Part shown: one piece after another, positions 1-64,000 of the stretch
How positions within the stretch are numbered: the first letter of the stretch is position 1
Layout of the letters: the number at the start of each line of letters is the position of its first letter
NCBI RefSeq assembly: GCF_024498295.1
Contig: NZ_CP101827.1
Location: 562,001-626,000 of the forward strand
Direction: 5' to 3'
Length of the DNA stretch: 64,000 nt
Source of the DNA: Thermocaproicibacter melissae
GTDB taxonomy: Bacteria; Bacillota; Clostridia; Oscillospirales; Acutalibacteraceae
The notes under the pieces: model-generated
The model's input: only the letters and a program-made list of their open reading frames with translations
What the model was told of the DNA's origin: nothing
Databases searched by the model: none
Translations under genes and position numbers: made by a program

Positions 1-1280
1 CAGAAACTTTTGAAGCCGCTGTTGAAAAGGCCTATAAAAGACAGAATAAAAACATCACAATTCCGGGTTTCCGCAAAGGCAAAGCTCCTCGCAAATTTGT
101 TGAGAAATATTATGGCGAACAGATCTTCTACGAAGAAGCCATCAATTCGCTTTATCCGCAGGAAATGGAAAACGCTATCCGTGAAGCCGGCCTTGTTATG
201 ATTGACGATAAAGTTGATTTTGAACTTGTTTCCGCTGGCAAAGACGGCTTGGATTTCAAAGCTACCATCACCACAAAGCCGGAAGTTTCCATTGAGGGCT
301 ACAAAGGCCTGACGGCTTGGAAAAAGAAAGTGGAAGTTACCGATAAAGACGTTGAGGATGAACTCGCCCGCGTACAGGAGCGCAACTCCAGAATGGTGAC
401 GGTCGAAGACCGCGAAGCGCAGAACGGCGATATTGTTGAAATTGATTTTGACGGATATGTCGATGGTAAGCGCTTTGAAGGCGGCAAAGCCGAAAACTAC
501 AACCTCACACTTGGCTCCGGCCAGTTCATTCCGGGCTTTGAAGATCAGATCGTCGGCCACAAGACCGGCGATGAGTTTGACGTGAATGTGAAATTCCCGG
601 AGGATTATCAGGCGAAAAATCTTGCCGGCAAAGATGCTGTTTTCAAAGTCAAACTCCATGAGATTAAGAAGAAAGAACTGCCGGAAATTGATGACGATTT
701 CGTCAAGGACGTAAGTGAATTCAATACGGTTGACGAATATAAGTCCGATATTCGCAAGAGAATTACCGATGCACGCGAGGCTGCCGCAGATGACGCCGTT
801 GACAATCAGTTGATTGATAAGCTGGTTGGCCTGGTGCAGGCTGAAATTCCGCAGGCTATGTATGAGAACCGTATTGATGAGGACCTTCGCGACTTCAGCT
901 ACCGCCTCCAGGCGCAGGGCATGAACATCGAAACCTACATGAAATATACTGGGCTCGATAAAGATTCTATCCGCGAACAATTCCGTCCGCAGGCAGAACG
1001 TCAGGTGAAGCTCCGTCTCGCTCTTGAAAAGATTGCTGAACTGGAAGAGATTAAACCTTCCGAAGAAGATATTGAGAACGAGTACAAGAAGCTCGCAGAC
1101 GGCTACCATGTGGAAGTCGATAAGGTGAAGAAGCTCATTCCGGCTGAAGATCTTTCCAAGGACATCGCTGTCGAAAAAGCATTCAACCTTGTAAAGGATA
1201 AGGCTGTCATCGCAGAGGGCGAGCCGCCGAAGACGGAAGATTCTGCAGACGAGAAAAAAGAGGCAGAAAGTGCGGAATAA
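1..1280 (+). CDS. tig: Trigger factor, 5' end cut off by the window
   Basis: Ribosome-associated chaperone and peptidyl-prolyl isomerase that meets nascent chains at the exit tunnel. The frame is open from base 3, upstream of the first internal ATG at 165, and there encodes IPGFRKGKAPRKF, the ribosome-binding signature (GFRxGKxP) of the N-terminal domain. An FKBP-type PPIase domain follows (GDIVEIDFDGYVDGKRFEGG and LTLGSGQFIPGFEDQIVG), then the helical C-terminal domain and an acidic tail (SADEKKEAESAE). Only the first few dozen residues are missing. It precedes clpP and clpX, the usual Clostridia/Bacilli order. Identity is secure. Confidence 0.97.
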   Translation, partial: ETFEAAVEKAYKRQNKNITIPGFRKGKAPRKFVEKYYGEQIFYEEAINSLYPQEMENAIREAGLVMIDDKVDFELVSAGKDGLDFKATITTKPEVSIEGYKGLTAWKKKVEVTDKDVEDELARVQERNSRMVTVEDREAQNGDIVEIDFDGYVDGKRFEGGKAENYNLTLGSGQFIPGFEDQIVGHKTGDEFDVNVKFPEDYQAKNLAGKDAVFKVKLHEIKKKELPEIDDDFVKDVSEFNTVDEYKSDIRKRITDAREAAADDAVDNQLIDKLVGLVQAEIPQAMYENRIDEDLRDFSYRLQAQGMNIETYMKYTGLDKDSIREQFRPQAERQVKLRLALEKIAELEEIKPSEEDIENEYKKLADGYHVEVDKVKKLIPAEDLSKDIAVEKAFNLVKDKAVIAEGEPPKTEDSADEKKEAESAE

Positions 1281-1338
1281 ATCGGCATTGATTTGCCAAT
1301 CCTTGTTAAAGCATGTAGTGTGAGGGTGGTAAGGCAAA

Positions 1339-1926
1339 ATGAGCAGTCTAGTTCCTTACGTAATTGAACAGACGAACCGCGGCGAGCGTTCGTATGATAT
1401 TTTCTCAAGGCTTTTGAATGACCGCATTATTATGCTCAACGACGAGATAAATGACACAACGGCCAGCCTTGTTGTGGCTCAGCTCCTCTATCTGGAGGGG
1501 CAGGATCCGACAAAGGACATCAGCCTTTACATTAACAGTCCGGGTGGGTCGGTGACAGCCGGCATCGCAATTTACGACACTATGAAATATATCAAGTGCG
1601 ATGTCTGCACTATCTGCATGGGCCTTGCCGCCAGTATGGGAGCCTTCCTCCTTGCTGCGGGTACAAAGGGCAAGCGCTATTCGCTCCCGCACTCGGATAT
1701 TCTCATCCATCAGCCGAGCGGTGGTGTACCACAGTCGCAGGTTTCGGATATCATGATTCATGCGAACTATCTTTCCGACAAAAAGAAGCTGCTAAACCAG
1801 CTCCTTGCGGAAAACACCGGTCAGCCGATTGAAGTCATTGAACGCGACACAGATCGCGACAATTTCATGACTCCGGAAGAAGCCGTGAAATATGGCTTGA
1901 TTGATAAGGTCATTGCCAGCCGATGA
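1339..1926 (+). CDS. clpP: ATP-dependent Clp protease proteolytic subunit ClpP
   Basis: Serine peptidase of 195 residues that forms the tetradecameric chamber of the ClpXP protease; the length is normal. The catalytic triad is visible: Ser in [14 protein letters not shown], His in [14 protein letters not shown] and Asp in the [15 protein letters not shown] segment. The ATG follows a GGGTGG-type ribosome site about ten bases upstream. The unfoldase gene clpX starts 14 bases after the stop, so the two are almost certainly co-transcribed. Identity is secure. Confidence 0.98.
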
Positions 1927-1940
1927 AATAAGGTGATACA

Positions 1941-3254
1941 GTGGCAAACAGTGAAGACAACAGGGGAAGGGAAATCTGCTGTTCGTTCTGTGGAAAAGCA
2001 CAGAGTGAAGTGCGCCGCCTGATTGCAGGGCCGGGCGTCTTCATCTGTGACGAATGTGTAGAACTCTGCATGTCCATTTTGAACGACGAGAAGAACCTCT
2101 CGCAACGGAAGGAAAGCTACAGCGGAGTATCTGAACTGCCCAAACCGCATGAGATCAAGAAAAAGCTTGACGAATATGTCATTGGGCAAGACAGAGCCAA
2201 AATTGCTCTTTCTGTTGCAGTTTATAATCATTACAAAAGAATTTATTATGGCAAGGGAAACGACGATGTTGAGTTGACCAAGAGCAACATCCTGCTTCTC
2301 GGGCCTACCGGTGTTGGCAAAACGTATCTGGCACAAACACTGGCAAAGATTTTGGATGTTCCGTTTGCTATTGCGGATGCAACAACGTTAACGGAAGCCG
2401 GTTATGTGGGCGAAGATGTCGAAAACATATTGCTGCGATTGATTCAGGCAGCAGATTTTGATATCGAGCGAGCAGAACGCGGCATAATCTATATTGATGA
2501 AATTGATAAAATTGCACGGAAGTCTGAAAACCCCTCCATTACCCGTGATGTCAGCGGCGAAGGTGTTCAGCAGGCTCTCCTCAAGATTCTTGAGGGCACA
2601 ATTTCAAATGTTCCTCCGCAGGGCGGTCGCAAACATCCTCAGCAGGAATTTCTGCAAATCAATACAACCAATATTCTTTTTATCTGCGGCGGCGCGTTTG
2701 ATGGTCTGGAAAAGATTATAGAACGTCGCAGTGCAAAAACGGGCATCGGGTTTGGGGCAGAGGTTCACAGCAAGGAAGAGCTCGATTCCATGTCCTGGAT
2801 GAAAGATGTTGAACCGCACGACCTCGTAAAGTTCGGCATGATTCCGGAACTCGTTGGCCGTCTTCCGGTGATTGCATCTCTCGATGCTCTCGACGAAGAT
2901 GCCTTAGTCCGCATCCTTACGGAACCGAAGAACAGTCTCATCAGCCAGTACAAAAAGCTGTTCCAGCTCGATAAGGTTGAACTTGAATTTGAACCGGATG
3001 CGTTGAAAGCAATTGCCAAAAAGACAATGGAACGCCATACCGGTGCACGCGGCCTCAGGTCCGTGGTGGAAGGTTTCCTTACCGACTTGATGTACAATGT
3101 TCCGTCTGATTACAAGATTGAGAAAGTAACAATAACTGCGGACACTGTCTTAAACGGTGCTAAACCAAAGATTGTCTATAATTCGGATCGGAAACCTGTT
3201 AACCTGAAGATTACTACTCCGGGCAAAAGAGGTCGAAAAGAAACAGCTTCTTAA
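1941..3254 (+). CDS. clpX: ATP-dependent Clp protease ATPase subunit ClpX
   Basis: AAA+ unfoldase of 437 residues that recognises substrates and threads them into ClpP. The N-terminal zinc-binding domain has four cysteines (CSFCGKAQ and CDECVELC, about residues 14-40). The Walker A motif is GPTGVGKT and Walker B is [11 protein letters not shown]; sensor and pore-loop regions follow (GYVGEDVE). The start is a GTG (gtggcaaacagt), chosen because AAGGTG lies seven to twelve bases upstream and because MANSEDNRG leads straight into the zinc domain. It directly follows clpP. The C-terminal tail is lysine/arginine rich. Identity is secure. Confidence 0.98.
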
Positions 3255-3327
3255 TGACAAGCAGGGACTGTTGTAGTGTGGTATCTTGGCCGGCCACTCT
3301 GCAGCAGCCTTTTTTCGAGGAGATATT

Positions 3328-5778
3328 ATGAGCAGAAATACTGAGTTGCAGAACACATTTACACTGCCGGCTCTCGCACTGCGTGGGCTTGTCATGTTTC
3401 CAGGAATGCTTCTTCAGTTTGATGTCGGCCGCAAGAAGTCGGTCGAAGCACTGGAAAGTGCAATGCAGAGCGATCAACTGATCTTTCTTGTGGCGCAGAA
3501 GAATCTTGGAGACAATGATCCGGACGGTAGTCAAATATACAAAACTGGCGTAGTTGCCAAGATTAGGCAGATTATCCGCCGCAGCGATGAAGGCATCCGC
3601 CTGTTTGCGGAGGGCCTGTATCGTGCGGAGGTAATTTCCGTTGCAAAGACGGAACCGTATCTGCTCACAGAACTATGCAGAGTAGAAACTGCGCCATATC
3701 GCAAAACGACCCGTTCGGAAGCATTGATTCGTTACACGCAGAGCCTCTTTGAAGAGTATATTCAGAATTACAGCCATATTCCGCCGGATATCGTTATCGG
3801 CGTCATTCAAAAGAAAGATTGCGGGGAACTTGCCGACTATATTGCGGCAAACCTTTCGCTTGACTATACGGAAAAACAGAAAATCCTTGAGGAACTGAAT
3901 CCGGTACGCCGCCTGCAAAAACTTTCGATGGTGCTCAAGAAAGAAATCCAGATTCTTGCCCTCGAAGCGAAAATCAGTCAGAGGGCAAAAGAACAAATCG
4001 ACGAGAACCAGAAGGAATATTTTCTTCGGGAACAGATGCGCGCAATTTCCGAGGAACTCGGGGAAAACGATAGTCCTCAGCAGGATGCCGACGATTTGAA
4101 GGCGCGGATCAAAAAGGCAAAGCTGCCTCCACTTCAGGAGGAGAAACTCCTGAAGGAATGTGACCGCCTGATGAAGATGCCGGAAGGTTCCCATGAAGCA
4201 AGCGTCATCGAAAGCTATATTGATACCTGCCTTGAACTGCCTTGGAACAAGTCAACGAAGGATCGCATCAATCTGAAAAGAGCAAAACGTATTCTTGACC
4301 GTGACCATTACGGCCTTACAAAGGTTAAGGAAAGGATTTTGGAGGTTCTGGCAGTCCGGAAACTTTCACCGGACATCAGCGGTCAGATTATTTGCTTAGT
4401 AGGCCCTCCGGGTGTCGGTAAAACCTCCATTGCTCATTCGATTGCCGAAGCACTCGGAAGAAAATATGTCCGTGTTTCCCTCGGCGGCGTTCGGGACGAA
4501 TCCGATATTGTCGGTCACCGCCGCACTTATATCGGTTCCATGCCGGGCCGAATTATCGCCGCGCTCAAGCAGGCGGGGACGAACAACCCTCTGATTCTGC
4601 TTGACGAAATCGATAAGATGGGCAGCAATTTCCGCGGTGATCCGTCGTCGGCACTTCTTGAAGTGCTTGACCCGGATCAGAACAAATCTTTCTATGACCA
4701 TTATATTGACATGCCCTTCGACCTGAGCAATGTCATGTTCCTGACAACCGCAAATGATGCAAGCGAAATTCCCGAGCCGCTTTACGACAGAATGGATGTC
4801 ATTACCCTCGGGAGCTATACGCACGAAGAGAAATATCATATTGCTGCCGAACATCTGATTCCGAAGCAACTGAAGAAACACGGAATCACACCCAAAATGC
4901 TGAAAATCACGCCTGCGGCAATTCACAAACTGATTGACGCCTACACGCGTGAGGCCGGTGTTCGGAATCTTGAGCGTCAGATTGCAGCAATTTGCCGCAA
5001 GTGCGCGAAAGTCTTCGTGGAAGATAAGAACGCAAAAATAACGGTTACCCCCGAAAAGCTTCGGGAGCTGCTTGGCCCTGAGAAATATAAGGACGAAACA
5101 GCTAATAAGCACGACATGGTCGGCCTTGTAAACGGCCTCGCATGGACGAGTGTCGGAGGCATGATGCTCCCGATTGAAGTAGCGGTTATGGACGGCACCG
5201 GAAAAATTGAACTGACAGGTTCCTTGGGAGACGTCATGAAGGAGTCGGCGAAAACAGCAATCAGCTGTATTCGTACCCGCGCTTCCGCTTTGGGCATCAG
5301 CCATGACTTCTACACCAAGTACGACATTCATATCCACGCACCGGAAGGTGCCGTGCCGAAGGATGGCCCGTCTGCGGGTACCGCCATGGCTACGGCGATT
5401 ACGTCGGCATTGTGCAATATTCCAATCCGGCATGATGTCGCCATGACGGGAGAAATTACGCTCCTTGGTCGTGTCCTGCCGATTGGCGGATTAAAAGAAA
5501 AGTCGATGGCAGCTTACCGCAACGGTATCAAGACGGTAATCATACCTGCCGACAACGAACCGGATCTTGAAGAGATTGACTCCGTTGTCAAAGACCACGT
5601 CCATTTTGAACCGGTTGAAAGGATTGACCAGGTACTGAAAATTGCGCTCACAAGGGTTCCTACACCAATGTGCAGCGAGAAAGAAGCGGAACCGAGAACG
5701 GTGCCAACCGTGCCGAAGGTTCCGGTGCAAACACCGGAGCATAAGCCGACTGAGCAGTCGTCCGTGATTCCGCAGTAA
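3328..5778 (+). CDS. lon: Endopeptidase La (Lon protease)
   Basis: ATP-dependent cytoplasmic protease of 816 residues. Domain order is an N-terminal LON substrate domain ([17 protein letters not shown]), a long helical region, an AAA+ module (Walker A GPPGVGKT, Walker [11 protein letters not shown]) and a C-terminal serine-lysine peptidase: the serine is in [11 protein letters not shown] and the lysine in [10 protein letters not shown]. The frame is open from a TTG at 3286, but the ATG at 3328 is preferred because GAGGAG lies just upstream. A proline-rich tail of about 40 residues ([15 protein letters not shown]) extends beyond the peptidase domain and is unusual. It follows clpX by about 70 bases and precedes engB by 11. 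Confidence 0.97.
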
Positions 5779-5789
5779 CGAGGAGCTCT

Positions 5790-6371
5790 ATGAATTTTCA
5801 AAACGCTTTTTTCGAGACAGCGGCCGGAACATCGGCCGGGCTTCCCCAAAGTACCCTGCCGGAAATTGTTTTTTCCGGCAGGTCAAATGTTGGGAAGTCC
5901 TCCATGATTAATAAGCTGCTCAATCGCAAAAGCCTTGCACATGTCAGTTCTTCACCCGGAAAAACGTCTACGATAAACTTTTATAATGTAGGTTTCTGCC
6001 GTTTTGCCGACTTGCCCGGTTATGGGTATGCAAAAGTAACCCCGGCCGAGAAACAGCGCTGGGCGGAGCTTATTGAAGGCTATTTTGCACAGGAACGCGA
6101 TTTCCGCTTGGTGGTGCAAATCATCGACATGCGCCGCGACCCGACGGATGACGATATGGCGATGCTTGCCTTTCTGCGCAGCAGGGAGATCCCATTCCTG
6201 ATTGCAGCATCAAAAAGCGATAAGCTAAATGCAACACAGCGGGCAAAAATGACGTCTGTGTTTCAGAAGATTGCGTCGCAGTGCGGGACCGAGTTCGTAC
6301 CTTTTTCAGCAATTTCCGGTGAAGGAGTAGAACAAATCCAAAAGAAAATTCTTTCCGTTTGTGAGAAATAA
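5790..6371 (+). CDS. engB: Ribosome biogenesis GTP-binding protein YsxC/EngB
   Basis: Small TrmE-Era-type GTPase of 193 residues needed for assembly of the 50S ribosomal subunit. G1 is GRSNVGKS and G3 is DLPGYG. The G4 motif reads SKSDKL where TKxD is usual, a conservative change. The ATG is preceded by GAGGAG with six bases spacing, and the gene starts 11 bases after lon. A strong hairpin follows the stop codon immediately, so this is the last gene of the tig-clp-lon cluster. Confidence 0.96.
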   Translation: MNFQNAFFETAAGTSAGLPQSTLPEIVFSGRSNVGKSSMINKLLNRKSLAHVSSSPGKTSTINFYNVGFCRFADLPGYGYAKVTPAEKQRWAELIEGYFAQERDFRLVVQIIDMRRDPTDDDMAMLAFLRSREIPFLIAASKSDKLNATQRAKMTSVFQKIASQCGTEFVPFSAISGEGVEQIQKKILSVCEK

Positions 6372-6406
6372 AAGACACCGCAAGCGAGTTCCGCTTGCGG
6401 TGTCTT
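6372..6406 (+). terminator. Hairpin terminator after engB
   Basis: A perfect 15-bp stem (6372-6386 with 6392-6406; arm AAGACACCGCAAGCG) with a five-base loop starts directly after the engB stop codon. The run of T after it is poor, so it may act as a weak terminator or as an RNA-stabilising hairpin. The rest of the gap up to 6520 is AT-rich and holds nothing else recognisable. Confidence 0.7.
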
Positions 6407-6520
6407 CCTGCGAATGGAAGTATTATAGGAAAAATGCGGAAATTGTTTAAATAGCTAAAACCCATCTCTAACAAAATCAGAAATTATAGGTATTATAGTG
6501 CAAAGTAGGGCCACAGTGCC

Positions 6521-6549
6521 TTTACTTTTTCACTTTTTCATGCTAAAAT
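6521..6549 (+). promoter_or_regulatory. Predicted sigma-A promoter of the yerC-methyltransferase pair
   Basis: TTTACT (6521-6526), 17-base spacer, then an extended minus-10 box TGCTAAAAT (6541-6549). It lies about 30 bases before the TTG start at 6579. It was called by eye from consensus spacing. Confidence 0.55.
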
Positions 6550-6578
6550 AGCACAGGCTAGAAAGGAGTGTTGATGAT

Positions 6579-6899
6579 TTGAATTCCAAGATAAAAGAAC
6601 CTAGCGTTGACTTTTTGTTCGATGCAATTCTGCAGCTGAAGAACAGGGAAGAATGCTACGCTTTCTTTGAAGACCTATGCACAGTCCCCGAAATTAAGGC
6701 TATGTCACAAAGACTTTTGGTCGCACATATGCTGAGTAACAAAAAAGTTTACAGTGATATTGTTTCAGAAACCGGTGCATCCACCGCTACCATTAGTCGT
6801 GTAAACCGTTCCCTCCATTATGGTTGTGACGGCTATCAACTTGTTTTTGATCGCCTCGCCAAAAAGGAAGAGGAGGAAAAAAAGGGAGAGGAGAAATGA
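6579..6899 (+). CDS. YerC/YecD-type TrpR-related DNA-binding protein
   Basis: A 106-residue helix-turn-helix protein of the TrpR-like YerC/YecD family. These proteins resemble the tryptophan repressor fold without its known ligand site; their regulon is poorly known. Visible features are LKNREECYAFFEDLCT, typical of the family N-terminus, and the helix-turn-helix DIVSETGASTATISRVNRSL. The start is a TTG at 6579 with AAAGGAG eight bases upstream; the nearby ATG at 6574 runs into a stop after two codons. The tail is lysine/glutamate rich. Its stop overlaps the next start (ATGA), so it is translationally coupled to the methyltransferase. Confidence 0.88.
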   Translation: MNSKIKEPSVDFLFDAILQLKNREECYAFFEDLCTVPEIKAMSQRLLVAHMLSNKKVYSDIVSETGASTATISRVNRSLHYGCDGYQLVFDRLAKKEEEEKKGEEK

Positions 6900-7642
6900 G
6901 TTATTCTTCTCTTGCCAAGTACTATGATACCCTCACACGAAATGTAAATTATTCCGCCCGTGCGGATTATTTGATTCAACTGCTGAAGAAAATGAATCAT
7001 GAACCAGGGCTGACCCTTGACCTTGCATGCGGCACAGGAAGCTTGACCTTGGAATTGGCTGAGCGTGGCTTCGATGTATATGGTCTTGATGCATCCCCGG
7101 AAATGCTTTCTGTGGCCCAGCAAAAGGCTGCGAAGGCAGGGCACAATATTTTGTTCATCTGCCAGAAGATGCAGCAGATGGACCTCTACGGCGGCGTTGA
7201 TACAGCTGTTTGCATGCTGGACAGCGTAAACCACATTACAATGGAAGCAGATCTTCAGGAATCCTTTCGCCGCATGGCAATGTTTCTAAACCCCGGTGGA
7301 CTATTTGTTTTCGATGCAAACACAGAATATAAGCATCGCAATGTGCTAGCCAATAACGTCTTTATCTATGACATGGAAAACGTTTATTGCGTGTGGCAGA
7401 ACCGCTGTGAACCGAAAAGCGCCGTTGTAAACGTTTCGTTGGATTTGTTTGAACGCCTCGATGATGGTACGTACCACCGAAGCTGTGAACATTTTCAGGA
7501 GCGGGCCTATAGCGAGCAGCAGCTGCGTGCCATGCTGGAAAGAGCAGGGCTTAAAGTAGAGGGTGTGTGGGCAGATCTTTCCTTTGAAGCTCCAAAACCG
7601 GAAACGGAACGCTTGATTGTGGCAGCCTCTAAGCCCAGATAA
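6896..7642 (+). CDS. Class I SAM-dependent methyltransferase
   Basis: A 248-residue cytoplasmic methyltransferase with a Rossmann fold. Motif I is LDLACGTGSLTLELAERG, followed by an acidic residue in VYGLDASPEML; a later AVCMLDSVNHI segment matches post I motifs. The family resembles YqeM-like methyltransferases of Firmicutes; the substrate cannot be told from sequence. The ATG overlaps the upstream stop by four bases. GGAGAGGAG provides the ribosome site. Confidence 0.85.
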   Translation: MSYSSLAKYYDTLTRNVNYSARADYLIQLLKKMNHEPGLTLDLACGTGSLTLELAERGFDVYGLDASPEMLSVAQQKAAKAGHNILFICQKMQQMDLYGGVDTAVCMLDSVNHITMEADLQESFRRMAMFLNPGGLFVFDANTEYKHRNVLANNVFIYDMENVYCVWQNRCEPKSAVVNVSLDLFERLDDGTYHRSCEHFQERAYSEQQLRAMLERAGLKVEGVWADLSFEAPKPETERLIVAASKPR

Positions 7643-7680
7643 AAAACTGGGAAAAAGTGCGGAAAATCTGATATTTTGGG

Positions 7681-7709
7681 TTGACAAACGGACTCGATTG
7701 TAGTATTAT
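7681..7709 (+). promoter_or_regulatory. Predicted sigma-A promoter of the tRNA operon
   Basis: TTGACA (7681-7686) and TATTAT (7704-7709) are separated by 17 bases, close to consensus, and lie about 40 bases before the first tRNA. A stable RNA operon is expected to have such a strong promoter. Confidence 0.8.
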
Positions 7710-7751
7710 ATTAAACGTCGCTGATGCAAAACTCACGACCGACAGTAAGAC

Positions 7752-7828
7752 GGGAGCATAGCTCAGCTGGTTAGAGCACCTGCCTTACAAGCAGGGGGTC
7801 ATAGGTTCGAGTCCTATTGTTCCCACCA
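7752..7828 (+). tRNA. tRNA-Val (anticodon TAC)
   Basis: A complete cloverleaf. The acceptor stem GGGAGCA pairs with TGTTCCC, the anticodon loop is CTTACAA, the T-loop is GGTTCGAGTCC, and CCA is encoded at 7826-7828. First of five tRNAs in one operon. Confidence 0.97.
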
Positions 7829-7831
7829 CCT

Positions 7832-7908
7832 GGCTCGGTAGTTCAGCTGGTTAGAACGCTAGCCTGTCACGCTAGAGGTCGTCGGTTCGATCCCGATCCG
7901 AGTCGCCA
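7832..7908 (+). tRNA. tRNA-Asp (anticodon GTC)
   Basis: The acceptor stem GGCTCGG pairs with CCGAGTC, with discriminator G and encoded CCA. The anticodon loop is CTGTCAC within the CTAGC/GCTAG stem. Only three bases separate it from tRNA-Val. Confidence 0.97.
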
Positions 7909-7914
7909 TAATAT

Positions 7915-7990
7915 GCCTCTGTAGCTCAGTTGGTAGAGCAGGGGACTGAAAATCCCCGTGTCGGTGGTTCGATTCCGCCCGGAGGCACCA
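7915..7990 (+). tRNA. tRNA-Phe (anticodon GAA)
   Basis: The acceptor stem GCCTCTG pairs with CGGAGGC. The anticodon loop is CTGAAAA in the GGGGA/TCCCC stem, and CCA is encoded. Confidence 0.97.
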
Positions 7991-7996
7991 CCGCTT

Positions 7997-8072
7997 GCGA
8001 ACGTAGCTCATCTGGTAGAGCGCCACCTTGCCAAGGTGGAGGTAGCGGGTTCGAGCCCCGTCGTTCGCTCCA
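7997..8072 (+). tRNA. tRNA-Gly (anticodon GCC)
   Basis: The acceptor stem GCGAACG pairs with CGTTCGC, with discriminator T and encoded CCA. The anticodon loop is TTGCCAA in the CACC/GGTG stem. Confidence 0.97.
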
Positions 8073-8080
8073 ACTTGTCT

Positions 8081-8154
8081 GGCGTCATAGCCAAGTGGTA
8101 AGGCAAGGGTCTGCAAAACCCTGATCCCCAGTCCGAATCTGGGTGACGCCTCCA
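8081..8154 (+). tRNA. tRNA-Cys (anticodon GCA)
   Basis: The acceptor stem GGCGTCA pairs with TGACGCC, with discriminator T and encoded CCA. The anticodon loop is TCTGCAAA in the GGG/CCC stem. Last tRNA of the operon. Confidence 0.96.
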
Positions 8155-8165
8155 AAATGATAATG

Positions 8166-8193
8166 GGAAAAGGCTCTTAGATGGGCCTTTTCC
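8166..8193. terminator. Hairpin after the tRNA operon
   Basis: An 11-bp stem (GGAAAAGGCTC with GGGCCTTTTCC, one G-T pair) and six-base loop lie 12 bases after tRNA-Cys. The arm ends in TTTTCC, typical of a rho-independent terminator. It could also serve the leftward transcript that comes from the other side. Confidence 0.7.
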
Positions 8194-8194
8194 T

Positions 8195-8246
8195 GCTATC
8201 GTAAGTAAGTGTTTAATTGTTGTATTAAATACTTACTTACGATAGC
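8195..8246. repeat. Long near-perfect 52-bp palindrome
   Basis: The arms GCTATCGTAAGTAAGT (8195-8210) and its exact complement (8231-8246) are extended inward by one G-T pair and TTTAA/TTAAA, leaving a small loop. It sits directly against the tRNA terminator hairpin and at the 3' end of the proposed leftward structured RNA. It may be the 3' stem or terminator of that RNA. The related sequence TATCGTAAGGC recurs at about 8271. Confidence 0.8.
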
Positions 8247-8886
8247 AGAAAGTGTGCTAGGCTTACTGGTATCGTAAGGCGGGTTCAAACAAGCCGCTTC
8301 CTGTGGATACGCCGAGAAAGCGCAGCGAATGCCAGCGTCATTCCCAGTGTATTTTTCCACGTATTTCCTATTGCGCGCCGCAGAATGCGAAGCTCCGTAA
8401 TAGGTATTCCTCTTGTTTTACTTCCTTTTCTATTGTCAAGGTTCGCCAACCCTTTATTGCCGTGCCGTAGCATTCATTCAGTCTTATTCTGATTCTGAAA
8501 GTTTTCCCTGTTTCCCAACAGTGAATTGGCTCAGAGTTCCCGGGCATCGAGGTTGTCAATGTCCCGGCTGTTCCAGAGAGACTGAATTCGGTTAAATAAA
8601 GGATACACAATGGTGCTGACATTGTGGAAAGGTGAACTAGACGTCCACGATCTTGCTTTTTGTGTGGTAACAAAAAGCAAGAGCCTGAACGCAGCCTGGT
8701 AAGCGATACGTTCAAGCTCTTGACAAGTGTATGTTCACTGTGATACCCTAAAGGTACCACAGAAAACCAACCCTGTTAATGACCTATTGGCCTTCTGAAC
8801 GTATCTTAGCTACGTTTGGATTAGTGTAAGAAGTCGGCGAAACTTCTTGCAGCTAATGGTGTTGTTAATAGGGTTATTTGTTTATC
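8195..8886 (-). ncRNA. Candidate large structured non-coding RNA beside the tRNA cluster
   Basis: About 690 bases between the tRNA operon and the ISL3 element carry no convincing gene: the open frames here lack ribosome sites and recognisable protein features. On the minus strand there is a near-consensus promoter (8893-8921), a long palindrome at the far end, and many strong hairpins between: AACGTA/TACGTT, AAGAAGT/ACTTCTT nested in ATTAG/CTAAT, a perfect 12-bp stem CTTGCTTTTTGT with its complement (8652-8681), AAGAGCCTGAACG with CGTTCAAGCTCTT, and CCGGGCAT with ATGTCCCGG. An outer pairing of AACCCT with AGGGTT closes the promoter-proximal domain (about 8769-8876). Length, architecture and position next to tRNAs resemble large ornate RNAs such as ROOL or GOLLD. 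The class is my inference. Confidence 0.5.
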
Positions 8887-8892
8887 TACTAT

Positions 8893-8921
8893 ATTTTACC
8901 ACATATTGTCTGATTTTGCAA
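8893..8921 (-). promoter_or_regulatory. Predicted promoter of the leftward structured RNA
   Basis: On the minus strand TTGCAA (8916-8921) is followed after exactly 17 bases by TAAAAT (8893-8898). Transcription would begin near 8886 and run toward the tRNA operon. Confidence 0.6.
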
Positions 8922-8956
8922 TACCTTAGTTGATACTGATATCGTCTATAAATTAA

Positions 8957-8983
8957 ATGACTCGGACAAAATGTCCGAGTCAT
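8957..8983. repeat. Palindrome with TCGGACA core, site 1
   Basis: ATGACTCGGACA, loop AAA, then the exact complement. The 17-bp core TCGGACAAAATGTCCGA recurs at 35748 and 54870, and with one loop change at 58383. Before the ISL3 insertion this hairpin would have lain a few dozen bases behind the stop of the gene at 10366-11523, so here it may act as a terminator. Confidence 0.75.
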
Positions 8984-9011
8984 TTTTGACCTGGAGATTA
9001 TTGAATATTTA

Positions 9012-10392
9012 GGCTCTATGTCAATAGTTGGGGTAACCCAAAATGGAAACACGGGATGGAGCGGCACTAAGCTGCTCCATTTTTCGTTGAAACATGGAAC
9101 ATGTGAAGAATGCGATTACGAAAGCGGGTAAAATTATGATAACCGTAGGCATTGCGTTTGAGTACCTTAATCTTGTTGTTAACCCCTTCGGTAAAACCAT
9201 TGGTGTAAGGGCAATCAAACGAATTTAGAATACCTTTTGACCAGCGCACCATGGTATTTCCACAAGCAACAAATCTTGAAAGGCCACTGTTTTGTGCGGT
9301 CATAATCCAATGGGATAGCGCTGTCCGTGCGGACTGACTGTCGGAGGAATCAAGAACTTTGAAAAACTGTTCTTTAAGAGAGTAGGCTGTCAGCAAACGG
9401 CTGCTTGCATAAAGCATGATATTAACCTGTTGTTTTTGCTCCGGAGTGAGAAATTCATATCGTTTGTTCAGCAAGGTTCGAGAGCGCTTAAAGTAAATTC
9501 TTCGGGTCTTGCTAAACCTTTTCTGTTCTTCCTTGCGAATAGCTTCAAAAGCCCAAAATACCTGACGAATGTAATGATATTTGTCAATGACATAAATGGA
9601 ATTTTTAAAATATGTCTGAGCAATACTAGCATATGTACTCCACATATCGCTGACAAAATACTTGGTTTGAGAACGGTCGATCCGGCTAAAATATTCTGTC
9701 AGCTTGTGGTTGTAACGAGCAGGAAGAATATCAAGGATTCGGTGCCGGACCGGATCGGTCAGAATGCATTGATATTTCTCATTGTTTGTATTGCCTTTAA
9801 ACTCATCAATTGATACAACTTCGGGTAATTGCTGCGGCTTTCCATAGTTGATACAATCAAAAATCCGGATTATGGTTGAAACCGAAAGATTTACTTCTCG
9901 TGCTACACTGGTAAAGGAACGTACGTCGGAAAGCTTTGAAATGATATACGCGGCTAATCGATTTGTCATGCGGTGATATCTTGGCAGAAACGAGTTATGT
10001 TCAAAGAAACGCTTTCCGCAGGAAGAGCAGCGATACCGGCGCTTGCGGAGAATTAAACTGGTGTGTTTACCAAAAGCGGGAATGTCCTTTACCGTTTGAC
10101 AACGGTAATCATGGACATAGCTGGTTTGATGTTCACAGCAAGGGCAAATATGCGGCTTTCTCGGCAACTCAATGAAAATTTCCGTTTTATCGGGTAATTG
10201 CCTCACATTTTTTACGATTACCCCTTTTAATCCAAGCAGTTTTTCGGTAGAATGAGTACAGAGCATATCGATGACCTCCAACATGGGATAGTGGTAATTT
10301 CCATTTTAAAGGTTTTTCATCGAATATGCTCTACTTTTTTTACTCTTTTTCTTAGGCTCTATTCGTTACACCCCAACATTTATTATAGAGCC
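9012..10392 (-). mobile_element. ISL3-family insertion sequence, copy 1
   Basis: A 1381-bp element. The ends are inverted: GGCTCTAT, seven bases, GTTGGGGT at the left and the complement at the right. It is flanked by a perfect 8-bp target duplication AATATTTA (9004-9011 and 10393-10400), which proves simple insertion. It carries one transposase gene. An apparently identical copy in the same orientation lies at 34137-35517. Confidence 0.95.
9067..10284 (-). CDS. ISL3-family transposase
   Basis: A 405-residue DDE transposase. The N-terminal zinc-binding part is CPCCEHQTSYVHDY and CSSCGKRFFEHN, followed by a helix-turn-helix (SVAREVNLSVSTIIRIF). The acidic triad fits Asp in VVSIDEFKG, Asp in YFVSDMWSTY and Glu in GFTEGVNNKIKVLKR. 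The length is close to the family norm and the frame is intact, so the element may be active. The sequence is identical to the protein at 34192-35409. Confidence 0.95.
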   Translation of the reverse strand: MLEVIDMLCTHSTEKLLGLKGVIVKNVRQLPDKTEIFIELPRKPHICPCCEHQTSYVHDYRCQTVKDIPAFGKHTSLILRKRRYRCSSCGKRFFEHNSFLPRYHRMTNRLAAYIISKLSDVRSFTSVAREVNLSVSTIIRIFDCINYGKPQQLPEVVSIDEFKGNTNNEKYQCILTDPVRHRILDILPARYNHKLTEYFSRIDRSQTKYFVSDMWSTYASIAQTYFKNSIYVIDKYHYIRQVFWAFEAIRKEEQKRFSKTRRIYFKRSRTLLNKRYEFLTPEQKQQVNIMLYASSRLLTAYSLKEQFFKVLDSSDSQSARTALSHWIMTAQNSGLSRFVACGNTMVRWSKGILNSFDCPYTNGFTEGVNNKIKVLKRNAYGYHNFTRFRNRILHMFHVSTKNGAA

Positions 10393-11523
10393 AATATTTA
10401 TTGGTTCAATATTGTAATTTGTACTACCATAAAAGTCCTCCGCTGCCTCTTGTGCTTCCTCAAGAGAATTGTAATTACCATAATTATTTTCATTATTCTC
10501 TGTACTGATTAATTTACCATCTTTTATTATTACATCACAAATATTGACAAGTATATAGGCCGTGCCAACAGTTTTCCCATTTGCAATAATATCTACGCTT
10601 GATAAGGTAATAACTTCATTATGCATAGGCCCACCAGCTGTTGGATTATCTTTCACAGTATATAAGTACGCTTTTTGCAGCTTGATGTTCTTGTGAGAAT
10701 AAGTGTCTCCAAGAGTAAACACGGGATCACAGTTTAAATCAGAAAGGTGGTTGACAAAATAGGGTATTGAAATATCGAGATTTTCCTCAATGACTTTATC
10801 ACTCATGGATTTGATATCGGACAGCCTTTTTGAATCTATTTGATTTGCTTTTGAAACGTATTCCGGAAGGCCAGAAACAATATAACTTTTTTCAGATTCT
10901 TTTACTATTGCTTTATGTGATATAGCCTCTTGCTCTGGATATATAGCCTTTACTACAATTTTATCACCATTTGCAACTATATCTTGAGAAGATTCAAATG
11001 TGACTAAAGAGATAAACGGATCATTGGAATTATTGATTAGAGATACCTTCCCGTCTGGTGAAGTACCTGTGTAGGAGACTTCTAAATCTCTAAAAACGTC
11101 AACTTCTTTACCTTTTTCCAGACCAGATATTTCTATTTCTTTTTGTGTGTTTTTAAAAGACAAGTTTAGTTGCTCAGCCAGTGTATTATCGTATGTAATT
11201 GTTAAGAGTATTTTATCGCCATTTTTAAGGTTCTCTGTTTTGCTGAGACTACATTTCATACTATCAAGGAAAAGGTTACCTCTGTATGCGTCAATATTCT
11301 TATCGATTAAGATAGTTTTAAGGCTTTCCTTGTTTAATTCGCATTTTGCTTTTCCTTGAGTATCTAATCCTTCTACTCTTATCGCATAAACATCTGCCAA
11401 ATCAATCTTATTATGATGAGAATTGGTAATTGAACAAATGGCAATAATCAGGATAATCGCTGCACAAATAGAAGCAAAGACAATTTTCTGCATCTTAGAG
11501 AGTTTTTTAATTCTTTCCACCAC
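10366..11523 (-). CDS. Membrane-anchored protein with two tandem beta-type repeats, C-terminus altered by ISL3
   Basis: A 385-residue protein of unknown function. The start is GTG with AAGGAGC upstream. Residues 12-32 are one hydrophobic segment (IVFASICAAIILIIAICSI), so the rest is probably outside the cell. Two related repeats of about 95 residues follow; both carry a NGDKI block (LKNGDKILLTITY, VANGDKIVVKAIY) and end in ISGL or VSGL. The last eight residues (GSIINVGV) and the stop lie inside the ISL3 end. Removing the element and one target copy gives ...EPINIQ followed by a stop, so the insertion replaced only one native codon and the stop. Function is probably kept. Confidence 0.75.
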   Translation of the reverse strand: MVERIKKLSKMQKIVFASICAAIILIIAICSITNSHHNKIDLADVYAIRVEGLDTQGKAKCELNKESLKTILIDKNIDAYRGNLFLDSMKCSLSKTENLKNGDKILLTITYDNTLAEQLNLSFKNTQKEIEISGLEKGKEVDVFRDLEVSYTGTSPDGKVSLINNSNDPFISLVTFESSQDIVANGDKIVVKAIYPEQEAISHKAIVKESEKSYIVSGLPEYVSKANQIDSKRLSDIKSMSDKVIEENLDISIPYFVNHLSDLNCDPVFTLGDTYSHKNIKLQKAYLYTVKDNPTAGGPMHNEVITLSSVDIIANGKTVGTAYILVNICDVIIKDGKLISTENNENNYGNYNSLEEAQEAAEDFYGSTNYNIEPINIGSIINVGV

Positions 11524-11594
11524 AATAACAGCTCCTTAGACAGTATTTTTATTTATATTATATCATTATAAGAATTACAGGGCTATGTCAAGAG

Positions 11595-12903
11595 AAGTTC
11601 GCAATTTGGGGACTCCACGAAATGAATTAAGCTGCGCTTAGCAGAAGTGTCTGAATCGATTTGGGATTCAAATATGCTCTGGAAACGGACCAGTCTTCAG
11701 CGTATTCCATGAGATATGTTGTAACCAACCGCAGATAGGAATCTTTGTTTGGGAATATCCCGACGACGTTGGTTCTGCGCCGGATTTCCTTGTTCAGCCG
11801 TTCCAGCATATTGGTCGATGAGATTTTACGGGCATCAAGCTCGGGGAATGCATAGAAAGCCAGTGAGTCCTCCAGCCCGTCTTCCAGAAGCTCGATTGCT
11901 TTGGGAAACCGCTTCCCATATTGCTCCGACAACTGTTTTGCGCGCTGTCGCGCTAATTGGACGGAAGGCGCCAGCCAGATTTCTTTCAGTTGGACCGCAA
12001 AGGATTCTTTTTCTTTCTGCGGTATATGGGCCAGAATATTTCGCATGAAATGCACTTTGCAGCGTTGCCAGGATGCGCCGGGAAAACTTTCTCGGATGGC
12101 GGCAATCAGCCCTTTGTTCGCATCGGAAACCACCAGCAGCGGTGTTTTCAAGCCGCGATCCAAAAGACTTTGAAACAACTGGGAATAGCTCTCTTTGGAT
12201 TCGTCCAGCATCGGCTCCACGGCGAGAATGTCCCTGTGCCCTTGCTCGTTGACGCCGCAGACAACCATCACCGCCATGCTGACGACACGGCCATCCATAC
12301 GGACTTTTTCGTACAGGGCATCCGTCCAAATGACAGGATAACGAGTATCCGTCAGAGAACGGTTGCGAAATTCCTGTACCTGTTCATTGAGCCCTTTTGT
12401 CATCTCACTGACCTGACTGCGGGAGAGGTTCTCTATCCCCAGACTGTGAGCCAACTTTTCCATCTTCCGTGTGGACACGCCCTGCACGAATGCCTCCTGA
12501 ATAACCTGTACCAGCGCCGCCTCGCTGCGTTTGCGTTCAGTGACAAAGAACGGGATATATCCATGGCTGCGCAGCTTTGGCACCATGAGATACATCGTCC
12601 CTACGCGAGTATCCAGCCTCCGGGGACGATATCCGCAGCGGTAGTCACTTCGAGACGGATTGTGCGCATTCTTTTCCGCCCCCACAAGGCCGGAAACCTC
12701 CGCCTCCATCAGTTGAGCGCAGAGCCATTCCAGCATACTGAGCATCGGGTCGGGCTCCGCCATACATTTCAGTAGCAATTCCGTAAGATCTGTGTTATTC
12801 TTTCCTTGAGTCATTGGGACCAACTCCTTTTTGAATGTCTTGACACCATTCATTTTAAAGGAGTCCCAATGGCTTTTCTATACCTTCTCGAAATTGCGAA
12901 CTT
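11595..12903 (-). mobile_element. IS256-family insertion sequence
   Basis: The ends share the 13-bp inverted repeat AAGTTCGCAATTT (11595-11607 and the complement at 12891-12903), with weaker similarity further out. The element holds one transposase gene. No target duplication is evident: the left flank is the promoter region of the preceding gene and the right flank is the middle of a nitroreductase gene. This suggests a deletion next to the element. End positions are accurate to a few bases. Confidence 0.8.
11627..12853 (-). CDS. IS256-family (mutator) transposase
   Basis: A 408-residue DDE transposase typical of the family: LRSHGYIPFFVTERKRSE, then Asp in VIWTDALYEKVR, Asp in VVSDANKGLIAAI with the CKVHFMRNIL block, and Glu in STNMLERLNKEIRRR. 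A second possible ATG 13 codons in (MTQGKNNTD) has a better ribosome site (AAAGGAG). The frame is intact. Confidence 0.93.
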   Translation of the reverse strand: MNGVKTFKKELVPMTQGKNNTDLTELLLKCMAEPDPMLSMLEWLCAQLMEAEVSGLVGAEKNAHNPSRSDYRCGYRPRRLDTRVGTMYLMVPKLRSHGYIPFFVTERKRSEAALVQVIQEAFVQGVSTRKMEKLAHSLGIENLSRSQVSEMTKGLNEQVQEFRNRSLTDTRYPVIWTDALYEKVRMDGRVVSMAVMVVCGVNEQGHRDILAVEPMLDESKESYSQLFQSLLDRGLKTPLLVVSDANKGLIAAIRESFPGASWQRCKVHFMRNILAHIPQKEKESFAVQLKEIWLAPSVQLARQRAKQLSEQYGKRFPKAIELLEDGLEDSLAFYAFPELDARKISSTNMLERLNKEIRRRTNVVGIFPNKDSYLRLVTTYLMEYAEDWSVSRAYLNPKSIQTLLLSAA

Positions 12904-13190
12904 TATTGTACTCTATCGATTTTCTTGCGCGCCAACAGAATGACAAAATGGCTTGCTCCGTTTAAGCTATTCTGTGCACCCCAAGCGATGGGATAAAGTT
13001 TCTTTTTCAGCTCCGGGTCTTGTACAACAACAATTTTCCATGGCTCAAAACCGAAGGAACTTGGTGAAAGATGTGCCGCTTCCAGTATTGTGTCAAAGTC
13101 TTCTTTGGAAACTGCTTTCGATGGGTCAAATTTTTTACAGGCATAACGGAAGCGAAAAGCCTCCAAAATTTTTTGGTTCATGGTATTCAT
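12903..13190 (-). pseudogene. Nitroreductase, C-terminal half lost
   Basis: Only 95 residues remain of an FMN-dependent nitroreductase that normally has about 200 or more. The family N-terminus is clear: RFRYACKKFDPSKAVS, then ILEAAHLSPSSFGFEPWKIVVV. The frame ends in a stop formed at the IS256 junction (...DRVQ). The ATG at 13190 is preferred because AAAGGTGG precedes it; an upstream ATG at 13220 is also in frame. FMN- and NAD(P)H-binding residues of the second half are absent, so the product is probably inactive. It is divergent from the HxlR regulator at 13321, the usual arrangement. Confidence 0.85.
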
Positions 13191-13242
13191 ATTTTTTAAA
13201 CCACCTTTCTTTGCATTCATGTTAGCATATAATAAACAAATA

Positions 13243-13271
13243 TTGAAGTACGCAAAATAATGATATATAAT
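13243..13271 (+). promoter_or_regulatory. Predicted promoter of the HxlR regulator
   Basis: TTGAAG (13243-13248), 17 bases, TATAAT (13266-13271). The stretch AGTATTATTACTATATTTAG, ending close to GTATACT, just downstream is partly palindromic and could hold the operator of the HxlR protein itself. Confidence 0.6.
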
Positions 13272-13320
13272 ATAAACAAAGTATTATTACTATATTTAGT
13301 ATACTGTAGGAGGGCATTAC

Positions 13321-13668
13321 ATGGAAAATCATTCTTTGGCGCAGGAATGCGCGGGTCAGCCCTGTCCTGTGGAAACAACACTTAATATTATCAGCGGCAA
13401 ATGGAAGGGAATCATTCTCTATCGTTTGCTTGGAGGGAAAAAGCGGTTCGGTGAATTGAAAAAAATGATGCCGAAAATCACTTGCCGCACCTTAACTATG
13501 CAGCTGCGGCAGTTGGAACAGGACGGAATTGTCAAACGCACGGTATATGCAGAGGTTCCGCCTCGTGTGGACTATGAGCTGACAGCGCTGGGGGAATCCA
13601 TGCGGCCAATCATTCAGGCAATTTATGATTGGGGAATCGCTTACCAGAAAAAGATGCAGAACGTGTAA
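13321..13668 (+). CDS. HxlR-family winged-helix transcriptional regulator
   Basis: A 115-residue DNA-binding protein. Family hallmarks are CPVETTLNIISGKWKGIILYRLL, then RFGELKKMMPKITCRTLTMQLRQLEQDGIVKR and the wing PRVDYELTALGESM. A GGAGGG ribosome site precedes the ATG. Such proteins often sense quinones or redox stress through the N-terminal cysteine and control a divergent nitroreductase or quinone reductase. Here that target is truncated, so the regulator has probably lost its local partner. No other gene of clear function fills bases 13669-13892. Confidence 0.9.
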   Translation: MENHSLAQECAGQPCPVETTLNIISGKWKGIILYRLLGGKKRFGELKKMMPKITCRTLTMQLRQLEQDGIVKRTVYAEVPPRVDYELTALGESMRPIIQAIYDWGIAYQKKMQNV

Positions 13669-13892
13669 TGTCTGCCAATAATTGATATTGTTGCCCGATT
13701 TGTAAGTGTTTATCTTTCATAGGCTTTTCCTAATCGGCAGGAGTTATGCATTATGAAGAAGAACGTGGAGTCTATTTTTTTGTGTCGAATTTTCTGAGAT
13801 GACATTTTAGGCGTTTTGGTTGGAAAAAGTCGAGTAAAGACAGTGGAGAAATTCATTCCGTATTTGTAAGTGGCAAAAATGTAAATTTTCGC

Positions 13893-13921
13893 TTGACAAA
13901 GTGTTTGATTCATGATATAAA
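13893..13921 (+). promoter_or_regulatory. Predicted promoter of the fatty acid operon
   Basis: TTGACA (13893-13898), 17 bases, TATAAA (13916-13921), near consensus. Overlapping AT-rich half sites (GTTTGATTC and ATATAAACTT at 13902-13923) could be the operator for the FabT-like regulator that opens the operon; I cannot confirm the palindrome. Confidence 0.7.
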
Positions 13922-13964
13922 CTTAGATAAACAAACTAATTATATGGGGAGAGGGAAAACGTTC

Positions 13965-14427
13965 GTGCTGGATTCGTTTGAAAAAGAACTCAACGATATT
14001 CTGGTGGATACGTTCCGTTCCATTCTCAAAGTTGAAGAAGATACGCTGAAAAGAACGTTGATTGATCTTTCAATCAGCGAGCTGCATCTTTTGGAGGCCG
14101 TGGGAAAAAAAACGGGAGCAGGGCAGAACCATCAGCGAACTTGCACAGGAACTGGATATTACGCTGCCTTCTGTTACTGTCGCTATCAATAAGCTGTTGA
14201 AAAAGGGATATGTGAAAAAGGTAAAAAGCGGGGAGGACGGCCGAATGGTGTATGTCGTCCTGACAAAACAAGGGCGCAAGGTGGATAATGCGCACCGCTA
14301 TTTTCACCGGCAGATGGTGCGTCAAGTCAGTTCAGAATTCTCCGAGGAAGAAAAACAGATTCTTGCGCGGGGAATTGCCAAACTGGATGAATTCTTCAAA
14401 AAGAAGATTTCGGAAATGGAGAGGTAA
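13965..14427 (+). pseudogene. fabT: FabT-like MarR-family regulator, frame broken at an A8 run
   Basis: First gene of the fatty acid operon, where many Firmicutes have the repressor FabT. The GTG at 13965 after GGGGAGAGGG gives LDSFEKELNDILVDTFRSIL ... ISELHLLEAVGKK. The matching second half, REQGRTISELAQELDITLP ... VKSGEDGRMVYVVLTKQG ... EEEKQILARGIAKLDEFFKK, is in the next frame. The break is at eight A residues (14105-14112); seven would join the halves into one MarR protein of about 150 residues with an intact winged helix. Possible causes are true inactivation, slippage on the A run, or a homopolymer error. The stop touches the fabH start. Confidence 0.85.
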
Positions 14428-15393
14428 ATGAGTTTTACAATCACTGGAACGGGCAGTTGCCTTCCTGCCTTCACTGTGCAAAACGATGATTTTACCAAGT
14501 TTGTGGACACAAGCGACGAATGGATTACAACGCGTACAGGTATTCGAAGAAGGCACTTTATCAAGGACGAAACTTTAAGCCAAATTGCGGTAGAAGCATC
14601 GCAAAAAGCCCTTGAGAACGCCGGTCTTGCCGCCGCGGATATGGATTTGATTCTGTGTGCGACTTTACAGGGAGAGGATGTCTCACCATCTCTTGCTTGT
14701 TTGGTGCAGGCAGAGTTGGGGGCTAATTGTCCGGCGTTTGACTTAAATGCGGGCTGCAGCGGTTTCCTTTACGCACTCCACAGCGCCGCTGCCTACTTTC
14801 GTGCCGGTATGGCAAATCACATCTTAATTGTATGTGCGGAGCAGCTTTCCCGCTTTCTGGACTGGAAAGACAGAAGTACGTGTGTGCTGTTTGGCGATGG
14901 TGCGGGAGCTGTGGTACTGTCGCGGGGAGATTCTCTGCTGACTGTGCGGACAGGTGCTCGGGGGCAGCGTGAGAATTTGCAGGTTCCCGGCAGAAACGTT
15001 TCCGGCCCTTTTTGGCACGATACGGAAAAGAGTCGATCTCTGCTCAGCATGAACGGACGCGAGATTTTTAAATTTGCGGTTACAACCGTGCAAAATGAGA
15101 TTGAGTCGGCCGTAAAAGATGCCGGATTGACTGCGGACGATGTGGATTATTTTCTGCTGCATCAGGCAAATGGCCGCATTATCGATTCTGCCCGAACTCG
15201 TTTACATCAGCCGGAAGAGAAATTTCCGGGCAATTACGAGGAATGTGGGAACACATCCGCCGCCAGTATTCCGCTGCTGCTGGACGAACTGAACCGAAAT
15301 CATCGCCTGAAAAAAGGCGATATTCTGCTCCTGTGCGCTTTCGGTGCGGGGCTGACATGGGGCTCCTGCATCATCCGCTGGGAGAAAAATTAA
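14428..15393 (+). CDS. fabH: Beta-ketoacyl-ACP synthase III
   Basis: Condenses acetyl-CoA (or branched acyl-CoA) with malonyl-ACP to begin fatty acid synthesis. At 321 residues the length is normal. The catalytic Cys is in FDLNAGCSGFLYAL, His in YFLLHQANGRII, and Asn in EECGNTSAASIPLLL. The ATG follows the fabT stop without a gap, with GGAGAGG inside the end of fabT. Substrate choice cannot be read here. Confidence 0.96.
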   Translation: MSFTITGTGSCLPAFTVQNDDFTKFVDTSDEWITTRTGIRRRHFIKDETLSQIAVEASQKALENAGLAAADMDLILCATLQGEDVSPSLACLVQAELGANCPAFDLNAGCSGFLYALHSAAAYFRAGMANHILIVCAEQLSRFLDWKDRSTCVLFGDGAGAVVLSRGDSLLTVRTGARGQRENLQVPGRNVSGPFWHDTEKSRSLLSMNGREIFKFAVTTVQNEIESAVKDAGLTADDVDYFLLHQANGRIIDSARTRLHQPEEKFPGNYEECGNTSAASIPLLLDELNRNHRLKKGDILLLCAFGAGLTWGSCIIRWEKN

Positions 15394-15415
15394 AATGATA
15401 TTGGAGGAAATCAGC

Positions 15416-15643
15416 ATGGTATTTGAAAAAGTTGCAAAGATTCTGGCAGAATACAAGGAAATTGATGTTTCCGAAATCCGCCCGGAAAGCACACTGGAAG
15501 AGTTGGAGCTTGATTCATTGGACACAGTTGACCTTATCATGCAGTTTGAAGATGAATTTCAGGTTTCTCTGGAACTGAACGACAACATTAAGACCGTTGC
15601 GGATATTGTAAAACTGATTCAAGAAAGTGTGGGAAAAAAATGA
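15416..15643 (+). CDS. acpP: Acyl carrier protein
   Basis: A 75-residue acidic carrier protein. The phosphopantetheine serine is in LELDSLDTVDLIMQFE, the classic DSL motif. The ATG at 15416 is chosen because GGAGGAA lies seven bases upstream; an in-frame ATG at 15395 would add seven residues and lacks a site. The stop overlaps the fabK start (ATGA). Confidence 0.96.
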   Translation: MVFEKVAKILAEYKEIDVSEIRPESTLEELELDSLDTVDLIMQFEDEFQVSLELNDNIKTVADIVKLIQESVGKK

Positions 15644-16587
15644 TACACACACCGCTTTGCGATCTTTTGGGAATTCAATACCCAATTCTTCAGGGAGGAA
15701 TGGCGTGGATTGCGGATGCCTCATTGGCTGCCGCGGTGTCAAATGCCGGAGGTCTTGGAATTATCTCTGCCATGAATGCCGATGAGGAATGGCTCAGAAC
15801 AGAAATCAGAAAAGCGAAAGCCATGACGGACCGGCCTTTCGGAGTGAATATCATGCTGAAAAGTCCATTTGCGGAAAAGGTTGCTCATGTTGTGGCAGAG
15901 GAGAAAATCCCTGTTGTGACAACCGGCGCGGGCGACCCTTCCCGCTATATGGAACTGTGGAATAAGGCCGGCATCCGTGTTCTGCCGGTGGTAGCATCCA
16001 CCGCTGTTGCGCGGCATGTGGAACGGTCGGGCGCCGCTGCAGTGATTGCCGAGGGCGGAGAGTCCGGTGGACACGTGGGGGATTTGACCACCATGGTGCT
16101 GGTTCCTCAGATTTGCGACTGCGTCAGCATTCCGGTGATTGCGGCAGGCGGAATTGCGGACGGCCGCGGGGCAGCGGCTGCGTTTATGCTTGGTGCGGTC
16201 GGTGTGCAGGTGGGGACTCGTTTTTTGTCGGCGTATGAATGTACCGTACACCAGAATTACAAGAAGCGAATCCTCAAGGCAAAAGACATCAGCACCGTCA
16301 TAACAGGAAAGCGATTGGGTCACCCGGTGCGCTGCCTGAAAAATGCCTTTTCTCGCGAATTTCTGGCAAAAGAATACGACCCCGCCGTTTCTAATGAGGA
16401 ATTAGAGCAAATGGGTGTCGGCGCACTGCGGCTGGCTGCCCGTGAGGGCGACGAGAAAATGGGCTGTTTCATGGCAGGGCAGGCAGCGGCTCTAGTGAAA
16501 AAGGAACAGTCTGCGCAGGAAATTATTTCAGAAATATTCGAGGAAGCGGAGCAGATTCTGCGGGAAGGAACAAAATGGGTCAGATAG
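15640..16587 (+). CDS. fabK: Enoyl-ACP reductase II
   Basis: FMN-dependent enoyl-ACP reductase of the nitronate monooxygenase fold, which replaces FabI in many Firmicutes and catalyses the last reduction of each elongation round. It has 315 residues. Motifs are LGIQYPILQGGMAWIADASLA, the His in EGGESGGHVGDLTTM, and the FMN phosphate loop in AAGGIADGRGAAAAFMLGA and VGTRFL. It overlaps acpP by four bases and fabD by 13. A second member of the fold lies at 18260. Confidence 0.94.
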   Translation: MIHTPLCDLLGIQYPILQGGMAWIADASLAAAVSNAGGLGIISAMNADEEWLRTEIRKAKAMTDRPFGVNIMLKSPFAEKVAHVVAEEKIPVVTTGAGDPSRYMELWNKAGIRVLPVVASTAVARHVERSGAAAVIAEGGESGGHVGDLTTMVLVPQICDCVSIPVIAAGGIADGRGAAAAFMLGAVGVQVGTRFLSAYECTVHQNYKKRILKAKDISTVITGKRLGHPVRCLKNAFSREFLAKEYDPAVSNEELEQMGVGALRLAAREGDEKMGCFMAGQAAALVKKEQSAQEIISEIFEEAEQILREGTKWVR

Positions 16588-17504
16588 CATTTGTTTTTTC
16601 AGGTCAGGGTGCCCAGTACCCGGGAATGGGGAAAAAACTGTATGAAACTTTTCCGTCGGCAAGAAAAGTTTTCGAAATGGCGGACCAAATTCGCCCCGGA
16701 ACGATTCGACAGTGCTTCGAAGGAACGAAACAGGAACTTTCCCAAACGCTGAATACGCAGCCGTGCGTTTTAGCGGTGGAGTTGGCATGCGCCGCTGCAC
16801 TGCGGGAATCCGGCGTCACTGCGCAGGGTGCTGCGGGGTTTTCTCTGGGAGAAATCGCAGCGCTTGCTTATACCGGTGTTCTTTCTCAGGAGGACACGTT
16901 CCGTCTTGTCTTAAAAAGGGCAGAACTCATGGAACAATGTTCTCAGCGCACAGAAGGCACAATGGCCGCAATCTTAGGGTTAGAAACAGGGCAGGCGGAG
17001 CAGCTTTGCAAAGAGGCCGGAGCATGGCCCGTAAACTACAATTGCCCGGGTCAGCTGGTGGCGGCAGGTACAAAAGAAGCTGTTTCCGCCCTGCGCAAAT
17101 TGGTCGCCGAAGCGGGCGGAAAAACAGTCCGCCTTGCTGTATCAGGGGCGTTTCATTCCCCGCTTATGGCAGAGGCATCGAAAGGGCTTGCGGAGGAACT
17201 GAAGCATTATACGCTCAAAGCTCCCGCTGTTGAGCTGTATTCCAATGTGACGGCGCAACCGTACGGTAAGAATGCGGCTTCTTTAGTGGCACGTCAGGCG
17301 TCAAGCCCCGTGCTTTGGCAGAAAACCATAGAGAATATGACGGCGGATGGATTTGATACATTTGTGGAGGTTGGCCCGGGGCATACGCTGTGCGGGCTCA
17401 TCCACAGAATTTCTCCGAACGTGAAAACGGTCGGAGTTCAGGACCCGGAGAGCCTTACACAGGCAATTCGGCTTGTAATGGAGGAAGAACATGCTCAAAG
17501 GTAA
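16575..17504 (+). CDS. fabD: Malonyl-CoA:ACP transacylase
   Basis: Transfers malonyl from CoA to ACP to supply elongation units. It has 309 residues. The N-terminus is AFVFSGQGAQYPGMGK, the active-site serine is in GFSLGEIAALAYTG, and the histidine is in SGAFHSPLM. The start lies inside fabK (13-base overlap) and the end overlaps fabG by 14, showing tight coupling. Confidence 0.96.
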   Translation: MGQIAFVFSGQGAQYPGMGKKLYETFPSARKVFEMADQIRPGTIRQCFEGTKQELSQTLNTQPCVLAVELACAAALRESGVTAQGAAGFSLGEIAALAYTGVLSQEDTFRLVLKRAELMEQCSQRTEGTMAAILGLETGQAEQLCKEAGAWPVNYNCPGQLVAAGTKEAVSALRKLVAEAGGKTVRLAVSGAFHSPLMAEASKGLAEELKHYTLKAPAVELYSNVTAQPYGKNAASLVARQASSPVLWQKTIENMTADGFDTFVEVGPGHTLCGLIHRISPNVKTVGVQDPESLTQAIRLVMEEEHAQR

Positions 17505-18231
17505 AACAGCGGTAATTACGGGCGCATCCCGAGGAATCGGCAGGGAAATTGCGCTCCGATTTGCAGCTCACGGTGCGGATATCGCAGCAATTTACTGCGG
17601 AAGCCGTCAAGCGGCGGAAGAACTTTGTGAACAAATCCGCGCGCTTGGCAGAAAGGTGCTGCCGTATCAATGCGATGTTTCCGATTGGGAGAATGTTAAG
17701 GAAACGGTCGGAAAAATTCAATCCGATTTCGACGGAATCGATATTCTGGTGAACAATGCCGGCATTACAATCGACCGATTGGTTCCGCAGATGAAGGAAG
17801 AGGATTTTGAACGCGTATTAAATGTAAATTTAAAAGGCGCATTTCACATGATTCGCCAAACTTATATGCTTTTTGCAAGGAAACGCGCGGGAAGAATTAT
17901 CAACATTTCATCGGCTTCGGGGCTGGTCGGCAGTGCAGGGCAGGCAAATTATTCTTCCGCCAAGGCCGGACTGATTGGATTGACCAAATCCGTTGCGCGG
18001 GAACTAGCGGGCCGGAATGTGACCTGCAACGCAATTGCCCCGGGCCTGATTGACACGGCGATGACGCGTGAGATGAATGGGCAGGCTCGGGAGCGGATGG
18101 AGAACGCTATTCCGATGAAGCGGATGGGAAAACCGGAAGATGTTGCAAATCTTGCAGTTTTCCTAGCTTCGGACCTCTCCGGTTATATTACCGGTGAGGT
18201 TATTCGGGTTGACGGCGGCCTTTGCATGTAG
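17491..18231 (+). CDS. fabG: 3-oxoacyl-ACP reductase
   Basis: NADPH-dependent short-chain dehydrogenase of 246 residues that reduces beta-ketoacyl-ACP. The cofactor loop is TGASRGIGRE. NNAG is present, the catalytic Ser is in INISSASGLVGS, and Tyr and Lys are in YSSAKAGLIGL. The C-terminus ends GGLCM. A ribosome site GGAGGAA lies inside fabD. Confidence 0.96.
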   Translation: MLKGKTAVITGASRGIGREIALRFAAHGADIAAIYCGSRQAAEELCEQIRALGRKVLPYQCDVSDWENVKETVGKIQSDFDGIDILVNNAGITIDRLVPQMKEEDFERVLNVNLKGAFHMIRQTYMLFARKRAGRIINISSASGLVGSAGQANYSSAKAGLIGLTKSVARELAGRNVTCNAIAPGLIDTAMTREMNGQARERMENAIPMKRMGKPEDVANLAVFLASDLSGYITGEVIRVDGGLCM

Positions 18232-18259
18232 TGGCAATGCTGCCGGGAAAGGAGCTTTT

Positions 18260-19357
18260 ATGGCAGACTGGTCCGGAACCGATTTCCATATCGGTGAACT
18301 AAAAATACAGGCGCCCGTGGTGCAGGGCGGCATGGGAATCGGAATTTCCATGAGCGGTCTTGCCTCGGCGGTAGCAAATGAAGGCGGAGTCGGCGTTATT
18401 TCCGCAGCGGGTGTTGGGGTGCTTGGCGGCGGCACAGGCAAACTGCAGGAGGATCGTGCGGGGCTGAAAGCAGAAATTGCAAAGGCACGCGCCAAAACAA
18501 ATGGGGTTCTGGGTGTCAACATTATGGTGGCACTGACCAATTTTGAAGAAATGGCGCGTACGGCAATGGAAGAAAACATAGACCTGATTTTTGCCGGTGC
18601 CGGGCTGCCCCTGCGCCTTCCGGAATTTTGCCCTGTGGGGTGCAAAACCAAGCTGGTTCCCATTGTATCCTCAGCCAGAGCGGCGGATAGGATTGCTAAA
18701 TGGTGGCTGCGGCAATACCACCGCATTCCGGACGCTTTTGTGCTGGAGGGTCCTAAAGCGGGCGGACACCTCGGCTTTCATCCTGAGCAGATAAACGACC
18801 CCGATTATCAATTGGAAAAACTGGTTCCGCAGGTTGTTGCTGCCGTTACTCCCTATGAAAAAGCCGCGGGAAGAAAAATTCCGGTTATTGCCGCAGGGGG
18901 AGTTTTTACCGGCGATGATATCCATCGCCTGCTGCGGTTGGGCGCGTCCGCTGTTCAAATGGCAACGCGCTTTGTGGCGACAGAGGAATGTGATGCCGAT
19001 ATTCGCTTTAAACAGGCTTTTGTCAATTGCCGCGAGCAGGATATCGGGATTATCAAAAGTCCGGTTGGTATGCCCGGCAGAGCGATTATAAACAATTTTT
19101 TAAAGAGCGCGGCGGCCGGCGGGCAGAAGCCGGAAAACTGTCCGTACCACTGCATTACAACATGTCGGCAGGAAAAAGGACCTTACTGCATTACAGCGGC
19201 ACTGGTGAATGCTTGCAGGGGAAATTTAGAAAATGGTTTTGTGTTTGTTGGCGCAAACGGAGGAAGGGTTCATGAAATTACAACCGTGCACCGGTTGATG
19301 GAAGAACTCGCTGCCCAATATCGGGCGGCGGTGCAAAGAGAACAACAGAACGCATGA
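18260..19357 (+). CDS. Second FabK/nitronate-monooxygenase-fold enzyme
   Basis: An FMN-dependent TIM-barrel protein of 365 residues, paralogous to FabK but with a longer C-terminal part. It shows APVVQGGMGIGISMSGLAS, the putative catalytic His in GPKAGGHLGFH, and the FMN loop VIAAGGVFTGDDIHRLLRLGA. A cysteine-rich insert is near the end (CPYHCITTC and PYCITAALVNAC), which is absent from the FabK at 15640. The ATG at 18260 has AAAGGAG nine bases upstream; the frame is open further. It may be an alternative enoyl reductase, an isomerase for unsaturated fatty acid formation, or a nitronate monooxygenase. The position between fabG and fabF argues for lipid metabolism. Confidence 0.8.
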   Translation: MADWSGTDFHIGELKIQAPVVQGGMGIGISMSGLASAVANEGGVGVISAAGVGVLGGGTGKLQEDRAGLKAEIAKARAKTNGVLGVNIMVALTNFEEMARTAMEENIDLIFAGAGLPLRLPEFCPVGCKTKLVPIVSSARAADRIAKWWLRQYHRIPDAFVLEGPKAGGHLGFHPEQINDPDYQLEKLVPQVVAAVTPYEKAAGRKIPVIAAGGVFTGDDIHRLLRLGASAVQMATRFVATEECDADIRFKQAFVNCREQDIGIIKSPVGMPGRAIINNFLKSAAAGGQKPENCPYHCITTCRQEKGPYCITAALVNACRGNLENGFVFVGANGGRVHEITTVHRLMEELAAQYRAAVQREQQNA

Positions 19358-19398
19358 AAACTGCTGATATTCCGCATGCCGGAAAAGGAGTCTGAACA

Positions 19399-20640
19399 AT
19401 GAGAAGAGTAGCCGTAACGGGACTTGGTGTAGTTTCTCCGGTGGGAAACTGCGTGCAGGATTTCTGGAACAGCCTGACCGCCGGAAAGTGCGGTATCGGG
19501 TTTATCACTAAATTTGACGCCACCGATTTTAAGGTGCAAATCGCGGGAGAGGTAAAAAACTTTGACCCTGCCTGCTGTATGGAAAAAAGCATGATTCGAA
19601 AAACGGATTTGTTTTCACAGTTTGCATTGGCAGCTGCCGATCAGGCAATGCGCGACAGCGGCCTTTCCGATATTGATCCGCGCCGACTGGGGGTTTATGT
19701 CGGTTCCGGCATCGGTGGCATCCATACGATTGTGGAAGAGACGCAGAAACTTCTAACCCGGGGTCCGTCCCGCATTTCTCCGCATTTTATTCCCAAGATG
19801 ATTAGCAATATGGCCGCCGGCAACATCGCAATTCGATACAATGCGCAGGGGCCTTGCCTGCCGGTTGTAACTGCATGCGCCACATCATCCCATACAATCG
19901 GGGAGGCGTTTCGTGCGATTCAATACGGTTATGCAGATGCAATTTTGGCGGGCGGAACGGAGGCTTCCGTTGTGCCTCTTACCGTGGCGGGGTTTGTCAA
20001 CTGTATGGCCCTTTCCACAAAGAATGATCCACTCAATAGTTCCCTTCCGTTTGACAAAAGACGGGATGGATTTGTCATTGGGGAAGGTGCCGGAATCCTA
20101 GTGCTGGAAGAATATGAACATGCGGTTTCACGCGGTGCGAAAATCTATGCGGAAATCACCGGATACGGCAATACCTGCGACGCGTATCACCCGACCGCAC
20201 CGCATCCTCAGGCGCGCGGCGGTGCAGAAGCTATTCGGCTGGCGGCGCAGGAGGCTGGAATCGGGGCGGAGGATGTCCTGTATATTAATGCACATGGGAC
20301 CGGAACACCGCTTAACGACAAAACCGAGACGCTTGCCATTAAAAAAGCACTGCCGGACCTTGCACAAAAAGCCTACATTAGTTCCACAAAATCCATGACG
20401 GGGCATATGCTGGGTGCTGCCGGTGCAGTGGAAGCGGTTGCTTCCGTCCTTGCACTTGATACGGGAATCATTCCGCCCACGATCGGATACAAAGAGCCGG
20501 ACCCGGACTGCGATTTAAACTATGTACCTAACCGCGCGGTGCACGCGGCCCCGACTTCCGCACTTTCCATCTCCCTCGGGTTCGGTGGGCATAACGCCTG
20601 TTTGGCTTTTCGAAAAGGAATGGAGGAACGTTCGGCGTGA
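19399..20640 (+). CDS. fabF: Beta-ketoacyl-ACP synthase II
   Basis: Elongating condensing enzyme of 413 residues. The catalytic Cys is in VVTACATSSHTIGEAF, the first His in YINAHGTGTPLNDKTET and the second His in KSMTGHMLGAAGAVEA. AAAGGAG precedes the ATG by about nine bases. The stop overlaps the accB start by one base. Confidence 0.97.
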   Translation: MRRVAVTGLGVVSPVGNCVQDFWNSLTAGKCGIGFITKFDATDFKVQIAGEVKNFDPACCMEKSMIRKTDLFSQFALAAADQAMRDSGLSDIDPRRLGVYVGSGIGGIHTIVEETQKLLTRGPSRISPHFIPKMISNMAAGNIAIRYNAQGPCLPVVTACATSSHTIGEAFRAIQYGYADAILAGGTEASVVPLTVAGFVNCMALSTKNDPLNSSLPFDKRRDGFVIGEGAGILVLEEYEHAVSRGAKIYAEITGYGNTCDAYHPTAPHPQARGGAEAIRLAAQEAGIGAEDVLYINAHGTGTPLNDKTETLAIKKALPDLAQKAYISSTKSMTGHMLGAAGAVEAVASVLALDTGIIPPTIGYKEPDPDCDLNYVPNRAVHAAPTSALSISLGFGGHNACLAFRKGMEERSA

Positions 20641-21071
20641 TGAATCTAAAGCAGGTTCGCGCATTAGCGCAGATTTTAAAAGACAATGGCCTAACGGCTT
20701 TGGAATTGAGCTCGGGTGAGGATAAAATCAGACTGGAACGTCAGGAGAATACCGCCGTAGTTCCGGCAGTTCCCGCGGCGGGCACAGCGCCAAACATTCC
20801 GTCGGCACAGCCCGCACCGGTGCAAGAAGAACAAAACTATCGGGAAATCAAATCTCCCATGGTCGGTGTGTTCTATGCGGCACCGTCTCCGGACGGGGAA
20901 CCGTTTGTTAAAGAAGGCAGTCATGTAAAAAAAGGTGATGTTCTTTGCATTATTGAGGCAATGAAACTGATGAACGAGGTCAATGCGGAAGAGGACTGCA
21001 AGATTATTGAAGTCTGCGTGGAAAACGAACAGGTGGTTGAATACGGACAAACGCTGTTTAAAATTGTGTAG
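20640..21071 (+). CDS. accB: Acetyl-CoA carboxylase biotin carboxyl carrier protein
   Basis: Carries biotin between the biotin carboxylase and carboxyltransferase parts of acetyl-CoA carboxylase. The protein has 143 residues. An N-terminal helix region and an alanine/proline-rich hinge are followed by the biotinyl domain with the modified lysine in IIEAMKLMNEVNAEEDC. The ATG at 20640 shares its A with the fabF stop; a GTG one codon upstream is less likely. Confidence 0.96.
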   Translation: MNLKQVRALAQILKDNGLTALELSSGEDKIRLERQENTAVVPAVPAAGTAPNIPSAQPAPVQEEQNYREIKSPMVGVFYAAPSPDGEPFVKEGSHVKKGDVLCIIEAMKLMNEVNAEEDCKIIEVCVENEQVVEYGQTLFKIV

Positions 21072-21137
21072 ACCGGCGGCAGCTGACTGAAAGCTTTGCC
21101 GGGATTTTACAGCCTCAAAGGCGGAACGGAGGAGCCC

Positions 21138-21584
21138 ATGAATCGTGAAGAATTGATGAAAATATTGCCCCATAGGCCGCCCATGCTCTTAATTGACGAA
21201 GCGGAAAAAGGCGAGGATGGAAAGGCGCACGGGGTTTATACGGTGCGGGGCGACGAATGGTTCCTGCAGGGACATTTCCCGGGAATGCCGATTGTTCCCG
21301 GCGTAATACAATGTGAAATGATGGCGCAGACCTGTTGTGTCTTGCTGGATGCGGAACATGCAGGCGGCACACCGATGTTTGCAGGCCTTGACAAAGTTCG
21401 GTTTCGCAGGAATATTGTACCCGGAGACCGAATAGAAATGGTCTGTGAACTTGTCAAAAAGAAAGGACCATTCTTTTTTGCCAAAGGCTCCGGGTTTGTA
21501 AACGGGAAACTCTGTGTCAGCGGGGAGTTTTCGTTTGCCTTGGTTCAGACGGGGGGCGAGTTATCTTGTTCTCCAAAATCCTGA
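21138..21584 (+). CDS. fabZ: 3-hydroxyacyl-ACP dehydratase
   Basis: Hot-dog fold dehydratase of 148 residues that removes water from 3-hydroxyacyl-ACP. Motifs are ILPHRPPMLLIDEAEKG and the catalytic region GHFPGMPIVPGVIQCEMMAQ, with its His and Glu. The ATG at 21138 has GGAGGAG upstream; the frame is open from 21096 without a site there. It overlaps accC by 19 bases. Confidence 0.96.
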   Translation: MNREELMKILPHRPPMLLIDEAEKGEDGKAHGVYTVRGDEWFLQGHFPGMPIVPGVIQCEMMAQTCCVLLDAEHAGGTPMFAGLDKVRFRRNIVPGDRIEMVCELVKKKGPFFFAKGSGFVNGKLCVSGEFSFALVQTGGELSCSPKS

Positions 21585-22906
21585 TAGCCAATCGCGGCGA
21601 AATTGCCGTGCGGATTATCCGAGCCTGCCGGGAGATGGGTATCTCCACTGTTGCTGTTTATTCACAGGCGGATCGGGATGCGCTGCATGTCAGCCTTGCC
21701 GATGAATGTTACTGCATTGGTCCCGCACATGCAAAAGACAGCTATTTAAATATGAATGCCATTTTATCTGCAGCAATTGTAAGCGGCGCGCAGGCTATTC
21801 ATCCGGGGTATGGGCTGCTTTCGGAAAATGCCGAGTTTGCTAAACTGTGTGCAGAGTACGGTATTACATTTATCGGGCCTTCCCCCGAAGTGCTTTCAAA
21901 GATGGGGGATAAGGACGAGGCCAAACGGACCATGCGTGCCGCTTCGGTACCTGTGATACCGGGTTCGGGATTGGTGCAAGAACCACAGGAAGCCAAGAAA
22001 GCGGCGGCTGAAATTGGATACCCCCTGCTGATAAAAGCCCGTGCGGGGGGCGGAGGACGTGGTATCCGCTTGATCCGGGAGGAAAGTGAATTTGACAAAG
22101 TCTTCTCTCAGGCTTCCGAAGAAGCAAAAAATGCGTTCGGCGACGGCGGCATGTATCTGGAAAAGTATATGACTAACGTTAAACATATCGAAATGCAGGT
22201 GTTGTGTGATACATTCGGCCATATCGTCTGTCTTGGGGAAAGAGACTGCTCCATGCAGCGGAAAAACCAGAAGGTAATGGAAGAAAGTCCTTCCCCGGCG
22301 GTAACGGCTATTCAAAGGTCAGAACTTTCCAGATTGTGCGAAAAGGCGATGCGCTCAGTTGGATATACGGGTGCCGGTACGGTTGAATTTTTGATGGACC
22401 GCGACGGTTTCTTTTATTTTATGGAGATGAATACCCGTCTTCAGGTAGAGCATCCGGTAACGGAAATGGTCACGGGGATTGACTTGGTAAAGTGGCAGAT
22501 TAGAATCGCGGCCGGAATGCCGCTGGATTTTACCTCTGAGGATGTTTCTTTGCGGGGACATGCAATTGAATGCCGCATTAACGCTGAAAATCCGAAAGAA
22601 AATTTCCGGCCGGGATGCGGAAAAATTTCACTGATGCATATTCCGGGCGGGCCGTTTGTTCGGTTTGATACCGCACTGTACCCGGATTATGTGGTTCCGC
22701 CGTTTTACGATTCCATGATTGGCAAACTGATTGTTCATGCGAGAACAAGGGAAGAGGCAATCCGCAAAATGCAGGCCGCTTTGTGCGAACTTGTGATTGA
22801 AGGAGTGGATCATAACGGGGACTTTCTTCTGGAATTGCTGCAGGAGGACGCATTTCAGACCGGACGCTATACAACATCTTTTCTTGAACAGCGAGGGCGC
22901 GTATGA
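21566..22906 (+). CDS. accC: Acetyl-CoA carboxylase biotin carboxylase subunit
   Basis: ATP-grasp enzyme of 446 residues that carboxylates biotin on AccB. The N-terminus FSKILIANRGEIAVRIIRAC is diagnostic. The glycine-rich ATP loop is ARAGGGGRGIRLI, with EKYMTNVKHIEMQVLCD and MEMNTRLQVEHPVTEMVTG downstream. The start is TTG at 21566, inside the fabZ end; no ATG lies near. The stop overlaps accD by four bases. Confidence 0.97.
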   Translation: MFSKILIANRGEIAVRIIRACREMGISTVAVYSQADRDALHVSLADECYCIGPAHAKDSYLNMNAILSAAIVSGAQAIHPGYGLLSENAEFAKLCAEYGITFIGPSPEVLSKMGDKDEAKRTMRAASVPVIPGSGLVQEPQEAKKAAAEIGYPLLIKARAGGGGRGIRLIREESEFDKVFSQASEEAKNAFGDGGMYLEKYMTNVKHIEMQVLCDTFGHIVCLGERDCSMQRKNQKVMEESPSPAVTAIQRSELSRLCEKAMRSVGYTGAGTVEFLMDRDGFFYFMEMNTRLQVEHPVTEMVTGIDLVKWQIRIAAGMPLDFTSEDVSLRGHAIECRINAENPKENFRPGCGKISLMHIPGGPFVRFDTALYPDYVVPPFYDSMIGKLIVHARTREEAIRKMQAALCELVIEGVDHNGDFLLELLQEDAFQTGRYTTSFLEQRGRV

Positions 22907-23772
22907 TTCGCAGAGGTATTTTTAAACATCCAAAGAACGATTTGGAAGGCGAATATAAACGGGATCGCACACCCGGCCCCGCCGTTCCCGATGAAATGTG
23001 TGTCACCTGCTCTGCTTGCGGAAAGATGCTGTTTCGGGATGCGGTGATGGAAAACAGCTATGTTTGCCCGCGCTGCGGGGGGCATTTTCGCATTGGAGCA
23101 AGGTGCCGGATTGCGCTCATTGCCGATAAAGGCACGTTTCGAGAACAAAATGCGGATATTGTGTCTTCCAATATTCTAAATTTCCCGGGATATGACCAAA
23201 AGCTGAACCAAGCACGCAAAAAGGCAGGCGGGAACGATGAAGTTGTCTGCGGCGTCTGCCGAATCGGAGGTTTTCCCTGCTGTATCTTTGCCATGGAGCC
23301 TGCCTTTATGATGGGCAGTATGGGAACAGCAGTGGGTGAAAAAATCACTCGGCTTTTTGAATACGCAACAGAGCAGAGGCTGCCTGTCATCGGGTTCGCC
23401 GCTTCAGGCGGAGCCCGTATGCAGGAGGGAATTCTGTCACTCATGCAGATGGCCAAAACCAGCGGAGCCGTCCGCAGGCACAGTGATGCCGGACTGCTTT
23501 ACATCGTAGTTTTAACCAACCCCACAACCGGCGGCGTCACAGCCAGTTTTGCCATGGAAGCCGATATCATTTTGGCGGAGCCCGGTGCGTTAATCGGTTT
23601 TGCGGGACCGAGGGTCATTGAGCAGACCATTCGGCGTAAATTGCCCCCGGGATTTCAACGGGCGGAGTTTCTGCTTGAAAAAGGTTTCGTTGATAAGATA
23701 ACCAATCGGAAAACACAAAAACAATTGCTCGCCAGATTACTGGAGCTCCATGCGGGAGGTGCGTCAGTTTGA
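22903..23772 (+). CDS. accD: Acetyl-CoA carboxylase carboxyltransferase subunit beta
   Basis: With AccA forms the carboxyltransferase that makes malonyl-CoA. It has 289 residues. A four-cysteine zinc ribbon (CVTCSACGKM and CPRCGGHF, about residues 28-62) precedes the crotonase-fold domain with GFAASGGARMQEGILSLMQM and TNPTTGGVTASFAMEADI. The ATG overlaps the accC stop. Confidence 0.96.
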   Translation: MIRRGIFKHPKNDLEGEYKRDRTPGPAVPDEMCVTCSACGKMLFRDAVMENSYVCPRCGGHFRIGARCRIALIADKGTFREQNADIVSSNILNFPGYDQKLNQARKKAGGNDEVVCGVCRIGGFPCCIFAMEPAFMMGSMGTAVGEKITRLFEYATEQRLPVIGFAASGGARMQEGILSLMQMAKTSGAVRRHSDAGLLYIVVLTNPTTGGVTASFAMEADIILAEPGALIGFAGPRVIEQTIRRKLPPGFQRAEFLLEKGFVDKITNRKTQKQLLARLLELHAGGASV

Positions 23773-24548
23773 ATGCCTATGAAAAGCTGCTTGCGGCAAG
23801 GGCGGATAACCGCGCAACCGCAAAGGATTACATCAGCAGGTTGTTTTTGGACTTTGTTGAACTGCACGGAGACCGGCGCTTTGGTGACGATAAAGCGATT
23901 ATTGCGGGAATTGGACGCCTTGGCAGAATTCCCGTAACAGTCATCGGAATTGAAAAAGGGCACGGAACAAAAGAAAGAATTGCGCGGAATTTCGGGTCCG
24001 CTCATCCGGAAGGGTATCGAAAGGCTCTTCGGCAAATGAAACTTGCCGAAAAATTTGGCCGCCCCGTTATCTGCTTTGTGGATACATCCGGTGCATACTG
24101 CGGCATGGGCGCGGAGGAACGCGGGCAGGGTCAGGCTATTGCTGAAAATTTGATGGAGATGATGGGCCTTAAAGTTCCCATTATTTCAATATTGATAGGG
24201 GAAGGCGGAAGCGGCGGCGCACTAGCGCTGGCGGTTGCAGACGAGGTGTGGATGCTGGAAAACGCCGTGTATTCCGTCATTTCTCCGGAAGGATGCGCCA
24301 GTATCTTGTGGAAAGACCCCACACGAGTGGGGGATGCAGCAAAACATCTGAAGATTACGGCACAGGATTTACTTTCTATGCATGTGATTGACAGAATTGT
24401 ACCGGAAGGCATAGGATTTGCCAAAATCTGTGCGTTTTTAAAAATCCAGCTTATCAACACTTTAAATAAAAACCGCGCACTTAGCACGGAAGAACTTTTA
24501 AATCGCAGATATGAAAGATTTCGCAGAATTGGATGCAACCGAAGCTGA
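23769..24548 (+). CDS. accA: Acetyl-CoA carboxylase carboxyltransferase subunit alpha
   Basis: Partner of AccD, with 259 residues. Motifs are FLDFVELHGDRRFGDDKAI, GSAHPEGYRKALRQMKLAEKF, FVDTSGAYCGMGAEERGQGQ and ILIGEGGSGGALALAVAD. The start is a TTG overlapping the accD stop (TTGA); no ATG is near. It is the last gene of the operon; a terminator lies 90 bases on. It is shorter than the E. coli protein because the N-terminal helix is reduced, as is common in Firmicutes. Confidence 0.95.
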   Translation: MNAYEKLLAARADNRATAKDYISRLFLDFVELHGDRRFGDDKAIIAGIGRLGRIPVTVIGIEKGHGTKERIARNFGSAHPEGYRKALRQMKLAEKFGRPVICFVDTSGAYCGMGAEERGQGQAIAENLMEMMGLKVPIISILIGEGGSGGALALAVADEVWMLENAVYSVISPEGCASILWKDPTRVGDAAKHLKITAQDLLSMHVIDRIVPEGIGFAKICAFLKIQLINTLNKNRALSTEELLNRRYERFRRIGCNRS

Positions 24549-24639
24549 AGGCGAGGGCATCCTTTTTTGTTTGGCATGCGTGAGGAGACGCTTTTTCAAA
24601 CAGCGAATCAAAGCTGCCGAAAGCTATGAATTTCATAAT

Positions 24640-24677
24640 GGATCCGGACAAATTTTTAGTCCGGGTCCAATTTTTTT
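24640..24677 (+). terminator. Rho-independent terminator of the fatty acid operon
   Basis: The stem GGATCCGGAC pairs with GTCCGGGTCC (one mismatch-like G-T pair) around an AT-rich loop and is followed by a run of seven T. A clear terminator. Confidence 0.9.
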
Positions 24678-24713
24678 GTTTTTATGAGCCTTCATAGGGC
24701 AAATTGAGCGCTG

Positions 24714-24830
24714 ATGGAGCGGTTGTTTGAAAAGGAGGTGTGGTTATCTCAGTATGATTGTGGTACGCACGTTGAGTTGGCAACATATTGGTATATAGAG
24801 GGCTGTAAAGAAAGGAGAAATGAATTGTGA
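24714..24830 (+). CDS. Tiny ORF at the head of the lysis cassette
   Basis: A 38-residue frame (MERLFEKEVWLSQYDCGTHV and onwards, ending in RRNEL) of unknown function. Support is the position: its TGA overlaps the next GTG (GTGA), and that gene in turn overlaps the lysozyme start, a chain of coupled starts. A strong AAAAGGAGG lies inside it, so translation may begin at a GTG at 24738 or the frame may be a leader only. Small genes of this kind often precede phage lysis genes. Confidence 0.4.
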   Translation: MERLFEKEVWLSQYDCGTHVELATYWYIEGCKERRNEL

Positions 24831-24979
24831 CAGGCAAAAAATACGATAAATTTGCTGTGTTTCTTACCCCGGATATTGCTTTCAAACGGCAGGTGCGGGC
24901 GGAAAAAGTGACTCCTTTTGAAACTGCCCGGTTTCTCCTTGAAACAGGATTCTCAGCGAAAGGCGGGTGTCCGCATTGA
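24827..24979 (+). CDS. Small coupled protein before the GH25 lysozyme
   Basis: A 50-residue protein beginning at GTG (TGKKYDKFAVFLTPDIAFKR) and ending GFSAKGGCPH. AAAGGAG lies about ten bases upstream. The TGA overlaps the TTG of the lysozyme gene. No family is recognised; there is no signal peptide or membrane helix. The overlap on both sides makes it a likely real gene. Confidence 0.6.
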   Translation: MTGKKYDKFAVFLTPDIAFKRQVRAEKVTPFETARFLLETGFSAKGGCPH

Positions 24980-25845
24980 GTGAAAAATGGATTGATGTTT
25001 CTGTCCACAACGGGGCAATTGATTGGGAGAAAGTGGCCGGTTCCGGTATCAAGGGCGCGATTGTGCGGGCCGGTTACGGAAAAAGCCTTTCGCAGATGGA
25101 TGCACGATTTCGGGAGAACATCACCGGTGCCGCACGGGCGGGCCTTAAAACGGCCGTCTACTGGTTTTCCTATGCGGATTCCGAGGGGAATGCCCTGAAA
25201 GAATGGACGATCTGCAGGCAGGTGATTGAACCATACCGCCACATGATATCGTTTGTGGCGTATGACTATGAATATGATTCCGTTGACTACTATAAAAAGG
25301 TTCACGGCGATTCTCCGTCTAAAACGCTGATTAACAGCATGGCTAATACGTTTCTCAGCGCGGCAAAAGCGGACGGATTCAATGCCGTTTTGTATATGAA
25401 CAATGACTACCGGAGGAATGTTTATACCGCAGAAACGGTTGCCTCTTGGTATATGTGGCTTGCGGACTATGCCGGTGAGCCGGACACAGATTGTGCCTTA
25501 CAGCAAACTACAAGTTCGGGAAAAGTGCCCGGAATCTCCGGAAACGTGGACCTTAATACTGTGTTCCACGATTTTTCAACTGTTGACACAGCGGTGCAAA
25601 TCGACACAACCATGGATGTTTCCCGATCACACGGCGGGTATTACACAATTAAGACCATCTGTCCGCAGCAAGTGTTCGTTACAGCCGGGACAGGCGGCGT
25701 TGTCACCGTTGTTCCGTTCCCTAAGCAGGGGAACGAACAACTGTTTGCATTGGTGGCTATCGGAACATCCGGAATGGAAACCGGAATTTACACTGCGGCG
25801 CCGGGTGAAAAACCTTTGAAGCGATTTGTTTACCATATAACGTAA
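24976..25845 (+). CDS. Glycoside hydrolase family 25 lysozyme (endolysin type)
   Basis: Muramidase that cleaves the N-acetylmuramic acid to N-acetylglucosamine bond. The GH25 domain covers roughly the first 200 residues: WIDVSVHNGAIDWEKV at the start, GIKGAIVRAGYG, and the acidic catalytic cluster in VAYDYEYDSVDYY; DYAGEP and NVDLN fit the domain end. A C-terminal extension of about 85 residues (TMDVSRSHGGYYTIKTICP) is probably a wall-binding module. No signal peptide is present, as for phage endolysins. The start is TTG at 24976 after AAAGGCGGG, or GTG at 24967. Confidence 0.9.
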   Translation: MSEKWIDVSVHNGAIDWEKVAGSGIKGAIVRAGYGKSLSQMDARFRENITGAARAGLKTAVYWFSYADSEGNALKEWTICRQVIEPYRHMISFVAYDYEYDSVDYYKKVHGDSPSKTLINSMANTFLSAAKADGFNAVLYMNNDYRRNVYTAETVASWYMWLADYAGEPDTDCALQQTTSSGKVPGISGNVDLNTVFHDFSTVDTAVQIDTTMDVSRSHGGYYTIKTICPQQVFVTAGTGGVVTVVPFPKQGNEQLFALVAIGTSGMETGIYTAAPGEKPLKRFVYHIT

Positions 25846-25866
25846 GGTGGGATGACTTGAGGTGGG

Positions 25867-26151
25867 ATGACTTTGTCAATACAAAATTGGATCGCTCTCA
25901 TCAGCACGCTGGTGGCACTTCTCTCGCTGCTGGTTACACTGCTGCGCTCCATGAGATCCGAGGCGCGGCAGGACGGAAAAACCACAGAGGTCCTTCGTCA
26001 GGTTAATGATAAGCTGGAAAATATAGCGAAACAGGAGGCGGCCAACAGTGCCCGAATAGAGGCCATTGTAGAACGGGTTGTTGTTGTGGAGCAGTCTGCC
26101 AAACAAGCACATTTCCGCATTGATGAACTGCGGGATGAACTGCATAAATGA
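25867..26151 (+). CDS. XhlA-like coiled-coil membrane protein
   Basis: A 94-residue protein: one N-terminal membrane helix (WIALISTLVALLSLLVTLL), then a charged coiled coil (VNDKLENIAKQEAANSARIE). This layout matches hemolysin XhlA-like proteins of phage lysis modules, although those usually have the helix at the other end. The ribosome site and start are duplicated: AGGTGGGATGACTT occurs twice in a row (25846-25874), the first copy giving only a two-codon frame. Confidence 0.6.
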   Translation: MTLSIQNWIALISTLVALLSLLVTLLRSMRSEARQDGKTTEVLRQVNDKLENIAKQEAANSARIEAIVERVVVVEQSAKQAHFRIDELRDELHK

Positions 26152-26187
26152 ACAGCGGGGTTCTCCCGGCGGAAAGGAGGGGTTCTT

Positions 26188-26436
26188 ATGGATTGGAAAA
26201 CAAAACTGTCCTCGCGCAAATTCTGGGTTGCTCTTTCGGGCTTGGTAGTGGGTGTTATCGCACTGTTTAGTCCCGGCACGGACACTTCGCAGATTACCGG
26301 TGTGATTATGGCGCTCGGCTCAGTTGTGGCCTACATTGTGGGCGAAGGCATGGTTGATGCAGCCGCTACCGGTACAGCGAAAAATCCATCCCAAAAGGGT
26401 GAAGAAGAGTCCGGCAGCTCTAAACCGGCAGAGTAG
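26188..26436 (+). CDS. Phage-type holin
   Basis: An 82-residue protein with WKTKLSSRKFWVALSGLVVG, a second hydrophobic segment (IMALGSVVAYIVGEGMVDAA) and a charged C-terminal tail. Two membrane segments and a polar tail fit class II holins. AAAGGAGG precedes the ATG. Last gene of the cassette; a terminator follows. Confidence 0.8.
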   Translation: MDWKTKLSSRKFWVALSGLVVGVIALFSPGTDTSQITGVIMALGSVVAYIVGEGMVDAAATGTAKNPSQKGEEESGSSKPAE

Positions 26437-26470
26437 CGAACAGGATATGTGTTTTACGCGGGTATTATAA

Positions 26471-26502
26471 AAAAGCCCTCCGGCATATGCGGGAGGGCTT
26501 TT
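26471..26502 (+). terminator. Terminator of the lysis cassette
   Basis: The perfect stem AAAAGCCCTCC pairs with GGAGGGCTTTT, loop GGCATATGCG, and is followed by more T. It can also serve the minus-strand gene that ends at 26529. Confidence 0.9.
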
Positions 26503-26528
26503 TCTATAATAAAACGAGAGCGAAGAGA

Positions 26529-26723
26529 TTATGAAATTGCAGAGCGATTCTGTCGGGGCATGTTTTGTTTTACTCTGTTGAGAAATTCTTCATAGGATTT
26601 GCTGCCGTTTAAAAGCCGCAGCTGGTCATCGTCCGGCAAAGACAAAAAATAGGCTTTCAGTTTTTCTTCTTCTTTACTTAACTTGGAGGGGAAAGGAAAT
26701 TCATAGTATCGGGAGTAATCCAT
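26529..26723 (-). CDS. Small acidic protein of unknown function
   Basis: A 64-residue protein (MDYSRYYEFPFPSKLSKEEE, then LKAYFLSLPDDDQLRLLNGS). A GAGGTG ribosome site lies ten bases before the ATG, and a bidirectional terminator lies behind. No transmembrane segment or known motif. The helical, charged composition suggests a soluble small protein. Confidence 0.6.
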   Translation of the reverse strand: MDYSRYYEFPFPSKLSKEEEKLKAYFLSLPDDDQLRLLNGSKSYEEFLNRVKQNMPRQNRSAIS

Positions 26724-26790
26724 TGTGCATCACCTCAAGTTTATTTTGATAACAGCTAAAAAACATATGCATGATGCAGCAAGGAAAGAA

Positions 26791-26819
26791 TTGACATCGC
26801 ATAGCCCGAATGCTATGAT
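26791..26819 (+). promoter_or_regulatory. Predicted promoter of the hydroxyacid dehydrogenase gene
   Basis: TTGACA (26791-26796), 17 bases, TATGAT (26814-26819). The leader to the ATG at 26956 is about 130 bases; I see no known riboswitch in it. Confidence 0.75.
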
Positions 26820-26955
26820 ACTTTCAGAAGTAAACAATCTGATTTTGCGGCGAAAACAGCTTGGTAGGAAACGTTGTGCCGCACAGATGCTGTATAACGA
26901 AAGAACCGCAGAGCAATGCGATCCTGAATACACAAATTTGAAAGGAGAGCCTGCA

Positions 26956-27912
26956 ATGAAAATCAGTCTGCTGGAGCCTCTCGGTGTGCCGGAGAATGTG
27001 ATTCGCGATTTGGCCGCTCCGCTGACCAAGGCGGGACATGAGTTTGTCTATTATGACACAAAAACCACCGATAAAAAGGAATTGGCCGAGCGTTCCAAAG
27101 ATTCTGACATAGTCATGATTGCCAATAACCCTTATCCGGATGAAGTGGTGGAAGCGGCGGAGAAATTGAAAATGCTCGCGGTCGCATTTACGGGGATTGA
27201 CCATGTGGGGCTTACCGCTTGTAAAAAGAAAGGCGTCACCGTCTGCAACTGCGCCGGCTATTCCAATGAAACCGTTGCGGAACTGGCGGTCGGGTTGGCA
27301 ATTGGAGTTCTGCGCCACATTCGCAAAGCAGATGAAGCCGCTAGGACGGGCGGAACTTCCGCGGGCCTTACAGGGCGCGAAATCTGCGGACGCACGGTTG
27401 GTATTGTCGGTACAGGCCGCATTGGAATCCGTACGGCTCAGCTGTTTGGTGCGTTCGGTGCAAAGCTGCTAGGTTTTGCACGGCATGAATCACAGGAGGC
27501 AAAAGCCGCCGGAATCCGCTTTGTGGGCCTTGAGGAACTGCTGCGCAGCAGTGATATCGTATCGCTGCACCTTCCGCTGACGGATGAAACAAGAAAAATG
27601 TTCGGGGCAGAGCAGTTTGCACAGATGAAACCGGGAGCAATATTCCTCAACTGCGCACGCGGCGCGATTGTGGATAATCAAGCACTGGCAGAAGCCTTAA
27701 ACAGCGGCAAAATTGCGGGTGCGGGCGTCGATGTGTTCGACATGGAACCGCCCATTCCGGAGGATTATCCGCTGCTGCACGCGAAGAACATTCTCCTTAC
27801 GCCTCATGTGGCATTTGCTTCGGAGGAATCAATGCTGCGCCGAGCTGAAATTGAGTTTGACAATGTGGCAGCCTACCTTGCCGGTACCCCGAAAAATGTT
27901 TGTAAAATCTAA
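26956..27912 (+). CDS. D-isomer specific 2-hydroxyacid dehydrogenase
   Basis: NAD-dependent dehydrogenase of 318 residues in the family of phosphoglycerate and hydroxypyruvate/lactate dehydrogenases. The NAD loop is TVGIVGTGRIGIRTAQLFGA, the catalytic Arg is in FLNCARGAIVDNQAL, Glu in VFDMEPPIP and His in LLTPHVAFASEES. AAAGGAGAG before the ATG at 26956 decides the start; the frame is open to 26725. There is no ACT domain, so it is not a classical regulated SerA. Substrate unknown. Confidence 0.88.
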   Translation: MKISLLEPLGVPENVIRDLAAPLTKAGHEFVYYDTKTTDKKELAERSKDSDIVMIANNPYPDEVVEAAEKLKMLAVAFTGIDHVGLTACKKKGVTVCNCAGYSNETVAELAVGLAIGVLRHIRKADEAARTGGTSAGLTGREICGRTVGIVGTGRIGIRTAQLFGAFGAKLLGFARHESQEAKAAGIRFVGLEELLRSSDIVSLHLPLTDETRKMFGAEQFAQMKPGAIFLNCARGAIVDNQALAEALNSGKIAGAGVDVFDMEPPIPEDYPLLHAKNILLTPHVAFASEESMLRRAEIEFDNVAAYLAGTPKNVCKI

Positions 27913-27966
27913 AATGTGATTTGCCACTGTTCGCCGTTCTAAGAGCAGCAAACTGACACAAAAATG

Positions 27967-27992
27967 ACCGCCTGCTTTTTACAGCGGGCGGT
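27967..27992 (+). terminator. Terminator after the dehydrogenase
   Basis: The stem ACCGCCTGC pairs with GCGGGCGGT and is followed by TTCTGTTT. A reasonable rho-independent terminator facing the converging patatin gene. Confidence 0.75.
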
Positions 27993-28063
27993 TTCTGTTT
28001 ATCAAATCTGTGATGATTGCTTATTCCGCATCAAACTTGCGGGTGTTCGGTATGTTAGGCATA

Positions 28064-28921
28064 TCAGGCGGAGATGTTTTCCGCGGGATACAAAAATTCC
28101 GTGATAGCGCCGGCGTCCTCATATCCTTTGCGGTAGAGCTTGTCAATACACGTTTTTTTCTTTGTCAGCGTGTTCATACCGCAGCAGTCATCCGGTGCTA
28201 TGATGAGGAGTTTTCCCTGTTTTTCGTATTTTTTCGCCAGAGCAACCCCGTCGTTGTAAGTTTGGTAACGCAGCATCAGACGTTCAGCGGCTTTTGGGTA
28301 TCGATGCCGAAGCAGCCGCGCAAAAGGAGCATCTCTTTTTGCACTCCGAATAAAATCTTTCGGTTTAGTCAGAATCAGGACAACTTTGTCGCATCCGTCG
28401 TCAAACGCCTTTTGCACGGGAACAGGGTCGGCGATTCCGCCGTCGTAATACGGCACGCCGTCTACAAAATACGGTTTGCAGATGACGGGAATACTGGATG
28501 AGGCTTTCAGAATATGGTAGTTGTCTTGGGACATATCGCTTTTGTCAAAATAGGTGGTTTCTCCTGTCAGAGCGTTTAACGCAACAACTTTCATCGCACT
28601 GTGGGATTGCTGAATTGTTTTAAAGTCCAGCGGATTTTCTCCGTTCATACAGGAGAGAACGCCGTAGACATAATCCATATCGATATAGGAACCTGTGCGA
28701 ATCAAATTGTGCAGGCTCATGTACTGCCTGCGGAAAGCGTACTCCGTATAGAATTTGTAGTTTCTGCCCTTTTGTTTTGATAAAAAGGACGCAATGTTGG
28801 CACTGCCTGCGGAAACGCCAATGCAGTAGTCAAATTCAATACCGCTGCCAAGGCATCGGTCAAAAACGCCGGCGCCGTAAATGCCGCGGAGCCCTCCGCC
28901 AACATCAACAACCCCAATCAT
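28064..28921 (-). CDS. Patatin-like phospholipase
   Basis: A 285-residue predicted lipid acyl hydrolase. The oxyanion loop is GGGLRGIYGAGV, the nucleophile Ser is in GVSAGSANI (GxSxG), and the catalytic Asp is in PYYDGGIADP (DGG). The ATG at 28921 is preferred since AAAGGAAG precedes it; an upstream in-frame ATG at 28975 lacks a site. It stands alone, converging with the dehydrogenase gene. Cytoplasmic by sequence; the substrate lipid is unknown. Confidence 0.88.
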   Translation of the reverse strand: MIGVVDVGGGLRGIYGAGVFDRCLGSGIEFDYCIGVSAGSANIASFLSKQKGRNYKFYTEYAFRRQYMSLHNLIRTGSYIDMDYVYGVLSCMNGENPLDFKTIQQSHSAMKVVALNALTGETTYFDKSDMSQDNYHILKASSSIPVICKPYFVDGVPYYDGGIADPVPVQKAFDDGCDKVVLILTKPKDFIRSAKRDAPFARLLRHRYPKAAERLMLRYQTYNDGVALAKKYEKQGKLLIIAPDDCCGMNTLTKKKTCIDKLYRKGYEDAGAITEFLYPAENISA

Positions 28922-29119
28922 GAAACGACACTTCCTTTGATTCATTCCGCCATTTTCCATTTCAGTATAGCACATTTAGAGAAATATACCAGTACTCTCC
29001 AATATGCGGAAAAGATTTTCCTAGGTTGATTTTTGTAAGTGGGAGGATTACTATTAGTTGAGGAGAAGCTGAAATTACCGGCTGCATGCGCCGTTTTATT
29101 TGACAGACAGGAGGAAAGC

Positions 29120-29956
29120 ATGAAAATTCTTGTTGCATATTTCAGCGGTACCGGCAATACAGCATATTGTGCGAAATATATCAAAAATCATTTGCAGCAG
29201 GATGGAATACAAGTTAGGACTGCGTCCATTGAGCGTTTGCTCAACGATGATATCGCCCAATATGATACTGTGATTTTTGGGTTTCCTGTCTATGCCTGTG
29301 ATGTTCCGGATATCATGAAACATTATCTCAGGCAGATACCTCCGGACAGCATGAGCACGGCATATTTATTTTGCACGGCGGGGGCGTATTCCGGCAATGC
29401 CCTGCATCGAGCGGCCGGACTTTTGAAAGCGGTGGGCTGCCGAGTAGCCGGGTGGGCGGATGTCACCATGCCCGGTTCGGATGCTTTGGCCTTTTTGCAG
29501 AAAGATTCTCCTGCGGCGAAAAAGCTGTGCAGCCGCGACTTTAGCCGGATAGAACCTCTTGACCGTCTGGTTGAAAAGATTCGGTCGGATATTGCCGATG
29601 GCGAGAAACATGCGCGGGAGATTCGGAATGCACGGATTCCCGTGAAATTGATCGGAACACTGGCGGACGGGGTAGTTCATCTTTGCTACGCCCCGCTTCG
29701 CAGGAGGATTATGGATAAATTCTACGCGGATGGCAACTGCATTCGCTGCGGATATTGCGAAAAGATATGTCCCGCAGACAATATAAAAGTAACGACCGAA
29801 GGCGTTCGATTTGGCGATACTTGCTTTCTGTGCATGAGGTGTGTTCATCAGTGCCCGAAAGAGGCCATTCAGATTGGACGCAAGACGATTGGAAAACTGC
29901 GTTGGAAAGGACCGGATGGCCGCTTCCGCCCACTCGGCACAGAGGAAGAACAGTAG
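29120..29956 (+). CDS. EFR1-type flavodoxin-ferredoxin protein
   Basis: A 278-residue electron transfer protein. The N-terminal flavodoxin-like half starts KILVAYFSGTGNTAYCAKYI, the FMN phosphate loop. The C-terminal half holds two [4Fe-4S] motifs, CIRCGYCEKICP and CFLCMRCVHQCP. Such fusions are common in anaerobic Clostridia and have no firm partner. AGGAGG precedes the ATG at 29120. It lies 70 bases before the M42 peptidase gene. Confidence 0.9.
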   Translation: MKILVAYFSGTGNTAYCAKYIKNHLQQDGIQVRTASIERLLNDDIAQYDTVIFGFPVYACDVPDIMKHYLRQIPPDSMSTAYLFCTAGAYSGNALHRAAGLLKAVGCRVAGWADVTMPGSDALAFLQKDSPAAKKLCSRDFSRIEPLDRLVEKIRSDIADGEKHAREIRNARIPVKLIGTLADGVVHLCYAPLRRRIMDKFYADGNCIRCGYCEKICPADNIKVTTEGVRFGDTCFLCMRCVHQCPKEAIQIGRKTIGKLRWKGPDGRFRPLGTEEEQ

Positions 29957-30025
29957 CTTTTTGCACAGAACGGCCGGAAAGGCAATGATTAGAAATGGTT
30001 ATAAAATCGACGAAGGAGAAAGAAT

Positions 30026-31045
30026 ATGGAATATATTTTGGAGCAACTAAAAAAATTGATGTCCATTGACAGTCCCAGTGGGTTTACCGGTGAAGTGACG
30101 CGGTACACCATGGAGCAATTTCAAAAATTGGGGTTTCAGCCGTACCTGACCAACAAGGGGTGTGTTGTGTGTGATTTGGGAGGAGAAGGAAATCCGCTGA
30201 TTCTTTCTGCACACATTGACACGCTCGGCGGCATGGTGGCAGAAATTAAGAAAAACGGAAGACTCCGCATTACAAACATCGGCGGGCTCAATGCGAACAA
30301 CTGCGAAACGGAAAATTGCAGAATCTATACCCGCTCCGGACAGGTGTTTGAAGGAACGCTCCAGATGAACGACCCATCGATACATGTTAATAAAAAATTT
30401 TCTGAGCAAAGCAGAACCTTTGAAGATATGGAAATTGTGTTGGATGAGGATGTGAAGTCCAAGCAGGATACGGAAGCACTTGGTATCCGCACGGGAGATT
30501 TTGTCTGCTTTGAACCGCGCACGGTTATCACCAAAAGCGGATATATCAAAAGCCGTTTTCTGGATGATAAGCTGTCCGTTGCAATTTTACTGGGGCTTGC
30601 GAAACGCATCTCCGAAAAAAAGATATCACTCAAGCGTAAGGTCTATGTGTTTATCACCGTGTATGAAGAGGTCGGCCACGGTGCTTGCGGTGCTCTGCCC
30701 GTGGATGCGAAGGAGATTATCAGCGTAGATATGGGCTGTGTGGGTGAGGGACTTGCCTGCACCGAGCGCATGGTGAGTATCTGCGTTAAAGATTCTCAAG
30801 GCCCGTATGATTACGATGTTACCACGGAGCTGATTCGCTGCGCAGAAAGCGCAAAACTCGATTTTGCAGTGGATGTTTACCCGCATTATGGCTCCGATGC
30901 CGATGCCGCACTGGCTGCGGGTTATGATTTGAAACACGGGCTGATTGGAGCCGGGGTATATGCCTCCCATGGATATGAGCGTTCCCATATCGACGGTGTG
31001 AACAACACGCTTAAATTACTTCAGCAGTATATCCGAAAAGACTGA
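30026..31045 (+). CDS. M42-family metallo-aminopeptidase
   Basis: A 339-residue tetrahedral-aminopeptidase family member (glutamyl or deblocking aminopeptidase type). Metal ligands and catalytic residues fit His and Asp in LSAHIDTLGGMV, Asp in RFLDDKLSVAI, the Glu pair in YEEVGHGACG, Asp in SVDMG, and a C-terminal His in ASHGYERSHIDG. AAGGAG lies 8-9 bases before the ATG. Cytoplasmic peptide degradation is the expected role. Confidence 0.92.
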   Translation: MEYILEQLKKLMSIDSPSGFTGEVTRYTMEQFQKLGFQPYLTNKGCVVCDLGGEGNPLILSAHIDTLGGMVAEIKKNGRLRITNIGGLNANNCETENCRIYTRSGQVFEGTLQMNDPSIHVNKKFSEQSRTFEDMEIVLDEDVKSKQDTEALGIRTGDFVCFEPRTVITKSGYIKSRFLDDKLSVAILLGLAKRISEKKISLKRKVYVFITVYEEVGHGACGALPVDAKEIISVDMGCVGEGLACTERMVSICVKDSQGPYDYDVTTELIRCAESAKLDFAVDVYPHYGSDADAALAAGYDLKHGLIGAGVYASHGYERSHIDGVNNTLKLLQQYIRKD

Positions 31046-31108
31046 ATTAGTCGTCAACCGCAACTGTGCGCGGCTAGATGAGAAATACAACAGACATGGT
31101 GTAAGTGT

Positions 31109-31567
31109 ATGCAGGATTATAACATAATGATTCGAAGAATCAGCCCTGATGACCGCGCGGAGTACATAAAAATGGCGAAGGACTTTTATTCGTCCGATGC
31201 TGTCTGCCACAGTGTTCCTCCGTGTCATTTTGAAGGCACGTTTACGGAATTGATGCGGTCACAGGAATATGCCGAAGCCTATGTGATGGAATACCGCAAA
31301 AGAATTGCCGGCTATGCGCTTTTGGCAAAGACTTTTTCACAGGAAGCCGGCGGAATGGTGGTTTGGATTGAGGAACTGTATGTGAAGCCGGAATATAGAG
31401 AGCATGGATTAGGACATGCGTTTTTCAAGTTTTTAAAAGAACATTTGCCGCAGAACACCAAACGTCTTCGGTTGGAAGTGGAAAGCAGCAATCAAAGGGC
31501 GGTTTCGCTGTACCGTCAGCTTGGGTTTCAGGATTTGGAATACCTCCAAATGTTTCGGGATATATGA
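31109..31567 (+). CDS. GNAT-family N-acetyltransferase
   Basis: A 152-residue acetyltransferase. The acetyl-CoA loop is in VKPEYREHGLGHAFFKFL and the family C-terminal motif in SSNQRAVSLYRQLGF. The ribosome site is weak; an in-frame ATG at 31127 (MIRRISPDD) may be the true start. Substrate unknown. Confidence 0.85.
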   Translation: MQDYNIMIRRISPDDRAEYIKMAKDFYSSDAVCHSVPPCHFEGTFTELMRSQEYAEAYVMEYRKRIAGYALLAKTFSQEAGGMVVWIEELYVKPEYREHGLGHAFFKFLKEHLPQNTKRLRLEVESSNQRAVSLYRQLGFQDLEYLQMFRDI

Positions 31568-31705
31568 AACTATCTTCCTATGAAGCAGCTGGATGATTTT
31601 ATGCCCGGATGGAAACAGCTCCTATGGTCAGCTGATATTGTGTTGTAAAAAATAAATAAAAATTAGTTTTATATTTTCGCTTTAGTCGATAAAATTTCCG
31701 CCATA

Positions 31706-31714
31706 TGCTATAAT
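31706..31714 (+). promoter_or_regulatory. Extended minus-10 box of the kinase-like gene
   Basis: TGCTATAAT, an extended minus-10 box, lies 36 bases before the ATG at 31751. No good minus-35 box is present at 17 bases. The 180-base gap before the gene holds nothing else. Confidence 0.5.
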
Positions 31715-31750
31715 ATAACGAGATTGCAGCAATACAATACGGAGGCTAGT

Positions 31751-32857
31751 ATGGACGAGGAGCTTTTTGAGATTATTCTGCAGCACAGCAGGACATATCC
31801 CGAGATGGAGCCGGTCGATTATGTAAAGCTCCTGTATCAAAATGAGTTTGGATGCGCTCATTTTATCAATGACCCCGTTGATAGGATGGAGACCCTCTGG
31901 AACGAATACTATTCTCTGCCTGCTTGCAAACAGGAAACGGGGAGCGAGTTGTACATGGAGCCGATTGGAAACGGCCTATGCCGGATTTTTCTTACACCCG
32001 GACAAGAGATGAAAAGTTTTCTTCCGCTATTGAATCTGCTGTGTTCAGCCACAGCAAACTCGCATCTTGGCAGTCAAATTCGTTTTCGGCAGAAACTGGA
32101 ACTTTTGCAAAACATGGCACAAAACGGACTGCTTTGTGCAGGTCAAGATGAAATAAAATCCTTTCTGGATGAATACATTCGTTTTGGCGGTGGGCCTGTT
32201 CATCACAGCCGCAAATATAAGGAAACATATAATCCCCACTATCGGGTTGTGAAGGCATCCTATTATGCCTATCTTCCTGTTTTCAAGGCAGTGATGAAGC
32301 TGTTGGAAACCCATAAGGGGAAAGAACCGGTGATTCTTGCCTTGGATGGCAGATGCGGCAGCGGAAAATCTTTTTTGGCAAATCTTTTGGCAGAGGTGTT
32401 CGGCTGCAGTGTCTTTCATATGGATGATTTTTATTTGCCGCTTCAGGACAGAAACGCCGACTGGATGTCACAGCCAGCGGGAAATATCGACCGAGCGCGC
32501 TTTTTAAAGGAAGTGCTTGTTCCGCTGAACAAAGGGGAAACGATTCAATATCGCCCTTATTCTTGCCGGAGCGGGGAAATGCTTCCGCCGCGGGCAGTGC
32601 AGCCCGGAAGATTTGCTGTTGTGGAGGGCAGTTATTCACTGCATCCGGATTTTAGAGTATTTTATGATTATCGTGTATTTCTGACTTGTTCGCCCAATGT
32701 GCAGCAGAGGAGAATTTTCCTGCGCGGCAACGGACAATCTCTGCACAATTTTTTGGAAACATGGATTCCGCTGGAAGAGCAGTATATTACGGCGATGAAT
32801 GTGGTTGACATTTGTGACCTTACCTTGGATACGTCCGGATTTGCGGATTTTGTGTAA
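31751..32857 (+). CDS. P-loop uridine-kinase-like protein with an extra N-terminal domain
   Basis: A 368-residue protein of two parts. Residues 1-180 form an unassigned domain (EIILQHSRTYPEMEPVDYVK, later FGGGPVHHSRKYKETYNPHY). The rest is a kinase of the uridine/phosphoribulokinase fold: Walker A LDGRCGSGKSFLANL, HMDDFYLP, and the lid region RRIFLRG. GGAGG before the ATG at 31751 sets the start. The substrate is unknown; the fold phosphorylates nucleosides or sugars. Confidence 0.75.
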   Translation: MDEELFEIILQHSRTYPEMEPVDYVKLLYQNEFGCAHFINDPVDRMETLWNEYYSLPACKQETGSELYMEPIGNGLCRIFLTPGQEMKSFLPLLNLLCSATANSHLGSQIRFRQKLELLQNMAQNGLLCAGQDEIKSFLDEYIRFGGGPVHHSRKYKETYNPHYRVVKASYYAYLPVFKAVMKLLETHKGKEPVILALDGRCGSGKSFLANLLAEVFGCSVFHMDDFYLPLQDRNADWMSQPAGNIDRARFLKEVLVPLNKGETIQYRPYSCRSGEMLPPRAVQPGRFAVVEGSYSLHPDFRVFYDYRVFLTCSPNVQQRRIFLRGNGQSLHNFLETWIPLEEQYITAMNVVDICDLTLDTSGFADFV

Positions 32858-33040
32858 TGGTATGGTTGCATTTTCCAATCTATAACTATTTTATCCCGAT
32901 TCTTATGTTTTCTACATATTGTATGACGGTGTTTCGGGAGTTGTGCCGCATGTCCATAATTGACAGGATAGGTATTCTGTGATACAATGCAAACAGTTTC
33001 GAAAATTTCGTAAATATTTTTCAAATGGATGTGAAACGCG

Positions 33041-34038
33041 GTGGCCACTATAAAAGATATTGCTAATGAATTGCATTTGTCTATTAGCACGGTTTCTAAA
33101 GGACTCAGCGGTGCCAGCGACGTTAGCGACAAAACCCGCCAGCTGATTTTGGATACTGCGATGAAAATGGGCTATGTTCCAAAACAAAACCGTGCAGGCG
33201 CAGGTTTGAAGAAAATTTGCGTATTTATAGAAAATATGGGCTATGAACGGATTGAGCAGTTCGGTTACGATATCATTGTGGGTTTTAAATTGGAAGCGAC
33301 CGCTAAAAAGTGGGACGTGTCCATTGTGCCGCTTGCCATGAATCAAGAATCCGAATACAATTATGATAATTATATGAAGGCAAATCATTACGCGGCCGGA
33401 TTCTTGCTGGGCTTCACGCTGCATAATGATTTTATTGCCCAGATGCGCAAAACAGAAATCCCAACGGTTCTATTGGATAATGTTGTATATAATAAAAACG
33501 TTGCATGTGTTGGCGTTGATAACCAGCAGGGGATCTATTACGCTGTGGAGCATTTGGCTCGGTTAGGGCACAAGAATATCGCAATGCTTATAACGGGGAA
33601 ATTATTAGCCGTGTTTCACAGGAGAGACTGGCTGGTTTTCGGCTTGGAATGGAAAAATGCGGCCTGCACGTGCGGGAGGAACTGGTGGCACACGGGGATT
33701 ATATGGCTGACTGCGCGGGCAAGTTTGTCGGCCATTTTATTAAGGAAGGCGCTACGGCAATCGTTTGTGCAAGTGATTTGCTGGCGCACGGTGTCCTTCG
33801 TGAATTGTATCGAATGGGTTTGCGCGTTCCGGAAGATGTTAGTGTTACAGGATTTGATGATCTTCCGCTTGCTTCTTACACAACACCGACGCTAACTACG
33901 ATTCGGCAGGATCGTCTGGCGATAGGTAAAAACGTCTGCATGGTGATGGAACAAATTATGAACGGCAATTATGTCAACAGGCTTCTGTTGATGCCGGAAC
34001 TTGTGGTAAGAGAATCCACCGGCAAGCCAAAATTTTAA
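33041..34038 (+). pseudogene. LacI-family transcriptional regulator, frameshifted
   Basis: The start is GTG. The DNA-binding head is ATIKDIANELHLSISTVSKG with SDKTRQLILDTAMKMGYVP; the periplasmic-binding-protein-like part runs to HLARLGHKNIAML. Near 33585-33595 the frame changes: the rest (NGEIISRVSQERLAGFRLGM, then ATAIVCASDLLAHGVLREL and VTGFDDLPLASYTTPTLTTI) is read one base off. A one-base loss around the ATGCTTATAACGGGG stretch would explain it; no homopolymer is present. The gene is probably inactive. The sugar or other ligand and targets are unknown. Confidence 0.88.
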
Positions 34039-34064
34039 CAGGTGGTTCTTTGTTATTTTGCTTC

Positions 34065-34095
34065 CCGAAACGGTTTTCCGTTTCGGCTTTTTTTT
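34065..34095 (+). terminator. Terminator after the LacI pseudogene
   Basis: The stem CCGAAACGG pairs with CCGTTTCGG around TTTT and is followed by CTTTTTTTT. A strong rho-independent terminator. Confidence 0.9.
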
Positions 34096-34136
34096 ATGCA
34101 GAAAACTAACTTTTTTCCTTAGCAGAAAAGTATGAA

Positions 34137-35517
34137 GGCTCTATGTCAATAGTTGGGGTAACCCAAAATGGAAACACGGGATGGAGCGGCACTAAGCTGC
34201 TCCATTTTTCGTTGAAACATGGAACATGTGAAGAATGCGATTACGAAAGCGGGTAAAATTATGATAACCGTAGGCATTGCGTTTGAGTACCTTAATCTTG
34301 TTGTTAACCCCTTCGGTAAAACCATTGGTGTAAGGGCAATCAAACGAATTTAGAATACCTTTTGACCAGCGCACCATGGTATTTCCACAAGCAACAAATC
34401 TTGAAAGGCCACTGTTTTGTGCGGTCATAATCCAATGGGATAGCGCTGTCCGTGCGGACTGACTGTCGGAGGAATCAAGAACTTTGAAAAACTGTTCTTT
34501 AAGAGAGTAGGCTGTCAGCAAACGGCTGCTTGCATAAAGCATGATATTAACCTGTTGTTTTTGCTCCGGAGTGAGAAATTCATATCGTTTGTTCAGCAAG
34601 GTTCGAGAGCGCTTAAAGTAAATTCTTCGGGTCTTGCTAAACCTTTTCTGTTCTTCCTTGCGAATAGCTTCAAAAGCCCAAAATACCTGACGAATGTAAT
34701 GATATTTGTCAATGACATAAATGGAATTTTTAAAATATGTCTGAGCAATACTAGCATATGTACTCCACATATCGCTGACAAAATACTTGGTTTGAGAACG
34801 GTCGATCCGGCTAAAATATTCTGTCAGCTTGTGGTTGTAACGAGCAGGAAGAATATCAAGGATTCGGTGCCGGACCGGATCGGTCAGAATGCATTGATAT
34901 TTCTCATTGTTTGTATTGCCTTTAAACTCATCAATTGATACAACTTCGGGTAATTGCTGCGGCTTTCCATAGTTGATACAATCAAAAATCCGGATTATGG
35001 TTGAAACCGAAAGATTTACTTCTCGTGCTACACTGGTAAAGGAACGTACGTCGGAAAGCTTTGAAATGATATACGCGGCTAATCGATTTGTCATGCGGTG
35101 ATATCTTGGCAGAAACGAGTTATGTTCAAAGAAACGCTTTCCGCAGGAAGAGCAGCGATACCGGCGCTTGCGGAGAATTAAACTGGTGTGTTTACCAAAA
35201 GCGGGAATGTCCTTTACCGTTTGACAACGGTAATCATGGACATAGCTGGTTTGATGTTCACAGCAAGGGCAAATATGCGGCTTTCTCGGCAACTCAATGA
35301 AAATTTCCGTTTTATCGGGTAATTGCCTCACATTTTTTACGATTACCCCTTTTAATCCAAGCAGTTTTTCGGTAGAATGAGTACAGAGCATATCGATGAC
35401 CTCCAACATGGGATAGTGGTAATTTCCATTTTAAAGGTTTTTCATCGAATATGCTCTACTTTTTTTACTCTTTTTCTTAGGCTCTATTCGTTACACCCCA
35501 ACATTTATTATAGAGCC
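34137..35517 (-). mobile_element. ISL3-family insertion sequence, copy 2
   Basis: The same 1381-bp element as at 9012-10392, same orientation and same ends. The flanks differ: AGTATGAA on the left and TTTAAACC on the right, so there is no target duplication. This indicates recombination between copies or a deletion beside the element. It separates chromosomal genes on the left from conjugation genes on the right. Confidence 0.95.
34192..35409 (-). CDS. ISL3-family transposase, second copy
   Basis: A 405-residue DDE transposase with the same sequence as the protein at 9067-10284 (see there for motifs). The frame is intact. Identity at the protein level shows very recent duplication. Confidence 0.95.
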   Translation of the reverse strand: MLEVIDMLCTHSTEKLLGLKGVIVKNVRQLPDKTEIFIELPRKPHICPCCEHQTSYVHDYRCQTVKDIPAFGKHTSLILRKRRYRCSSCGKRFFEHNSFLPRYHRMTNRLAAYIISKLSDVRSFTSVAREVNLSVSTIIRIFDCINYGKPQQLPEVVSIDEFKGNTNNEKYQCILTDPVRHRILDILPARYNHKLTEYFSRIDRSQTKYFVSDMWSTYASIAQTYFKNSIYVIDKYHYIRQVFWAFEAIRKEEQKRFSKTRRIYFKRSRTLLNKRYEFLTPEQKQQVNIMLYASSRLLTAYSLKEQFFKVLDSSDSQSARTALSHWIMTAQNSGLSRFVACGNTMVRWSKGILNSFDCPYTNGFTEGVNNKIKVLKRNAYGYHNFTRFRNRILHMFHVSTKNGAA

Positions 35518-35820
35518 TTTAAACCCTCATAACAAGAAAGCTCTTTGCCGAATAACGACAAAGGGCTTTCCTATGATGTAATGATTCAAACCGGCAATTT
35601 GTCACGCCGCTCGGTAGGCGTATTTTTCCTCGGTGCTTAACACGGTATTTATTATTTTATACGCTTAAGCTGTTATATGTCAAAAGTATTTTAAGAACAA
35701 TATCAGCTACGAGGATGAATTACTGCAATGGGTACTAGAATACTAAGTCGGACAAAATGTCCGAGTTAAGCTCGTTCTCTCAGCGTTCCAGTTCATTGTC
35801 TTTCTCAGTGGCCTTGTCCT
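35518..35820. other. Non-coding junction between ISL3 copy 2 and the conjugative element
   Basis: About 300 bases without a convincing gene. It holds a 12-bp hairpin (35536-35547 with 35559-35570, arm GAAAGCTCTTTG) and one TCGGACA palindrome (35748-35764). A minus-strand frame ending TPFNDFLVRLTQDIKDK at about 35780-35880 may be a gene remnant; I do not recognise it. Confidence 0.5.
35748..35764. repeat. Palindrome with TCGGACA core, site 2
   Basis: TCGGACAAAATGTCCGA, identical to the cores at 8962 and 54870. A half site TCGGACAAG lies at about 35837. Confidence 0.7.
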
Positions 35821-35985
35821 TTATGTCTTGTGTAAGTCGGACAAGAAAATCATTAAATGGTGTTTTTTCTGACAAACAATCCTGCTTTTTATGGCTTCTT
35901 TGTTTCTCATTAGGTTCGGGTCTGGAAAGTCTTTGTAAAAAGAATCTGCCACAAAGTAAAAATGACGTTCTTTCATTTCACACAT
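35821..35985 (-). pseudogene. Type III toxin (CptN/TenpN/ToxN type), N-terminal remnant
   Basis: A 54-residue frame. The start region, ERHFYFVADSFYKDFPDPNL then MRNKE, resembles the N-terminus of type III endoribonuclease toxins, which have an aromatic-rich opening and a DPxLMxNKE-like segment. The expected continuation (RPCYY-like strand and WxxPxSS) is absent, and the frame ends in a basic stretch and stop. Full toxins have 150-200 residues. The position right behind a hairpin repeat RNA and terminator supports the assignment. The product must be inactive. Confidence 0.5.
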
Positions 35986-35990
35986 CTTCT

Positions 35991-36024
35991 TAAAAAGCGA
36001 GGCCCTATCAAAAGATAGGGCCTC
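35991..36024 (-). terminator. Terminator between antitoxin RNA and toxin remnant
   Basis: The perfect stem GAGGCCCTATC pairs with GATAGGGCCTC around a four-base loop, followed on the minus strand by GCTTTTT. In type III loci such a leaky terminator sets the RNA to toxin ratio. It ends 6-15 bases before the toxin start. Confidence 0.8.
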
Positions 36025-36029
36025 AAAAT

Positions 36030-36131
36030 CTGAGCCTGGCAATTTATTTGAGCTCCGCATGCCAGTAAGCGGAGAAACATCTGAGCCTGGCGATTTATTT
36101 TGACTCCGCATGCCAGTAAGCGGAGAAACAT
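36030..36131 (-). repeat. Two tandem 51-bp repeats
   Basis: Units 36030-36080 and 36081-36131 differ at only a few positions around ATTTATTT. Both end GCGGAGAAACAT when read on the plus strand. They are the core of the proposed antitoxin RNA. Confidence 0.9.
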
Positions 36132-36202
36132 TTGTCGAATCGGATATTTATTTGCCGTAGCTGGTAAGCTACAGTAGATAGCTTTTACTATCCACTGATA
36201 TT

Positions 36203-36230
36203 ATTATAGCATTGACCTCAATTATGTCAA
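36203..36230 (-). promoter_or_regulatory. Predicted promoter of the antitoxin RNA
   Basis: On the minus strand TTGACA (36225-36230) is followed after 16 bases by TATAAT (36203-36208). Both boxes are perfect. Transcription would begin near 36196, just before the repeats. Confidence 0.85.
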
Positions 36231-36310
36231 CAATTTTTTTGCAAAAATTGCTATTGTAGTGCAAATAAGAGAAATTTTTCTCTTGCTCATTAGCTCGTGA
36301 CTTATTTCCT

Positions 36311-37333
36311 TTACTTCACCGTAATTCCTAGATATGCTGCTGGATCAACTCTATCCCCAGCGACCCGAACCTCAAAATGACAGTGATTTCCGGTGCTATC
36401 GCCAGTGCTGCCTACCAGGGCAATAACTTGTCCACGTTTTACGGTTTGTCCGGCGCTGACCAACAGCTTCGAGCAGTGGCCATACAGCGTAGTATATGTA
36501 TCATCATGCTTTATGACGACCACATTTCCATAACCACCGTATGGAGCAGAACCATACTGAGCGTATGTTACTGTACCGGATTCAGCAGCGTATATTTTTG
36601 TGCCGTACTGAGCCGCAAAGTCGATTCCCTTGTGAAATTCATCACCGTCCCGACCCCATCCACGGGAGATAGTCCCAGCTTGAAGCGGCAGCCCAAATAG
36701 AGCGCCTGTGGGTATAACAGTATAGTAACGTAATACATGGCTTACATACTCAGGATCGCCGTAACCGCTCCATGCCATTGCCGCAGCCTTTATGGAAGAA
36801 AACTCAGCGGCGTTATCAGGTGAATATCCGCCGCGTTCTTGCGCCCATGCAATATAGCCGCCGCCAAAGTTGTATCCTTGAAGAGCGAGGCTGATTCCTG
36901 GAATATCGGATGGGGAAGTACACCCAGCGCTTTTTAGGCAACTTGCCAGGTATGCAATCCCGATATCGATGGAATACTCCGCATCCGTAATGCCTCCAGG
37001 CGTTTGTGGATACCGTGTATTCAGCGGACACTCACTGCACTGCATAGGATCACTTCCAACACCACCGCTTTCCTGCTGCATAACTGCCATCGCCAGAGCA
37101 ACATAATCGGATATTCCATACTTAGCACAGGCCGTACTTATCTCGTCTTGATAAGCTAGAACATTTTCCGACAACCCACCGGATCCTATGCTATCAGAAT
37201 TATAATTTGTAGCTGCTGTCGCACTGTCTGATAATGCGCTGGCGAAGGTAACAGAAATAATAATTGCAATTAGCAATACGAATATTATTGGCAAGAGGCA
37301 TACTACTATTTTTGCAATAACCTTTTTACGCAC
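36311..37333 (-). CDS. Conjugation cell-wall hydrolase: lysozyme-like plus M23 peptidase
   Basis: A 340-residue VirB1-type protein that opens peptidoglycan for the conjugation channel. An N-terminal membrane anchor (VVCLLPIIFVLLIAIIISV) is followed by a CwlT-type lysozyme-like domain with the catalytic Glu in VMQQESGGVGSDPMQC and ALQGYNFGGGYIAW. The C-terminus is an M23 metallopeptidase: HKGIDFAAQYGTKIYAAESG, HDDTYTTLYGHCS and GNHCHFEVRV (metal ligands His, Asp, His). Other CwlT proteins carry NlpC/P60 in place of M23. The start is GTG, overlapping the relaxase end by eight bases, with AGGAGA upstream. Confidence 0.88.
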   Translation of the reverse strand: MRKKVIAKIVVCLLPIIFVLLIAIIISVTFASALSDSATAATNYNSDSIGSGGLSENVLAYQDEISTACAKYGISDYVALAMAVMQQESGGVGSDPMQCSECPLNTRYPQTPGGITDAEYSIDIGIAYLASCLKSAGCTSPSDIPGISLALQGYNFGGGYIAWAQERGGYSPDNAAEFSSIKAAAMAWSGYGDPEYVSHVLRYYTVIPTGALFGLPLQAGTISRGWGRDGDEFHKGIDFAAQYGTKIYAAESGTVTYAQYGSAPYGGYGNVVVIKHDDTYTTLYGHCSKLLVSAGQTVKRGQVIALVGSTGDSTGNHCHFEVRVAGDRVDPAAYLGITVK

Positions 37334-38567
37334 GGTCTACCGTCTCCTGTTCGTGTTCAATCTCGCGCTGCAACTCCAGGTATGCAACCTGATTTTTAAT
37401 GTGGCCATATTCTTTTTTCAGCGCTTTTTTGAGATTGTATATTACGCTGGAGCTTCTGCTCGGTATCACTTTTTCTTTATCCGTGTTTTTCTCTTTCGGT
37501 TGGATGGTTTTATCAAATTCCCGTAATTCCCGAAGCAGAGCGTTACCCATACGGGTATAGAGATCATCGATTTTTGTTTTGGCGTAGTTCTTATACAGCT
37601 CTTGTTTTCCTGTGCCGTAGACGCTTTTCAGAAATTCCTCCTGATTTGCAAGCTCCTTCTTCAATTCTTCAAAGTCACTTCGGTGGTACATGGCTATGTA
37701 TGTCCGGGTAAAGTTATCAATTTCAGGCCGGATATAGCTGAGGGCATTCATCTTGTATTTCCAGAGTTGTTTATCTTCAGGAACAGGAAGCCGCCGGTAA
37801 ATATTCAAGAATAGACCGCGCAGCTGTTCGTCACGGTAAGAATTACGGTTACGCTTTTCCGCAACAATTCTGTTCCGAATGATGTCATTGATTTTTGTCA
37901 GTTCCGGGGAACGATCGACAATGTTGTTGACGATTTTAGACTTTGCTTTAGCGAATGTTTGTGGCTTCATATTGCCTTTGAACTGTTCCATTTTTATTTT
38001 GTTTCCGTGTTCATCCGTCATAGTAAATTCTTTGCGCTTGCGCGTCGGAACCGGTTCGACAATTGCAATATGAACATGAATGTTATCTGTGTTGTAGTGG
38101 ATTGCCGCGCTCCAGATGGCGGAGCCATCCATGTTCTCACTTTTCAAGACTTCCTGCATTGCACGGCGAGTTACTTCGCGTATCTTATCTTCGTCAAGTG
38201 TTTCTGTTTCACGGTCAAATAACCCGTTTTTTTCTAGAAATTCATCTGTGAAACTGATTACTTGCTGCCACATGGGGCTGTCATTTCTCTGTGCTTTTTG
38301 GAACTGTTGTTTCAGCTCTTTTTTTTCTTCAATTGTTAGTTGGTCTTTTGTTGCCGTAAATAAGGATGAAGTGTGATCCGACCATGAGTCGAATTGATGC
38401 TGCTTTTTCGGGTCGTCCATATAGTCGGCATACACGGAGTACAGGGGATAGGCATCGTTCCGGACAGCTTCCGACCGGTCAATGTAATTGATATATTCCG
38501 CATACTTTTTCTCAGAGAATACATACTTTGATGTAAACACAACTCCGGGAGTTACTTTGTCCGGCAA
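37326..38567 (-). CDS. MobP-type relaxase
   Basis: A 413-residue DNA relaxase that nicks oriT and leads the strand through the conjugation channel. The diagnostic metal-binding motif is HYNTDNIHVHIAIVEP; the N-terminal tyrosine region is TSKYVFSEKKYAEYINYIDR. The layout (N-terminal catalytic half, charged C-terminal half) fits Firmicute MobP2/MobP3 relaxases. The start is TTG with GAGGTGA eight bases upstream. It lies between accessory DNA-binding genes and the wall hydrolase, close to an oriT-like region. Confidence 0.82.
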   Translation of the reverse strand: MPDKVTPGVVFTSKYVFSEKKYAEYINYIDRSEAVRNDAYPLYSVYADYMDDPKKQHQFDSWSDHTSSLFTATKDQLTIEEKKELKQQFQKAQRNDSPMWQQVISFTDEFLEKNGLFDRETETLDEDKIREVTRRAMQEVLKSENMDGSAIWSAAIHYNTDNIHVHIAIVEPVPTRKRKEFTMTDEHGNKIKMEQFKGNMKPQTFAKAKSKIVNNIVDRSPELTKINDIIRNRIVAEKRNRNSYRDEQLRGLFLNIYRRLPVPEDKQLWKYKMNALSYIRPEIDNFTRTYIAMYHRSDFEELKKELANQEEFLKSVYGTGKQELYKNYAKTKIDDLYTRMGNALLRELREFDKTIQPKEKNTDKEKVIPSRSSSVIYNLKKALKKEYGHIKNQVAYLELQREIEHEQETVDRA

Positions 38568-38578
38568 GGCTGCTCACC

Positions 38579-39037
38579 TCACTCCATAATCAATTCATCT
38601 GGAATAATTTCCGGTGTCTTGTTCGCTTTTTTTGCTTCCCGGTCGAGCTTTTTTTCCCGGAAGTTTTGGATGCGTTCTTTTTCGATTTCTCTTGCTCTTT
38701 GGAGCTGCGGAGTATCCTCCGTAATGAGTGATGTCAGCTCCTGATATCCGAGTAGAGTATTCAGGAGCATGATAATGATGTCGCTGTTCCGGTCAGCATT
38801 GTTGACGCCGAGACGGATTCGAGTCAGCTTATCGTCCAACAGTTCGGCTACCCTTCTTGCAATATGTTGAATGACAACTTCTGTTGTATCAATATCATTC
38901 CGGTGGCGATGCTCGTCAACGATAGAAGCGATTGCGGCTGTCAAGGTTGGCAGATGATGTTCATCTTTGTACTTCTGAATATAGTCGAGTGTAGATTCAT
39001 CATAATACAGATTTTTGCGTGTCTTCATTGTCCTCAC
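38579..39037 (-). CDS. Relaxosome accessory protein
   Basis: A 152-residue basic protein with helical, coiled-coil composition (RNLYYDESTLDYIQKYK-like N-terminus, QRAREIEKERIQNFREKK near the end). By position, between a ribbon-helix-helix protein and the relaxase, it is probably a MobC-like factor. It overlaps the preceding gene by 38 bases. Confidence 0.6.
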   Translation of the reverse strand: MRTMKTRKNLYYDESTLDYIQKYKDEHHLPTLTAAIASIVDEHRHRNDIDTTEVVIQHIARRVAELLDDKLTRIRLGVNNADRNSDIIIMLLNTLLGYQELTSLITEDTPQLQRAREIEKERIQNFREKKLDREAKKANKTPEIIPDELIME

Positions 39038-39269
39038 TCTCCAAATATCTTAATAACCTTTCCTCGATATGACTGTTTTGCTGAATCACTTGCAGGCATT
39101 GTTTGATTACGGTTTCATACTGACTCTGATAACTTTTGAACTCCTCCAGTGCAGCATAGTTGTTTATCAACGATGCGAGAAATTGATTACGAGAGATATT
39201 CTGTTTCTTTGCAAGCTCGTCAATTTTCTTGACTGCCGCCGGGTCAATACCGCGAACCATTATGTTCAT
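39000..39269 (-). CDS. Ribbon-helix-helix DNA-binding protein
   Basis: An 89-residue protein. The RHH fold is IMVRGIDPAAVKKIDELAKK then NISRNQFLASLINNY; a coiled-coil tail follows. The ATG at 39269 follows CAGGGTG; the frame is open upstream to 39380 but that part covers the GC-rich hairpin region. It probably binds the repeats next to oriT as a relaxosome component or autoregulator. Confidence 0.75.
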   Translation of the reverse strand: MNIMVRGIDPAAVKKIDELAKKQNISRNQFLASLINNYAALEEFKSYQSQYETVIKQCLQVIQQNSHIEERLLRYLESEDNEDTQKSVL

Positions 39270-39305
39270 GTTTTCACCCTGTTTCGTTCTTTTTTCATTA
39301 GGTGG

Positions 39306-39427
39306 CCCCACACGGGGATTGACGGTTTTACCCCGAAAGGGGGCGGCGCTGCGGCGCGCCCTCTTAGGGGTAAAGAGCATAAGGGGATTCTGCTATCACT
39401 TGCGTGATAGGTCAGGCAAAGCCTGAC
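39306..39427. other. Candidate origin of transfer (oriT)
   Basis: Non-coding and hairpin-dense, next to the relaxosome genes. It has CCCC/GGGG around ACAC (39306-39317), TTACCCC with GGGGTAA enclosing GGGCG/CGCCC (39328-39373), CTATCAC/GTGATAG (39393-39410) and GTCAGGC/GCCTGAC (39411-39427). Such clustered inverted repeats beside a relaxase gene are typical of oriT; the nick site cannot be placed. Confidence 0.6.
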
Positions 39428-39454
39428 GAATCGGTGATATCATAGACTGAGGGA

Positions 39455-39499
39455 AATGTGCATATTTTGGTGCATAGAATGTGCATGATTGGTGCATAG
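39455..39499. repeat. Tandem direct repeats beside oriT
   Basis: Two units, 23 and 22 bases long, each AATGTGCAT, about five bases, GGTGCATAG. They give four TGCAT elements, plausible binding sites for the ribbon-helix-helix protein. Confidence 0.7.
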
Positions 39500-39514
39500 T
39501 TTTTGTCCCTCTTT

Positions 39515-40507
39515 TTAATCGACTATCACTTTCTCCGATGAACTAACAGCCGATTTTGGTGATGCAGAAGATGTTGAATCTAATGTAGATTTTGCAACAC
39601 CTGTGCCTGCGTCTTGATACTTGCCATTCTTTGTGTCGTTCCATTTTTGTTTGAGTTTTTGAATCTTCAGCTCATAATTTTTTATATCTGACTGGAATTG
39701 AGCAATGTTATTTTTAAGATTATTTATCTGTGTCTTTTTGGATTGAATGGTATCATTCGATTGCTTCACCTCATCCGCAGTTTGGTATTTCTGATTTTCA
39801 GTTAGTACAGAAATATCAGACGTCAACTGCTGAATGGATAGATTGGCCGAAGCAATTTTTTTGTTCGTCTGAGAGATATTCGCTTGCACTGCTGCAATCT
39901 CATTATCAATAGATTCCAACGAGTAGTACAATGTCGATTGCGATTTCAGGGAAGTGTTACGGACAACTTTTCGAGCATCACAAAGGAAGTTTGCACCCTG
40001 TTGATTGAATTCTTCCGTTGGACTGTTGTTGTCGATAATGAGGTCTGAATCTGTCTGAATTACATCGACGGTCTGTTCTTGCTGACTGTCAATCCACAAT
40101 GATACAACATTCCAATTCTGCGGGAGATTTTGGATTTGAATCACAAGATAACCATTGTGCTCATAGGCGACCGTGACATTCAAAGCTTTTGATTTGTTTA
40201 TATCGGTATGAGCTGTCGGTAAGAATTTTACGTTCTGGTAATCGTCTGAATTCGGATAAGTGAATGCAGCCTCCATGAAATGTGTGGAAGGGTTATACTG
40301 CCAGCTTTGCAGACACAAGCCAATACCTTCGGTTGTGCTGATAGTTGTTCCAATAGGAGTGTTTTGGATTGGAACATCACTCGGCAACCACATTTTACTT
40401 GTTAAACACACTGCCAGCAGGATGGTAGTAGTCGATAGAAAAATCCGATAAGTGAAATTGATATTTTCAATCATCCGCTTCTTCAGCCATTTAATTTTAG
40501 CGGTCAC
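39515..40507 (-). CDS. Membrane-anchored coiled-coil protein of the conjugation operon
   Basis: A protein of about 330 residues with one N-terminal membrane helix (YRIFLSTTTILLAVCLTS) and a long exported part. A coiled coil covers roughly residues 210-300 (VQANISQTNKKIASANLSIQ, KTQINNLKNNIAQFQSDIK), then a Ser-rich tail. The GTG at 40507 is preferred, with AAAGGTGG from the end of virB4 upstream. No family recognised; by position a T4SS channel or surface component. Confidence 0.65.
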   Translation of the reverse strand: MTAKIKWLKKRMIENINFTYRIFLSTTTILLAVCLTSKMWLPSDVPIQNTPIGTTISTTEGIGLCLQSWQYNPSTHFMEAAFTYPNSDDYQNVKFLPTAHTDINKSKALNVTVAYEHNGYLVIQIQNLPQNWNVVSLWIDSQQEQTVDVIQTDSDLIIDNNSPTEEFNQQGANFLCDARKVVRNTSLKSQSTLYYSLESIDNEIAAVQANISQTNKKIASANLSIQQLTSDISVLTENQKYQTADEVKQSNDTIQSKKTQINNLKNNIAQFQSDIKNYELKIQKLKQKWNDTKNGKYQDAGTGVAKSTLDSTSSASPKSAVSSSEKVIVD

Positions 40508-40508
40508 A

Positions 40509-42416
40509 TCAGGCACCACCTTTGAACAGAGCTTTTTCGCTTTCCGTAATCTGAATATAAGTGTGGAGAATATCTTCGCCGGTCGAAAGGAAACATTCGC
40601 CCTGCCCGAATTTCGGTATTTGCTTCAGCTGAGATTCTGTTAACTGGTCGCCAAAGATGGAGCGCAACAACTCCTTACAGTTTGCCTCCTGCTGCATGAT
40701 GAATTTGTACTGTGTAAGCTCAAACAGCGTTTTCAAACGCTCCACAGCTTCACTGTCCGCATTCTCCGGAGCAAAGTCACGGATGGACTGGCTTGCCAGA
40801 GTGAGGCCCGTAAAATATTTTCTGCCTTCACGGACAATACCAATCATGTAATCTAGGGCAAGTGGATTCTTTGTGTTGATGAACTTATGCGCTTCATCCA
40901 CCAGCAGTAGCAGTTTCGGAATCTGAAACACCGGTGTACCAGATTCAAACATCTGCTTACTCGGAACGCCGATTCGAATCATATCGTCAAACATTAATGA
41001 CATGACATTGAACAGCAGCGCATTGAATATTTCCGCTTTAAAAGTGCTGATATTTTGCACATTGTAAACGATAATTTGTTTTCCGGACAGGTCGGGGATA
41101 GATGTTTTTCCGTTAAACATTTTTCCGTAACTGTGTACCAGATTGGTTAACACAAGTTCAATATTTTCGAGGCGCCGCCATTTGGTAGGGGAGAGGTTTC
41201 GATTGACCTTGCCCTGCTCATAATCTTCATACAGATCGCTCCGGATCAACTGCAAAAGATCATCAAACGTTGGATATACTTCAGGAGGCAACCCAGTAAT
41301 CTTTTGGTGCTCAGTTGAATTGCTGAGCCAGAGCCCTTTGACTTCATACAGTTTCCGGACGTATTCCTCAAACTCATTTCGTTCTGCTTCATCCGCAGAT
41401 GGACATAAATATTTATACAGTGAATTCATTTTTGACAGATGATTTGCAAAGCTGATTGCTTCATCCTCCGCCGTGCGGAAAACTTCCAAATAATTGATAA
41501 TACCGGAGCTGCCATCCAGCGTAATAATTGTCCCGCCCAGACTTTGAGCGAGAGACGTGAATTCGCCTGTGACATCAAGAAGCCGAATGTGGTTGCCGAT
41601 GATACCGTTGTTTTTGAACATGAGTTTCATCAGCGTCGATTTGCCGCTTCCTTTTTTACCGATAATCAGTGCATCATAGGAAAGGCGAACATTGGTCTTT
41701 TTAAATTGGTCGAAGATAATATTTCCGTGTGTAGAAGATACTCCAATAGGAAAGCCGAAGGCATCGTCCAACTGTTCAAAGTTGAACGGATAGCCTCCGG
41801 CCAGAGATACGGCGGGAAGCGGATTCCCAACTCGTTTGTTGCGTTCCATAATCTGTTTGTGATAAGGCTGGAAAAGCGATTTATACATACAATCAGTCTC
41901 ATTTAGGAACACGGCACATCTGAAATCCTCGCTTTCCAGGACATCAATTATTTCTCCGACGCGGGCATCGACTTCCTGCTTTGTCCTTCCCGCAACAAAG
42001 AGTCGACACTGAATCAGCTTAATTACTTCACCCTGGGTTTTGACAGCCGTGAGCATATCTTTCAGCAGCTTGTAATTCTGTTCTGCTTCTATCCGTGTGC
42101 CGTCATCCTTTGCGCTTTCGTAGCGTACCTCCAGTTCGTTTAGGGAATGAATGATGTCGTCCTGTGCGTCAATGGTGTTTTCCGTGGCGATATCAAGGAC
42201 GGAGTAAACTCCATCGATGTTCATCAGCCTTGACAGCCAGAAATCACCCGCCTGTCCCGGATAGGAATATACCATAATGCAGGATACATATCCGTCACCG
42301 GTTTTGATATAACGCTCATCGTTAAGCTTCAAATTTCCCTGTGGCTGAATCTTGGAAATCAGTACAGGGTTGAAAAGCTCTTTTTCGGTTTTTTCCTTCC
42401 TTTTAGTCAGTCCCAT
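40509..42416 (-). CDS. VirB4-type conjugation ATPase, main part
   Basis: A 635-residue T4SS ATPase that powers channel assembly and transfer. Walker A is IGKKGSGKSTLMKLM, Walker B is LLLLVDEAHKFIN, and the region TGLTLASQSIRDFAPEN is typical. It lacks a full VirB4 N-terminal domain; a candidate for that part is the separate gene just upstream (42431-43126). The ATG at 42416 is preferred, since AAAGGCAGG lies before it. It overlaps or abuts the neighbours on both sides. Confidence 0.9.
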   Translation of the reverse strand: MGLTKRKEKTEKELFNPVLISKIQPQGNLKLNDERYIKTGDGYVSCIMVYSYPGQAGDFWLSRLMNIDGVYSVLDIATENTIDAQDDIIHSLNELEVRYESAKDDGTRIEAEQNYKLLKDMLTAVKTQGEVIKLIQCRLFVAGRTKQEVDARVGEIIDVLESEDFRCAVFLNETDCMYKSLFQPYHKQIMERNKRVGNPLPAVSLAGGYPFNFEQLDDAFGFPIGVSSTHGNIIFDQFKKTNVRLSYDALIIGKKGSGKSTLMKLMFKNNGIIGNHIRLLDVTGEFTSLAQSLGGTIITLDGSSGIINYLEVFRTAEDEAISFANHLSKMNSLYKYLCPSADEAERNEFEEYVRKLYEVKGLWLSNSTEHQKITGLPPEVYPTFDDLLQLIRSDLYEDYEQGKVNRNLSPTKWRRLENIELVLTNLVHSYGKMFNGKTSIPDLSGKQIIVYNVQNISTFKAEIFNALLFNVMSLMFDDMIRIGVPSKQMFESGTPVFQIPKLLLLVDEAHKFINTKNPLALDYMIGIVREGRKYFTGLTLASQSIRDFAPENADSEAVERLKTLFELTQYKFIMQQEANCKELLRSIFGDQLTESQLKQIPKFGQGECFLSTGEDILHTYIQITESEKALFKGGA

Positions 42417-42430
42417 TACAATCCTGCCTT

Positions 42431-43126
42431 TCACACTTTCACACGCTTATTCATGTTATTTAGTTGGAAAATAATGTTTTCTTTTTTTTCACGACTGATT
42501 GTCCGCACATTGAAATAGGGATCGCCTGATAGTATCCGTTTGATTTCCTCGTAGCGGCCCTTGTTTTCCGCAAAAACCATCAGAAAAGCCTGACGGTCTG
42601 TTGTATCCCTCTCCAGCGCTTGCAGCGTTTCAAGCTTCTCCAGCAACATTTCTGAGTAACGCTCAAGATCAGGTCTTTTCAGCATATAGCTGATATACTC
42701 TTGTTGCTGCTTCGTGTTGGTCGGGTAATTCATACTGATGATTTTAATATCATCCGAAAGGCGTTGGAGCAATCGAGCGTTACTGAGCACCATATTCTCG
42801 ATTTCTTCATCCGTGGCGTCATAATATGACCTTCCCTGTATTTGAAACAGATCGATAATCTTTTTTTCATCGGTTAGGAAATATCCTTCTGTCTCTAAAT
42901 AATCACGGATAGGGAACACGGAGAGTATCTTGTTCGTACTTGCTGGCTTTGCAGCGGCCTTCTTTTTTTCTGCTTTACGCGCAATCTTTGAATTCTTTCG
43001 TTGCTCCTTCTTTGCTTTCTTTTGCTCGGCCTTCAGTTTTTTTAGTTCTTCCCGGTTTTTTCGAGCTTTTTCCTCAAATTCCCGTTCCTGTTGCTTTAAT
43101 TTCAAGCGTTCTTCTTTATCAAGCAT
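42431..43126 (-). CDS. Probable split-off N-terminal part of VirB4
   Basis: A 231-residue protein. Residues 1-60 are an extremely charged helix (LKKLKAEQKKAKKEQRKNSK); the rest, beginning ILSVFPIRDYLETEGYFLTD, resembles the N-terminal domain of Gram-positive VirB4/PrgJ proteins. With the 635 residues of the next gene the sum is near a full VirB4 plus the helix. The genes are adjacent in order. Separation into two genes appears natural, because both have their own start and ribosome site. Confidence 0.55.
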   Translation of the reverse strand: MLDKEERLKLKQQEREFEEKARKNREELKKLKAEQKKAKKEQRKNSKIARKAEKKKAAAKPASTNKILSVFPIRDYLETEGYFLTDEKKIIDLFQIQGRSYYDATDEEIENMVLSNARLLQRLSDDIKIISMNYPTNTKQQQEYISYMLKRPDLERYSEMLLEKLETLQALERDTTDRQAFLMVFAENKGRYEEIKRILSGDPYFNVRTISREKKENIIFQLNNMNKRVKV

Positions 43127-43436
43127 CTTTTTTCACCTTCATATCTGGAACATGATTGATGGAATAATGCGTATATTGATCCTTGCTTATATACAAGATA
43201 ATTGCTTCCCAATTTCGTTTTTTGGGATTGCCTGGTGCGGGCTGGATTAGAAAAAGACTACTGACTGATGCGATAATCCAATAGGGAACAATCAGCCAGG
43301 AATGTACTAGTGTTTTGAACATTAGGAATGTTCCAAGTAATACGCACAGCGCCAAGAAGTCTTTCCACCATAGACGTATAGGTCGGTCAATCAGCTTCAT
43401 TTCTTCCTTCAGCTGCTTTGGTATTATATATGTCAT
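43119..43436 (-). CDS. VirB3-like small membrane protein
   Basis: A 105-residue protein with two membrane segments (FLALCVLLGTFLMFKTLV and WLIVPYWIIASVSSLFLI) and the C-terminal signature NPKKRNWEAIILYISKDQ, seen in T4SS proteins of the DUF5592/PrgI-like class placed before virB4. It overlaps both neighbours by a few bases. Confidence 0.75.
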   Translation of the reverse strand: MTYIIPKQLKEEMKLIDRPIRLWWKDFLALCVLLGTFLMFKTLVHSWLIVPYWIIASVSSLFLIQPAPGNPKKRNWEAIILYISKDQYTHYSINHVPDMKVKKDA

Positions 43437-45307
43437 TTTTGGACTCCTTTCCTATTCATTCGATTGATATCCTTTATTTCCGCCTTCGCGTCTCGTATAG
43501 CTTGTCTATGGCTTAACTGTGGATTTTCCTGCATTTTGTGATGCGCGAGCTGTTCGCGTAGAATTTTCTTATCGCCGTGAGCTAAACTGCTACCGTATGT
43601 CAAGTTATACATACGCCTTGCTGCACGTACAGCACTTGTATTCTGAACACCTCTTGTATATCGACTTTTTAGCGCGCTTCCGAGCGTTTCACGGTTCCAA
43701 GTATCCTGTTGACTTGTGTTTCCTTCCTGCTTTTCCTCTGTGGCAGCAGGAATAACGGGTGAATTATCTGGGATTGCGGTGCTGCCTGGTTGAGTCTGCT
43801 CAGCATTATCCATATCGTGCATAACGGGTACACCACCCCCGGTGCCAGAGCTGTCAGTCAGCTTGGTGCCTTGTGAAATATTTGTAGCTGCTCCAGATCC
43901 GCCTGTGGCCGCAGTCATGGCGGCTGTTAGGCGAGAACGGTTATCAAAAGCTCCTTGCCCAAGTCCGGCGACAATACCACTAGCTCCACCGACCGCACCA
44001 CCAATTTTTCCTACTGCTGTTTTTGCTGTGCCGATGATTCCTTTTGTTTTTAATGAATCCATCATACTCTTACCGCCCGCAAGTGCGATACCCCCGGCAA
44101 GCATACTGCCAGCTGCTTTCATTCCTATTAGTGTGCGGGTGGCGTTTTGCACACCGGCGTCAATACCGAAAATTTGTTCAAATAGATTCGGCCCGTCGAT
44201 AACCGACCAAGACAGCGCAATCATTAAAATCAACCGAAGAACAAAGTTGTTCGTATTTGCGTTAATATAGGCTGTACCTATGATGTATACCTGGAGCATG
44301 AAGAATACAGCAAACAAAGTAATGAATGAGGCCATTAACATTTGCAGACATTTTTTTACGCGCTGTGCGCTGTAAATATCAAGCAGTGCGAGTGCCTGCG
44401 TCATAGTCTGTTGAATGACAAGCTCATAGAGAATACGAGCAATTTTTACGCTGCTGAAAATCAGTGCAAAAGCTGTAATGAACAGTGTACTTATAATAGC
44501 AAACCAATCAATTGACCACCGGTAATAATATTCAGACAACGCAGGAATCCCAACAAACCCAACCTTGCCATCCCATAGGGCCGTTAATGTTTGATTACCA
44601 TTTTGATCAGTAGTCAATTTATTCTTCCATACATCCGGATGCTGCATTTTATCCGGATCATTAATTGTTTCAGTAGGATTAATCTTCGTAATCTGCGATA
44701 TATCATGTTTAGGTTGAGCATACACATTTTTGTATTTCAGTGCCTTGAATCCTGAATTGTCGTACAGTGTGTTATCTGTGATATTATCAACGAGAATTCG
44801 GTCAGAAATAGAAGTTTTAATTCCGTTTGTGCTGCCGAGAAAATTAATTGCATCATTTGTTAAACTGTATGCGGTGGAAAGAAGCGTTGGCACACTGACC
44901 ATAATCACCATGCCAATGATCAGATTTCCAACGATAGTCGATAGGTCGCGGGGCTTGATAATATACATGATGCCGATAGCCATAATCACAATGGCCAACA
45001 GTGCTATAATAAGAGGTCTGATTTTTTCATTTTGAAGGCTCGTGATGTCTGCTGACTGAAAGAAGCCTCCAAGTGTGGAATTAACATTGCTGATAACATC
45101 TTCTAGGCTATTTACCAGCCAATGAAGAAATGTCACAATGCCCCAACCGATTTGTCGGCCAACATCTCCTCCAACGCTGTGTGATTCGAATTGATATTGA
45201 TTTAGAACTTTCTTTGCGTCCACGGTATCTGCAAAAACAGATATCGGAGAGCATAATAAGATTGCTAATAATGAAACAAACGACAGGGCCGATTTCCTTA
45301 TCTTCAT
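43433..45307 (-). CDS. VirB6/TrbL-type channel protein
   Basis: A 624-residue polytopic membrane protein. It has a signal peptide (FVSLLAILLCSPISVFA), several membrane helices (about residues 90-175 and 270-400) and a glycine/alanine-rich, charged cytoplasmic tail (GGAVGGASGIVAGLGQGAFD) after about residue 420. This fits CD3337/EF1877-type VirB6 proteins. The ATG at 45307 is preferred, with AGAGGGAAC upstream; the longer frame overlaps virD4. Confidence 0.85.
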   Translation of the reverse strand: MKIRKSALSFVSLLAILLCSPISVFADTVDAKKVLNQYQFESHSVGGDVGRQIGWGIVTFLHWLVNSLEDVISNVNSTLGGFFQSADITSLQNEKIRPLIIALLAIVIMAIGIMYIIKPRDLSTIVGNLIIGMVIMVSVPTLLSTAYSLTNDAINFLGSTNGIKTSISDRILVDNITDNTLYDNSGFKALKYKNVYAQPKHDISQITKINPTETINDPDKMQHPDVWKNKLTTDQNGNQTLTALWDGKVGFVGIPALSEYYYRWSIDWFAIISTLFITAFALIFSSVKIARILYELVIQQTMTQALALLDIYSAQRVKKCLQMLMASFITLFAVFFMLQVYIIGTAYINANTNNFVLRLILMIALSWSVIDGPNLFEQIFGIDAGVQNATRTLIGMKAAGSMLAGGIALAGGKSMMDSLKTKGIIGTAKTAVGKIGGAVGGASGIVAGLGQGAFDNRSRLTAAMTAATGGSGAATNISQGTKLTDSSGTGGGVPVMHDMDNAEQTQPGSTAIPDNSPVIPAATEEKQEGNTSQQDTWNRETLGSALKSRYTRGVQNTSAVRAARRMYNLTYGSSLAHGDKKILREQLAHHKMQENPQLSHRQAIRDAKAEIKDINRMNRKGVQK

Positions 45308-45323
45308 AAAGATGTTCCCTCTT

Positions 45324-47462
45324 TCATTTCGCCTCTTTGAGTACCGTATAAATATCGTCAAAGGTGTTCTGAGAAATCTGCTGTTGGTCGAAAAGATCCT
45401 GAAGGAAACTATCAAACTGAGTCAATGTCATTGAGAAGTCGATTGTATTTTCATCGAAGTTTTCTGCTTTGAAGAAGCGTAAAATCAGATTTTGCTGTCC
45501 GTCCGTTAATCTCTTATTTAGCGGAAGATCGTCCGGAAAAGAGGTTTCCACAAGCAGCTCTTCTGATTTCGTGATGGGGGAGTACAGGATATCTTGTATT
45601 TCTATTCCTTTGTGCTTACAGGTGTAGGAGAGATTGAGTTTCTGAAATGATGCGTTTGGGAAATCATTGTTCAGATATTGATAGCTATATTTCAGAGCAG
45701 TTTCTCCATGATTGAAGATTGGATTTGGTGTTATGCTGCGTCCTTTTAGATCCGTCCGCTTTGTAACACGCACGACAACGCTTTCACCGGGCTTTAATTC
45801 CATTAATTCGTTGTGATCCAGAAGGGGTTTTGTATCGGAATGTTCAGAAATGTTTTTCTTAAGTGACAGGTTGTTTTTCGCATTCCTAGAATATGCAGTT
45901 ATTGTTTTGTTTCCAATTAAGGAAGAATACTGTTTTGCGGTATCGTCTTCGATTGTCAGCAGATATATCTGATTGCCGCAGGCACCGATAATTGATTTTC
46001 CGTCTTCTGAACCATATAGATGATATATCTGTGAATATGCCTGGATAATCAAATCGAAGCGTATATTGCGGCCAAGGCATACGTTCAGAATATGAGCCAT
46101 CTCCGGAATCGGTGTGATGTTGCCGAATTCATCCAGAAGAAATACGACTTCACGATAGCACTTGCCGCCAATCATGGCACATTTTTTGGAAAGGACATAA
46201 TAGAGTTGACTGATGAAAATCGTCGCTAAAAAATGATTGGACTTGTCGTAATCCGGAAGCACTAGAAAAACTGCGGTAGGTCTTTCCGTATCGAACCCGA
46301 TATTTTCAAGATTTATCGTGTTCATGGATATCATTCTTGCGACTTTCTCCATCGTAAACTTTATTAACTGCGCGAGAGTATTTGCAAAAATGTTGCCTTT
46401 TGTTTTCCCTGTTGCAAATGCAACAGAGGAATATTGTATTCGAGCTATATCATTAGAACCGCGACTGAGAAAGAAATTATCAAGGGAGCTACGCCCTTCC
46501 TTATCAGTTTCACCAAGATCGACCAAAAGCCGGGCAACAGAATACATGTTGACTTTACTGTACCATTTCTTCTTTTCTTCTATGTCATCGGTTTCATCTG
46601 CCTTTTTGCAGCAGTCAACCGTAACAGCAAGAATCAGTGCATTTGTCAGTGCAATGCTCCAGTTCTCCCAAGTCTTATCTTTGGCGTTGGGATCATGGAA
46701 CAGAATATAGGATAACGTATTTGCAAGTAACTGTGCTTCCGCGGTGTCCCCTTGTAAATAAGTGTGAAGGACGAGCTGAAGGGGATTATATGACAGGCCC
46801 ATGAAGTTCATTAGATCGAACACCTGCACGTTGTATCCGCGCTTTTGCAATGTTGCAATTGAGGCAGCAGTAAGTTCTCCTTTTGGGTCTGCTATAATCA
46901 TGCTGGCCTGCTTTTCTGCCCGACTGTAAATATCAATGGCCGGAATTACCTCTGCCTGAGTTTTGCCGCTTCGTGTCGTGCCTATGATTAGGTTATTGAC
47001 GGGGCTGTCGTCGATAAAGATTCTATCGTTATACCTAGATACCGGAAATCCACCTGTGCCGTCATACCTTTGTGCTTTTTCGGGAACGCTCCGAAATTCG
47101 CTTTTCAATTCCCGTAACGTCGCAAATCTACGACTTCCCTTTGTCTGATTGGCCGAAAGGGGAGTATAATTGGCCTTAATTCGATAAGCCAAACGAGCAG
47201 AATATGCGGCGGCAAATACAGCGCAGATTAGATACCACCACTTGAAACGCGGCCAATTGAAATGAAACGGATTTGGCATCGTAGTTATCATTTCCGGAGT
47301 GCCCCCGTGCTGTATGCTGCTGCGAAGACTGGTAAATAACTGACAGAACATTGTTCCAGCAAAGTTAAAGAAAAGCATCCATAATACAAAAACAGTCACA
47401 GCAAGTGCAATGACCACCGGAGTTCGGGATAATAATTTCTGCATTTTAATTCTGAAATCCAT
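45324..47462 (-). CDS. VirD4-type coupling protein
   Basis: A 712-residue hexameric ATPase that brings the relaxase-DNA complex to the channel. Two N-terminal membrane segments (VVIALAVTVFVLWMLFFNFA; WWYLICAVFAAAYSARLAY) precede Walker A in IIGTTRSGKTQAEVIPAI and Walker B in VVFLLDEFGNITPIP. The ATG at 47462 follows AAAGGCAG. It is separated from the upstream gene by a hairpin now split off by an IS1182 element. Confidence 0.93.
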   Translation of the reverse strand: MDFRIKMQKLLSRTPVVIALAVTVFVLWMLFFNFAGTMFCQLFTSLRSSIQHGGTPEMITTMPNPFHFNWPRFKWWYLICAVFAAAYSARLAYRIKANYTPLSANQTKGSRRFATLRELKSEFRSVPEKAQRYDGTGGFPVSRYNDRIFIDDSPVNNLIIGTTRSGKTQAEVIPAIDIYSRAEKQASMIIADPKGELTAASIATLQKRGYNVQVFDLMNFMGLSYNPLQLVLHTYLQGDTAEAQLLANTLSYILFHDPNAKDKTWENWSIALTNALILAVTVDCCKKADETDDIEEKKKWYSKVNMYSVARLLVDLGETDKEGRSSLDNFFLSRGSNDIARIQYSSVAFATGKTKGNIFANTLAQLIKFTMEKVARMISMNTINLENIGFDTERPTAVFLVLPDYDKSNHFLATIFISQLYYVLSKKCAMIGGKCYREVVFLLDEFGNITPIPEMAHILNVCLGRNIRFDLIIQAYSQIYHLYGSEDGKSIIGACGNQIYLLTIEDDTAKQYSSLIGNKTITAYSRNAKNNLSLKKNISEHSDTKPLLDHNELMELKPGESVVVRVTKRTDLKGRSITPNPIFNHGETALKYSYQYLNNDFPNASFQKLNLSYTCKHKGIEIQDILYSPITKSEELLVETSFPDDLPLNKRLTDGQQNLILRFFKAENFDENTIDFSMTLTQFDSFLQDLFDQQQISQNTFDDIYTVLKEAK

Positions 47463-47485
47463 ACGTTTTCTGCCTTTCATAAAAA

Positions 47486-47508
47486 GGGGCCGGATTTAAT
47501 CCGGCCCC
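47486..47508 (-). terminator. Terminator hairpin before virD4, left copy
   Basis: A 23-bp palindrome with arms GGGGCCGGATT. On the minus strand it is followed by TTTTT, so it would terminate or attenuate transcription into virD4. An identical copy lies on the other side of the IS1182 element (49033-49055), evidently a target duplication. Confidence 0.8.
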
Positions 47509-49032
47509 AGATTGTCGAAGAACCCATCCAACGCGGTTAAACGAAGGATGGGTTCTCTTGATAATATGCAGGATAGGAAAATAAGCAAAGTAAAATCAAT
47601 AAAAACCCGGAGGGATGGCCATCCCTCCATTTCCACATTGCCAGCTTTTTGAGATTCATGGCAGCAAACTTAAGCTTAACCCAATTCGTCACTTGAGTTA
47701 AGCCCCGGTAGAGCGTGTACCGCATCCCATATTTCACTTTTGCATCGGCGAAGACACGCTCAATGGTTTCTTTTCGTTTTTTGTAAAGCTCTTTGTATTT
47801 CGGTGTGTGCCTGATATCTTCCGCAAGCTCCACATAATCCTGCCACACATGCCGCGTTACGGTTTTCGTACAGCTTTTACTCTCGGTGCAGCGAGAACGG
47901 AATGGACATTTTTCGCAGATGTAACTCCGGCTTTTGTATTCCCGGTATCCCTCACGGTTGGTTGTTGCATAATGCAGAACCTGATATTCCGGGCAGATCA
48001 CACAGTCATAATATTCGTCGTATACATACTTCCACCATTCCAGATTTCCTGCTTTGGTCATTGGCCGCTTGTATGCTGTGGAAAGTACCCGCCCGTCGTC
48101 AAACACCCGTTTACAGATATGCGGCGTTTTGTATGCGGCGTCCGCCACCACCGTTTCAATTTCAGGAAACCGTTGAGTCACTTTGCCATAGACCGCGTCA
48201 AATGCTACACTGTCATGTACGTTTCCCGGAGTCACCTCAACGTCAAGGACAAAATTGTGTTTGTCGCAGGCCGTATGTGCTTCGTAGGCAAAGCACTTCT
48301 TGTGTTCTCCCTTTTGGAACAACCCGCTTTCCGGGTCTGTTTTGGACACCATGATTTCTTTTTCCTTCGGCGGTTTCGGAGTACTGTCGAATGGCTTCTT
48401 CCCATGATCTTCCCGGTCAGCGTTAACCTCTTCCATTAATTCTGAGGCATATCGCTTTGCCGCCTGAGGAACTGCCTTTTTGATCTTTTTGTTGATGTTG
48501 GCGTTTGCTTTGATATGCGTCCCATCCACAAATACTGCTTCCGGCTCCAAATATCCGGCGTAATTTGCCTCCTGCAAAATCCACGAAAACACCTGCTCCA
48601 CGGTTTCCTCTGTGAACCGGTGCTTAAAATTGTAACTCACAGTGGAGAAATGCGGCAGCTCCTCGTTCAGTGTATATCCCAGAAACCACCGATACGCGAT
48701 ATTCATATTGATTTCCTGCATCGTCCGGCGTAAAGAGGGAATTCCGTACAGATGCTGGATCAGAACAATCTTAAACAGGACGACCGGGTCCACACTAGGA
48801 CGACCGTTGCCCTCACAATACAAATCTTCTACAAAATCATAAATATGGCTAAAATCTACCGCGCTGTCAATCTTTCGCAGCAGATGATTTCCCGGCACCA
48901 ATAGGTCTGTATTCACAAATTCCACTGCATCTCTGCGTAGTTTTTCCCGTTCCAGCATCTTTCATCACCTGTCTATATTTTACCATTTTACAACGAAAAA
49001 GCCCAGCTTTCACTGGACTTTTTCGACAGGCT
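47509..49032 (-). mobile_element. IS1182-family insertion sequence in a terminator
   Basis: A 1524-bp element. The short imperfect ends share AG..TGTCGAA (left 47509-47522, right complement 49019-49032). It is flanked on both sides by the same 23-bp palindrome, consistent with insertion into a hairpin with duplication of the whole structure, as known for this family. Confidence 0.85.
47537..48958 (-). CDS. IS1182-family transposase
   Basis: A 473-residue DDE transposase. Motifs are RKIDSAVDFSHIYDFVEDLY, GRPSVDPVVLFKIVLIQHLY, Asp in AVFVDGTHIKANANINKK, Asp in TVVADAAYKTPHI, and Glu in ERVFADAKVKYGMRYTLYRG. The cysteine cluster CEKCPFRSRC is typical. The frame is intact. Confidence 0.94.
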   Translation of the reverse strand: MLEREKLRRDAVEFVNTDLLVPGNHLLRKIDSAVDFSHIYDFVEDLYCEGNGRPSVDPVVLFKIVLIQHLYGIPSLRRTMQEINMNIAYRWFLGYTLNEELPHFSTVSYNFKHRFTEETVEQVFSWILQEANYAGYLEPEAVFVDGTHIKANANINKKIKKAVPQAAKRYASELMEEVNADREDHGKKPFDSTPKPPKEKEIMVSKTDPESGLFQKGEHKKCFAYEAHTACDKHNFVLDVEVTPGNVHDSVAFDAVYGKVTQRFPEIETVVADAAYKTPHICKRVFDDGRVLSTAYKRPMTKAGNLEWWKYVYDEYYDCVICPEYQVLHYATTNREGYREYKSRSYICEKCPFRSRCTESKSCTKTVTRHVWQDYVELAEDIRHTPKYKELYKKRKETIERVFADAKVKYGMRYTLYRGLTQVTNWVKLKFAAMNLKKLAMWKWRDGHPSGFLLILLCLFSYPAYYQENPSFV

Positions 49033-49055
49033 GGGGCCGGATTTAATCCGGCCCC
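49033..49055 (-). terminator. Terminator hairpin before virD4, right copy
   Basis: The second copy of the 23-bp palindrome (see 47486-47508). It follows the VirB2-like gene and now stands between it and the IS element. Confidence 0.8.
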
Positions 49056-49060
49056 TTATA

Positions 49061-49351
49061 TTAAAATGCCATCAGACTAGAAATCCACCCCTTGATAACC
49101 GTGCATCCAGCACACAAAGCAATACCGACAATGATCGCCACAATTTTCTTTTTGCTTTTCTGAATTGATTCTTCGCTCCCTTGCATGTGCTGAACTGCGG
49201 CAACAACAAGGAATATTGATGCCAGCGCACCACCGGCTATCTGACCAGCTACTGTAATGTTGTTGATGGTTTGCTGAATCTGAGTCGGCATAGAAACTGC
49301 CATTTTAATCGGATTAACCGCCAAAAGAAGAGAAGAAATTCCAGTTTTCAT
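49061..49351 (-). CDS. VirB2/TrbC-like small membrane protein
   Basis: A 96-residue protein with two hydrophobic segments (ITVAGQIAGGALASIFLVVA and KIVAIIVGIALCAGCTVIKG) joined by a charged loop (QGSEESIQKSKKK). Size, topology and the place before virD4 fit the conjugative pilin-like VirB2 proteins of Gram-positive T4SS. AAGGAG lies upstream of the ATG. Confidence 0.65.
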   Translation of the reverse strand: MKTGISSLLLAVNPIKMAVSMPTQIQQTINNITVAGQIAGGALASIFLVVAAVQHMQGSEESIQKSKKKIVAIIVGIALCAGCTVIKGWISSLMAF

Positions 49352-49357
49352 AATACA

Positions 49358-49510
49358 TTACTCCTTTTTTAAGGCTGACAGCAACGTGTCAGCGTTTTCC
49401 ATAATGTAATCGATATGTTTCTCTTCAAGCCACTCGTCGTAGCTTTTTCCCTTTTGCTTCAGAAGAGCTTCAACTAGGACTTTGTTTTTGCTTTCTCGCA
49501 CTTTAGACAT
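49358..49510 (-). CDS. Small charged protein coupled to the primase gene
   Basis: A 50-residue protein (MSKVRESKNKVLVEALLKQK, then GKSYDEWLEEKHIDYIMENA). Its ATG follows the TAA of the ArdC/primase gene directly, with AGGAGGTGG upstream, so it is clearly translated. Helical, no membrane segment, no recognised family. Confidence 0.65.
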   Translation of the reverse strand: MSKVRESKNKVLVEALLKQKGKSYDEWLEEKHIDYIMENADTLLSALKKE

Positions 49511-51487
49511 TTACCGTTCCACCTCCTGTTCGTACTTAATTCCTTTTTTTGGCTTTTTACAGAGGCATTCATTGATGTCCTTGCCGGGATTGGGCGTAAT
49601 CTGCTTCACCCGGATTCCGGGAAAATCTTTTTGCAACGTCTTGAATATCTTCTCGTTGGCTTTTCGCCCAGCTTCGTCATTGTCGTTGGCCAAAACCACT
49701 TCCTTTATCTGTGGATTGGCGCGTAGACGGGAATACAGAGCAGCATCTTTGCAAGTGCCGCCGGTAGCAAGGAATGATGCTTTTTCCAATGGACGCCCTT
49801 GCATCTTTAACAGGGTCATAATTGACAGTGCATCAATGGGAGCCTCACAAACGTACAATTTTTCAGCATTCTTGGACTTTACCATCCATCCGATATCCTG
49901 ACGACTCCCGGCAATGTCCCTCTTAAAATTTGAATCAGTGAGAGTAGTATGGCGAGTGGCATATACTGCTTTTCCTGATTCATCCAAGCCGACAAATACC
50001 ACGTTGTGCTTGTTGTCCTCGTAAATCAAGCCGTCGCTTATGCACTGCTTTACAATTTCAGGGTCAAGACAGCGAGTTTTCGTCAGATAGGCAATTACGC
50101 GAGTGTATTTGCCATTGACTTTTTCCGGAAGGATAAATTCCTTCTTTTCCGGAGCCGGGGCGGTATGCTCCCGCGGGGCAGTATGAATATCGTCAAATCT
50201 GCCGTTTGTATACTCGTTTTTCAGTTTTTCAATTGCTTCTTTCTTTGAATACTCACCAAACTCCATAAGAAAATCAATGGGTGAGCCGCCTCGCCCATTG
50301 GAGAATCGATAGAAGCTGTTCGTTTCCGGATATATCATCACGCTGTCGTGCTCTTTTAGCGTATAATACCGACCTACGTGAACTGGTGTAAAACCCATTG
50401 CCTGTGCGACAGTAATGATTGAAACATTTTGCTTGATGTAATCCAGTACATCTTTTTTACGATCTGCATAAGCAAATCGGGTGCTGTGATCTGGTACTTC
50501 CGATTTTGCTTTTTGATACGCAGCTTCCGTTTCTTTTTGCTGTACTTTCGTATAGGAATGAGATTTTGGAATCATGGGTTCCAGTTCCTTACGCAGCTCT
50601 TGATATGTTGTATTGACAATTTTCAAGGCGTCTTCCAATTTGAAGTCTTTGAGAACCGTACAGGCTTTATAGCTCTCGGAAAAATGGCGTTTACGGGAGT
50701 CAGTGAGGGGAATGCCGAAATACTGTTGAAGCATGATGGATATTGAATCAGCTTCCAACTCTCTGACTGACTCAGGCAGCTGACGCGCTTCTCGATTATT
50801 GTGCATCAGAGCGTGGCCAAGCTCGTGAGTGAGTGTTGAAAGTCGTTCCGTATCATCGAGCTTATCATTGATTTGAATCACATTTTCCGTTGGATAAAAA
50901 GCACCCCGCAAAGAAATTGACTTTAAGTCCTCTTCCTTTACGGGGATTCCTTTTTGTTCGGCGAAATTTTTTACCGCAATGTATAATGTTTTATGTTCCT
51001 TTGAGGAATAACCCATATCGTAAAACTTTGGGTAATCCTCTGCGGGACAATCGGTTTGGGAAATGTCAAATACGGTGCCGATACCGTACCTGGTATATGT
51101 CACGGTTTTCAGTTCGCCGTTCGTGATCTTTTCCATTTCTTCGGGAGTGGCGTCAGCGACACGCCGGTATCGCTGTTTACCATCTATTTCACCAAGAGGG
51201 ATAAGTTCTGTTTTGATAGGGAAGAGTACCTTGATTCCATGTTCGCCTTTCTTAATTCGATATCCCTTTTGATTCCAGTCATGCAGGCTGGCAACAAAGG
51301 TTGCAAAGGGATTCTGTCTCTTTATCAGAATGGTATTGTTCAGAGAGTAATTCCAAAACCGGCTTTTGAAGGCAAGCAGTTCAGCGATTTTTTCCGGGTC
51401 TTCTTGAAAACTGTCGAGAACACTTTGCAATGTCCGCTTCATTTCCTCCAGTTTGGTTGACTGGGACTGATAAGCTCGCTTTGCCAT
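49511..51487 (-). CDS. LtrC-type protein: ArdC, zinc peptidase-like and Toprim primase parts
   Basis: A 658-residue mobile-element protein. An ArdC-like ssDNA-binding N-terminus (FWNYSLNNTILIKRQNP, WNQKGYRIKKGEHGI) includes a metallopeptidase-like HExxH motif (LTHELGHALMHNN). The middle (VAQAMGFTPVHVGRYYTLKE, RGGSPIDFLMEFG) is DUF3991/DnaG-zinc-finger-like, and the end a Toprim domain (YVCEAPIDALSIMTLL; VVLANDNDEAGRKANE). Probably protects and primes the transferred strand in the recipient. It lies directly downstream of ssb. Confidence 0.85.
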   Translation of the reverse strand: MAKRAYQSQSTKLEEMKRTLQSVLDSFQEDPEKIAELLAFKSRFWNYSLNNTILIKRQNPFATFVASLHDWNQKGYRIKKGEHGIKVLFPIKTELIPLGEIDGKQRYRRVADATPEEMEKITNGELKTVTYTRYGIGTVFDISQTDCPAEDYPKFYDMGYSSKEHKTLYIAVKNFAEQKGIPVKEEDLKSISLRGAFYPTENVIQINDKLDDTERLSTLTHELGHALMHNNREARQLPESVRELEADSISIMLQQYFGIPLTDSRKRHFSESYKACTVLKDFKLEDALKIVNTTYQELRKELEPMIPKSHSYTKVQQKETEAAYQKAKSEVPDHSTRFAYADRKKDVLDYIKQNVSIITVAQAMGFTPVHVGRYYTLKEHDSVMIYPETNSFYRFSNGRGGSPIDFLMEFGEYSKKEAIEKLKNEYTNGRFDDIHTAPREHTAPAPEKKEFILPEKVNGKYTRVIAYLTKTRCLDPEIVKQCISDGLIYEDNKHNVVFVGLDESGKAVYATRHTTLTDSNFKRDIAGSRQDIGWMVKSKNAEKLYVCEAPIDALSIMTLLKMQGRPLEKASFLATGGTCKDAALYSRLRANPQIKEVVLANDNDEAGRKANEKIFKTLQKDFPGIRVKQITPNPGKDINECLCKKPKKGIKYEQEVER

Positions 51488-51488
51488 A

Positions 51489-51746
51489 CTATATCCGTCC
51501 TTCCTCTACCGCCGTAAGTATCTTTTCACTTAACGGTGGATTGGCCTGTTCGATTGGAACTAAATTATCTTTTCTTTCAACGGTTCCAATCTCCAACGTC
51601 TGAGGTTCATCGAGAGGGAGGAAGAACATCTGGCCAGCATCATCCTCAAAAATAACTGCGTCGTCAGTGTATCCGATAACAGTCGCAATGTCCTTTTCAT
51701 CGACGGCTACTCCGTCTGCAAATTTTCTGATTTCTTCTTTTAGCAT
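51489..51746 (-). CDS. Small acidic protein between ssb and the primase gene
   Basis: An 85-residue acidic protein (DGVAVDEKDIATVIGYTDDA, FEDDAGQMFFLPLDEPQTL). It overlaps the end of ssb by seven bases and ends one base before the primase gene, so it is surely co-translated. No family recognised; acidic small proteins in this place may act as DNA mimics or antirestriction factors, but nothing here proves it. Confidence 0.6.
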   Translation of the reverse strand: MLKEEIRKFADGVAVDEKDIATVIGYTDDAVIFEDDAGQMFFLPLDEPQTLEIGTVERKDNLVPIEQANPPLSEKILTAVEEGRI

Positions 51747-52156
51747 TCTGAATTACCTCTTTCCGCTAAATCGTCTGCGCTTAACGTGTCAATCAAATCC
51801 TCCGCTTCTTGGTGCTCAGCGGTTTCATTATCGGCAGCGTCCTGATTTTTAATCTTTCTATCGCAGAATTCAAAATTGTAAACGACGATATACGGTTCGC
51901 CGGCACGACCTTTTTCTTTGTCGTATTCTGGAATGTGCAACAATCCTTCTACGAATATTTTCTGACCTTTATGAACGTTCCTGAAGATGAAATCACCCAT
52001 ACCTCGCCATGCCATCACCTTGATGAAATCTACCTTATCTTTTCGCTGCTGGCAGGCAAGACGAAACTCACAGACATTATAATCTGTGTCATTTTTCCGG
52101 ACAGTTTTCAGTGTTGGCTCGGCGACCAGTCGTCCGATTCCCCATGCTTTTAACAT
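51740..52156 (-). CDS. ssb: Single-stranded DNA-binding protein
   Basis: A 138-residue OB-fold protein. Start GIGRLVAEPTLKTVRKNDTD, core FRLACQQRKDKVDFIKVMAW and GQKIFVEGLLHIPEYDKEK, acidic tail with a non-standard C-terminus (DDLAERGNSEC; the usual DDDIPF is missing). An element-coded SSB that would coat transferred single-stranded DNA. It follows the Tad operon by 15 bases. Confidence 0.85.
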   Translation of the reverse strand: MLKAWGIGRLVAEPTLKTVRKNDTDYNVCEFRLACQQRKDKVDFIKVMAWRGMGDFIFRNVHKGQKIFVEGLLHIPEYDKEKGRAGEPYIVVYNFEFCDRKIKNQDAADNETAEHQEAEDLIDTLSADDLAERGNSEC

Positions 52157-52171
52157 TTATCGTTTCTCCCT

Positions 52172-52645
52172 TCATTTTGAGTTAAACTTGCTATAAAGTG
52201 TTACTGGAATGTCAAGTGCAGTTACCTCCTTTCCGAAAAGATATAACGGCTCATGTATGTTGAATTGCACAGTGGTTTTAATTTCATGTTCCGTGAAAGT
52301 CAGAGCAACATCAGAGATTTTGAACTTTTCTTTTCCATTTTGATACCCTGTCAAGCTATTTTGGGTTCCAAGTGCATCTTGCAGCCTTTTTTTGAATATG
52401 TCAGAATCAAGCGCAGGAGTGTAATCGGAACCATTTTTGAAGGATTCTATTTCTCGCCGTCCTTCGGTCACTGTGCAGGTATCTAGAACTCTTTGCGCGG
52501 TATTACGAAGATATGCGGTTCGTATTTTCAGTTCCGAATAAGTAAAAAGCGCGCAGGACAGCATCAGTAGCACAATAAAGAGGACGATGCCGAAAACCAT
52601 TGCACTTCCCTTTTTATCTCGGAGTCTATAAAGAAACGTTTTCAT
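52172..52645 (-). CDS. TadF/TadE-like minor pseudopilin
   Basis: A 157-residue protein with a short basic leader and a type IV prepilin-like N-terminus: RDKKGSAMVFGIVLFIVLLM, followed by an exported domain. Cleavage after the Gly would place Phe at position 5, where pilins have Glu, as for tip-type minor pilins. It lies four bases after the TadE gene and 15 before ssb. Confidence 0.72.
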   Translation of the reverse strand: MKTFLYRLRDKKGSAMVFGIVLFIVLLMLSCALFTYSELKIRTAYLRNTAQRVLDTCTVTEGRREIESFKNGSDYTPALDSDIFKKRLQDALGTQNSLTGYQNGKEKFKISDVALTFTEHEIKTTVQFNIHEPLYLFGKEVTALDIPVTLYSKFNSK

Positions 52646-52649
52646 CGTA

Positions 52650-53069
52650 TCACTTCCAGTACTGCTGTGAAGTAACGGATTTTGTGATAGACAGGGATAT
52701 CGGGATGGATATTTTCAGCGCAGATATTGATGTCTGCATCGAAAGCCGAAGCGTAATCGTGTCGCCATACTGTACTGTCCGTGCTTCCGAATCAACATAT
52801 TCAGCCGTATATTCAACATTCGGCGTTATACCTGTTGCAGAGACCAATTCATTGTAACGTGTGGATACTCGCTCTCCGGAACAACGGCCTTCGTTGCCGA
52901 CCGTAACTGCAAGCTCATTTCCAAAGTCATTCAACGTATTGTAGGCGTTCATGGCTTTCATACCAGCCGAAATCATAACGAATAACGCAAGCAGCGTAAG
53001 CATAGCAATGACCGCACTGACATACTGATCCACACCGCCCCTCTTATCTTTCAAAAGTTTATGTATCAC
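52650..53069 (-). CDS. TadE-like minor pseudopilin
   Basis: A 139-residue protein. A GTG start overlaps the tadC stop (GTGA), with AGGGGGAAG upstream. The N-terminus KRGGVDQYVSAVIAMLTLLA fits a prepilin leader and helix but without Glu at position 5. The remaining domain is exported. It forms a pair with the next gene, as in Tad loci. Confidence 0.7.
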   Translation of the reverse strand: MIHKLLKDKRGGVDQYVSAVIAMLTLLALFVMISAGMKAMNAYNTLNDFGNELAVTVGNEGRCSGERVSTRYNELVSATGITPNVEYTAEYVDSEARTVQYGDTITLRLSMQTSISALKISIPISLSITKSVTSQQYWK

Positions 53070-53932
53070 AGACTTCCCCCTATCTGAGACGCCGATGAAT
53101 ACACCGCAAATCCAAGGATAATGAATACGGTTATCGTAGCGCATAAAAAGAGCATCAGTGACATCATGTTTAGCTTAGGTTCTTTCTTTAGCGCCTCTTG
53201 TTTTATTCGTTCTTTCCAGGCATCGGCCATTTTGTACCCCAAATTATCAAAGTAAGCCTTCATGTCGTTCCCACGAATTTCTGATTGCAGACCACGCACT
53301 AGCTCACTAAGCATAGAAGAATTAATGCGTGTCTCCAGATTGTGGAGAGCCTGTTCCTGGTTGCCTGTCCTCATGTCAGATACGGTAATGGCTAGTTCTT
53401 CCGTGAGAGGACTGTTGTAATTTGCTTTGTAGGAGTCAATTAGTTCCAGAACATTCCGTTCGCTTTTGAGTTCGCTGGCCATATAGTCCACGAATCGCGG
53501 AAGTTCTTTTTCAATCTCTCTCCGTCGATTGTCGCATTGACGATTGGCAATGTTGTATTTATGGATATACAAGTAGATTGAAAATGCGAGGGGAATAACC
53601 GAGAGAAGGGGATTAATGATATAAACCGGTATTGCAAGCAGGAGTACGGTGGCAGACGGAATAATGGCCGCCGCCACATATTCCTTTGGAGTTTCCTTCA
53701 TGCCCGCGGCGGTGAGTGCTCTTTGAATTTCTGTTTCCTTATATCTGTTGATTGGAACATATTGAGCAAGCCATTTCACCATACCGCTGAAAATACCGGA
53801 AGATTTCTTTTTAGTTGTGTGCTTGTATGCGAGACTTGCTTTCCACGGGGGTGTTTTCAAAGCGATCGCTGTGATGCAGTACAGCATTGCAAACAAGAAA
53901 AAAGCCAGCAGCGCAAGCCAGATGTATTTCAT
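53066..53932 (-). CDS. tadC: TadC-type pilus platform protein
   Basis: A 288-residue inner membrane protein of the GspF/T2SSF family. It has an N-terminal helix (YIWLALLAFFLFAMLYCITA), a central helix pair, a cytoplasmic four-helix domain (ELPRFVDYMASELKSERNVL) and a C-terminal helix (MLFLCATITVFIILGFAVY). It follows TadB by 12 bases. Confidence 0.82.
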   Translation of the reverse strand: MKYIWLALLAFFLFAMLYCITAIALKTPPWKASLAYKHTTKKKSSGIFSGMVKWLAQYVPINRYKETEIQRALTAAGMKETPKEYVAAAIIPSATVLLLAIPVYIINPLLSVIPLAFSIYLYIHKYNIANRQCDNRRREIEKELPRFVDYMASELKSERNVLELIDSYKANYNSPLTEELAITVSDMRTGNQEQALHNLETRINSSMLSELVRGLQSEIRGNDMKAYFDNLGYKMADAWKERIKQEALKKEPKLNMMSLMLFLCATITVFIILGFAVYSSASQIGGSL

Positions 53933-53944
53933 TTTTTCCCTCCT

Positions 53945-54853
53945 CTAGAGATCGTATTTTATATTGTGAGTTTCAAGAAACGCAATAATCGCCGTTATGG
54001 CTATCAGCAAACCATTGACGGCGACCAATATTTGCGTAAGCGTTGTCGGAAGTGTAATCAGCAGGCTGTCCGGGACAACTTTCAGACCTAAATATAGGAC
54101 ACCGATTGATGCTGCTGCAAGTTCCCAATAGGTTCGCTGAGAACGGTATAGGATAGTATTCAAATCATTCGTAACAACCTTAATATTTGTAAGTTTACTC
54201 ACACAAGAACGTAGTCCTTGCTTCAGATTTCGGTTGCCATTGCAGCGCTTTAATTCGTCGCACCATTCGTAAAATACGGAGTTGTTGATTTTTGTTTTCA
54301 TTTCTTCAATGGCCGCTTCGATATTCGGATCAACATACTTAACCCTCAAAAGAAATTCCGTGAAAACCTGACGGATTGGGGGCTGTATGTTGTCGATGTT
54401 TTCTTCCACAGCCTGAAGAATATTCTCTGTTCGTTCATACGATACGGAGATTACGGATAGTGCAGTTTCCAGTTCGTCAAGCAGCAGCCGTTGATACTTT
54501 AGATACTGGAACCGCAGATAGACGAACGGAACGGCAGCTAACCCGAAAGCGAGCACCGGAGCGAGATAATAGTTTCCTGATACTGCGCCGAGGAGAAGAC
54601 CACCAATAAAAAGAAGAAGCGCCGCCAGAAGCAGCATATAGAATTTTCCCCGCTGACCTGTAGCGGAAAGCATCGTTTTTATTCTGGTGACAGCACCCAT
54701 AAGCCAACTTGTCTTGTGGGTTGCCTGACGTTTCAGTGACGTTTTTCTGTTACGGTTATGAAATAAATCATGAACATCCTGAATGGAAATCCCAAACAAG
54801 AGCTGAATACAGAAAAAAATGGCGATACACGCCATTAGTAAAAAAATCCACAT
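53945..54853 (-). CDS. tadB: TadB-type pilus platform protein
   Basis: A 302-residue inner membrane protein of the T2SSF family. It has an N-terminal helix (IFLLMACIAIFFCIQLLFGI), two central helices, a cytoplasmic domain (LDELETALSVISVSYERTEN) and a C-terminal helix pair. The TCGGACA palindrome lies between the tadA stop and its ribosome site (GAAAGGAAAA). Confidence 0.82.
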   Translation of the reverse strand: MWIFLLMACIAIFFCIQLLFGISIQDVHDLFHNRNRKTSLKRQATHKTSWLMGAVTRIKTMLSATGQRGKFYMLLLAALLLFIGGLLLGAVSGNYYLAPVLAFGLAAVPFVYLRFQYLKYQRLLLDELETALSVISVSYERTENILQAVEENIDNIQPPIRQVFTEFLLRVKYVDPNIEAAIEEMKTKINNSVFYEWCDELKRCNGNRNLKQGLRSCVSKLTNIKVVTNDLNTILYRSQRTYWELAAASIGVLYLGLKVVPDSLLITLPTTLTQILVAVNGLLIAITAIIAFLETHNIKYDL

Positions 54854-54869
54854 GATGTTTTCCTTTCAC

Positions 54870-54886
54870 TCGGACAAAATGTCCGA
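54870..54886. repeat. Palindrome with TCGGACA core, site 3
   Basis: TCGGACAAAATGTCCGA starts one base after the tadA stop and ends just upstream of the tadB ribosome site. In the mRNA it would form a short hairpin between two coupled genes. Confidence 0.75.
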
Positions 54887-54887
54887 C

Positions 54888-56216
54888 TTACTTTTGGATT
54901 TCCTCCATTTCTTCCCGTGTGATTCCGTACATCTTCATTCTTTCAATGAGAGATTTCGAGATACTGTTGACTTGTATATGCTTTCCTTTGATTCGTACAC
55001 CGGAAGACGTTTGCTCGTTTGCCTCAATCTGATATTCCCATAATGTGCGATATTCTGCTTTATCGTTCTCCACGACGCATTCCGAAATATTCATAATTCG
55101 CCGTTTGTTATCTTCCAGCTTATGAAGATGTACCACAAGAGGAAATGCCTGTCTTGCCTGCATGATAGCTGTGTGATAATCAGTTGGGTACTTTTTTCGA
55201 CAAAGACCAGCAACACGCTCATGTCCCTGCTGAGGGCTTCCTGCGTGTGTGGTTGATATGACGACATTTCCGGCAAGACTGCCTTCCTGCGCCGCGTATG
55301 CTTCCGTGTTACGCATTTCTGCGACACTGAGAATATCCGGATTAAGGCGTAGGGCCTTTTCTACCAGCTTTTCCTGTGTGATGTTCTGTTCTTCATATTT
55401 TGCGTTTTCACGTGTTAACAGATGCACTACATTGTTTTTGACAACGCCTTTTTTATCTCTCTTGATTAGGTAGATTTCCCTCGCGCCCTGTTCGATTGTA
55501 ATGATCTGCATATCGTCGGGCATTTCAGAGAGAAGATAGGTCTGGAAGGTTGTTTTACCGGTATTAACCTTTCCGATAATTAGAATTGAAACGCCCCTGC
55601 GAAGAGCAATCTTCAAAAACTGCAATTCCTTTCTTGATGCAAAGTCTCCGGATAGATAATCCTGTTCTCGGAACACACGCTTACTTAGTTTTCGAATATA
55701 GCAGGCGACTCCGACATCTGGATCGACAAGTGGGGTTTGGAGAGCAGTAATGCGTATATTATTGTCAATGCTCGCCTCGGCCATCGGCACGGCGTTATCG
55801 ATTGTCTGATTGGACTTCTGAAGCAATCGCTTCACGATATCGATCGCGTGTTGTGGGGAATTGAATCCGTCAATTTTGATGGATTCGCCGGTGATGAATT
55901 TTACTCGGATATCATTCCACGAATTGATGGATATTCCTTCCACAAACACGTCTTCCAACGGATCAGTTAACACCGAATAGCGCTGAAGGTCATTGTATAC
56001 CTTTTCTGCAAGTTCCTCTGACGAATATCCGGTAAGCTGCATTTTATGGTCAGAGAGCGATTTCTTTATGTATGGCAGCATAAGTTCTTTTTTGTTTACT
56101 TGGTTATCATCATTCTGATTAATTTTCCAAAAGATTTCGTTTTGCTCTTTTTGGATTGTTGCTAGAATTTCCGGGTATTTCGGATCGGTTCCACGGCGCT
56201 GATAGCTGCGTTTCAT
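54888..56216 (-). CDS. tadA: TadA/CpaF secretion ATPase
   Basis: A 442-residue hexameric ATPase for Flp pilus assembly. Walker A is in ILIIGKVNTGKTTFQTYLL, the Walker B-like region is LRLNPDILSVAEMRNTEAYA, and VVISTTHAGSPQQGHERVAG is the His box. The N-terminal part has RYSVLTDPLEDVFVEGISIN, typical of CpaF. The start overlaps the TadZ stop (ATGA). Confidence 0.9.
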   Translation of the reverse strand: MKRSYQRRGTDPKYPEILATIQKEQNEIFWKINQNDDNQVNKKELMLPYIKKSLSDHKMQLTGYSSEELAEKVYNDLQRYSVLTDPLEDVFVEGISINSWNDIRVKFITGESIKIDGFNSPQHAIDIVKRLLQKSNQTIDNAVPMAEASIDNNIRITALQTPLVDPDVGVACYIRKLSKRVFREQDYLSGDFASRKELQFLKIALRRGVSILIIGKVNTGKTTFQTYLLSEMPDDMQIITIEQGAREIYLIKRDKKGVVKNNVVHLLTRENAKYEEQNITQEKLVEKALRLNPDILSVAEMRNTEAYAAQEGSLAGNVVISTTHAGSPQQGHERVAGLCRKKYPTDYHTAIMQARQAFPLVVHLHKLEDNKRRIMNISECVVENDKAEYRTLWEYQIEANEQTSSGVRIKGKHIQVNSISKSLIERMKMYGITREEMEEIQK

Positions 56217-56896
56217 AACAGTTCACCTACAATTCGATACAGAGTTTTGCGATATTTGCGTGGAGGGATGATATCGGTAATACAGATTCCATTGTAGATT
56301 CCGGATAGGCCCCGACAATAGGGAAGCACAGTTACCGGGGAATCGTAGGTACTAAGCACATCCGCAAGAGCGTTATTCGGGTTGTTGACAAAAAGCACTT
56401 GCAATGCGCAACCGTGGTTGGGATGATTCTGCCGGTAGTAATAACCCTTGACATCAGCTGTGGCTATACTAATTTGTTTGGAGCATTTTGATAATGCAAA
56501 TTTGTCAATCTTGTTCTGATGGGTGGAAGTATCGATTAGGATAATATCGGCAATTATACTTAGCTGTTGAAACAGTGATTCGAGATTGATTTTCGCAATC
56601 TCCGGATAGGTCAGTGCGGTTTCTCCGTCAGCATAACTGAGAAGCATGAGGTTTTTATTAATAGTGTGTGCGTTGTTAAAGATGTTTGCTTCGGCAATAG
56701 TTGCGAGGGAGAGAAGGCGGCCAAGTGAACGACCATCGTTATCCTTTCTATCAGGAAAAAGCATTTTGAAGGCGGGTTGATGACTGTCTGTTGAAACGAG
56801 GAATACCCGTTTACCCTGCTTGGATAAAATCTGAGCCAAATAAAAAGAAAACACCGTTTTCCCAGAATTACCGGTTACTGCTATCAGCTGCTCCAT
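56213..56896 (-). CDS. TadZ-like ParA/MinD-family protein
   Basis: A 227-residue P-loop protein; Walker A is AVTGNSGKTVFSFYLAQIL, a shortened ParA loop, and DIILIDTSTHQNKIDKFAL is the switch region. In Tad loci TadZ places the pilus machine at a site in the cell. It overlaps the CpaB gene by 29 bases. Confidence 0.78.
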   Translation of the reverse strand: MEQLIAVTGNSGKTVFSFYLAQILSKQGKRVFLVSTDSHQPAFKMLFPDRKDNDGRSLGRLLSLATIAEANIFNNAHTINKNLMLLSYADGETALTYPEIAKINLESLFQQLSIIADIILIDTSTHQNKIDKFALSKCSKQISIATADVKGYYYRQNHPNHGCALQVLFVNNPNNALADVLSTYDSPVTVLPYCRGLSGIYNGICITDIIPPRKYRKTLYRIVGELL

Positions 56897-57593
56897 CGTT
56901 TAGTACCTCGCTTTGCTTATCTAGAAATTTTTGTGCTGTTTTACTGTCACCACGATAGACCAGGGCAAAATGTATCTCACCGGAATCTTCATATTCGGTA
57001 AGTTGTACGGCCTGAGAAGGTGTAACTAACAAGGTAACAGTTTTTAGCGTATCTTTTTCTTCTTCTGTATCTGTTTGATCCCTATCAACACCTTTACTGT
57101 CCGTGACTGTCAAAACCTCTACATAAGTGAGCTCCGGTGGAATTGCAGCGCCGGATTTGTCGCTCTTTATGACAGAAACAATGTCGCCGCTCCGTAGCTT
57201 GTCTGATAAAGCATCGGAGAAATCTTTTATTGTCACAGAATACGCAACACGAGTCCCGTCGAGCATAGAAAGCCGGTCGGGCGCGGTTGAAATGCTGTCT
57301 GTGATTTTGTTTGAAAGGATAAGATCGCCTTTCGCAAAGTCGGCATCAGCATATTTACCAACCACATCATCTTTCGATGTAATAATGCCAGGGGATAGGT
57401 TATATGCTCCGACCGTCACATTTTGAACCATGTTATCCGCAATTTTCTCACCCTTTGAAACAGCGCAAGTAAATTTTACAACTTGCACCGTTTTTGCCTC
57501 GCTCTTAATTGTCGTTGTGTATGCGAATACACATAGAACAGCGAAAACACCGCAGATAAGAGCGAGAAATATCCTGTTTTTCACTATCTTCAT
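56868..57593 (-). CDS. CpaB/RcpC-like SAF-domain protein
   Basis: A 241-residue exported protein with an N-terminal membrane anchor (RIFLALICGVFAVLCVFAY) and an SAF domain (FTCAVSKGEKIADNMVQNVT, DFAKGDLILSNKITDS). The CpaB family forms part of Flp pilus machines. The ATG at 57593 is preferred since AAAGGAG lies upstream; the longer frame covers the peptidase gene. Confidence 0.82.
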   Translation of the reverse strand: MKIVKNRIFLALICGVFAVLCVFAYTTTIKSEAKTVQVVKFTCAVSKGEKIADNMVQNVTVGAYNLSPGIITSKDDVVGKYADADFAKGDLILSNKITDSISTAPDRLSMLDGTRVAYSVTIKDFSDALSDKLRSGDIVSVIKSDKSGAAIPPELTYVEVLTVTDSKGVDRDQTDTEEEKDTLKTVTLLVTPSQAVQLTEYEDSGEIHFALVYRGDSKTAQKFLDKQSEVLNDGAADSSNR

Positions 57594-57604
57594 AAAAATC
57601 TCCT

Positions 57605-58006
57605 TTATTGCAGCAGTATTGTTGCGATGGAAGCGCATCCTGCCGACAAAAACGGTACAAGAGGAATTTTGTCCCATTGAACGAAGCGTCGGATGATTGG
57701 AACTGCAATGATACATAAAAATGAGCCAAGCGCAAGCCCAACCAGGCCATTTGTACCTTTCAGAATCCATCCGCATAGTGCCCCAAACTTTACGTCACCG
57801 CCGCCGAAATCATTACGGATAGCGGCGGCGATAAGTAGAGGAATTGCTGTCAGAATGAGGCCGCTAACTGATGAAATGTCAACCTGAATCAACCCGGTCA
57901 GCAGGAGCAAAACATATACCCGTAGTGGTATGATTCTCGTCATTATATCCAATACTGACGCATATCCAATCACCACTAAAAAGCAAATAAGCTTGATAAT
58001 TTCCAT
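57605..58006 (-). CDS. Prepilin peptidase, TadV/CpaA type
   Basis: A 133-residue integral membrane aspartic peptidase. The two catalytic aspartates are in YASVLDIMTRIIPLRV and NDFGGGDVKFGALCGW (GxGD family). It is short and lacks the methylase domain, as usual for Flp systems. Its start codon overlaps the pilin stop. Confidence 0.85.
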   Translation of the reverse strand: MEIIKLICFLVVIGYASVLDIMTRIIPLRVYVLLLLTGLIQVDISSVSGLILTAIPLLIAAAIRNDFGGGDVKFGALCGWILKGTNGLVGLALGSFLCIIAVPIIRRFVQWDKIPLVPFLSAGCASIATILLQ

Positions 58007-58275
58007 CAGCCTTCAAAACTGAAAATGTTCTCAGTTGCCGTTTTTAGTCCTTTTGCAACCGTATTCTGGAAAAAGTCTTCCATTCCAGGCAGAAAAACGA
58101 CTGCTGCGACAACCAGGACGACAGCCATCAGGGCAATTACTGCGACAAGCTCAGAATTGCCTTTGTTGTCTTTGAACATTCGGCGCATGGAAGTAATCTT
58201 TTTGAAGTTATGAGGCGATTTTCCTTGCGCATTGGGGTACAGGGCCGAAATTTTCTTTTTTACTTCATTGAACAT
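58006..58275 (-). CDS. Flp-type pilin precursor with a long leader
   Basis: An 89-residue protein. Residues 1-39 are a basic leader ending MFKDNKG, followed by NSELVAVIALMAVVLVVAAV, a prepilin-type helix. Glu lies at position 3 after the likely cleavage point, where Flp pilins have it at 5. The rest is very short (GMEDFFQNTVAKGLKTATEN). It is followed at once by a prepilin peptidase, which supports the role. AAAGGAG precedes the ATG. Confidence 0.75.
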   Translation of the reverse strand: MFNEVKKKISALYPNAQGKSPHNFKKITSMRRMFKDNKGNSELVAVIALMAVVLVVAAVVFLPGMEDFFQNTVAKGLKTATENIFSFEG

Positions 58276-58346
58276 TTTTAAGAACTCCTTTTACAAAGAT
58301 ATTATCAACTGGAAGTAACCAGATGATTGCGTTATCTGTAATAATA

Positions 58347-58373
58347 AAAGCCGCTATCTTTCGATAACGGCTT
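58347..58373 (-). terminator. Attenuator between adhesin and pilin genes
   Basis: On the minus strand AAGCCGTTATC pairs with GATAGCGGCTT (one mismatch-type pair) around GAAA, followed by TTATTATT. It lies after the adhesin gene and 70 bases before the pilin gene. Confidence 0.75.
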
Positions 58374-58382
58374 CAGGCTAAG

Positions 58383-58399
58383 TCGGACAAACTGTCCGA
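58383..58399. repeat. Palindrome with TCGGACA core, site 4
   Basis: TCGGACA, loop AAC, TGTCCGA. The loop differs by one base from the other sites. It lies between the adhesin stop and the attenuator. Confidence 0.7.
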
Positions 58400-58439
58400 G
58401 TTGTCCCTGATGATTAGTTATTTATGTTCTACGTACCAG

Positions 58440-60920
58440 TCATGGCAAATGACTGATGTACCAGTCATCATAAATGTCACCGCCGATTACAATGGGCTTC
58501 AAAGTGCTTTGCAGGCTTATCATCCCGGCAGGCGTCCAGCAATCATATAAGAAGGTTTTTATGGTGTAATTTCCATCCGGATACCATAGGGGAGTGTAGT
58601 GAATACGCCGCCCGTCGTGTTCTCCGGTTATAGTAATGGAATATGGATTCTCTACGAATTCCAACTTGTTTGCAGCAGTGAGTTGCAGAGTTCTATATTT
58701 GCCATCGGCAAGTTCATACCCGAATTCGGGAAAATAAGCGTTGCCGCTCTGAGGTAGCACATACGCGCTTGAATCCGGCAGAATCGTGTCGTCATATTGT
58801 GATGCTTTTGTATTCACCATAAGGCTCAGTCCATAGCCGGATTTCATGTGCCAAATACCACCGGATTGAAATCTGGAGAAAGCGTTGACGTCAGGAACAA
58901 CCTGTTGATCGGCAACAAGCGTTAGGCCAAATGTTTTTTTACTCCAGGTTCCATTTTCATACACCCACTGCTGCCATACAGCATTCGGGGTTACATTGGT
59001 TGCATAATTGCCGGTGGGAATATCCGCTTTCTCGTCCGGTCTGGAGAAGTAATTTGGAGTGTTTTCAAATTTTGTGTTTGGCGTTTGTGAGTTGTCTGGT
59101 GCAGATACAGTAATATCTTGCTTATCAGTGTTGTTATTCGTGTTTGATTCCACGACACCGGATGGAGTATCTATTGTGCAGACAAATGAAACTTTTGAAG
59201 CACCCTCTGGAATTTTAACCTTAAACCAAGTCAGGTTTTCATTGCTTCGTGGGACAACTACTTTGTTTTGGTGAGTGGTAATGCCCTTCGTGACTCCATT
59301 TATCACGCAGCTTGCCGTAAAGTGTACGGTCAGGGGACGGTCAGAAGTATGTTCAGCATAGCTGTTGTTATGGATAAGATAACTTGCAATTATCTCCGTT
59401 CCGCTTCGATATGTTGCATTCGGCTCAACAAAAGTTGGATACACGTCGGATAAAGGATGATCTTCAAGCGTAAGGGGAATTACTTGCTCACTTTGCGATA
59501 CCGAGAATGAATGTTTACTGCTGTCAAGAGCAAAGCCGGTTGGGGCTTGTACTTCTTCAATGTAGTAGTTACCGTATGTAAGGTAGGGGCTATAAATCCA
59601 TTGGCCCGCATCTGAAGTAACATCTGCCACACGGGTTCCATCAGACTTAAATATCCGGTAAACAGCACCGGAAAGGTATCCGCCAGAATAGCTATCCTTC
59701 TTTACAAACTTCACGCGGCCTTTTTTGAGCGTGTTATTAAAATTAACCGTCGTCGTTTGCCCCGGTCGTACTGACACCGCTTGAGAAGATAATTGATTAT
59801 ACCTGGCTGGAATGCTGCTTTCTTGTACCGTATATGTTCCAACCGGAAGACCGGTTATAGTAAGCAGCCCTGAGGCATTTGTAGTGCCCTGCCTGGTTAT
59901 CCCATTGCCGGAGACGGTAAACGCGATGCCGGACACAATTCCGTCTTCTGATTGTTTTCGAATTGTCAAATTTCCAGTCGATTCTGTTTGAAGACGCATA
60001 TAAGCTGGAACTGGGTCGGGTGGATTGCTTCCCGTCACAATATTTTGAGCAGATGACGCAGACCATACTGTGATTACACCAACCTTGGATTGCTTTGGTA
60101 TTTTTTTAGTACAGCTAACATTTATCGGAGCTGTTTCATTGATAATGTTCTTTGTTGAAATTTTAAGTGTTTTATTATCCAATTTGGTGAAAGTAACTCC
60201 GTTAGCAGAAAAGGTTGTTTGTTCAAGTGAAGCAATAGAGTTTGTGTCATGCAATGTCGTCTCATATGCACCTGTGTTGGCGTTATATTTCAGAGTATAG
60301 GTAGGCGCAGTCCGTAATACTGACGAAGTGAACGATGGAATTACAGTAGCTTGTATTAGAGAATTATTTAGTGCTTCATAAACATTCATATAGCTGCTTT
60401 GATACGCACTTGGGGCTGACAGATTATTAATCAGTGAACGGTTCGAACACACGCCGGTATAGGGGTTGCGATAACCAAGGACATACTCCCATACGACAAT
60501 TTGAGTTATCGCAAAGCCTAAATATGGGTCACTAAAAAGACTACTATTGTTAGGATAGCCATAAAGAAGTGCTAGATTTATTCCGTACTGTTTATCTCGT
60601 CCTAGGCGGTTCCAATATGTTGCATCTCCCGTGCTATATGTTGTTCCATAAGCAATAGATGCCCCCGGTTCCACACAGTATGCTGGTGTATTTAATGATT
60701 TGAACCATAACCTCGTAATATCTTCGCCAGCGCGGAAAGTCATAATTTTTCCGTTGACTGGATTTGTAAAGGTGTAATTATTCTTCCACTTGAACCCATC
60801 GTAATACATAGATATTGTTCGGCTTTTCGCCGACACATTTATATGAAAAAAGCTTGTCTGAAGAGTAAGAAGCATACACAACAGACAGGCTACCGATTTA
60901 AGAAACATCCTTTTTTTCAC
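58440..60920 (-). CDS. Secreted thioester-domain adhesin with SpaA/Cna-B repeats
   Basis: An 826-residue surface protein. Signal peptide (ACLLCMLLTLQTSFFHINVSA), then a thioester domain: Cys82 in AYCVEPGASIAYG and Gln140 in AITQIVVWEYVLG are the expected cross-linking pair that can bind host or cell surface amines covalently. Two SpaA/Cna-B type domains follow (NLTIRKQSEDGIVSGIAFTV; GRVKFVKKDSYSGGYLSGAV), then a CARDB-like domain and an aromatic-rich end (YPDGNYTIKTFLYDCWTPAG). There is no LPxTG motif or C-terminal membrane anchor, so wall sorting by sortase is not expected. GTG start after AAGGAG. It precedes the Tad pilus operon. Confidence 0.82.
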   Translation of the reverse strand: MKKRMFLKSVACLLCMLLTLQTSFFHINVSAKSRTISMYYDGFKWKNNYTFTNPVNGKIMTFRAGEDITRLWFKSLNTPAYCVEPGASIAYGTTYSTGDATYWNRLGRDKQYGINLALLYGYPNNSSLFSDPYLGFAITQIVVWEYVLGYRNPYTGVCSNRSLINNLSAPSAYQSSYMNVYEALNNSLIQATVIPSFTSSVLRTAPTYTLKYNANTGAYETTLHDTNSIASLEQTTFSANGVTFTKLDNKTLKISTKNIINETAPINVSCTKKIPKQSKVGVITVWSASSAQNIVTGSNPPDPVPAYMRLQTESTGNLTIRKQSEDGIVSGIAFTVSGNGITRQGTTNASGLLTITGLPVGTYTVQESSIPARYNQLSSQAVSVRPGQTTTVNFNNTLKKGRVKFVKKDSYSGGYLSGAVYRIFKSDGTRVADVTSDAGQWIYSPYLTYGNYYIEEVQAPTGFALDSSKHSFSVSQSEQVIPLTLEDHPLSDVYPTFVEPNATYRSGTEIIASYLIHNNSYAEHTSDRPLTVHFTASCVINGVTKGITTHQNKVVVPRSNENLTWFKVKIPEGASKVSFVCTIDTPSGVVESNTNNNTDKQDITVSAPDNSQTPNTKFENTPNYFSRPDEKADIPTGNYATNVTPNAVWQQWVYENGTWSKKTFGLTLVADQQVVPDVNAFSRFQSGGIWHMKSGYGLSLMVNTKASQYDDTILPDSSAYVLPQSGNAYFPEFGYELADGKYRTLQLTAANKLEFVENPYSITITGEHDGRRIHYTPLWYPDGNYTIKTFLYDCWTPAGMISLQSTLKPIVIGGDIYDDWYISHLP

Positions 60921-60940
60921 TCTTATAATCTCCTTCCAGA

Positions 60941-60971
60941 GCAAAGAAAAGAGGCGGTTTTCCGCCTCTTA
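60941..60971 (-). terminator. Terminator before the adhesin gene
   Basis: On the minus strand AAGAGGCGG pairs with CCGCCTCTT around AAAA, followed by TTCTTTG. It follows the stop of the Ser/Thr-rich protein gene directly. The adhesin gene starts close behind it, so it depends on readthrough or a weak promoter. Confidence 0.8.
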
Positions 60972-60973
60972 AA

Positions 60974-61867
60974 TTATTTATATAATTCATATACCCAATA
61001 ATCATTTACTTTATTTGATTTCTTTACAAACACTGGATTGAAATCTGCTCCTTCAGCTTTTCTGTTTTTAATCAAAGAATCAATTGCTTGTTTTGCCTTT
61101 TGAATAAAATCTGATTCGTCAAGCGTATCCTGTAAGATATCAATAGGAAACTCATAACCGCAGTCTTCTATCTGAAGATTCGGATTATAGTACAATCCTT
61201 TTGATTCACCATAGGAAATCAACTCGTTTCGTATTGCATTTATATCATAAGGTGCTTCTACTTTATGAGTATCACTTGCAGATACGACTCGGTCATTTAA
61301 GTCAGTTGAGTCATCTGAATTTATGATTTTACCTATACTACTGGTAGCTTTTGTGCTTGATTGTGTTGATGCAGCGCTGTTGTTTTTCTTTGTAGTCGAT
61401 TTTGTAGAAGTAGTGCTGCTGGATTTTGTTGTACTCGATTTTGTAGAATTGGCGCTGTTGTCTTTCTTAGTTCTCGCAGTTGTCGAAGCAGCACTGTTGT
61501 TTACACTCACTTTTGCGCTAGATGCTCTGCTGTTTGTCGTGAAATTAGAAGTTGCAACCGATTTAGTGCCGCTGGAAACGGATGTCGTTCTGGAACTGCT
61601 TATTGCCATTCCGGGTGAATATTCAGAGACGGCGGAAATGGAAAAGCTGCTCGAATTGTGATCGTTTGTTATCTTTACAGCTTCTGATTCGTTTGTGTTT
61701 ACTGTACCTAAACTGTTTAAGCCGCTGGAACCAGCATCAGATAATTCTGTCGAAGTGCTCATTGGAACTGCCGACACACGCGTTAATGCTGCAATTCCGT
61801 GACCAATTGTCACGCTGATTATAGCAACTGCGAGAATATAGCTCGCTTTTTTCATACTTTTCATCAT
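60974..61867 (-). CDS. Secreted Ser/Thr-rich protein
   Basis: A 297-residue exported protein. It has an N-terminal signal or anchor (ASYILAVAIISVTIGHGIAA), a low-complexity Ser/Thr/Lys linker over about residues 85-180 (STKSSTTKSSSTTSTKSTTK), and a compact C-terminal domain (YDINAIRNELISYGESKGLY; VNDYWVYELYK). Function unknown; the spacer-like linker suggests display through the cell wall. It has its own promoter and a terminator. Confidence 0.7.
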   Translation of the reverse strand: MMKSMKKASYILAVAIISVTIGHGIAALTRVSAVPMSTSTELSDAGSSGLNSLGTVNTNESEAVKITNDHNSSSFSISAVSEYSPGMAISSSRTTSVSSGTKSVATSNFTTNSRASSAKVSVNNSAASTTARTKKDNSANSTKSSTTKSSSTTSTKSTTKKNNSAASTQSSTKATSSIGKIINSDDSTDLNDRVVSASDTHKVEAPYDINAIRNELISYGESKGLYYNPNLQIEDCGYEFPIDILQDTLDESDFIQKAKQAIDSLIKNRKAEGADFNPVFVKKSNKVNDYWVYELYK

Positions 61868-61888
61868 TCAACGCCCCTCTTTCTATCT

Positions 61889-61916
61889 ATTATAATTCCT
61901 TGTCAGAAAAAGTCAA
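61889..61916 (-). promoter_or_regulatory. Predicted promoter of the surface-protein genes
   Basis: On the minus strand TTGACT (61911-61916) is followed after 16 bases by TATAAT (61889-61894). The ATG follows about 25 bases downstream, with GAGGGG as ribosome site. Confidence 0.8.
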
Positions 61917-61919
61917 TTA

Positions 61920-62534
61920 TTATTCTGATTTCACGGTTAAACTGATGATTGCCTGTATTTTATTGTCAAACTGAGAGGATACAGTGATATGACAGCTACC
62001 GGTGCTGATTCCGGTAACGATTCCGGTATTATCAACCAATGCGATCTCTGGATTGTCTGATTCCCAACTGACAGCCTTGTCAACAGCATCCTCCGGAAGA
62101 ACTCTTATGTTGATTCCAATGCTTTCTCCTACGGATAATGTAACCTCGTGGGGCGCTTCTATGGATTGTACCCGGTTGACGGATTGTTCGGAAGTGCCGG
62201 AAGAAGCTGATACCTCGTTATGATCGATAGGGGATGAGGTCGAGGGTGAATACGACTTTTGATTTTGGGCTGATGAAGAAGTCAGCAGAATTGCTTGTGC
62301 ATTTTTACTTGTGCTGTCCGTACTGATGCTGCTTGTCCCTTGTGTCCGGTGTATTTCTTTAACCGTCACACTCACGAGGCTAGATACTGTACTGGATGTT
62401 TGACTTGTTGATGATATTGCGCTTGTTGGTTGCCTCAACGTGAAAATAATAGCCATCACAGATAAAAGAAAAACAGCAACGATTACCGCTGCTGTCTTTT
62501 TATGAGCGATTATCTGATTCTTAACACCAAGCAT
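61920..62534 (-). CDS. Membrane-anchored protein with a BIG2-type domain
   Basis: A 204-residue protein with an N-terminal membrane anchor (AAVIVAVFLLSVMAIIFTL), a Ser/Thr-rich linker, and a C-terminal bacterial Ig-like (BIG2) domain: LSVGESIGINIRVLPEDAVD, SWESDNPEIALVDNTGIVTG. The ATG at 62534 lies inside the end of the SpoVG-like gene (14-base overlap). Probably a surface protein related to adhesion; the family role is structural. Confidence 0.75.
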   Translation of the reverse strand: MLGVKNQIIAHKKTAAVIVAVFLLSVMAIIFTLRQPTSAISSTSQTSSTVSSLVSVTVKEIHRTQGTSSISTDSTSKNAQAILLTSSSAQNQKSYSPSTSSPIDHNEVSASSGTSEQSVNRVQSIEAPHEVTLSVGESIGINIRVLPEDAVDKAVSWESDNPEIALVDNTGIVTGISTGSCHITVSSQFDNKIQAIISLTVKSE

Positions 62535-62790
62535 AATCAACCCTGCTTTCTTGTGCGTTACGCTTGTAGCATTCCAAGACGGCAGATTCAATTTTTCTGC
62601 TCGTATTAGGATTCGTTGGCGCAACGATGTACTGCCCGACCTTGTTCTGCGCATACATGATGCACATACGGTTCTTTGCCTGGATGATTTTAATATCGTC
62701 AATGTTAATTTCGTTGTCGAGCGTAATACTTGCAATAGCTCGCAGGCGGTTTTGATTGACTAGTCTCAGTCTTACGCAAGTAACTTCCAT
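62521..62790 (-). CDS. SpoVG-like nucleic-acid-binding regulator
   Basis: An 89-residue protein similar to SpoVG: VTCVRLRLVNQNRLRAIASI, TLDNEINIDDIKIIQAKNRM, then NPNTSRKIESAVLECYKRNA. SpoVG proteins bind DNA or RNA and regulate capsule, septation and virulence genes. Many element-coded relatives exist. AAGGAG lies before the ATG, 12 bases after the rep gene. Confidence 0.8.
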   Translation of the reverse strand: MEVTCVRLRLVNQNRLRAIASITLDNEINIDDIKIIQAKNRMCIMYAQNKVGQYIVAPTNPNTSRKIESAVLECYKRNAQESRVDYAWC

Positions 62791-62802
62791 AACAATTTCT
62801 CC

Positions 62803-63810
62803 TTACCAGTTTTGAATCGTCTGCATCGTGAATTTGTCATCGCGCAGATAGTTAATAAAAGCGCTTCGCCAGTATGCGGAAATATTTCGGACTCCGGCCA
62901 TGCTTTGACCTTTCATGTGGTCAAGAAAACCTCGGATATCGTCCGAGGTCACATTGGATATGTATGACTTGAAATAAGATCGACTTTGTAAAGTGCCGTT
63001 GATTTTGCTTTGTGGTTTAGTAAGCAGTTCGACCATACAATCAATCAGTGCCTTAACACAATCCAGATCATCTGGATAGTTTTCGTCAAAGTAATCATAA
63101 TCTATCTGCTCCATAAGTGACTTGCGTATTTCGTCTGTCTGTCCGTCAGTCATGTCAGCAGAGGGAGATTTTCCATAAGACTGATTGATAGACTGATTAT
63201 TATTAATATTTTTATTATTTATATCAGTCTTATTAGTCTTATTATTATTTATACACCTACGTTTAGCATAGGGTGCTTCGAGCATAGGGTGCTCTGAGCA
63301 TACGGTGCTCTGAGCATACGGTGCTTTTTGTAGGGTATGGTCAGGTGAAGTTTGTTCACTGCCTTCCTCACCATAGGGTACATTTTGTAGGGTATGGTCA
63401 GTATTGGCTTCTGGCGTGGGGTCTTCAGGCTCTGGAGGAGTCTTTACCGATTTGTTTTCTTCATGTTTATGGTTCATATTCACGATTGATGGAGTTGTAG
63501 TATCTGGAGTATCAAGAAGTTCATACTCGTACTCAAACCGACCACGATTGCTCCCAGGGATGCGGTATTGTTTCAGATAGCCACAATCCTTCAATTCGTT
63601 CCAGGCACTGTCGAATGCTCTAGTACCTTCAATGGATGATTTTTGCAGGAAACTTTTATAGAGATCATAGTTTGGGATGTTGATATAGCTCTGGATTAGT
63701 GCGTATAGACCTTTCGCGCGGAGACTGAGGCGAGGGTCTTGAAGGGCCGTATTTGATACGGCAGCAAAGTTTGTTTTATGGCGGAATCTTCCGTGTTGTA
63801 TTTCACTCAT
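62803..63810 (-). CDS. Replication initiator-like winged-helix protein with internal iterons
   Basis: A 335-residue protein. The N-terminal part (RHKTNFAAVSNTALQDPRLS, LRAKGLYALIQSYINIPNY, FDSAWNELKDCGYLKQYRIP) is a winged helix of the kind found in element and phage replication initiators. A low-complexity middle (DHTLQNVPYGEE, DHTLQKAPYAQ, then NNNKTNKTDINNKNINNN) covers the DNA iterons and AT-rich stretch. The C-terminus (IRGFLDHMKGQSMAGVRNIS) is DUF6017-like. The ATG at 63810 follows GTGAGG. Confidence 0.75.
   Translation of the reverse strand: MSEIQHGRFRHKTNFAAVSNTALQDPRLSLRAKGLYALIQSYINIPNYDLYKSFLQKSSIEGTRAFDSAWNELKDCGYLKQYRIPGSNRGRFEYEYELLDTPDTTTPSIVNMNHKHEENKSVKTPPEPEDPTPEANTDHTLQNVPYGEEGSEQTSPDHTLQKAPYAQSTVCSEHPMLEAPYAKRRCINNNKTNKTDINNKNINNNQSINQSYGKSPSADMTDGQTDEIRKSLMEQIDYDYFDENYPDDLDCVKALIDCMVELLTKPQSKINGTLQSRSYFKSYISNVTSDDIRGFLDHMKGQSMAGVRNISAYWRSAFINYLRDDKFTMQTIQNW
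63181..63256. other. AT-rich stretch beside iterons, candidate unwinding element
   Basis: About 75 bases of almost only A and T with short repeats (TTATTATT, ATTAGTCTTA), directly beside the iterons at 63265-63328 and inside the rep gene. The layout resembles the origin inside the O gene of phage lambda. Confidence 0.5.
63265..63328. repeat. Four tandem 16-bp iterons in the replication gene
   Basis: Units start at 63265, 63281, 63297 and 63313: AGCATAGGGTGCTTCG, AGCATAGGGTGCTCTG, AGCATACGGTGCTCTG, AGCATACGGTGCTTTT. Each holds the inverted pair AGCA/TGCT. Spacing of 16 bp is not a multiple of three, so selection acts on DNA rather than on a protein repeat. Confidence 0.8.
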
Positions 63811-63835
63811 TTTCTTTTCCTCACTTTTCTGTTCA

Positions 63836-64000
63836 TCAGATAAAAGAATAGCAACAGTCATTGCCTGTTGCTGTCCGATTCACATATATTTTGATTTTGG
63901 TTCCGTCTTTGCATTGAACAATATCGAGCAAGGGGTGGTTGTCATTTTCACCATATTCATCCATATTTACACAACATTCGTACCATTTGCGAAGTTTTTG
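63836..64000 (-). CDS. Unknown protein, start beyond the window
   Basis: The last 54 residues of a minus-strand gene (KLRKWYECCVNMDEYGENDN, ending RTATGNDCCYSFI). No family recognised. The next gene starts 25 bases behind its stop, so it heads the same operon. Confidence 0.55.
   Translation of the reverse strand, partial: QKLRKWYECCVNMDEYGENDNHPLLDIVQCKDGTKIKIYVNRTATGNDCCYSFI

Follow-up and report, generated by a model that had tools for sequence, protein, structure and literature searches.

A complete set of tad pilus genes within a pLS20-like conjugative element and its possible role in mating contact

According to reviews of conjugation, Gram-positive systems encode no conjugative pili and are universally without VirB11 homologs, and a type IV pilus serves contact in liquid (IncI) or all transfer (PAPI-1) (PMC12857230). 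Plasmids of the pLS20 family of Bacillus carry a MobL/MOBL relaxase, a CD1115-type VirD4 and the adhesin Tie. The latter is required for efficient mating (PMC8092201). Tad pili are adhesion organelles (PMC12307814), and no other pilus type is moved, or occurs on plasmids, as often (PMC6668835). The available portion of Imam et al. lists clostridial tad-like loci, gives their role as unknown and draws no link to conjugation (PMC3244431). A preliminary description of the locus analysed here stated that a role of Tad pili in Gram-positive conjugation is undescribed, which agrees with the literature found.

The locus was analysed in a stretch of 64,000 nucleotides of the Thermocaproicibacter melissae genome (hereafter, the window). 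The host of the element is a gut-type Clostridium relative, in which a complete set of thin-pilus genes adjoins a DNA-transfer machine. All genes listed below, as well as the insertion sequence, are located on the minus strand. Positions 51740-58275 are occupied by one tight run coding for pilin, prepilin peptidase, CpaB, TadZ, TadA, TadB, TadC, TadE (DUF4320), TadF and a single-strand DNA-binding protein (ssb). Thus, every member of the nine-gene tad set announced in the preliminary description is present together with ssb. The claim of one direction and overlapping or near-overlapping genes also holds, since between the pilin gene (58275) and the gene of a T4SS pilin (49061) neighbouring genes either overlap or lie no more than 34 bp apart.

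Curated cut-offs were exceeded by PF01478, TIGR03177, PF16976, PF00437, PF00482, PF14208 and PF00436. The prepilin peptidase TadV (57605..58006) was recognized by PF01478 and belongs to the A24 family, with catalytic motifs DIMTRIIP and GGGD present in the sequence. CpaB/RcpC (56868..57587) matches TIGR03177 (78.5 bits) and PF16976, and next to it is a TadZ-like ParA/MipZ ATPase (56213..56896), whose matches (PF13614, PF09140) are to general ParA/MipZ-type families only and whose position is conserved in relatives. Both proteins are therefore present, TadZ being assigned at the level of the ParA family. The TadA/CpaF motor ATPase (54888..56216; PF00437) has intact Walker A, Asp box, Walker B and His box in alignments. 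An identification of this protein as VirB11 was ruled out: it is nearer to solved CpaF (8rkd, E 4e-17) than to VirB11 (E 1e-11), and its TIGR02788 match is far under the cut-off.

Two platform proteins are encoded downstream. TadC (53066..53932) was identified by PF00482. TadB (53945..54853), a GspF/PilC-type protein, has no Pfam match and was identified by a profile-profile match to TadC (93%) and by fold; its model resembles PilC/EpsF domains (TMt 0.69-0.72), the matches being domain by domain with weak E-values. The TadE-like pseudopilin (52650..53144) matches PF14208 with 56 bits. No Pfam match was obtained for the TadF-like pseudopilin (52172..52645) either, and a fold search of its model against the PDB gave no significant match; its assignment is based on position, conservation (including a prepilin-like N-terminus) and a pilin-like layout in which a long N-terminal helix is followed by a beta sheet. 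The run continues with ssb (51740..52156; PF00436), a conserved 85-aa protein found at the same place in relatives (51489..51746), a protein with ArdC-N, M78 peptidase, DUF3991 and Toprim domains recognized by domain search (49511..51487) and the T4SS pilin (49061..49351; PF18895).

The first gene of the run (58006..58275) codes for a putative Flp-like pilin of 89 aa, assigned from a weak DUF6133 match and from alignment with relatives. Its prepilin motif, KG/NSELVAV, is non-canonical: the protein is pilin-like, with E at +3 and not at +5, and relatives show AEAYVD or NG/SGIVEY. The canonical E at +5 is absent from TadE and TadF of the window as well. The non-canonical motifs count against reading the filament as a mating pilus.

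Both ends of the run differ from what had been described. The preliminary description had the run continue unbroken and, after a hairpin, into virD4. Continuity extends as far as the T4SS pilin; the hairpin, once considered an operator, is the palindromic end of an IS1182-type insertion (about 47486..49055), recognized by its transposase, its palindromic ends and its eight identical copies in the genome. Relative L156 has no such insertion before virD4, and the insertion is not part of the ancestral operon. Its location between the tad-ssb run and virD4 is a further observation that counts against the mating-pilus reading. At the other end, the adhesin gene (58440..60944) does adjoin the tad run as claimed; since a terminator-like hairpin (58374-58347) divides it from the pilin gene, it is probably a separate transcription unit. 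The adhesin contains thioester (TED) and SpaA domains (PF08341, PF17802), with motifs YCVEP and TQIVVW in its sequence, and its best solved relative is BaTIE (6fwv, E 9e-20). A thioester adhesin adjoins tad in most loci examined. In relatives, the large protein encoded next to TadA2 proved to be a Big_2 surface protein and was rejected as a tad component.

The window also codes for the proteins of a pLS20-like conjugative set. They comprise VirD4 (45324..47480; PF02534), a VirB6-like membrane protein (43433..45415) at the place of pLS20_p028/extended VirB6, a DUF5592 protein in the VirB3 position (43119..43436; PF17332), VirB4 (40509..42434; PF19044), a MobL relaxase (37326..38567; PF18555, 324 bits) and a cell-wall hydrolase with lysozyme-like and M23 domains, found by domain search, in the VirB1 role (36311..37333). 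On the other side of the tad block, a DUF6017 protein (62803..63861), recognized by domain search, is replication-initiator-like by neighbourhood, and is followed by parB and parA just outside the window (ParB and ParA in L005). A search of the element for tyrosine integrases found none, and an integrase with defined att ends, by which integrative and conjugative elements are recognized, was not seen in this search. Since rep-like and parAB genes are present instead of an integrase, an integrated plasmid is suggested. A search against Rfam retrieved tRNAs only.

That the tad block is built into the conjugative element, as originally claimed, is well supported by several lines of evidence. Its G+C content (43.3%) matches that of the T4SS genes (43.1%) against 48-52% in the host. 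The tad block and the rest of the element have a palindrome in common, TCGGACANNNTGTCCGA, located upstream of the pilin gene (58381..58409) and again at the tadA-tadB junction (54868..54896). Full tad sets accompany a T4SS on four complete circular plasmids, from Terrisporobacter, Clostridioides (two) and Oscillospiraceae. Among 398 genomes of the family, VirB4 lies within 45 kb of at least 20 of the 40 TadAs of the window's subfamily versus none of 44 other TadAs (Fisher p 1.3e-8), the other half of the element-type TadAs having no VirB4 within reach partly owing to short contigs. Together with composition, this linkage rules out chance neighbourhood. The comparison of tad and virB4 phylogenies proposed in the preliminary description gave largely congruent trees (TadA vs VirB4, Mantel r 0.50, p 2e-4), except that the window's own tad cassette was swapped.

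The order of tad genes recurs in dozens of genomes, as a search of relatives for the tad-ssb arrangement revealed, and strong purifying selection acts on every tad gene compared between the window and L156; it thus follows that the arrangement is more than chance. The scan of the collection used an alignment of six closer TadAs, 17 divergent ones being too varied; one TadA clade is consequently favoured among the 73 named loci. Phage records with TadA, which are unannotated faecal contigs, were left out. Relatives mostly without tad, with scars in its place, had been named in advance as the outcome that would speak against the proposal. Tad is missing only from distant MobL elements with VirB4 of 45-51% identity, where the stretches examined contain adhesins and no tad. 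It is present in all five elements whose VirB4 is at least 76% identical or whose synteny is equivalent (on another contig in two of the five), and also in L156, a 79% relative. Because the distant elements do without it, tad is not obligatory for the T4SS, which also counts against the mating-pilus reading. In four sister elements (G277, G008, G004 and G360), the TadA orthologous to that of the window has decayed to a pseudo-ATPase, with loss of Walker B and His-box residues; each has another complete tad operon, either seen directly or inferred across contigs. Thus, tad function seems to be retained while the genes turn over. The window's host genome revealed no second TadA of the element kind. 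Clostridial elements carry up to six Flp pilin genes.

These patterns bear on whether tad is accessory cargo, i.e., a pilus that sticks the host to gut or feed surfaces, travels with the element and is dispensable for mating. The adhesive nature and mobility of Tad pili cited above, as well as the distant MobL elements without tad, are in line with such a role. However, cargo would be expected at variable sites and in many kinds of elements, whereas tad is found again and again next to ssb/ArdC/virD4 or par genes, diversifies together with VirB4, and is exchanged for another tad set instead of disappearing. We therefore consider cargo an unlikely explanation.

Another possibility is raised by pLS20 itself, which has, beside Tie, a TadA (RefSeq gene name tadA) and a TadE-like protein (98.7%). 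Likely TadB and TadC were seen at profile-profile level only (74-88%), and direct searches with TadB/TadC profiles missed the pLS20 proteins. TadA of this type occurs in 150 plasmid records, 94 of them typed conjugative. The Tad-derived proteins could provide the T4SS, or the adhesin, with the VirB11-like motor and export platform that it otherwise lacks, with the "pilins" forming a short pseudopilus or scaffold; pLS20-type plasmids, in which no prepilin peptidase or Flp is seen, would fit, as would the four elements in which the decayed TadA next to ssb still has an open reading frame. Such a role is doubtful and quite improbable, since prepilin peptidase, Flp, CpaB and TadZ, none of which a bare motor needs, are retained in the window and in most clostridial elements, and since TadA is nearer to CpaF than to VirB11. 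Finally, it is highly improbable that the block is a remnant in an element stuck in the chromosome with transfer lost, as the missing tyrosine integrase, the insertion before virD4, further IS copies and host genes between tRNA arrays might suggest, because no tad or T4SS reading frame is interrupted, purifying selection acts on the tad genes relative to L156, and this would concern the window's copy, not the class.

We therefore favour the reading that the mating apparatus of the element probably includes a monoderm Tad (Flp) pilus encoded by the element itself, and we infer that the pilus holds recipient cells. TadV would mature the Flp, TadE and TadF prepilins, and TadA would power assembly on a platform of TadB and TadC, with CpaB and TadZ providing alignment. 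Together, the pilus and the adjacent thioester adhesin would reach and hold recipients, working like IncI type IV pili, and the neighbouring VirD4/VirB4/VirB6 channel would then send MobL-processed DNA. In pLS20-type plasmids, the same division of labour may exist in reduced form (TadA, probable TadB/TadC, TadE-like protein and Tie). There is about an even chance that Gram-positive conjugation has a standard module for mating contact that derives from Tad machinery and has been widely overlooked. It would take the form of complete pili in clostridial plasmids and elements, and of a reduced TadA/B/C/E set beside Tie in the pLS20-type plasmids found in Bacillus, Listeria and Enterococcus. If so, the "VirB11" of pLS20 is a Tad motor, and it is wrong to hold as a rule that pili and VirB11 homologs are absent from Gram-positive systems. 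That Gram-positive conjugative elements carry complete pilus operons, which are under selection and co-inherited, bears on how donors catch recipients. This question can be tested directly with pLS20 in B. subtilis and with clostridial plasmids, and it matters for how resistance genes spread in the gut.

In comparison with known systems, the window shares with the pLS20 family the thioester adhesin, a BaTIE relative of the same kind as Tie, and the T4SS order VirD4, extended VirB6, DUF5592, VirB4, hydrolase, RHH auxiliary and MobL; it differs in having the whole tad set, while no prepilin peptidase, CpaB, TadZ, TadF or Flp was recognised in pLS20. Plasmids pTPHSE1 (Terrisporobacter), pCd5_2 and pESS10701c (Clostridioides) likewise have a full tad set 5' of VirD4/VirB6/VirB3/VirB4, with a MobP2 relaxase where the stretch examined reaches far enough. 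Unlike the window, they are autonomous, with tad from another TadA clade; MOB-suite types them as non-mobilizable, and the literature search found no published study of their pili. IncI plasmids (R64) and PAPI-1 also combine type IV filament genes with a DNA channel, but they are Gram-negative and their pili belong to a branch of the type IV group other than Tad, with no block-by-block homology. The Tad pili of Caulobacter and Aggregatibacter and the Gram-positive tad operons of Imam et al. (2011; PMC3244431) have the same core proteins and order logic as the window, whose tad block, in contrast, has no secretin, as befits a monoderm, is element-borne and is linked to a T4SS.

The tad run of the window lies on the minus strand from 58275 to 51740, in a genome of 1.96 Mb, and its neighbouring genes either overlap or are separated by no more than 34 bp. 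It starts at 58275 with an Flp-like pilin gene (89 aa), which is followed by genes for an A24 prepilin peptidase, CpaB, a TadZ-like ATPase, TadA, TadB, TadC, a TadE-like protein (DUF4320), a TadF-like protein and SSB. Family profile searches of the tad-ssb run gave matches above curated cut-offs to PF01478, PF16976/TIGR03177, PF00437, PF00482, PF14208 and PF00436. The nearest solved structure to TadA is CpaF. No match for TadB was found in the Pfam search; in profile comparison it matched TadC (93%), and its predicted model resembles the cytoplasmic domains of PilC and EpsF (TMt 0.69-0.72, with weak E-values). The TadF model opens with an N-terminal helix of 61 residues, after which come strands, and had no significant match in the PDB. 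The pilin, TadE and TadF are all laid out like prepilins in general, without an E at +5; the motifs of relatives are clearer (e.g., KRGEGYID or AEAYVD). Gene order, spacing and family matches bear out the tad run proposed in the preliminary description, and the arrangement is more general than could be seen there.

Upstream of tad are genes for a thioester/SpaA adhesin, a DUF6017 protein, ParB and ParA, with a terminator-like hairpin (58374-58347) between the adhesin and pilin genes. Downstream of SSB, an 85-aa protein, an ArdC/DUF3991/Toprim protein and a T4SS pilin (PF18895) are encoded. The tight spacing agrees with the proposed unbroken run into ssb and the ArdC/primase gene, the 85-aa protein lying between the two, but the "hairpin" reported before virD4 is not a separate feature: it is the end of an IS1182-type insertion (~47486-49055) located between the T4SS pilin and VirD4 genes. 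The ends of this insertion are identical palindromes that resemble terminators. The insertion is present in eight identical copies in the genome and is recently active; no IS is found at the corresponding position of L156, the closest relative. Past the IS are VirD4, a VirB6-like protein, DUF5592, VirB4, the MobL relaxase and a lysozyme/M23 hydrolase.

Two copies of a Val-Asp-Phe-Gly-Cys tRNA array, at 7752-8154 and at 9375-9748 of L005 (a stretch of the same genome beyond the window), bound an interval of 58 kb; in the right-hand copy, the promoter and 5′ half of tRNA-Val are missing. Inside this interval, two identical 1382-bp ISL3 copies (9011-10392 and 34136-35517) enclose host DNA with the only fab/acc operon of the genome, the result of either a rearrangement or an assembly misjoin.

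The G+C content of the tad, ssb-ArdC and T4SS parts is 43.1-43.7%, versus 48-52% in flanking host genes. The palindrome TCGGACANNNTGTCCGA occurs at window positions 8962, 35748, 54870 and 58383 and at genome positions 627040, 628261, 349999 and 352811. Six of these sites are spread across the element, including two in or beside the tad block and one within parB, and two are near another parAB pair. Sister elements also carry it, there too within parB; it is probably parS or an operator site. Between the window and L156 (Ruminococcaceae UBA5391), TadA is 79% identical, and pN is 0.14-0.25 in every tad gene compared while synonymous changes are at or near saturation, which indicates strong purifying selection on the tad genes. 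TadZ of L156 (458-1643) is split over two overlapping frames, through a frameshift or an assembly error.

Three gene arrangements were seen among approximately 40 mapped loci: MobL elements like that of the window; elements with another T4SS backbone (VirB4 ~24% identical) and the order TadV-CpaB-TadZ-A-B-C-E-F-x-TED (thioester domain) adhesin-...-VirB4-hydrolase; and parA-parB-Flp(s)-tad-x-TED adhesin-...-ArdC elements. The last order prevailed among the 73 loci, almost all from Clostridia, of a named scan. In 398 family genomes, VirB4 was located within 45 kb of at least 20 of 40 TadAs of the window's subfamily (a lower bound, given capped scoring and many short contigs) versus none of 44 others; the p-value of this linkage is indicative, because several of the loci belong to elements that are related to each other. 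For 19 elements, the trees of TadA and VirB4 were correlated (Mantel r 0.50, p 2e-4). The exception is the window itself, whose VirB4 groups with those of genomes G360 and G277 and whose TadA groups with that of G384.

In four genomes (G277, G360, G008 and G004), a copy of TadA is located next to ssb or the 85-aa gene and clusters with TadA of the window (support 1.0). It keeps Walker A, but its Walker B and His-box residues are gone. This pseudo-ATPase is a conserved open frame in all four and adjoins a Big_2 repeat surface protein in G360 and G277. In these two genomes, the same contig also holds a second, complete tad operon, which is of another clade; G004 and G008 have their second operon on other contigs, and it would belong to the same element if these are joined. 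A simple reading is that the ancestral first tad set decayed in the four genomes and the second took over, and that the first was retained in the window and in L156. That tad function persists through gene exchange speaks for its importance to the element.

A full tad set together with a T4SS is found on pTPHSE1 (Terrisporobacter), pCd5_2 and pESS10701c (Clostridioides) and one Oscillospiraceae plasmid, in which no Flp pilin was recognised. A relaxase is seen in all of these but pCd5_2, in which the stretch read ends earlier. Thermoanaerobacterium pMU3262 (110 kb) has two separate tad-like clusters (CpaB, TadZ, TadA, platform protein, DUF4320). In pLS20 (NC_015148), VirD4 is preceded by the thioester adhesin Tie, TadA (named tadA in RefSeq), two membrane proteins and a TadE-like protein. 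When profiles of the pLS20 family were compared, matches to TadE (98.7%) and TadC (87.5% and 73.8%) were obtained, and a Priestia plasmid bridges the membrane proteins to TadB (96.5%) and TadC (98.1%). TadA of the pLS20 type occurs in 150 plasmid records, among them Bacillus (57), Listeria (45) and Enterococcus (31); the Listeria and Enterococcus proteins are annotated CpaF/VirB11.

A literature search, largely without subscription journals and preprints, retrieved no paper on Tad pili of Gram-positive conjugative elements. On the most likely reading, held with moderate confidence, a monoderm Tad pilus encoded by the element and the thioester adhesin together bring donor and recipient into contact; the findings themselves are genomic, and it is inferred from them that a filament forms and takes part in mating. 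In studies of pLS20, the ATPase is named virB11, and efficient mating requires Tie (PMC8092201). Among Gram-negative systems, IncI and PAPI-1 combine a T4SS with a type IV pilus (PMC12857230).

Follow-up and report, generated by a model that had tools for sequence, protein, structure and literature searches.

A thioester-domain adhesin without a known surface anchor, and its conserved C-terminal module, beside Tad pilus and conjugation genes of Thermocaproicibacter melissae

Introduction

How does a surface adhesin that carries no familiar anchor stay on the cell that makes it? The question is raised by a gene in a stretch of 64,000 nucleotides of the Thermocaproicibacter melissae genome (NZ_CP101827.1, positions 562,001 to 626,000; hereafter the window), in which an adhesin with a thioester domain (TED) is encoded next to genes for a Tad/Flp pilus and for conjugation. 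The attachment of Gram-positive conjugative elements to recipient cells is poorly known, and these elements were described as forming no sex pili in work on the plasmid pLS20 (PMC8014075).

A mating adhesin with a TED and without an anchor is an already known kind of protein. TIEpLS20 (Tie, gene 34), encoded on the Bacillus subtilis plasmid pLS20, belongs to the class II TED adhesins and lacks an LPxTG motif. Donor cells need it to mate efficiently in liquid; it loses its function when the Cys is changed and is sortase-independent, its mode of attachment being left as a question by its authors (PMC8092201). In later work, LiCl extracted Tie from the wall, and the protein was seen in foci at the cell surface (PMC11730352); extraction by LiCl is what would be expected of noncovalent attachment. 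In class II TEDs, the Gln of the TQxxPhiW motif is a helper that is dispensable for the bond, and the Gln that forms the bond sits in a PhiQzetaPhiPhi motif toward the end of the domain (PMC6194298).

Results

Domain layout and leader of the adhesin

The longest form of the adhesin reading frame starts at a TTG codon and encodes 834 residues. The GTG codon at 60920, which has a good ribosome site, gives 826 residues, and this form agrees with the numbering of Cys82 and Gln140 in an earlier note on this DNA. From the N- to the C-terminus, the protein consists of a Sec signal peptide, a thioester domain, two SpaA domains and a C-terminal module of about 340 residues (Table 1). The claim of the earlier note that a thioester domain is followed by two SpaA domains was borne out by Pfam, with 40.4 bits for TED (cut-off 22) and 97.2 bits for SpaA in two stretches. 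The TED match is not due to chance because its score exceeds the curated cut-off and regions similar to the adhesin occur in 102 of 300 genomes of the family. In SpaA domain 1, Lys322, Glu367 and Asn396 occupy invariant columns of a profile of 18 relatives (profile A4) and would fit a candidate isopeptide triad. SpaA domain 2 has an Asp where Asn is usual.

The leader is an ordinary Sec signal (VKKRMFLKSVACLLCMLLTLQTSFFHINVSA). Inspection of the N-terminal sequence revealed neither a lipobox nor a type IV pilin leader, and the combination of a class III prepilin leader with a pilin helix was absent. At the C-terminus, sequence and hydrophobicity gave no LPxTG motif with a membrane segment and positive tail, as had been claimed before; the highest 19-residue Kyte-Doolittle mean within the last 100 residues was 0.92. 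The accompanying claim that no sortase gene lies nearby is right as far as the element goes; two such genes are present elsewhere on the chromosome, at a distance of about 340 kb.

Table 1. Positions of the adhesin, its parts and the neighbouring genes within the window
Feature	Positions	Strand	Basis and remarks
TED adhesin gene	58440..60920	-	ORF list, Pfam TED and SpaA; 826 aa, GTG start at 60920
Sec signal peptide, residues 1-31, ending HINVSA	60828..60920	-	Sequence
Class II type thioester domain, residues about 32-310	59991..60827	-	Pfam TED; profile match to 6fwv, 6fx6
Cys82 in AYCVEPG, predicted thioester Cys	60675..60677	-	Aligned with SaTIE-TED Cys296; conserved in relatives
Gln140 of TQxxPhiW motif, not bond partner	60501..60503	-	Motif definition in PMC6194298
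Gln292 in SAQNIVTG, predicted thioester Gln	60045..60047	-	Aligned with SaTIE-TED Gln467
SpaA domain 1, residues 311-400	59721..59990	-	Pfam SpaA
SpaA domain 2, residues 401-488	59457..59720	-	Pfam SpaA, sequence
C-terminal module, residues 489-826	58443..59456	-	Alignments; AlphaFold2 model
CARDB-fold half of module (predicted)	59097..59465	-	Structural match to 3idu; Pfam CARDB in relatives
Second beta-rich half of module, reaching C-terminus (predicted)	58443..58985	-	Invariant columns; AlphaFold2 model
Stalk-like partner	60974..61867	-	N-terminal hydrophobic segment, S/T-rich linker, about 90-aa C-terminal domain
Second stalk-like protein	61920..62534	-	Membrane anchor, S/T-rich linker, Big_2 (Pfam)
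Small pilin-like protein	58006..58275	-	Weak DUF6133 match
A24 prepilin peptidase	57605..58006	-	Pfam
CpaB/RcpC	56868..57776	-	Profile match; real start probably downstream of listed ATG
TadA/CpaF ATPase	54888..56216	-	Pfam T2SSE; one copy in genome
TadB-like membrane protein	53945..54853	-	Position; homologues in same place in other loci
TadC-like membrane protein	53066..53932	-	Pfam T2SSF
DUF4320 and second TadE-like minor pilin candidate	52172..53144	-	Pfam DUF4320; conserved position
Conjugation genes	36311..47480	-	M23/lysozyme hydrolase, MobP2 relaxase, VirB4, pLS20_p028 family, CD1115-family VirD4; NCBIfam and Pfam

The predicted thioester pair

The earlier note had paired Cys82 with Gln140, and only the Cys withstood comparison with known class II TEDs. 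Profile A4 matches the solved class II TED structures 6fwv and 6fx6. In the profile alignment with SaTIE-TED (6fx6), whose solved thioester joins Cys296 and Gln467, Cys296 aligns with Cys82 and Gln467 with Gln292. Cys82 lies in YCVE, an instance of the [YFL]C-hydrophobic-hydrophilic motif that bears the bond-forming Cys, and is conserved in nearly all relatives as well as in both close copies. Gln140, however, belongs to TQIVVW (within AITQIVVWEY) and thereby to the helper motif TQxxPhiW, so that the motif definition and the structure-based alignment together rule out Cys82-Gln140 as the bond pair. Gln292 is invariant among the 18 relatives and follows a long insert near the end of the TED, 210 residues past Cys82, a spacing that fits a class II TED. 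We predict that the thioester would form between Cys82 and Gln292. Viral contigs contained no TED relatives that could be used for the structure alignment.

The C-terminal module

Pfam and NCBIfam assign nothing to the last 340 or so residues of the adhesin. What had been described as an aromatic-rich end is instead, by alignment and structural model, a conserved module of two domains. Structure prediction, which the earlier note had proposed as a check for the last 200 residues, returned a confident fold for the module (AlphaFold2, 65-row alignment, mean pLDDT 91.4, pTM 0.88). The first half of the predicted model has a CARDB fold, superimposing on 3idu with a VIA-align Z of 10.1 and an rmsd of 2.4 A over 110 residues, and Pfam CARDB is matched in 3 of 28 module relatives. 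Apart from these three members, the module had no match in Pfam, PHROGs or the PDB sequences. The second half is predicted to be beta-rich and carries the motifs MKSGYG, FPEF, HYTPLWYPDGNY, DCWTPAGM and YDDW in invariant columns; a search with the whole module gave no clear structural match for it. Matches to transglutaminase, complement and arrestin structures were dismissed, as they had a large rmsd or covered the Ig-like half only. The module is conserved to its final residues, as seen in an alignment of the ends of 19 relatives. Across the 300 family genomes, the module part and the TED-SpaA part find matches separately, the former in proteins of 500-1500 residues.

The module family and its loci

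A scan of genome contigs identified 448 loci encoding relatives. We took the best 80 of the 448 for the locus study, 69 of which had enough upstream sequence to be analysed. Core Tad genes (tadA, B, C or cpaB) were present in 63 of these 69 loci. The gene directly upstream of the module gene was stalk-like, that is, it encoded one N-terminal hydrophobic segment and a linker rich in Ser, Thr and Pro, in 55/69 loci as opposed to 9/821 background ORFs (1.1%). Both in the loci and in plasmid examples, module genes usually follow minor pilin genes directly, and the family is found mainly within conjugative elements, beside transfer and Tad genes. Of 394 genomes of the order, 28 gave a match to the module in a profile search. 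None of the family members checked has an LPxTG motif with a membrane tail.

Members of the family occur in a small and a large type, and the usual N-terminal domains of the two are related to each other (hhalign probability 95%, E 2.8e-8). We considered whether this usual domain could be a decayed or ancestral form of a TED and rejected the idea, as the hhalign probability was only 0.1-0.3%. The TED-SpaA part was seen in front of the module in three copies only: that of the window, another one of the T. melissae genome and one of Oscillospiraceae bacterium HV4-5-B5C. Since the usual domain is not akin to the TED and TED-SpaA was seen in these three copies alone, TED-SpaA represents the replacement of an exchangeable end. 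Within a large family of surface proteins encoded by such elements, the module stays constant and the N-terminus is exchangeable, TED-SpaA being a rare replacement there. The literature searched, largely without subscription journals, contained neither this module family nor its constant pairing with stalk and Tad genes nor the TED-SpaA swap.

The two close copies of the adhesin

Both close copies are intact. The second copy in the genome is 87% identical to the adhesin and the copy in HV4-5-B5C, which belongs to the same genus, is 68% identical. Between the two copies of the T. melissae genome, dN/dS is about 0.18. Their SpaA domain 2 (59457-59720 in the window; second copy in contig locus L036) is identical at the DNA level, with dN and dS of 0 over 88 codons, whereas the flanking parts reach a dS of about 0.7. 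An identical domain between diverged flanks suggests recombination between the two copies.

Each of the two other TED copies is part of an island some 10 kb long (L036:5641-17978 and L038:4113-14147) with a serine recombinase and with replication-type and MobC-like genes. No Tad or type IV secretion genes were found near either island, and both may be mobilised by other elements. The TED gene and its stalk gene are retained as a pair in both islands without Tad genes. HV4-5-B5C has no relative of the TadA of the window, only other T2SSE-family ATPases. In a further genome (G106, L146:1694-6583), another TED protein, lacking the C-terminal module, is encoded beside a lipoprotein stalk that contains the same domain of about 90 residues as the stalk in the window.

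Stalk-like partners upstream of the adhesin

Two stalk-like genes lie in a row upstream of the adhesin gene in the window, and the nearer one is that which also accompanies the TED gene in both close copies. The hydrophobic segment of the nearer protein has a mean of 2.08 and could be a cleaved signal peptide; that of the second has a mean of 2.89 at residue 15. Judged by these segments, only the second of the two stalks looks clearly anchored. The domain of about 90 residues at the end of the nearer stalk had been considered as a common element protein, an idea that was abandoned as it occurs in only 3 of 150 genomes.

At 28 of 31 small-type loci, the partner protein has a shared peptide at its C-terminal end, compared with 2 of 1,512 other ORFs; as the pattern was drawn up from the examples seen, these figures characterise the family and do not amount to independent evidence. 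On the Clostridioides difficile plasmid pCd5_2 and the Clostridioides plasmid pESS17301a, the adhesin is preceded by two successive partners, of which the first kind carries a membrane segment and the other CWB2 wall-binding repeats (PF04122, 1.8e-44). Both partners, differently anchored as they are, end in nearly the same peptide, and docking is the simplest single function for an end shared in this way. The stalks of the window lack the shared terminal peptide, the nearer one ending in its different domain of about 90 residues, and the C-termini of the partners differ between small and large adhesin types. Docking on the window stalk is therefore proposed by analogy.

The element and its likeness to pLS20

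The linkage to pilus and conjugation genes that the earlier note had pointed out was confirmed, as both Flp/Tad and conjugation genes are present in the window. Going by their family assignments, the transfer genes of the element are of the pLS20 type, with a MobP2 relaxase, a CD1115-family VirD4, a pLS20_p028 family protein and VirB4. A gene for an IS1182-family transposase (47537-48958) lies between the VirD4 gene and the primase-like gene of the element.

pLS20 itself carries the MobP2 relaxase, CD1115-family VirD4 and p028 families. The TIEpLS20 gene directly precedes genes for a TadA-like ATPase, two membrane proteins and a small pilin-like protein, and a Ser-rich stalk-like gene lies upstream of it. 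Within this Tad-like set (L152:9839-13334), the gene that is named virB11 in the pLS20 papers carries a tadA annotation. The window shares the features that characterise the TIEpLS20 arrangement: a TED adhesin without a known anchor in a conjugative element, with Tad-like genes adjoining. Relatives of the TIEpLS20 C-terminus were found on plasmids of Bacillus, Listeria, Enterococcus and Paraclostridium. In thirteen of the neighbourhoods inspected, a full pLS20-type adhesin gene precedes an annotated TadA/CpaF-type ATPase gene; in a Lactococcus stretch with a pLS20-type gene, no such ATPase gene is annotated. On pHT beta (L153:6307-9936) and at three further loci (L166-L168), the pLS20-type C-terminus is joined to other N-termini, annotated as SpaA or isopeptide-forming. 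The two Enterococcus faecium relatives with this C-terminus that were checked showed no TED Cys motif in their first 160 residues. Two plasmid TED matches (H1 and H5) were discarded as pLS20 adhesins, H5 ending in LPNTS and a membrane tail and a class D sortase gene lying beside both.

We compared the module with the C-terminus of TIEpLS20 by hhalign. Local scores were 28.1 and 29.6, above the shuffle maxima of 20.8 and 23.0 and a reversed control of 16.5, at an HH probability of only 6-9%. The global score was 18.5 with the first set, against a shuffle maximum of 9.5; it dropped to background level once the set was enlarged (2.3), and the C-half alone gave a score at that level too (3.0), which we counted against a link. 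Shared motifs appear in the same order in both proteins. As a module profile search of the whole pLS20 record gave nothing at E 10, it is the profile-profile comparison alone that makes the connection. A link between the module and the TIEpLS20 C-terminus seems likely from these comparisons.

Discussion

The conserved module and the stalk genes directly upstream offer a concrete candidate for how the adhesin is retained on the surface. We consider it an even call that the protein serves a pLS20-type integrative conjugative element as a mating adhesin, independent of sortase and kept in place noncovalently by the module, probably on the stalk. The adhesin would be exported by Sec, and its class II thioester between Cys82 and Gln292 would be held outward on the two SpaA domains and bond covalently to an amine on the target surface, most likely that of a recipient cell. 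The module, with its CARDB fold and second beta domain, would keep the adhesin on the donor noncovalently, most likely by docking on the membrane-anchored S/T-rich stalk protein or proteins encoded directly upstream. TED-SpaA would have taken over the place of the usual N-terminal domain on this constant module.

The strongest competitor concerns the site of docking. The module could instead dock on the minor pilins (DUF4320, TadE-like), so that the adhesin would sit on the Tad/Flp pilus or at its very tip, similarly to PilY1 or to variable Tad tips. Such a display is favoured by the adjacency of module and Tad genes, observed at 63 of 69 loci as well as on the example plasmids, mostly with the module gene just after those for minor pilins; this linkage fits it at least as well as docking on a stalk. 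A variable N-terminus atop a constant C-terminus would also suit a pilus tip; Myxococcus is known to have Tad pili with exchangeable tips (PMC12075869), and in TP114 mating specificity is determined by adhesins of a type IV pilus (PMC9045228). However, two of the three TED-bearing copies reside in islands with the stalk gene and without Tad genes, and HV4-5-B5C has only T2SSE-family ATPases other than relatives of the window TadA, which argues for the stalk. The adhesin also has no pilin leader, and pilus display leaves the wall- or membrane-anchored partners unexplained. We regard pilus display as somewhat unlikely, and the adhesin could be attached to stalk and pilus at once.

Other alternatives differ in the target or in retention itself. 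The adhesin might be cargo that binds host glycoproteins or mucus and aids gut colonisation, its linkage to conjugation being incidental. Class I TEDs such as that of SfbI do bind host fibrinogen covalently (PMC4450167), and copies of the gene also occur in small islands without transfer genes. Yet the module family is found largely within conjugative elements, where transfer and Tad genes are its neighbours, and TIEpLS20, the nearest analogue whose function has been tested, acts in mating. The genes linked to the adhesin in the element speak for bacterium-to-bacterium contact more than for attachment to mucus, and we deem the role of a host adhesin improbable. It is harder still to credit that the protein is released to act as a soluble cross-linker or aggregation factor. 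The lack of a known anchor would agree with release, but the constant module and the partner genes directly upstream make retention likelier, and Tie of pLS20 was located in the wall fraction and in surface foci (PMC11730352).

Returning to a stalk-held mating adhesin, we note that TIEpLS20 provides a direct published precedent for a covalent adhesin tied to conjugation (PMC8092201); the interpretation offered in the earlier note is partly supported. Both proteins have a class II TED without LPxTG motif or lipobox, are encoded in a conjugative element with Tad-like genes, and have a Ser-rich stalk-like gene upstream. They differ in the middle part, which is of another type in TIEpLS20 (a close relative is annotated as MucBP-containing) and SpaA in the window protein, and the C-terminus of TIEpLS20 is only weakly similar to the module. 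Tentatively, and with somewhat less than an even chance of being right, we extend the proposal to a two-part sortase-independent display in Gram-positive conjugative elements, in which envelope-anchored stalks would offer a docking site at their C-terminus. Adhesins that differ in their exchangeable N-termini would dock there via their constant C-terminal module, next to a Tad pilus. TIEpLS20 would then be a distant branch. If true, this display would answer the published question of how TIEpLS20 is retained. The module and its partner genes offer a specific candidate for recipient attachment, and the module marks a large unannotated family, with 448 loci in one scan. Our results also suggest that conjugation systems of the pLS20 type regularly include Tad-like pilus genes. 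In the literature that we searched, largely without subscription journals, no paper linked Tad-like pilus genes, the module and its partners to pLS20-type conjugation.

The arrangement shares individual features with several other systems. BaTIE, SaTIE and EfmTIE86 likewise have a class II TED followed by isopeptide-type domains, with Cys and Gln positions that align with those of the window protein (PMC6194298), but they are sortase-anchored (PMC8092201), whereas the window protein has the module instead. The PilV adhesins of TP114 are also linked to a type IV pilus and have an exchangeable part that sets mating specificity (PMC9045228); they are Gram-negative minor pilins with a shufflon-varied C-terminus, in contrast to the window protein, which is not a pilin and varies at its N-terminus. 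The Tad Tip complexes of Myxococcus similarly expose variable surface domains for contact with other bacteria (PMC12075869), though they are built of minor pilins and not of proteins with an ordinary Sec signal. PrgB of pCF10 is a mating adhesin of a Gram-positive conjugative element as well, but it is LPxTG-anchored and has a DNA-binding lectin-like domain and no TED (PMC8092201).
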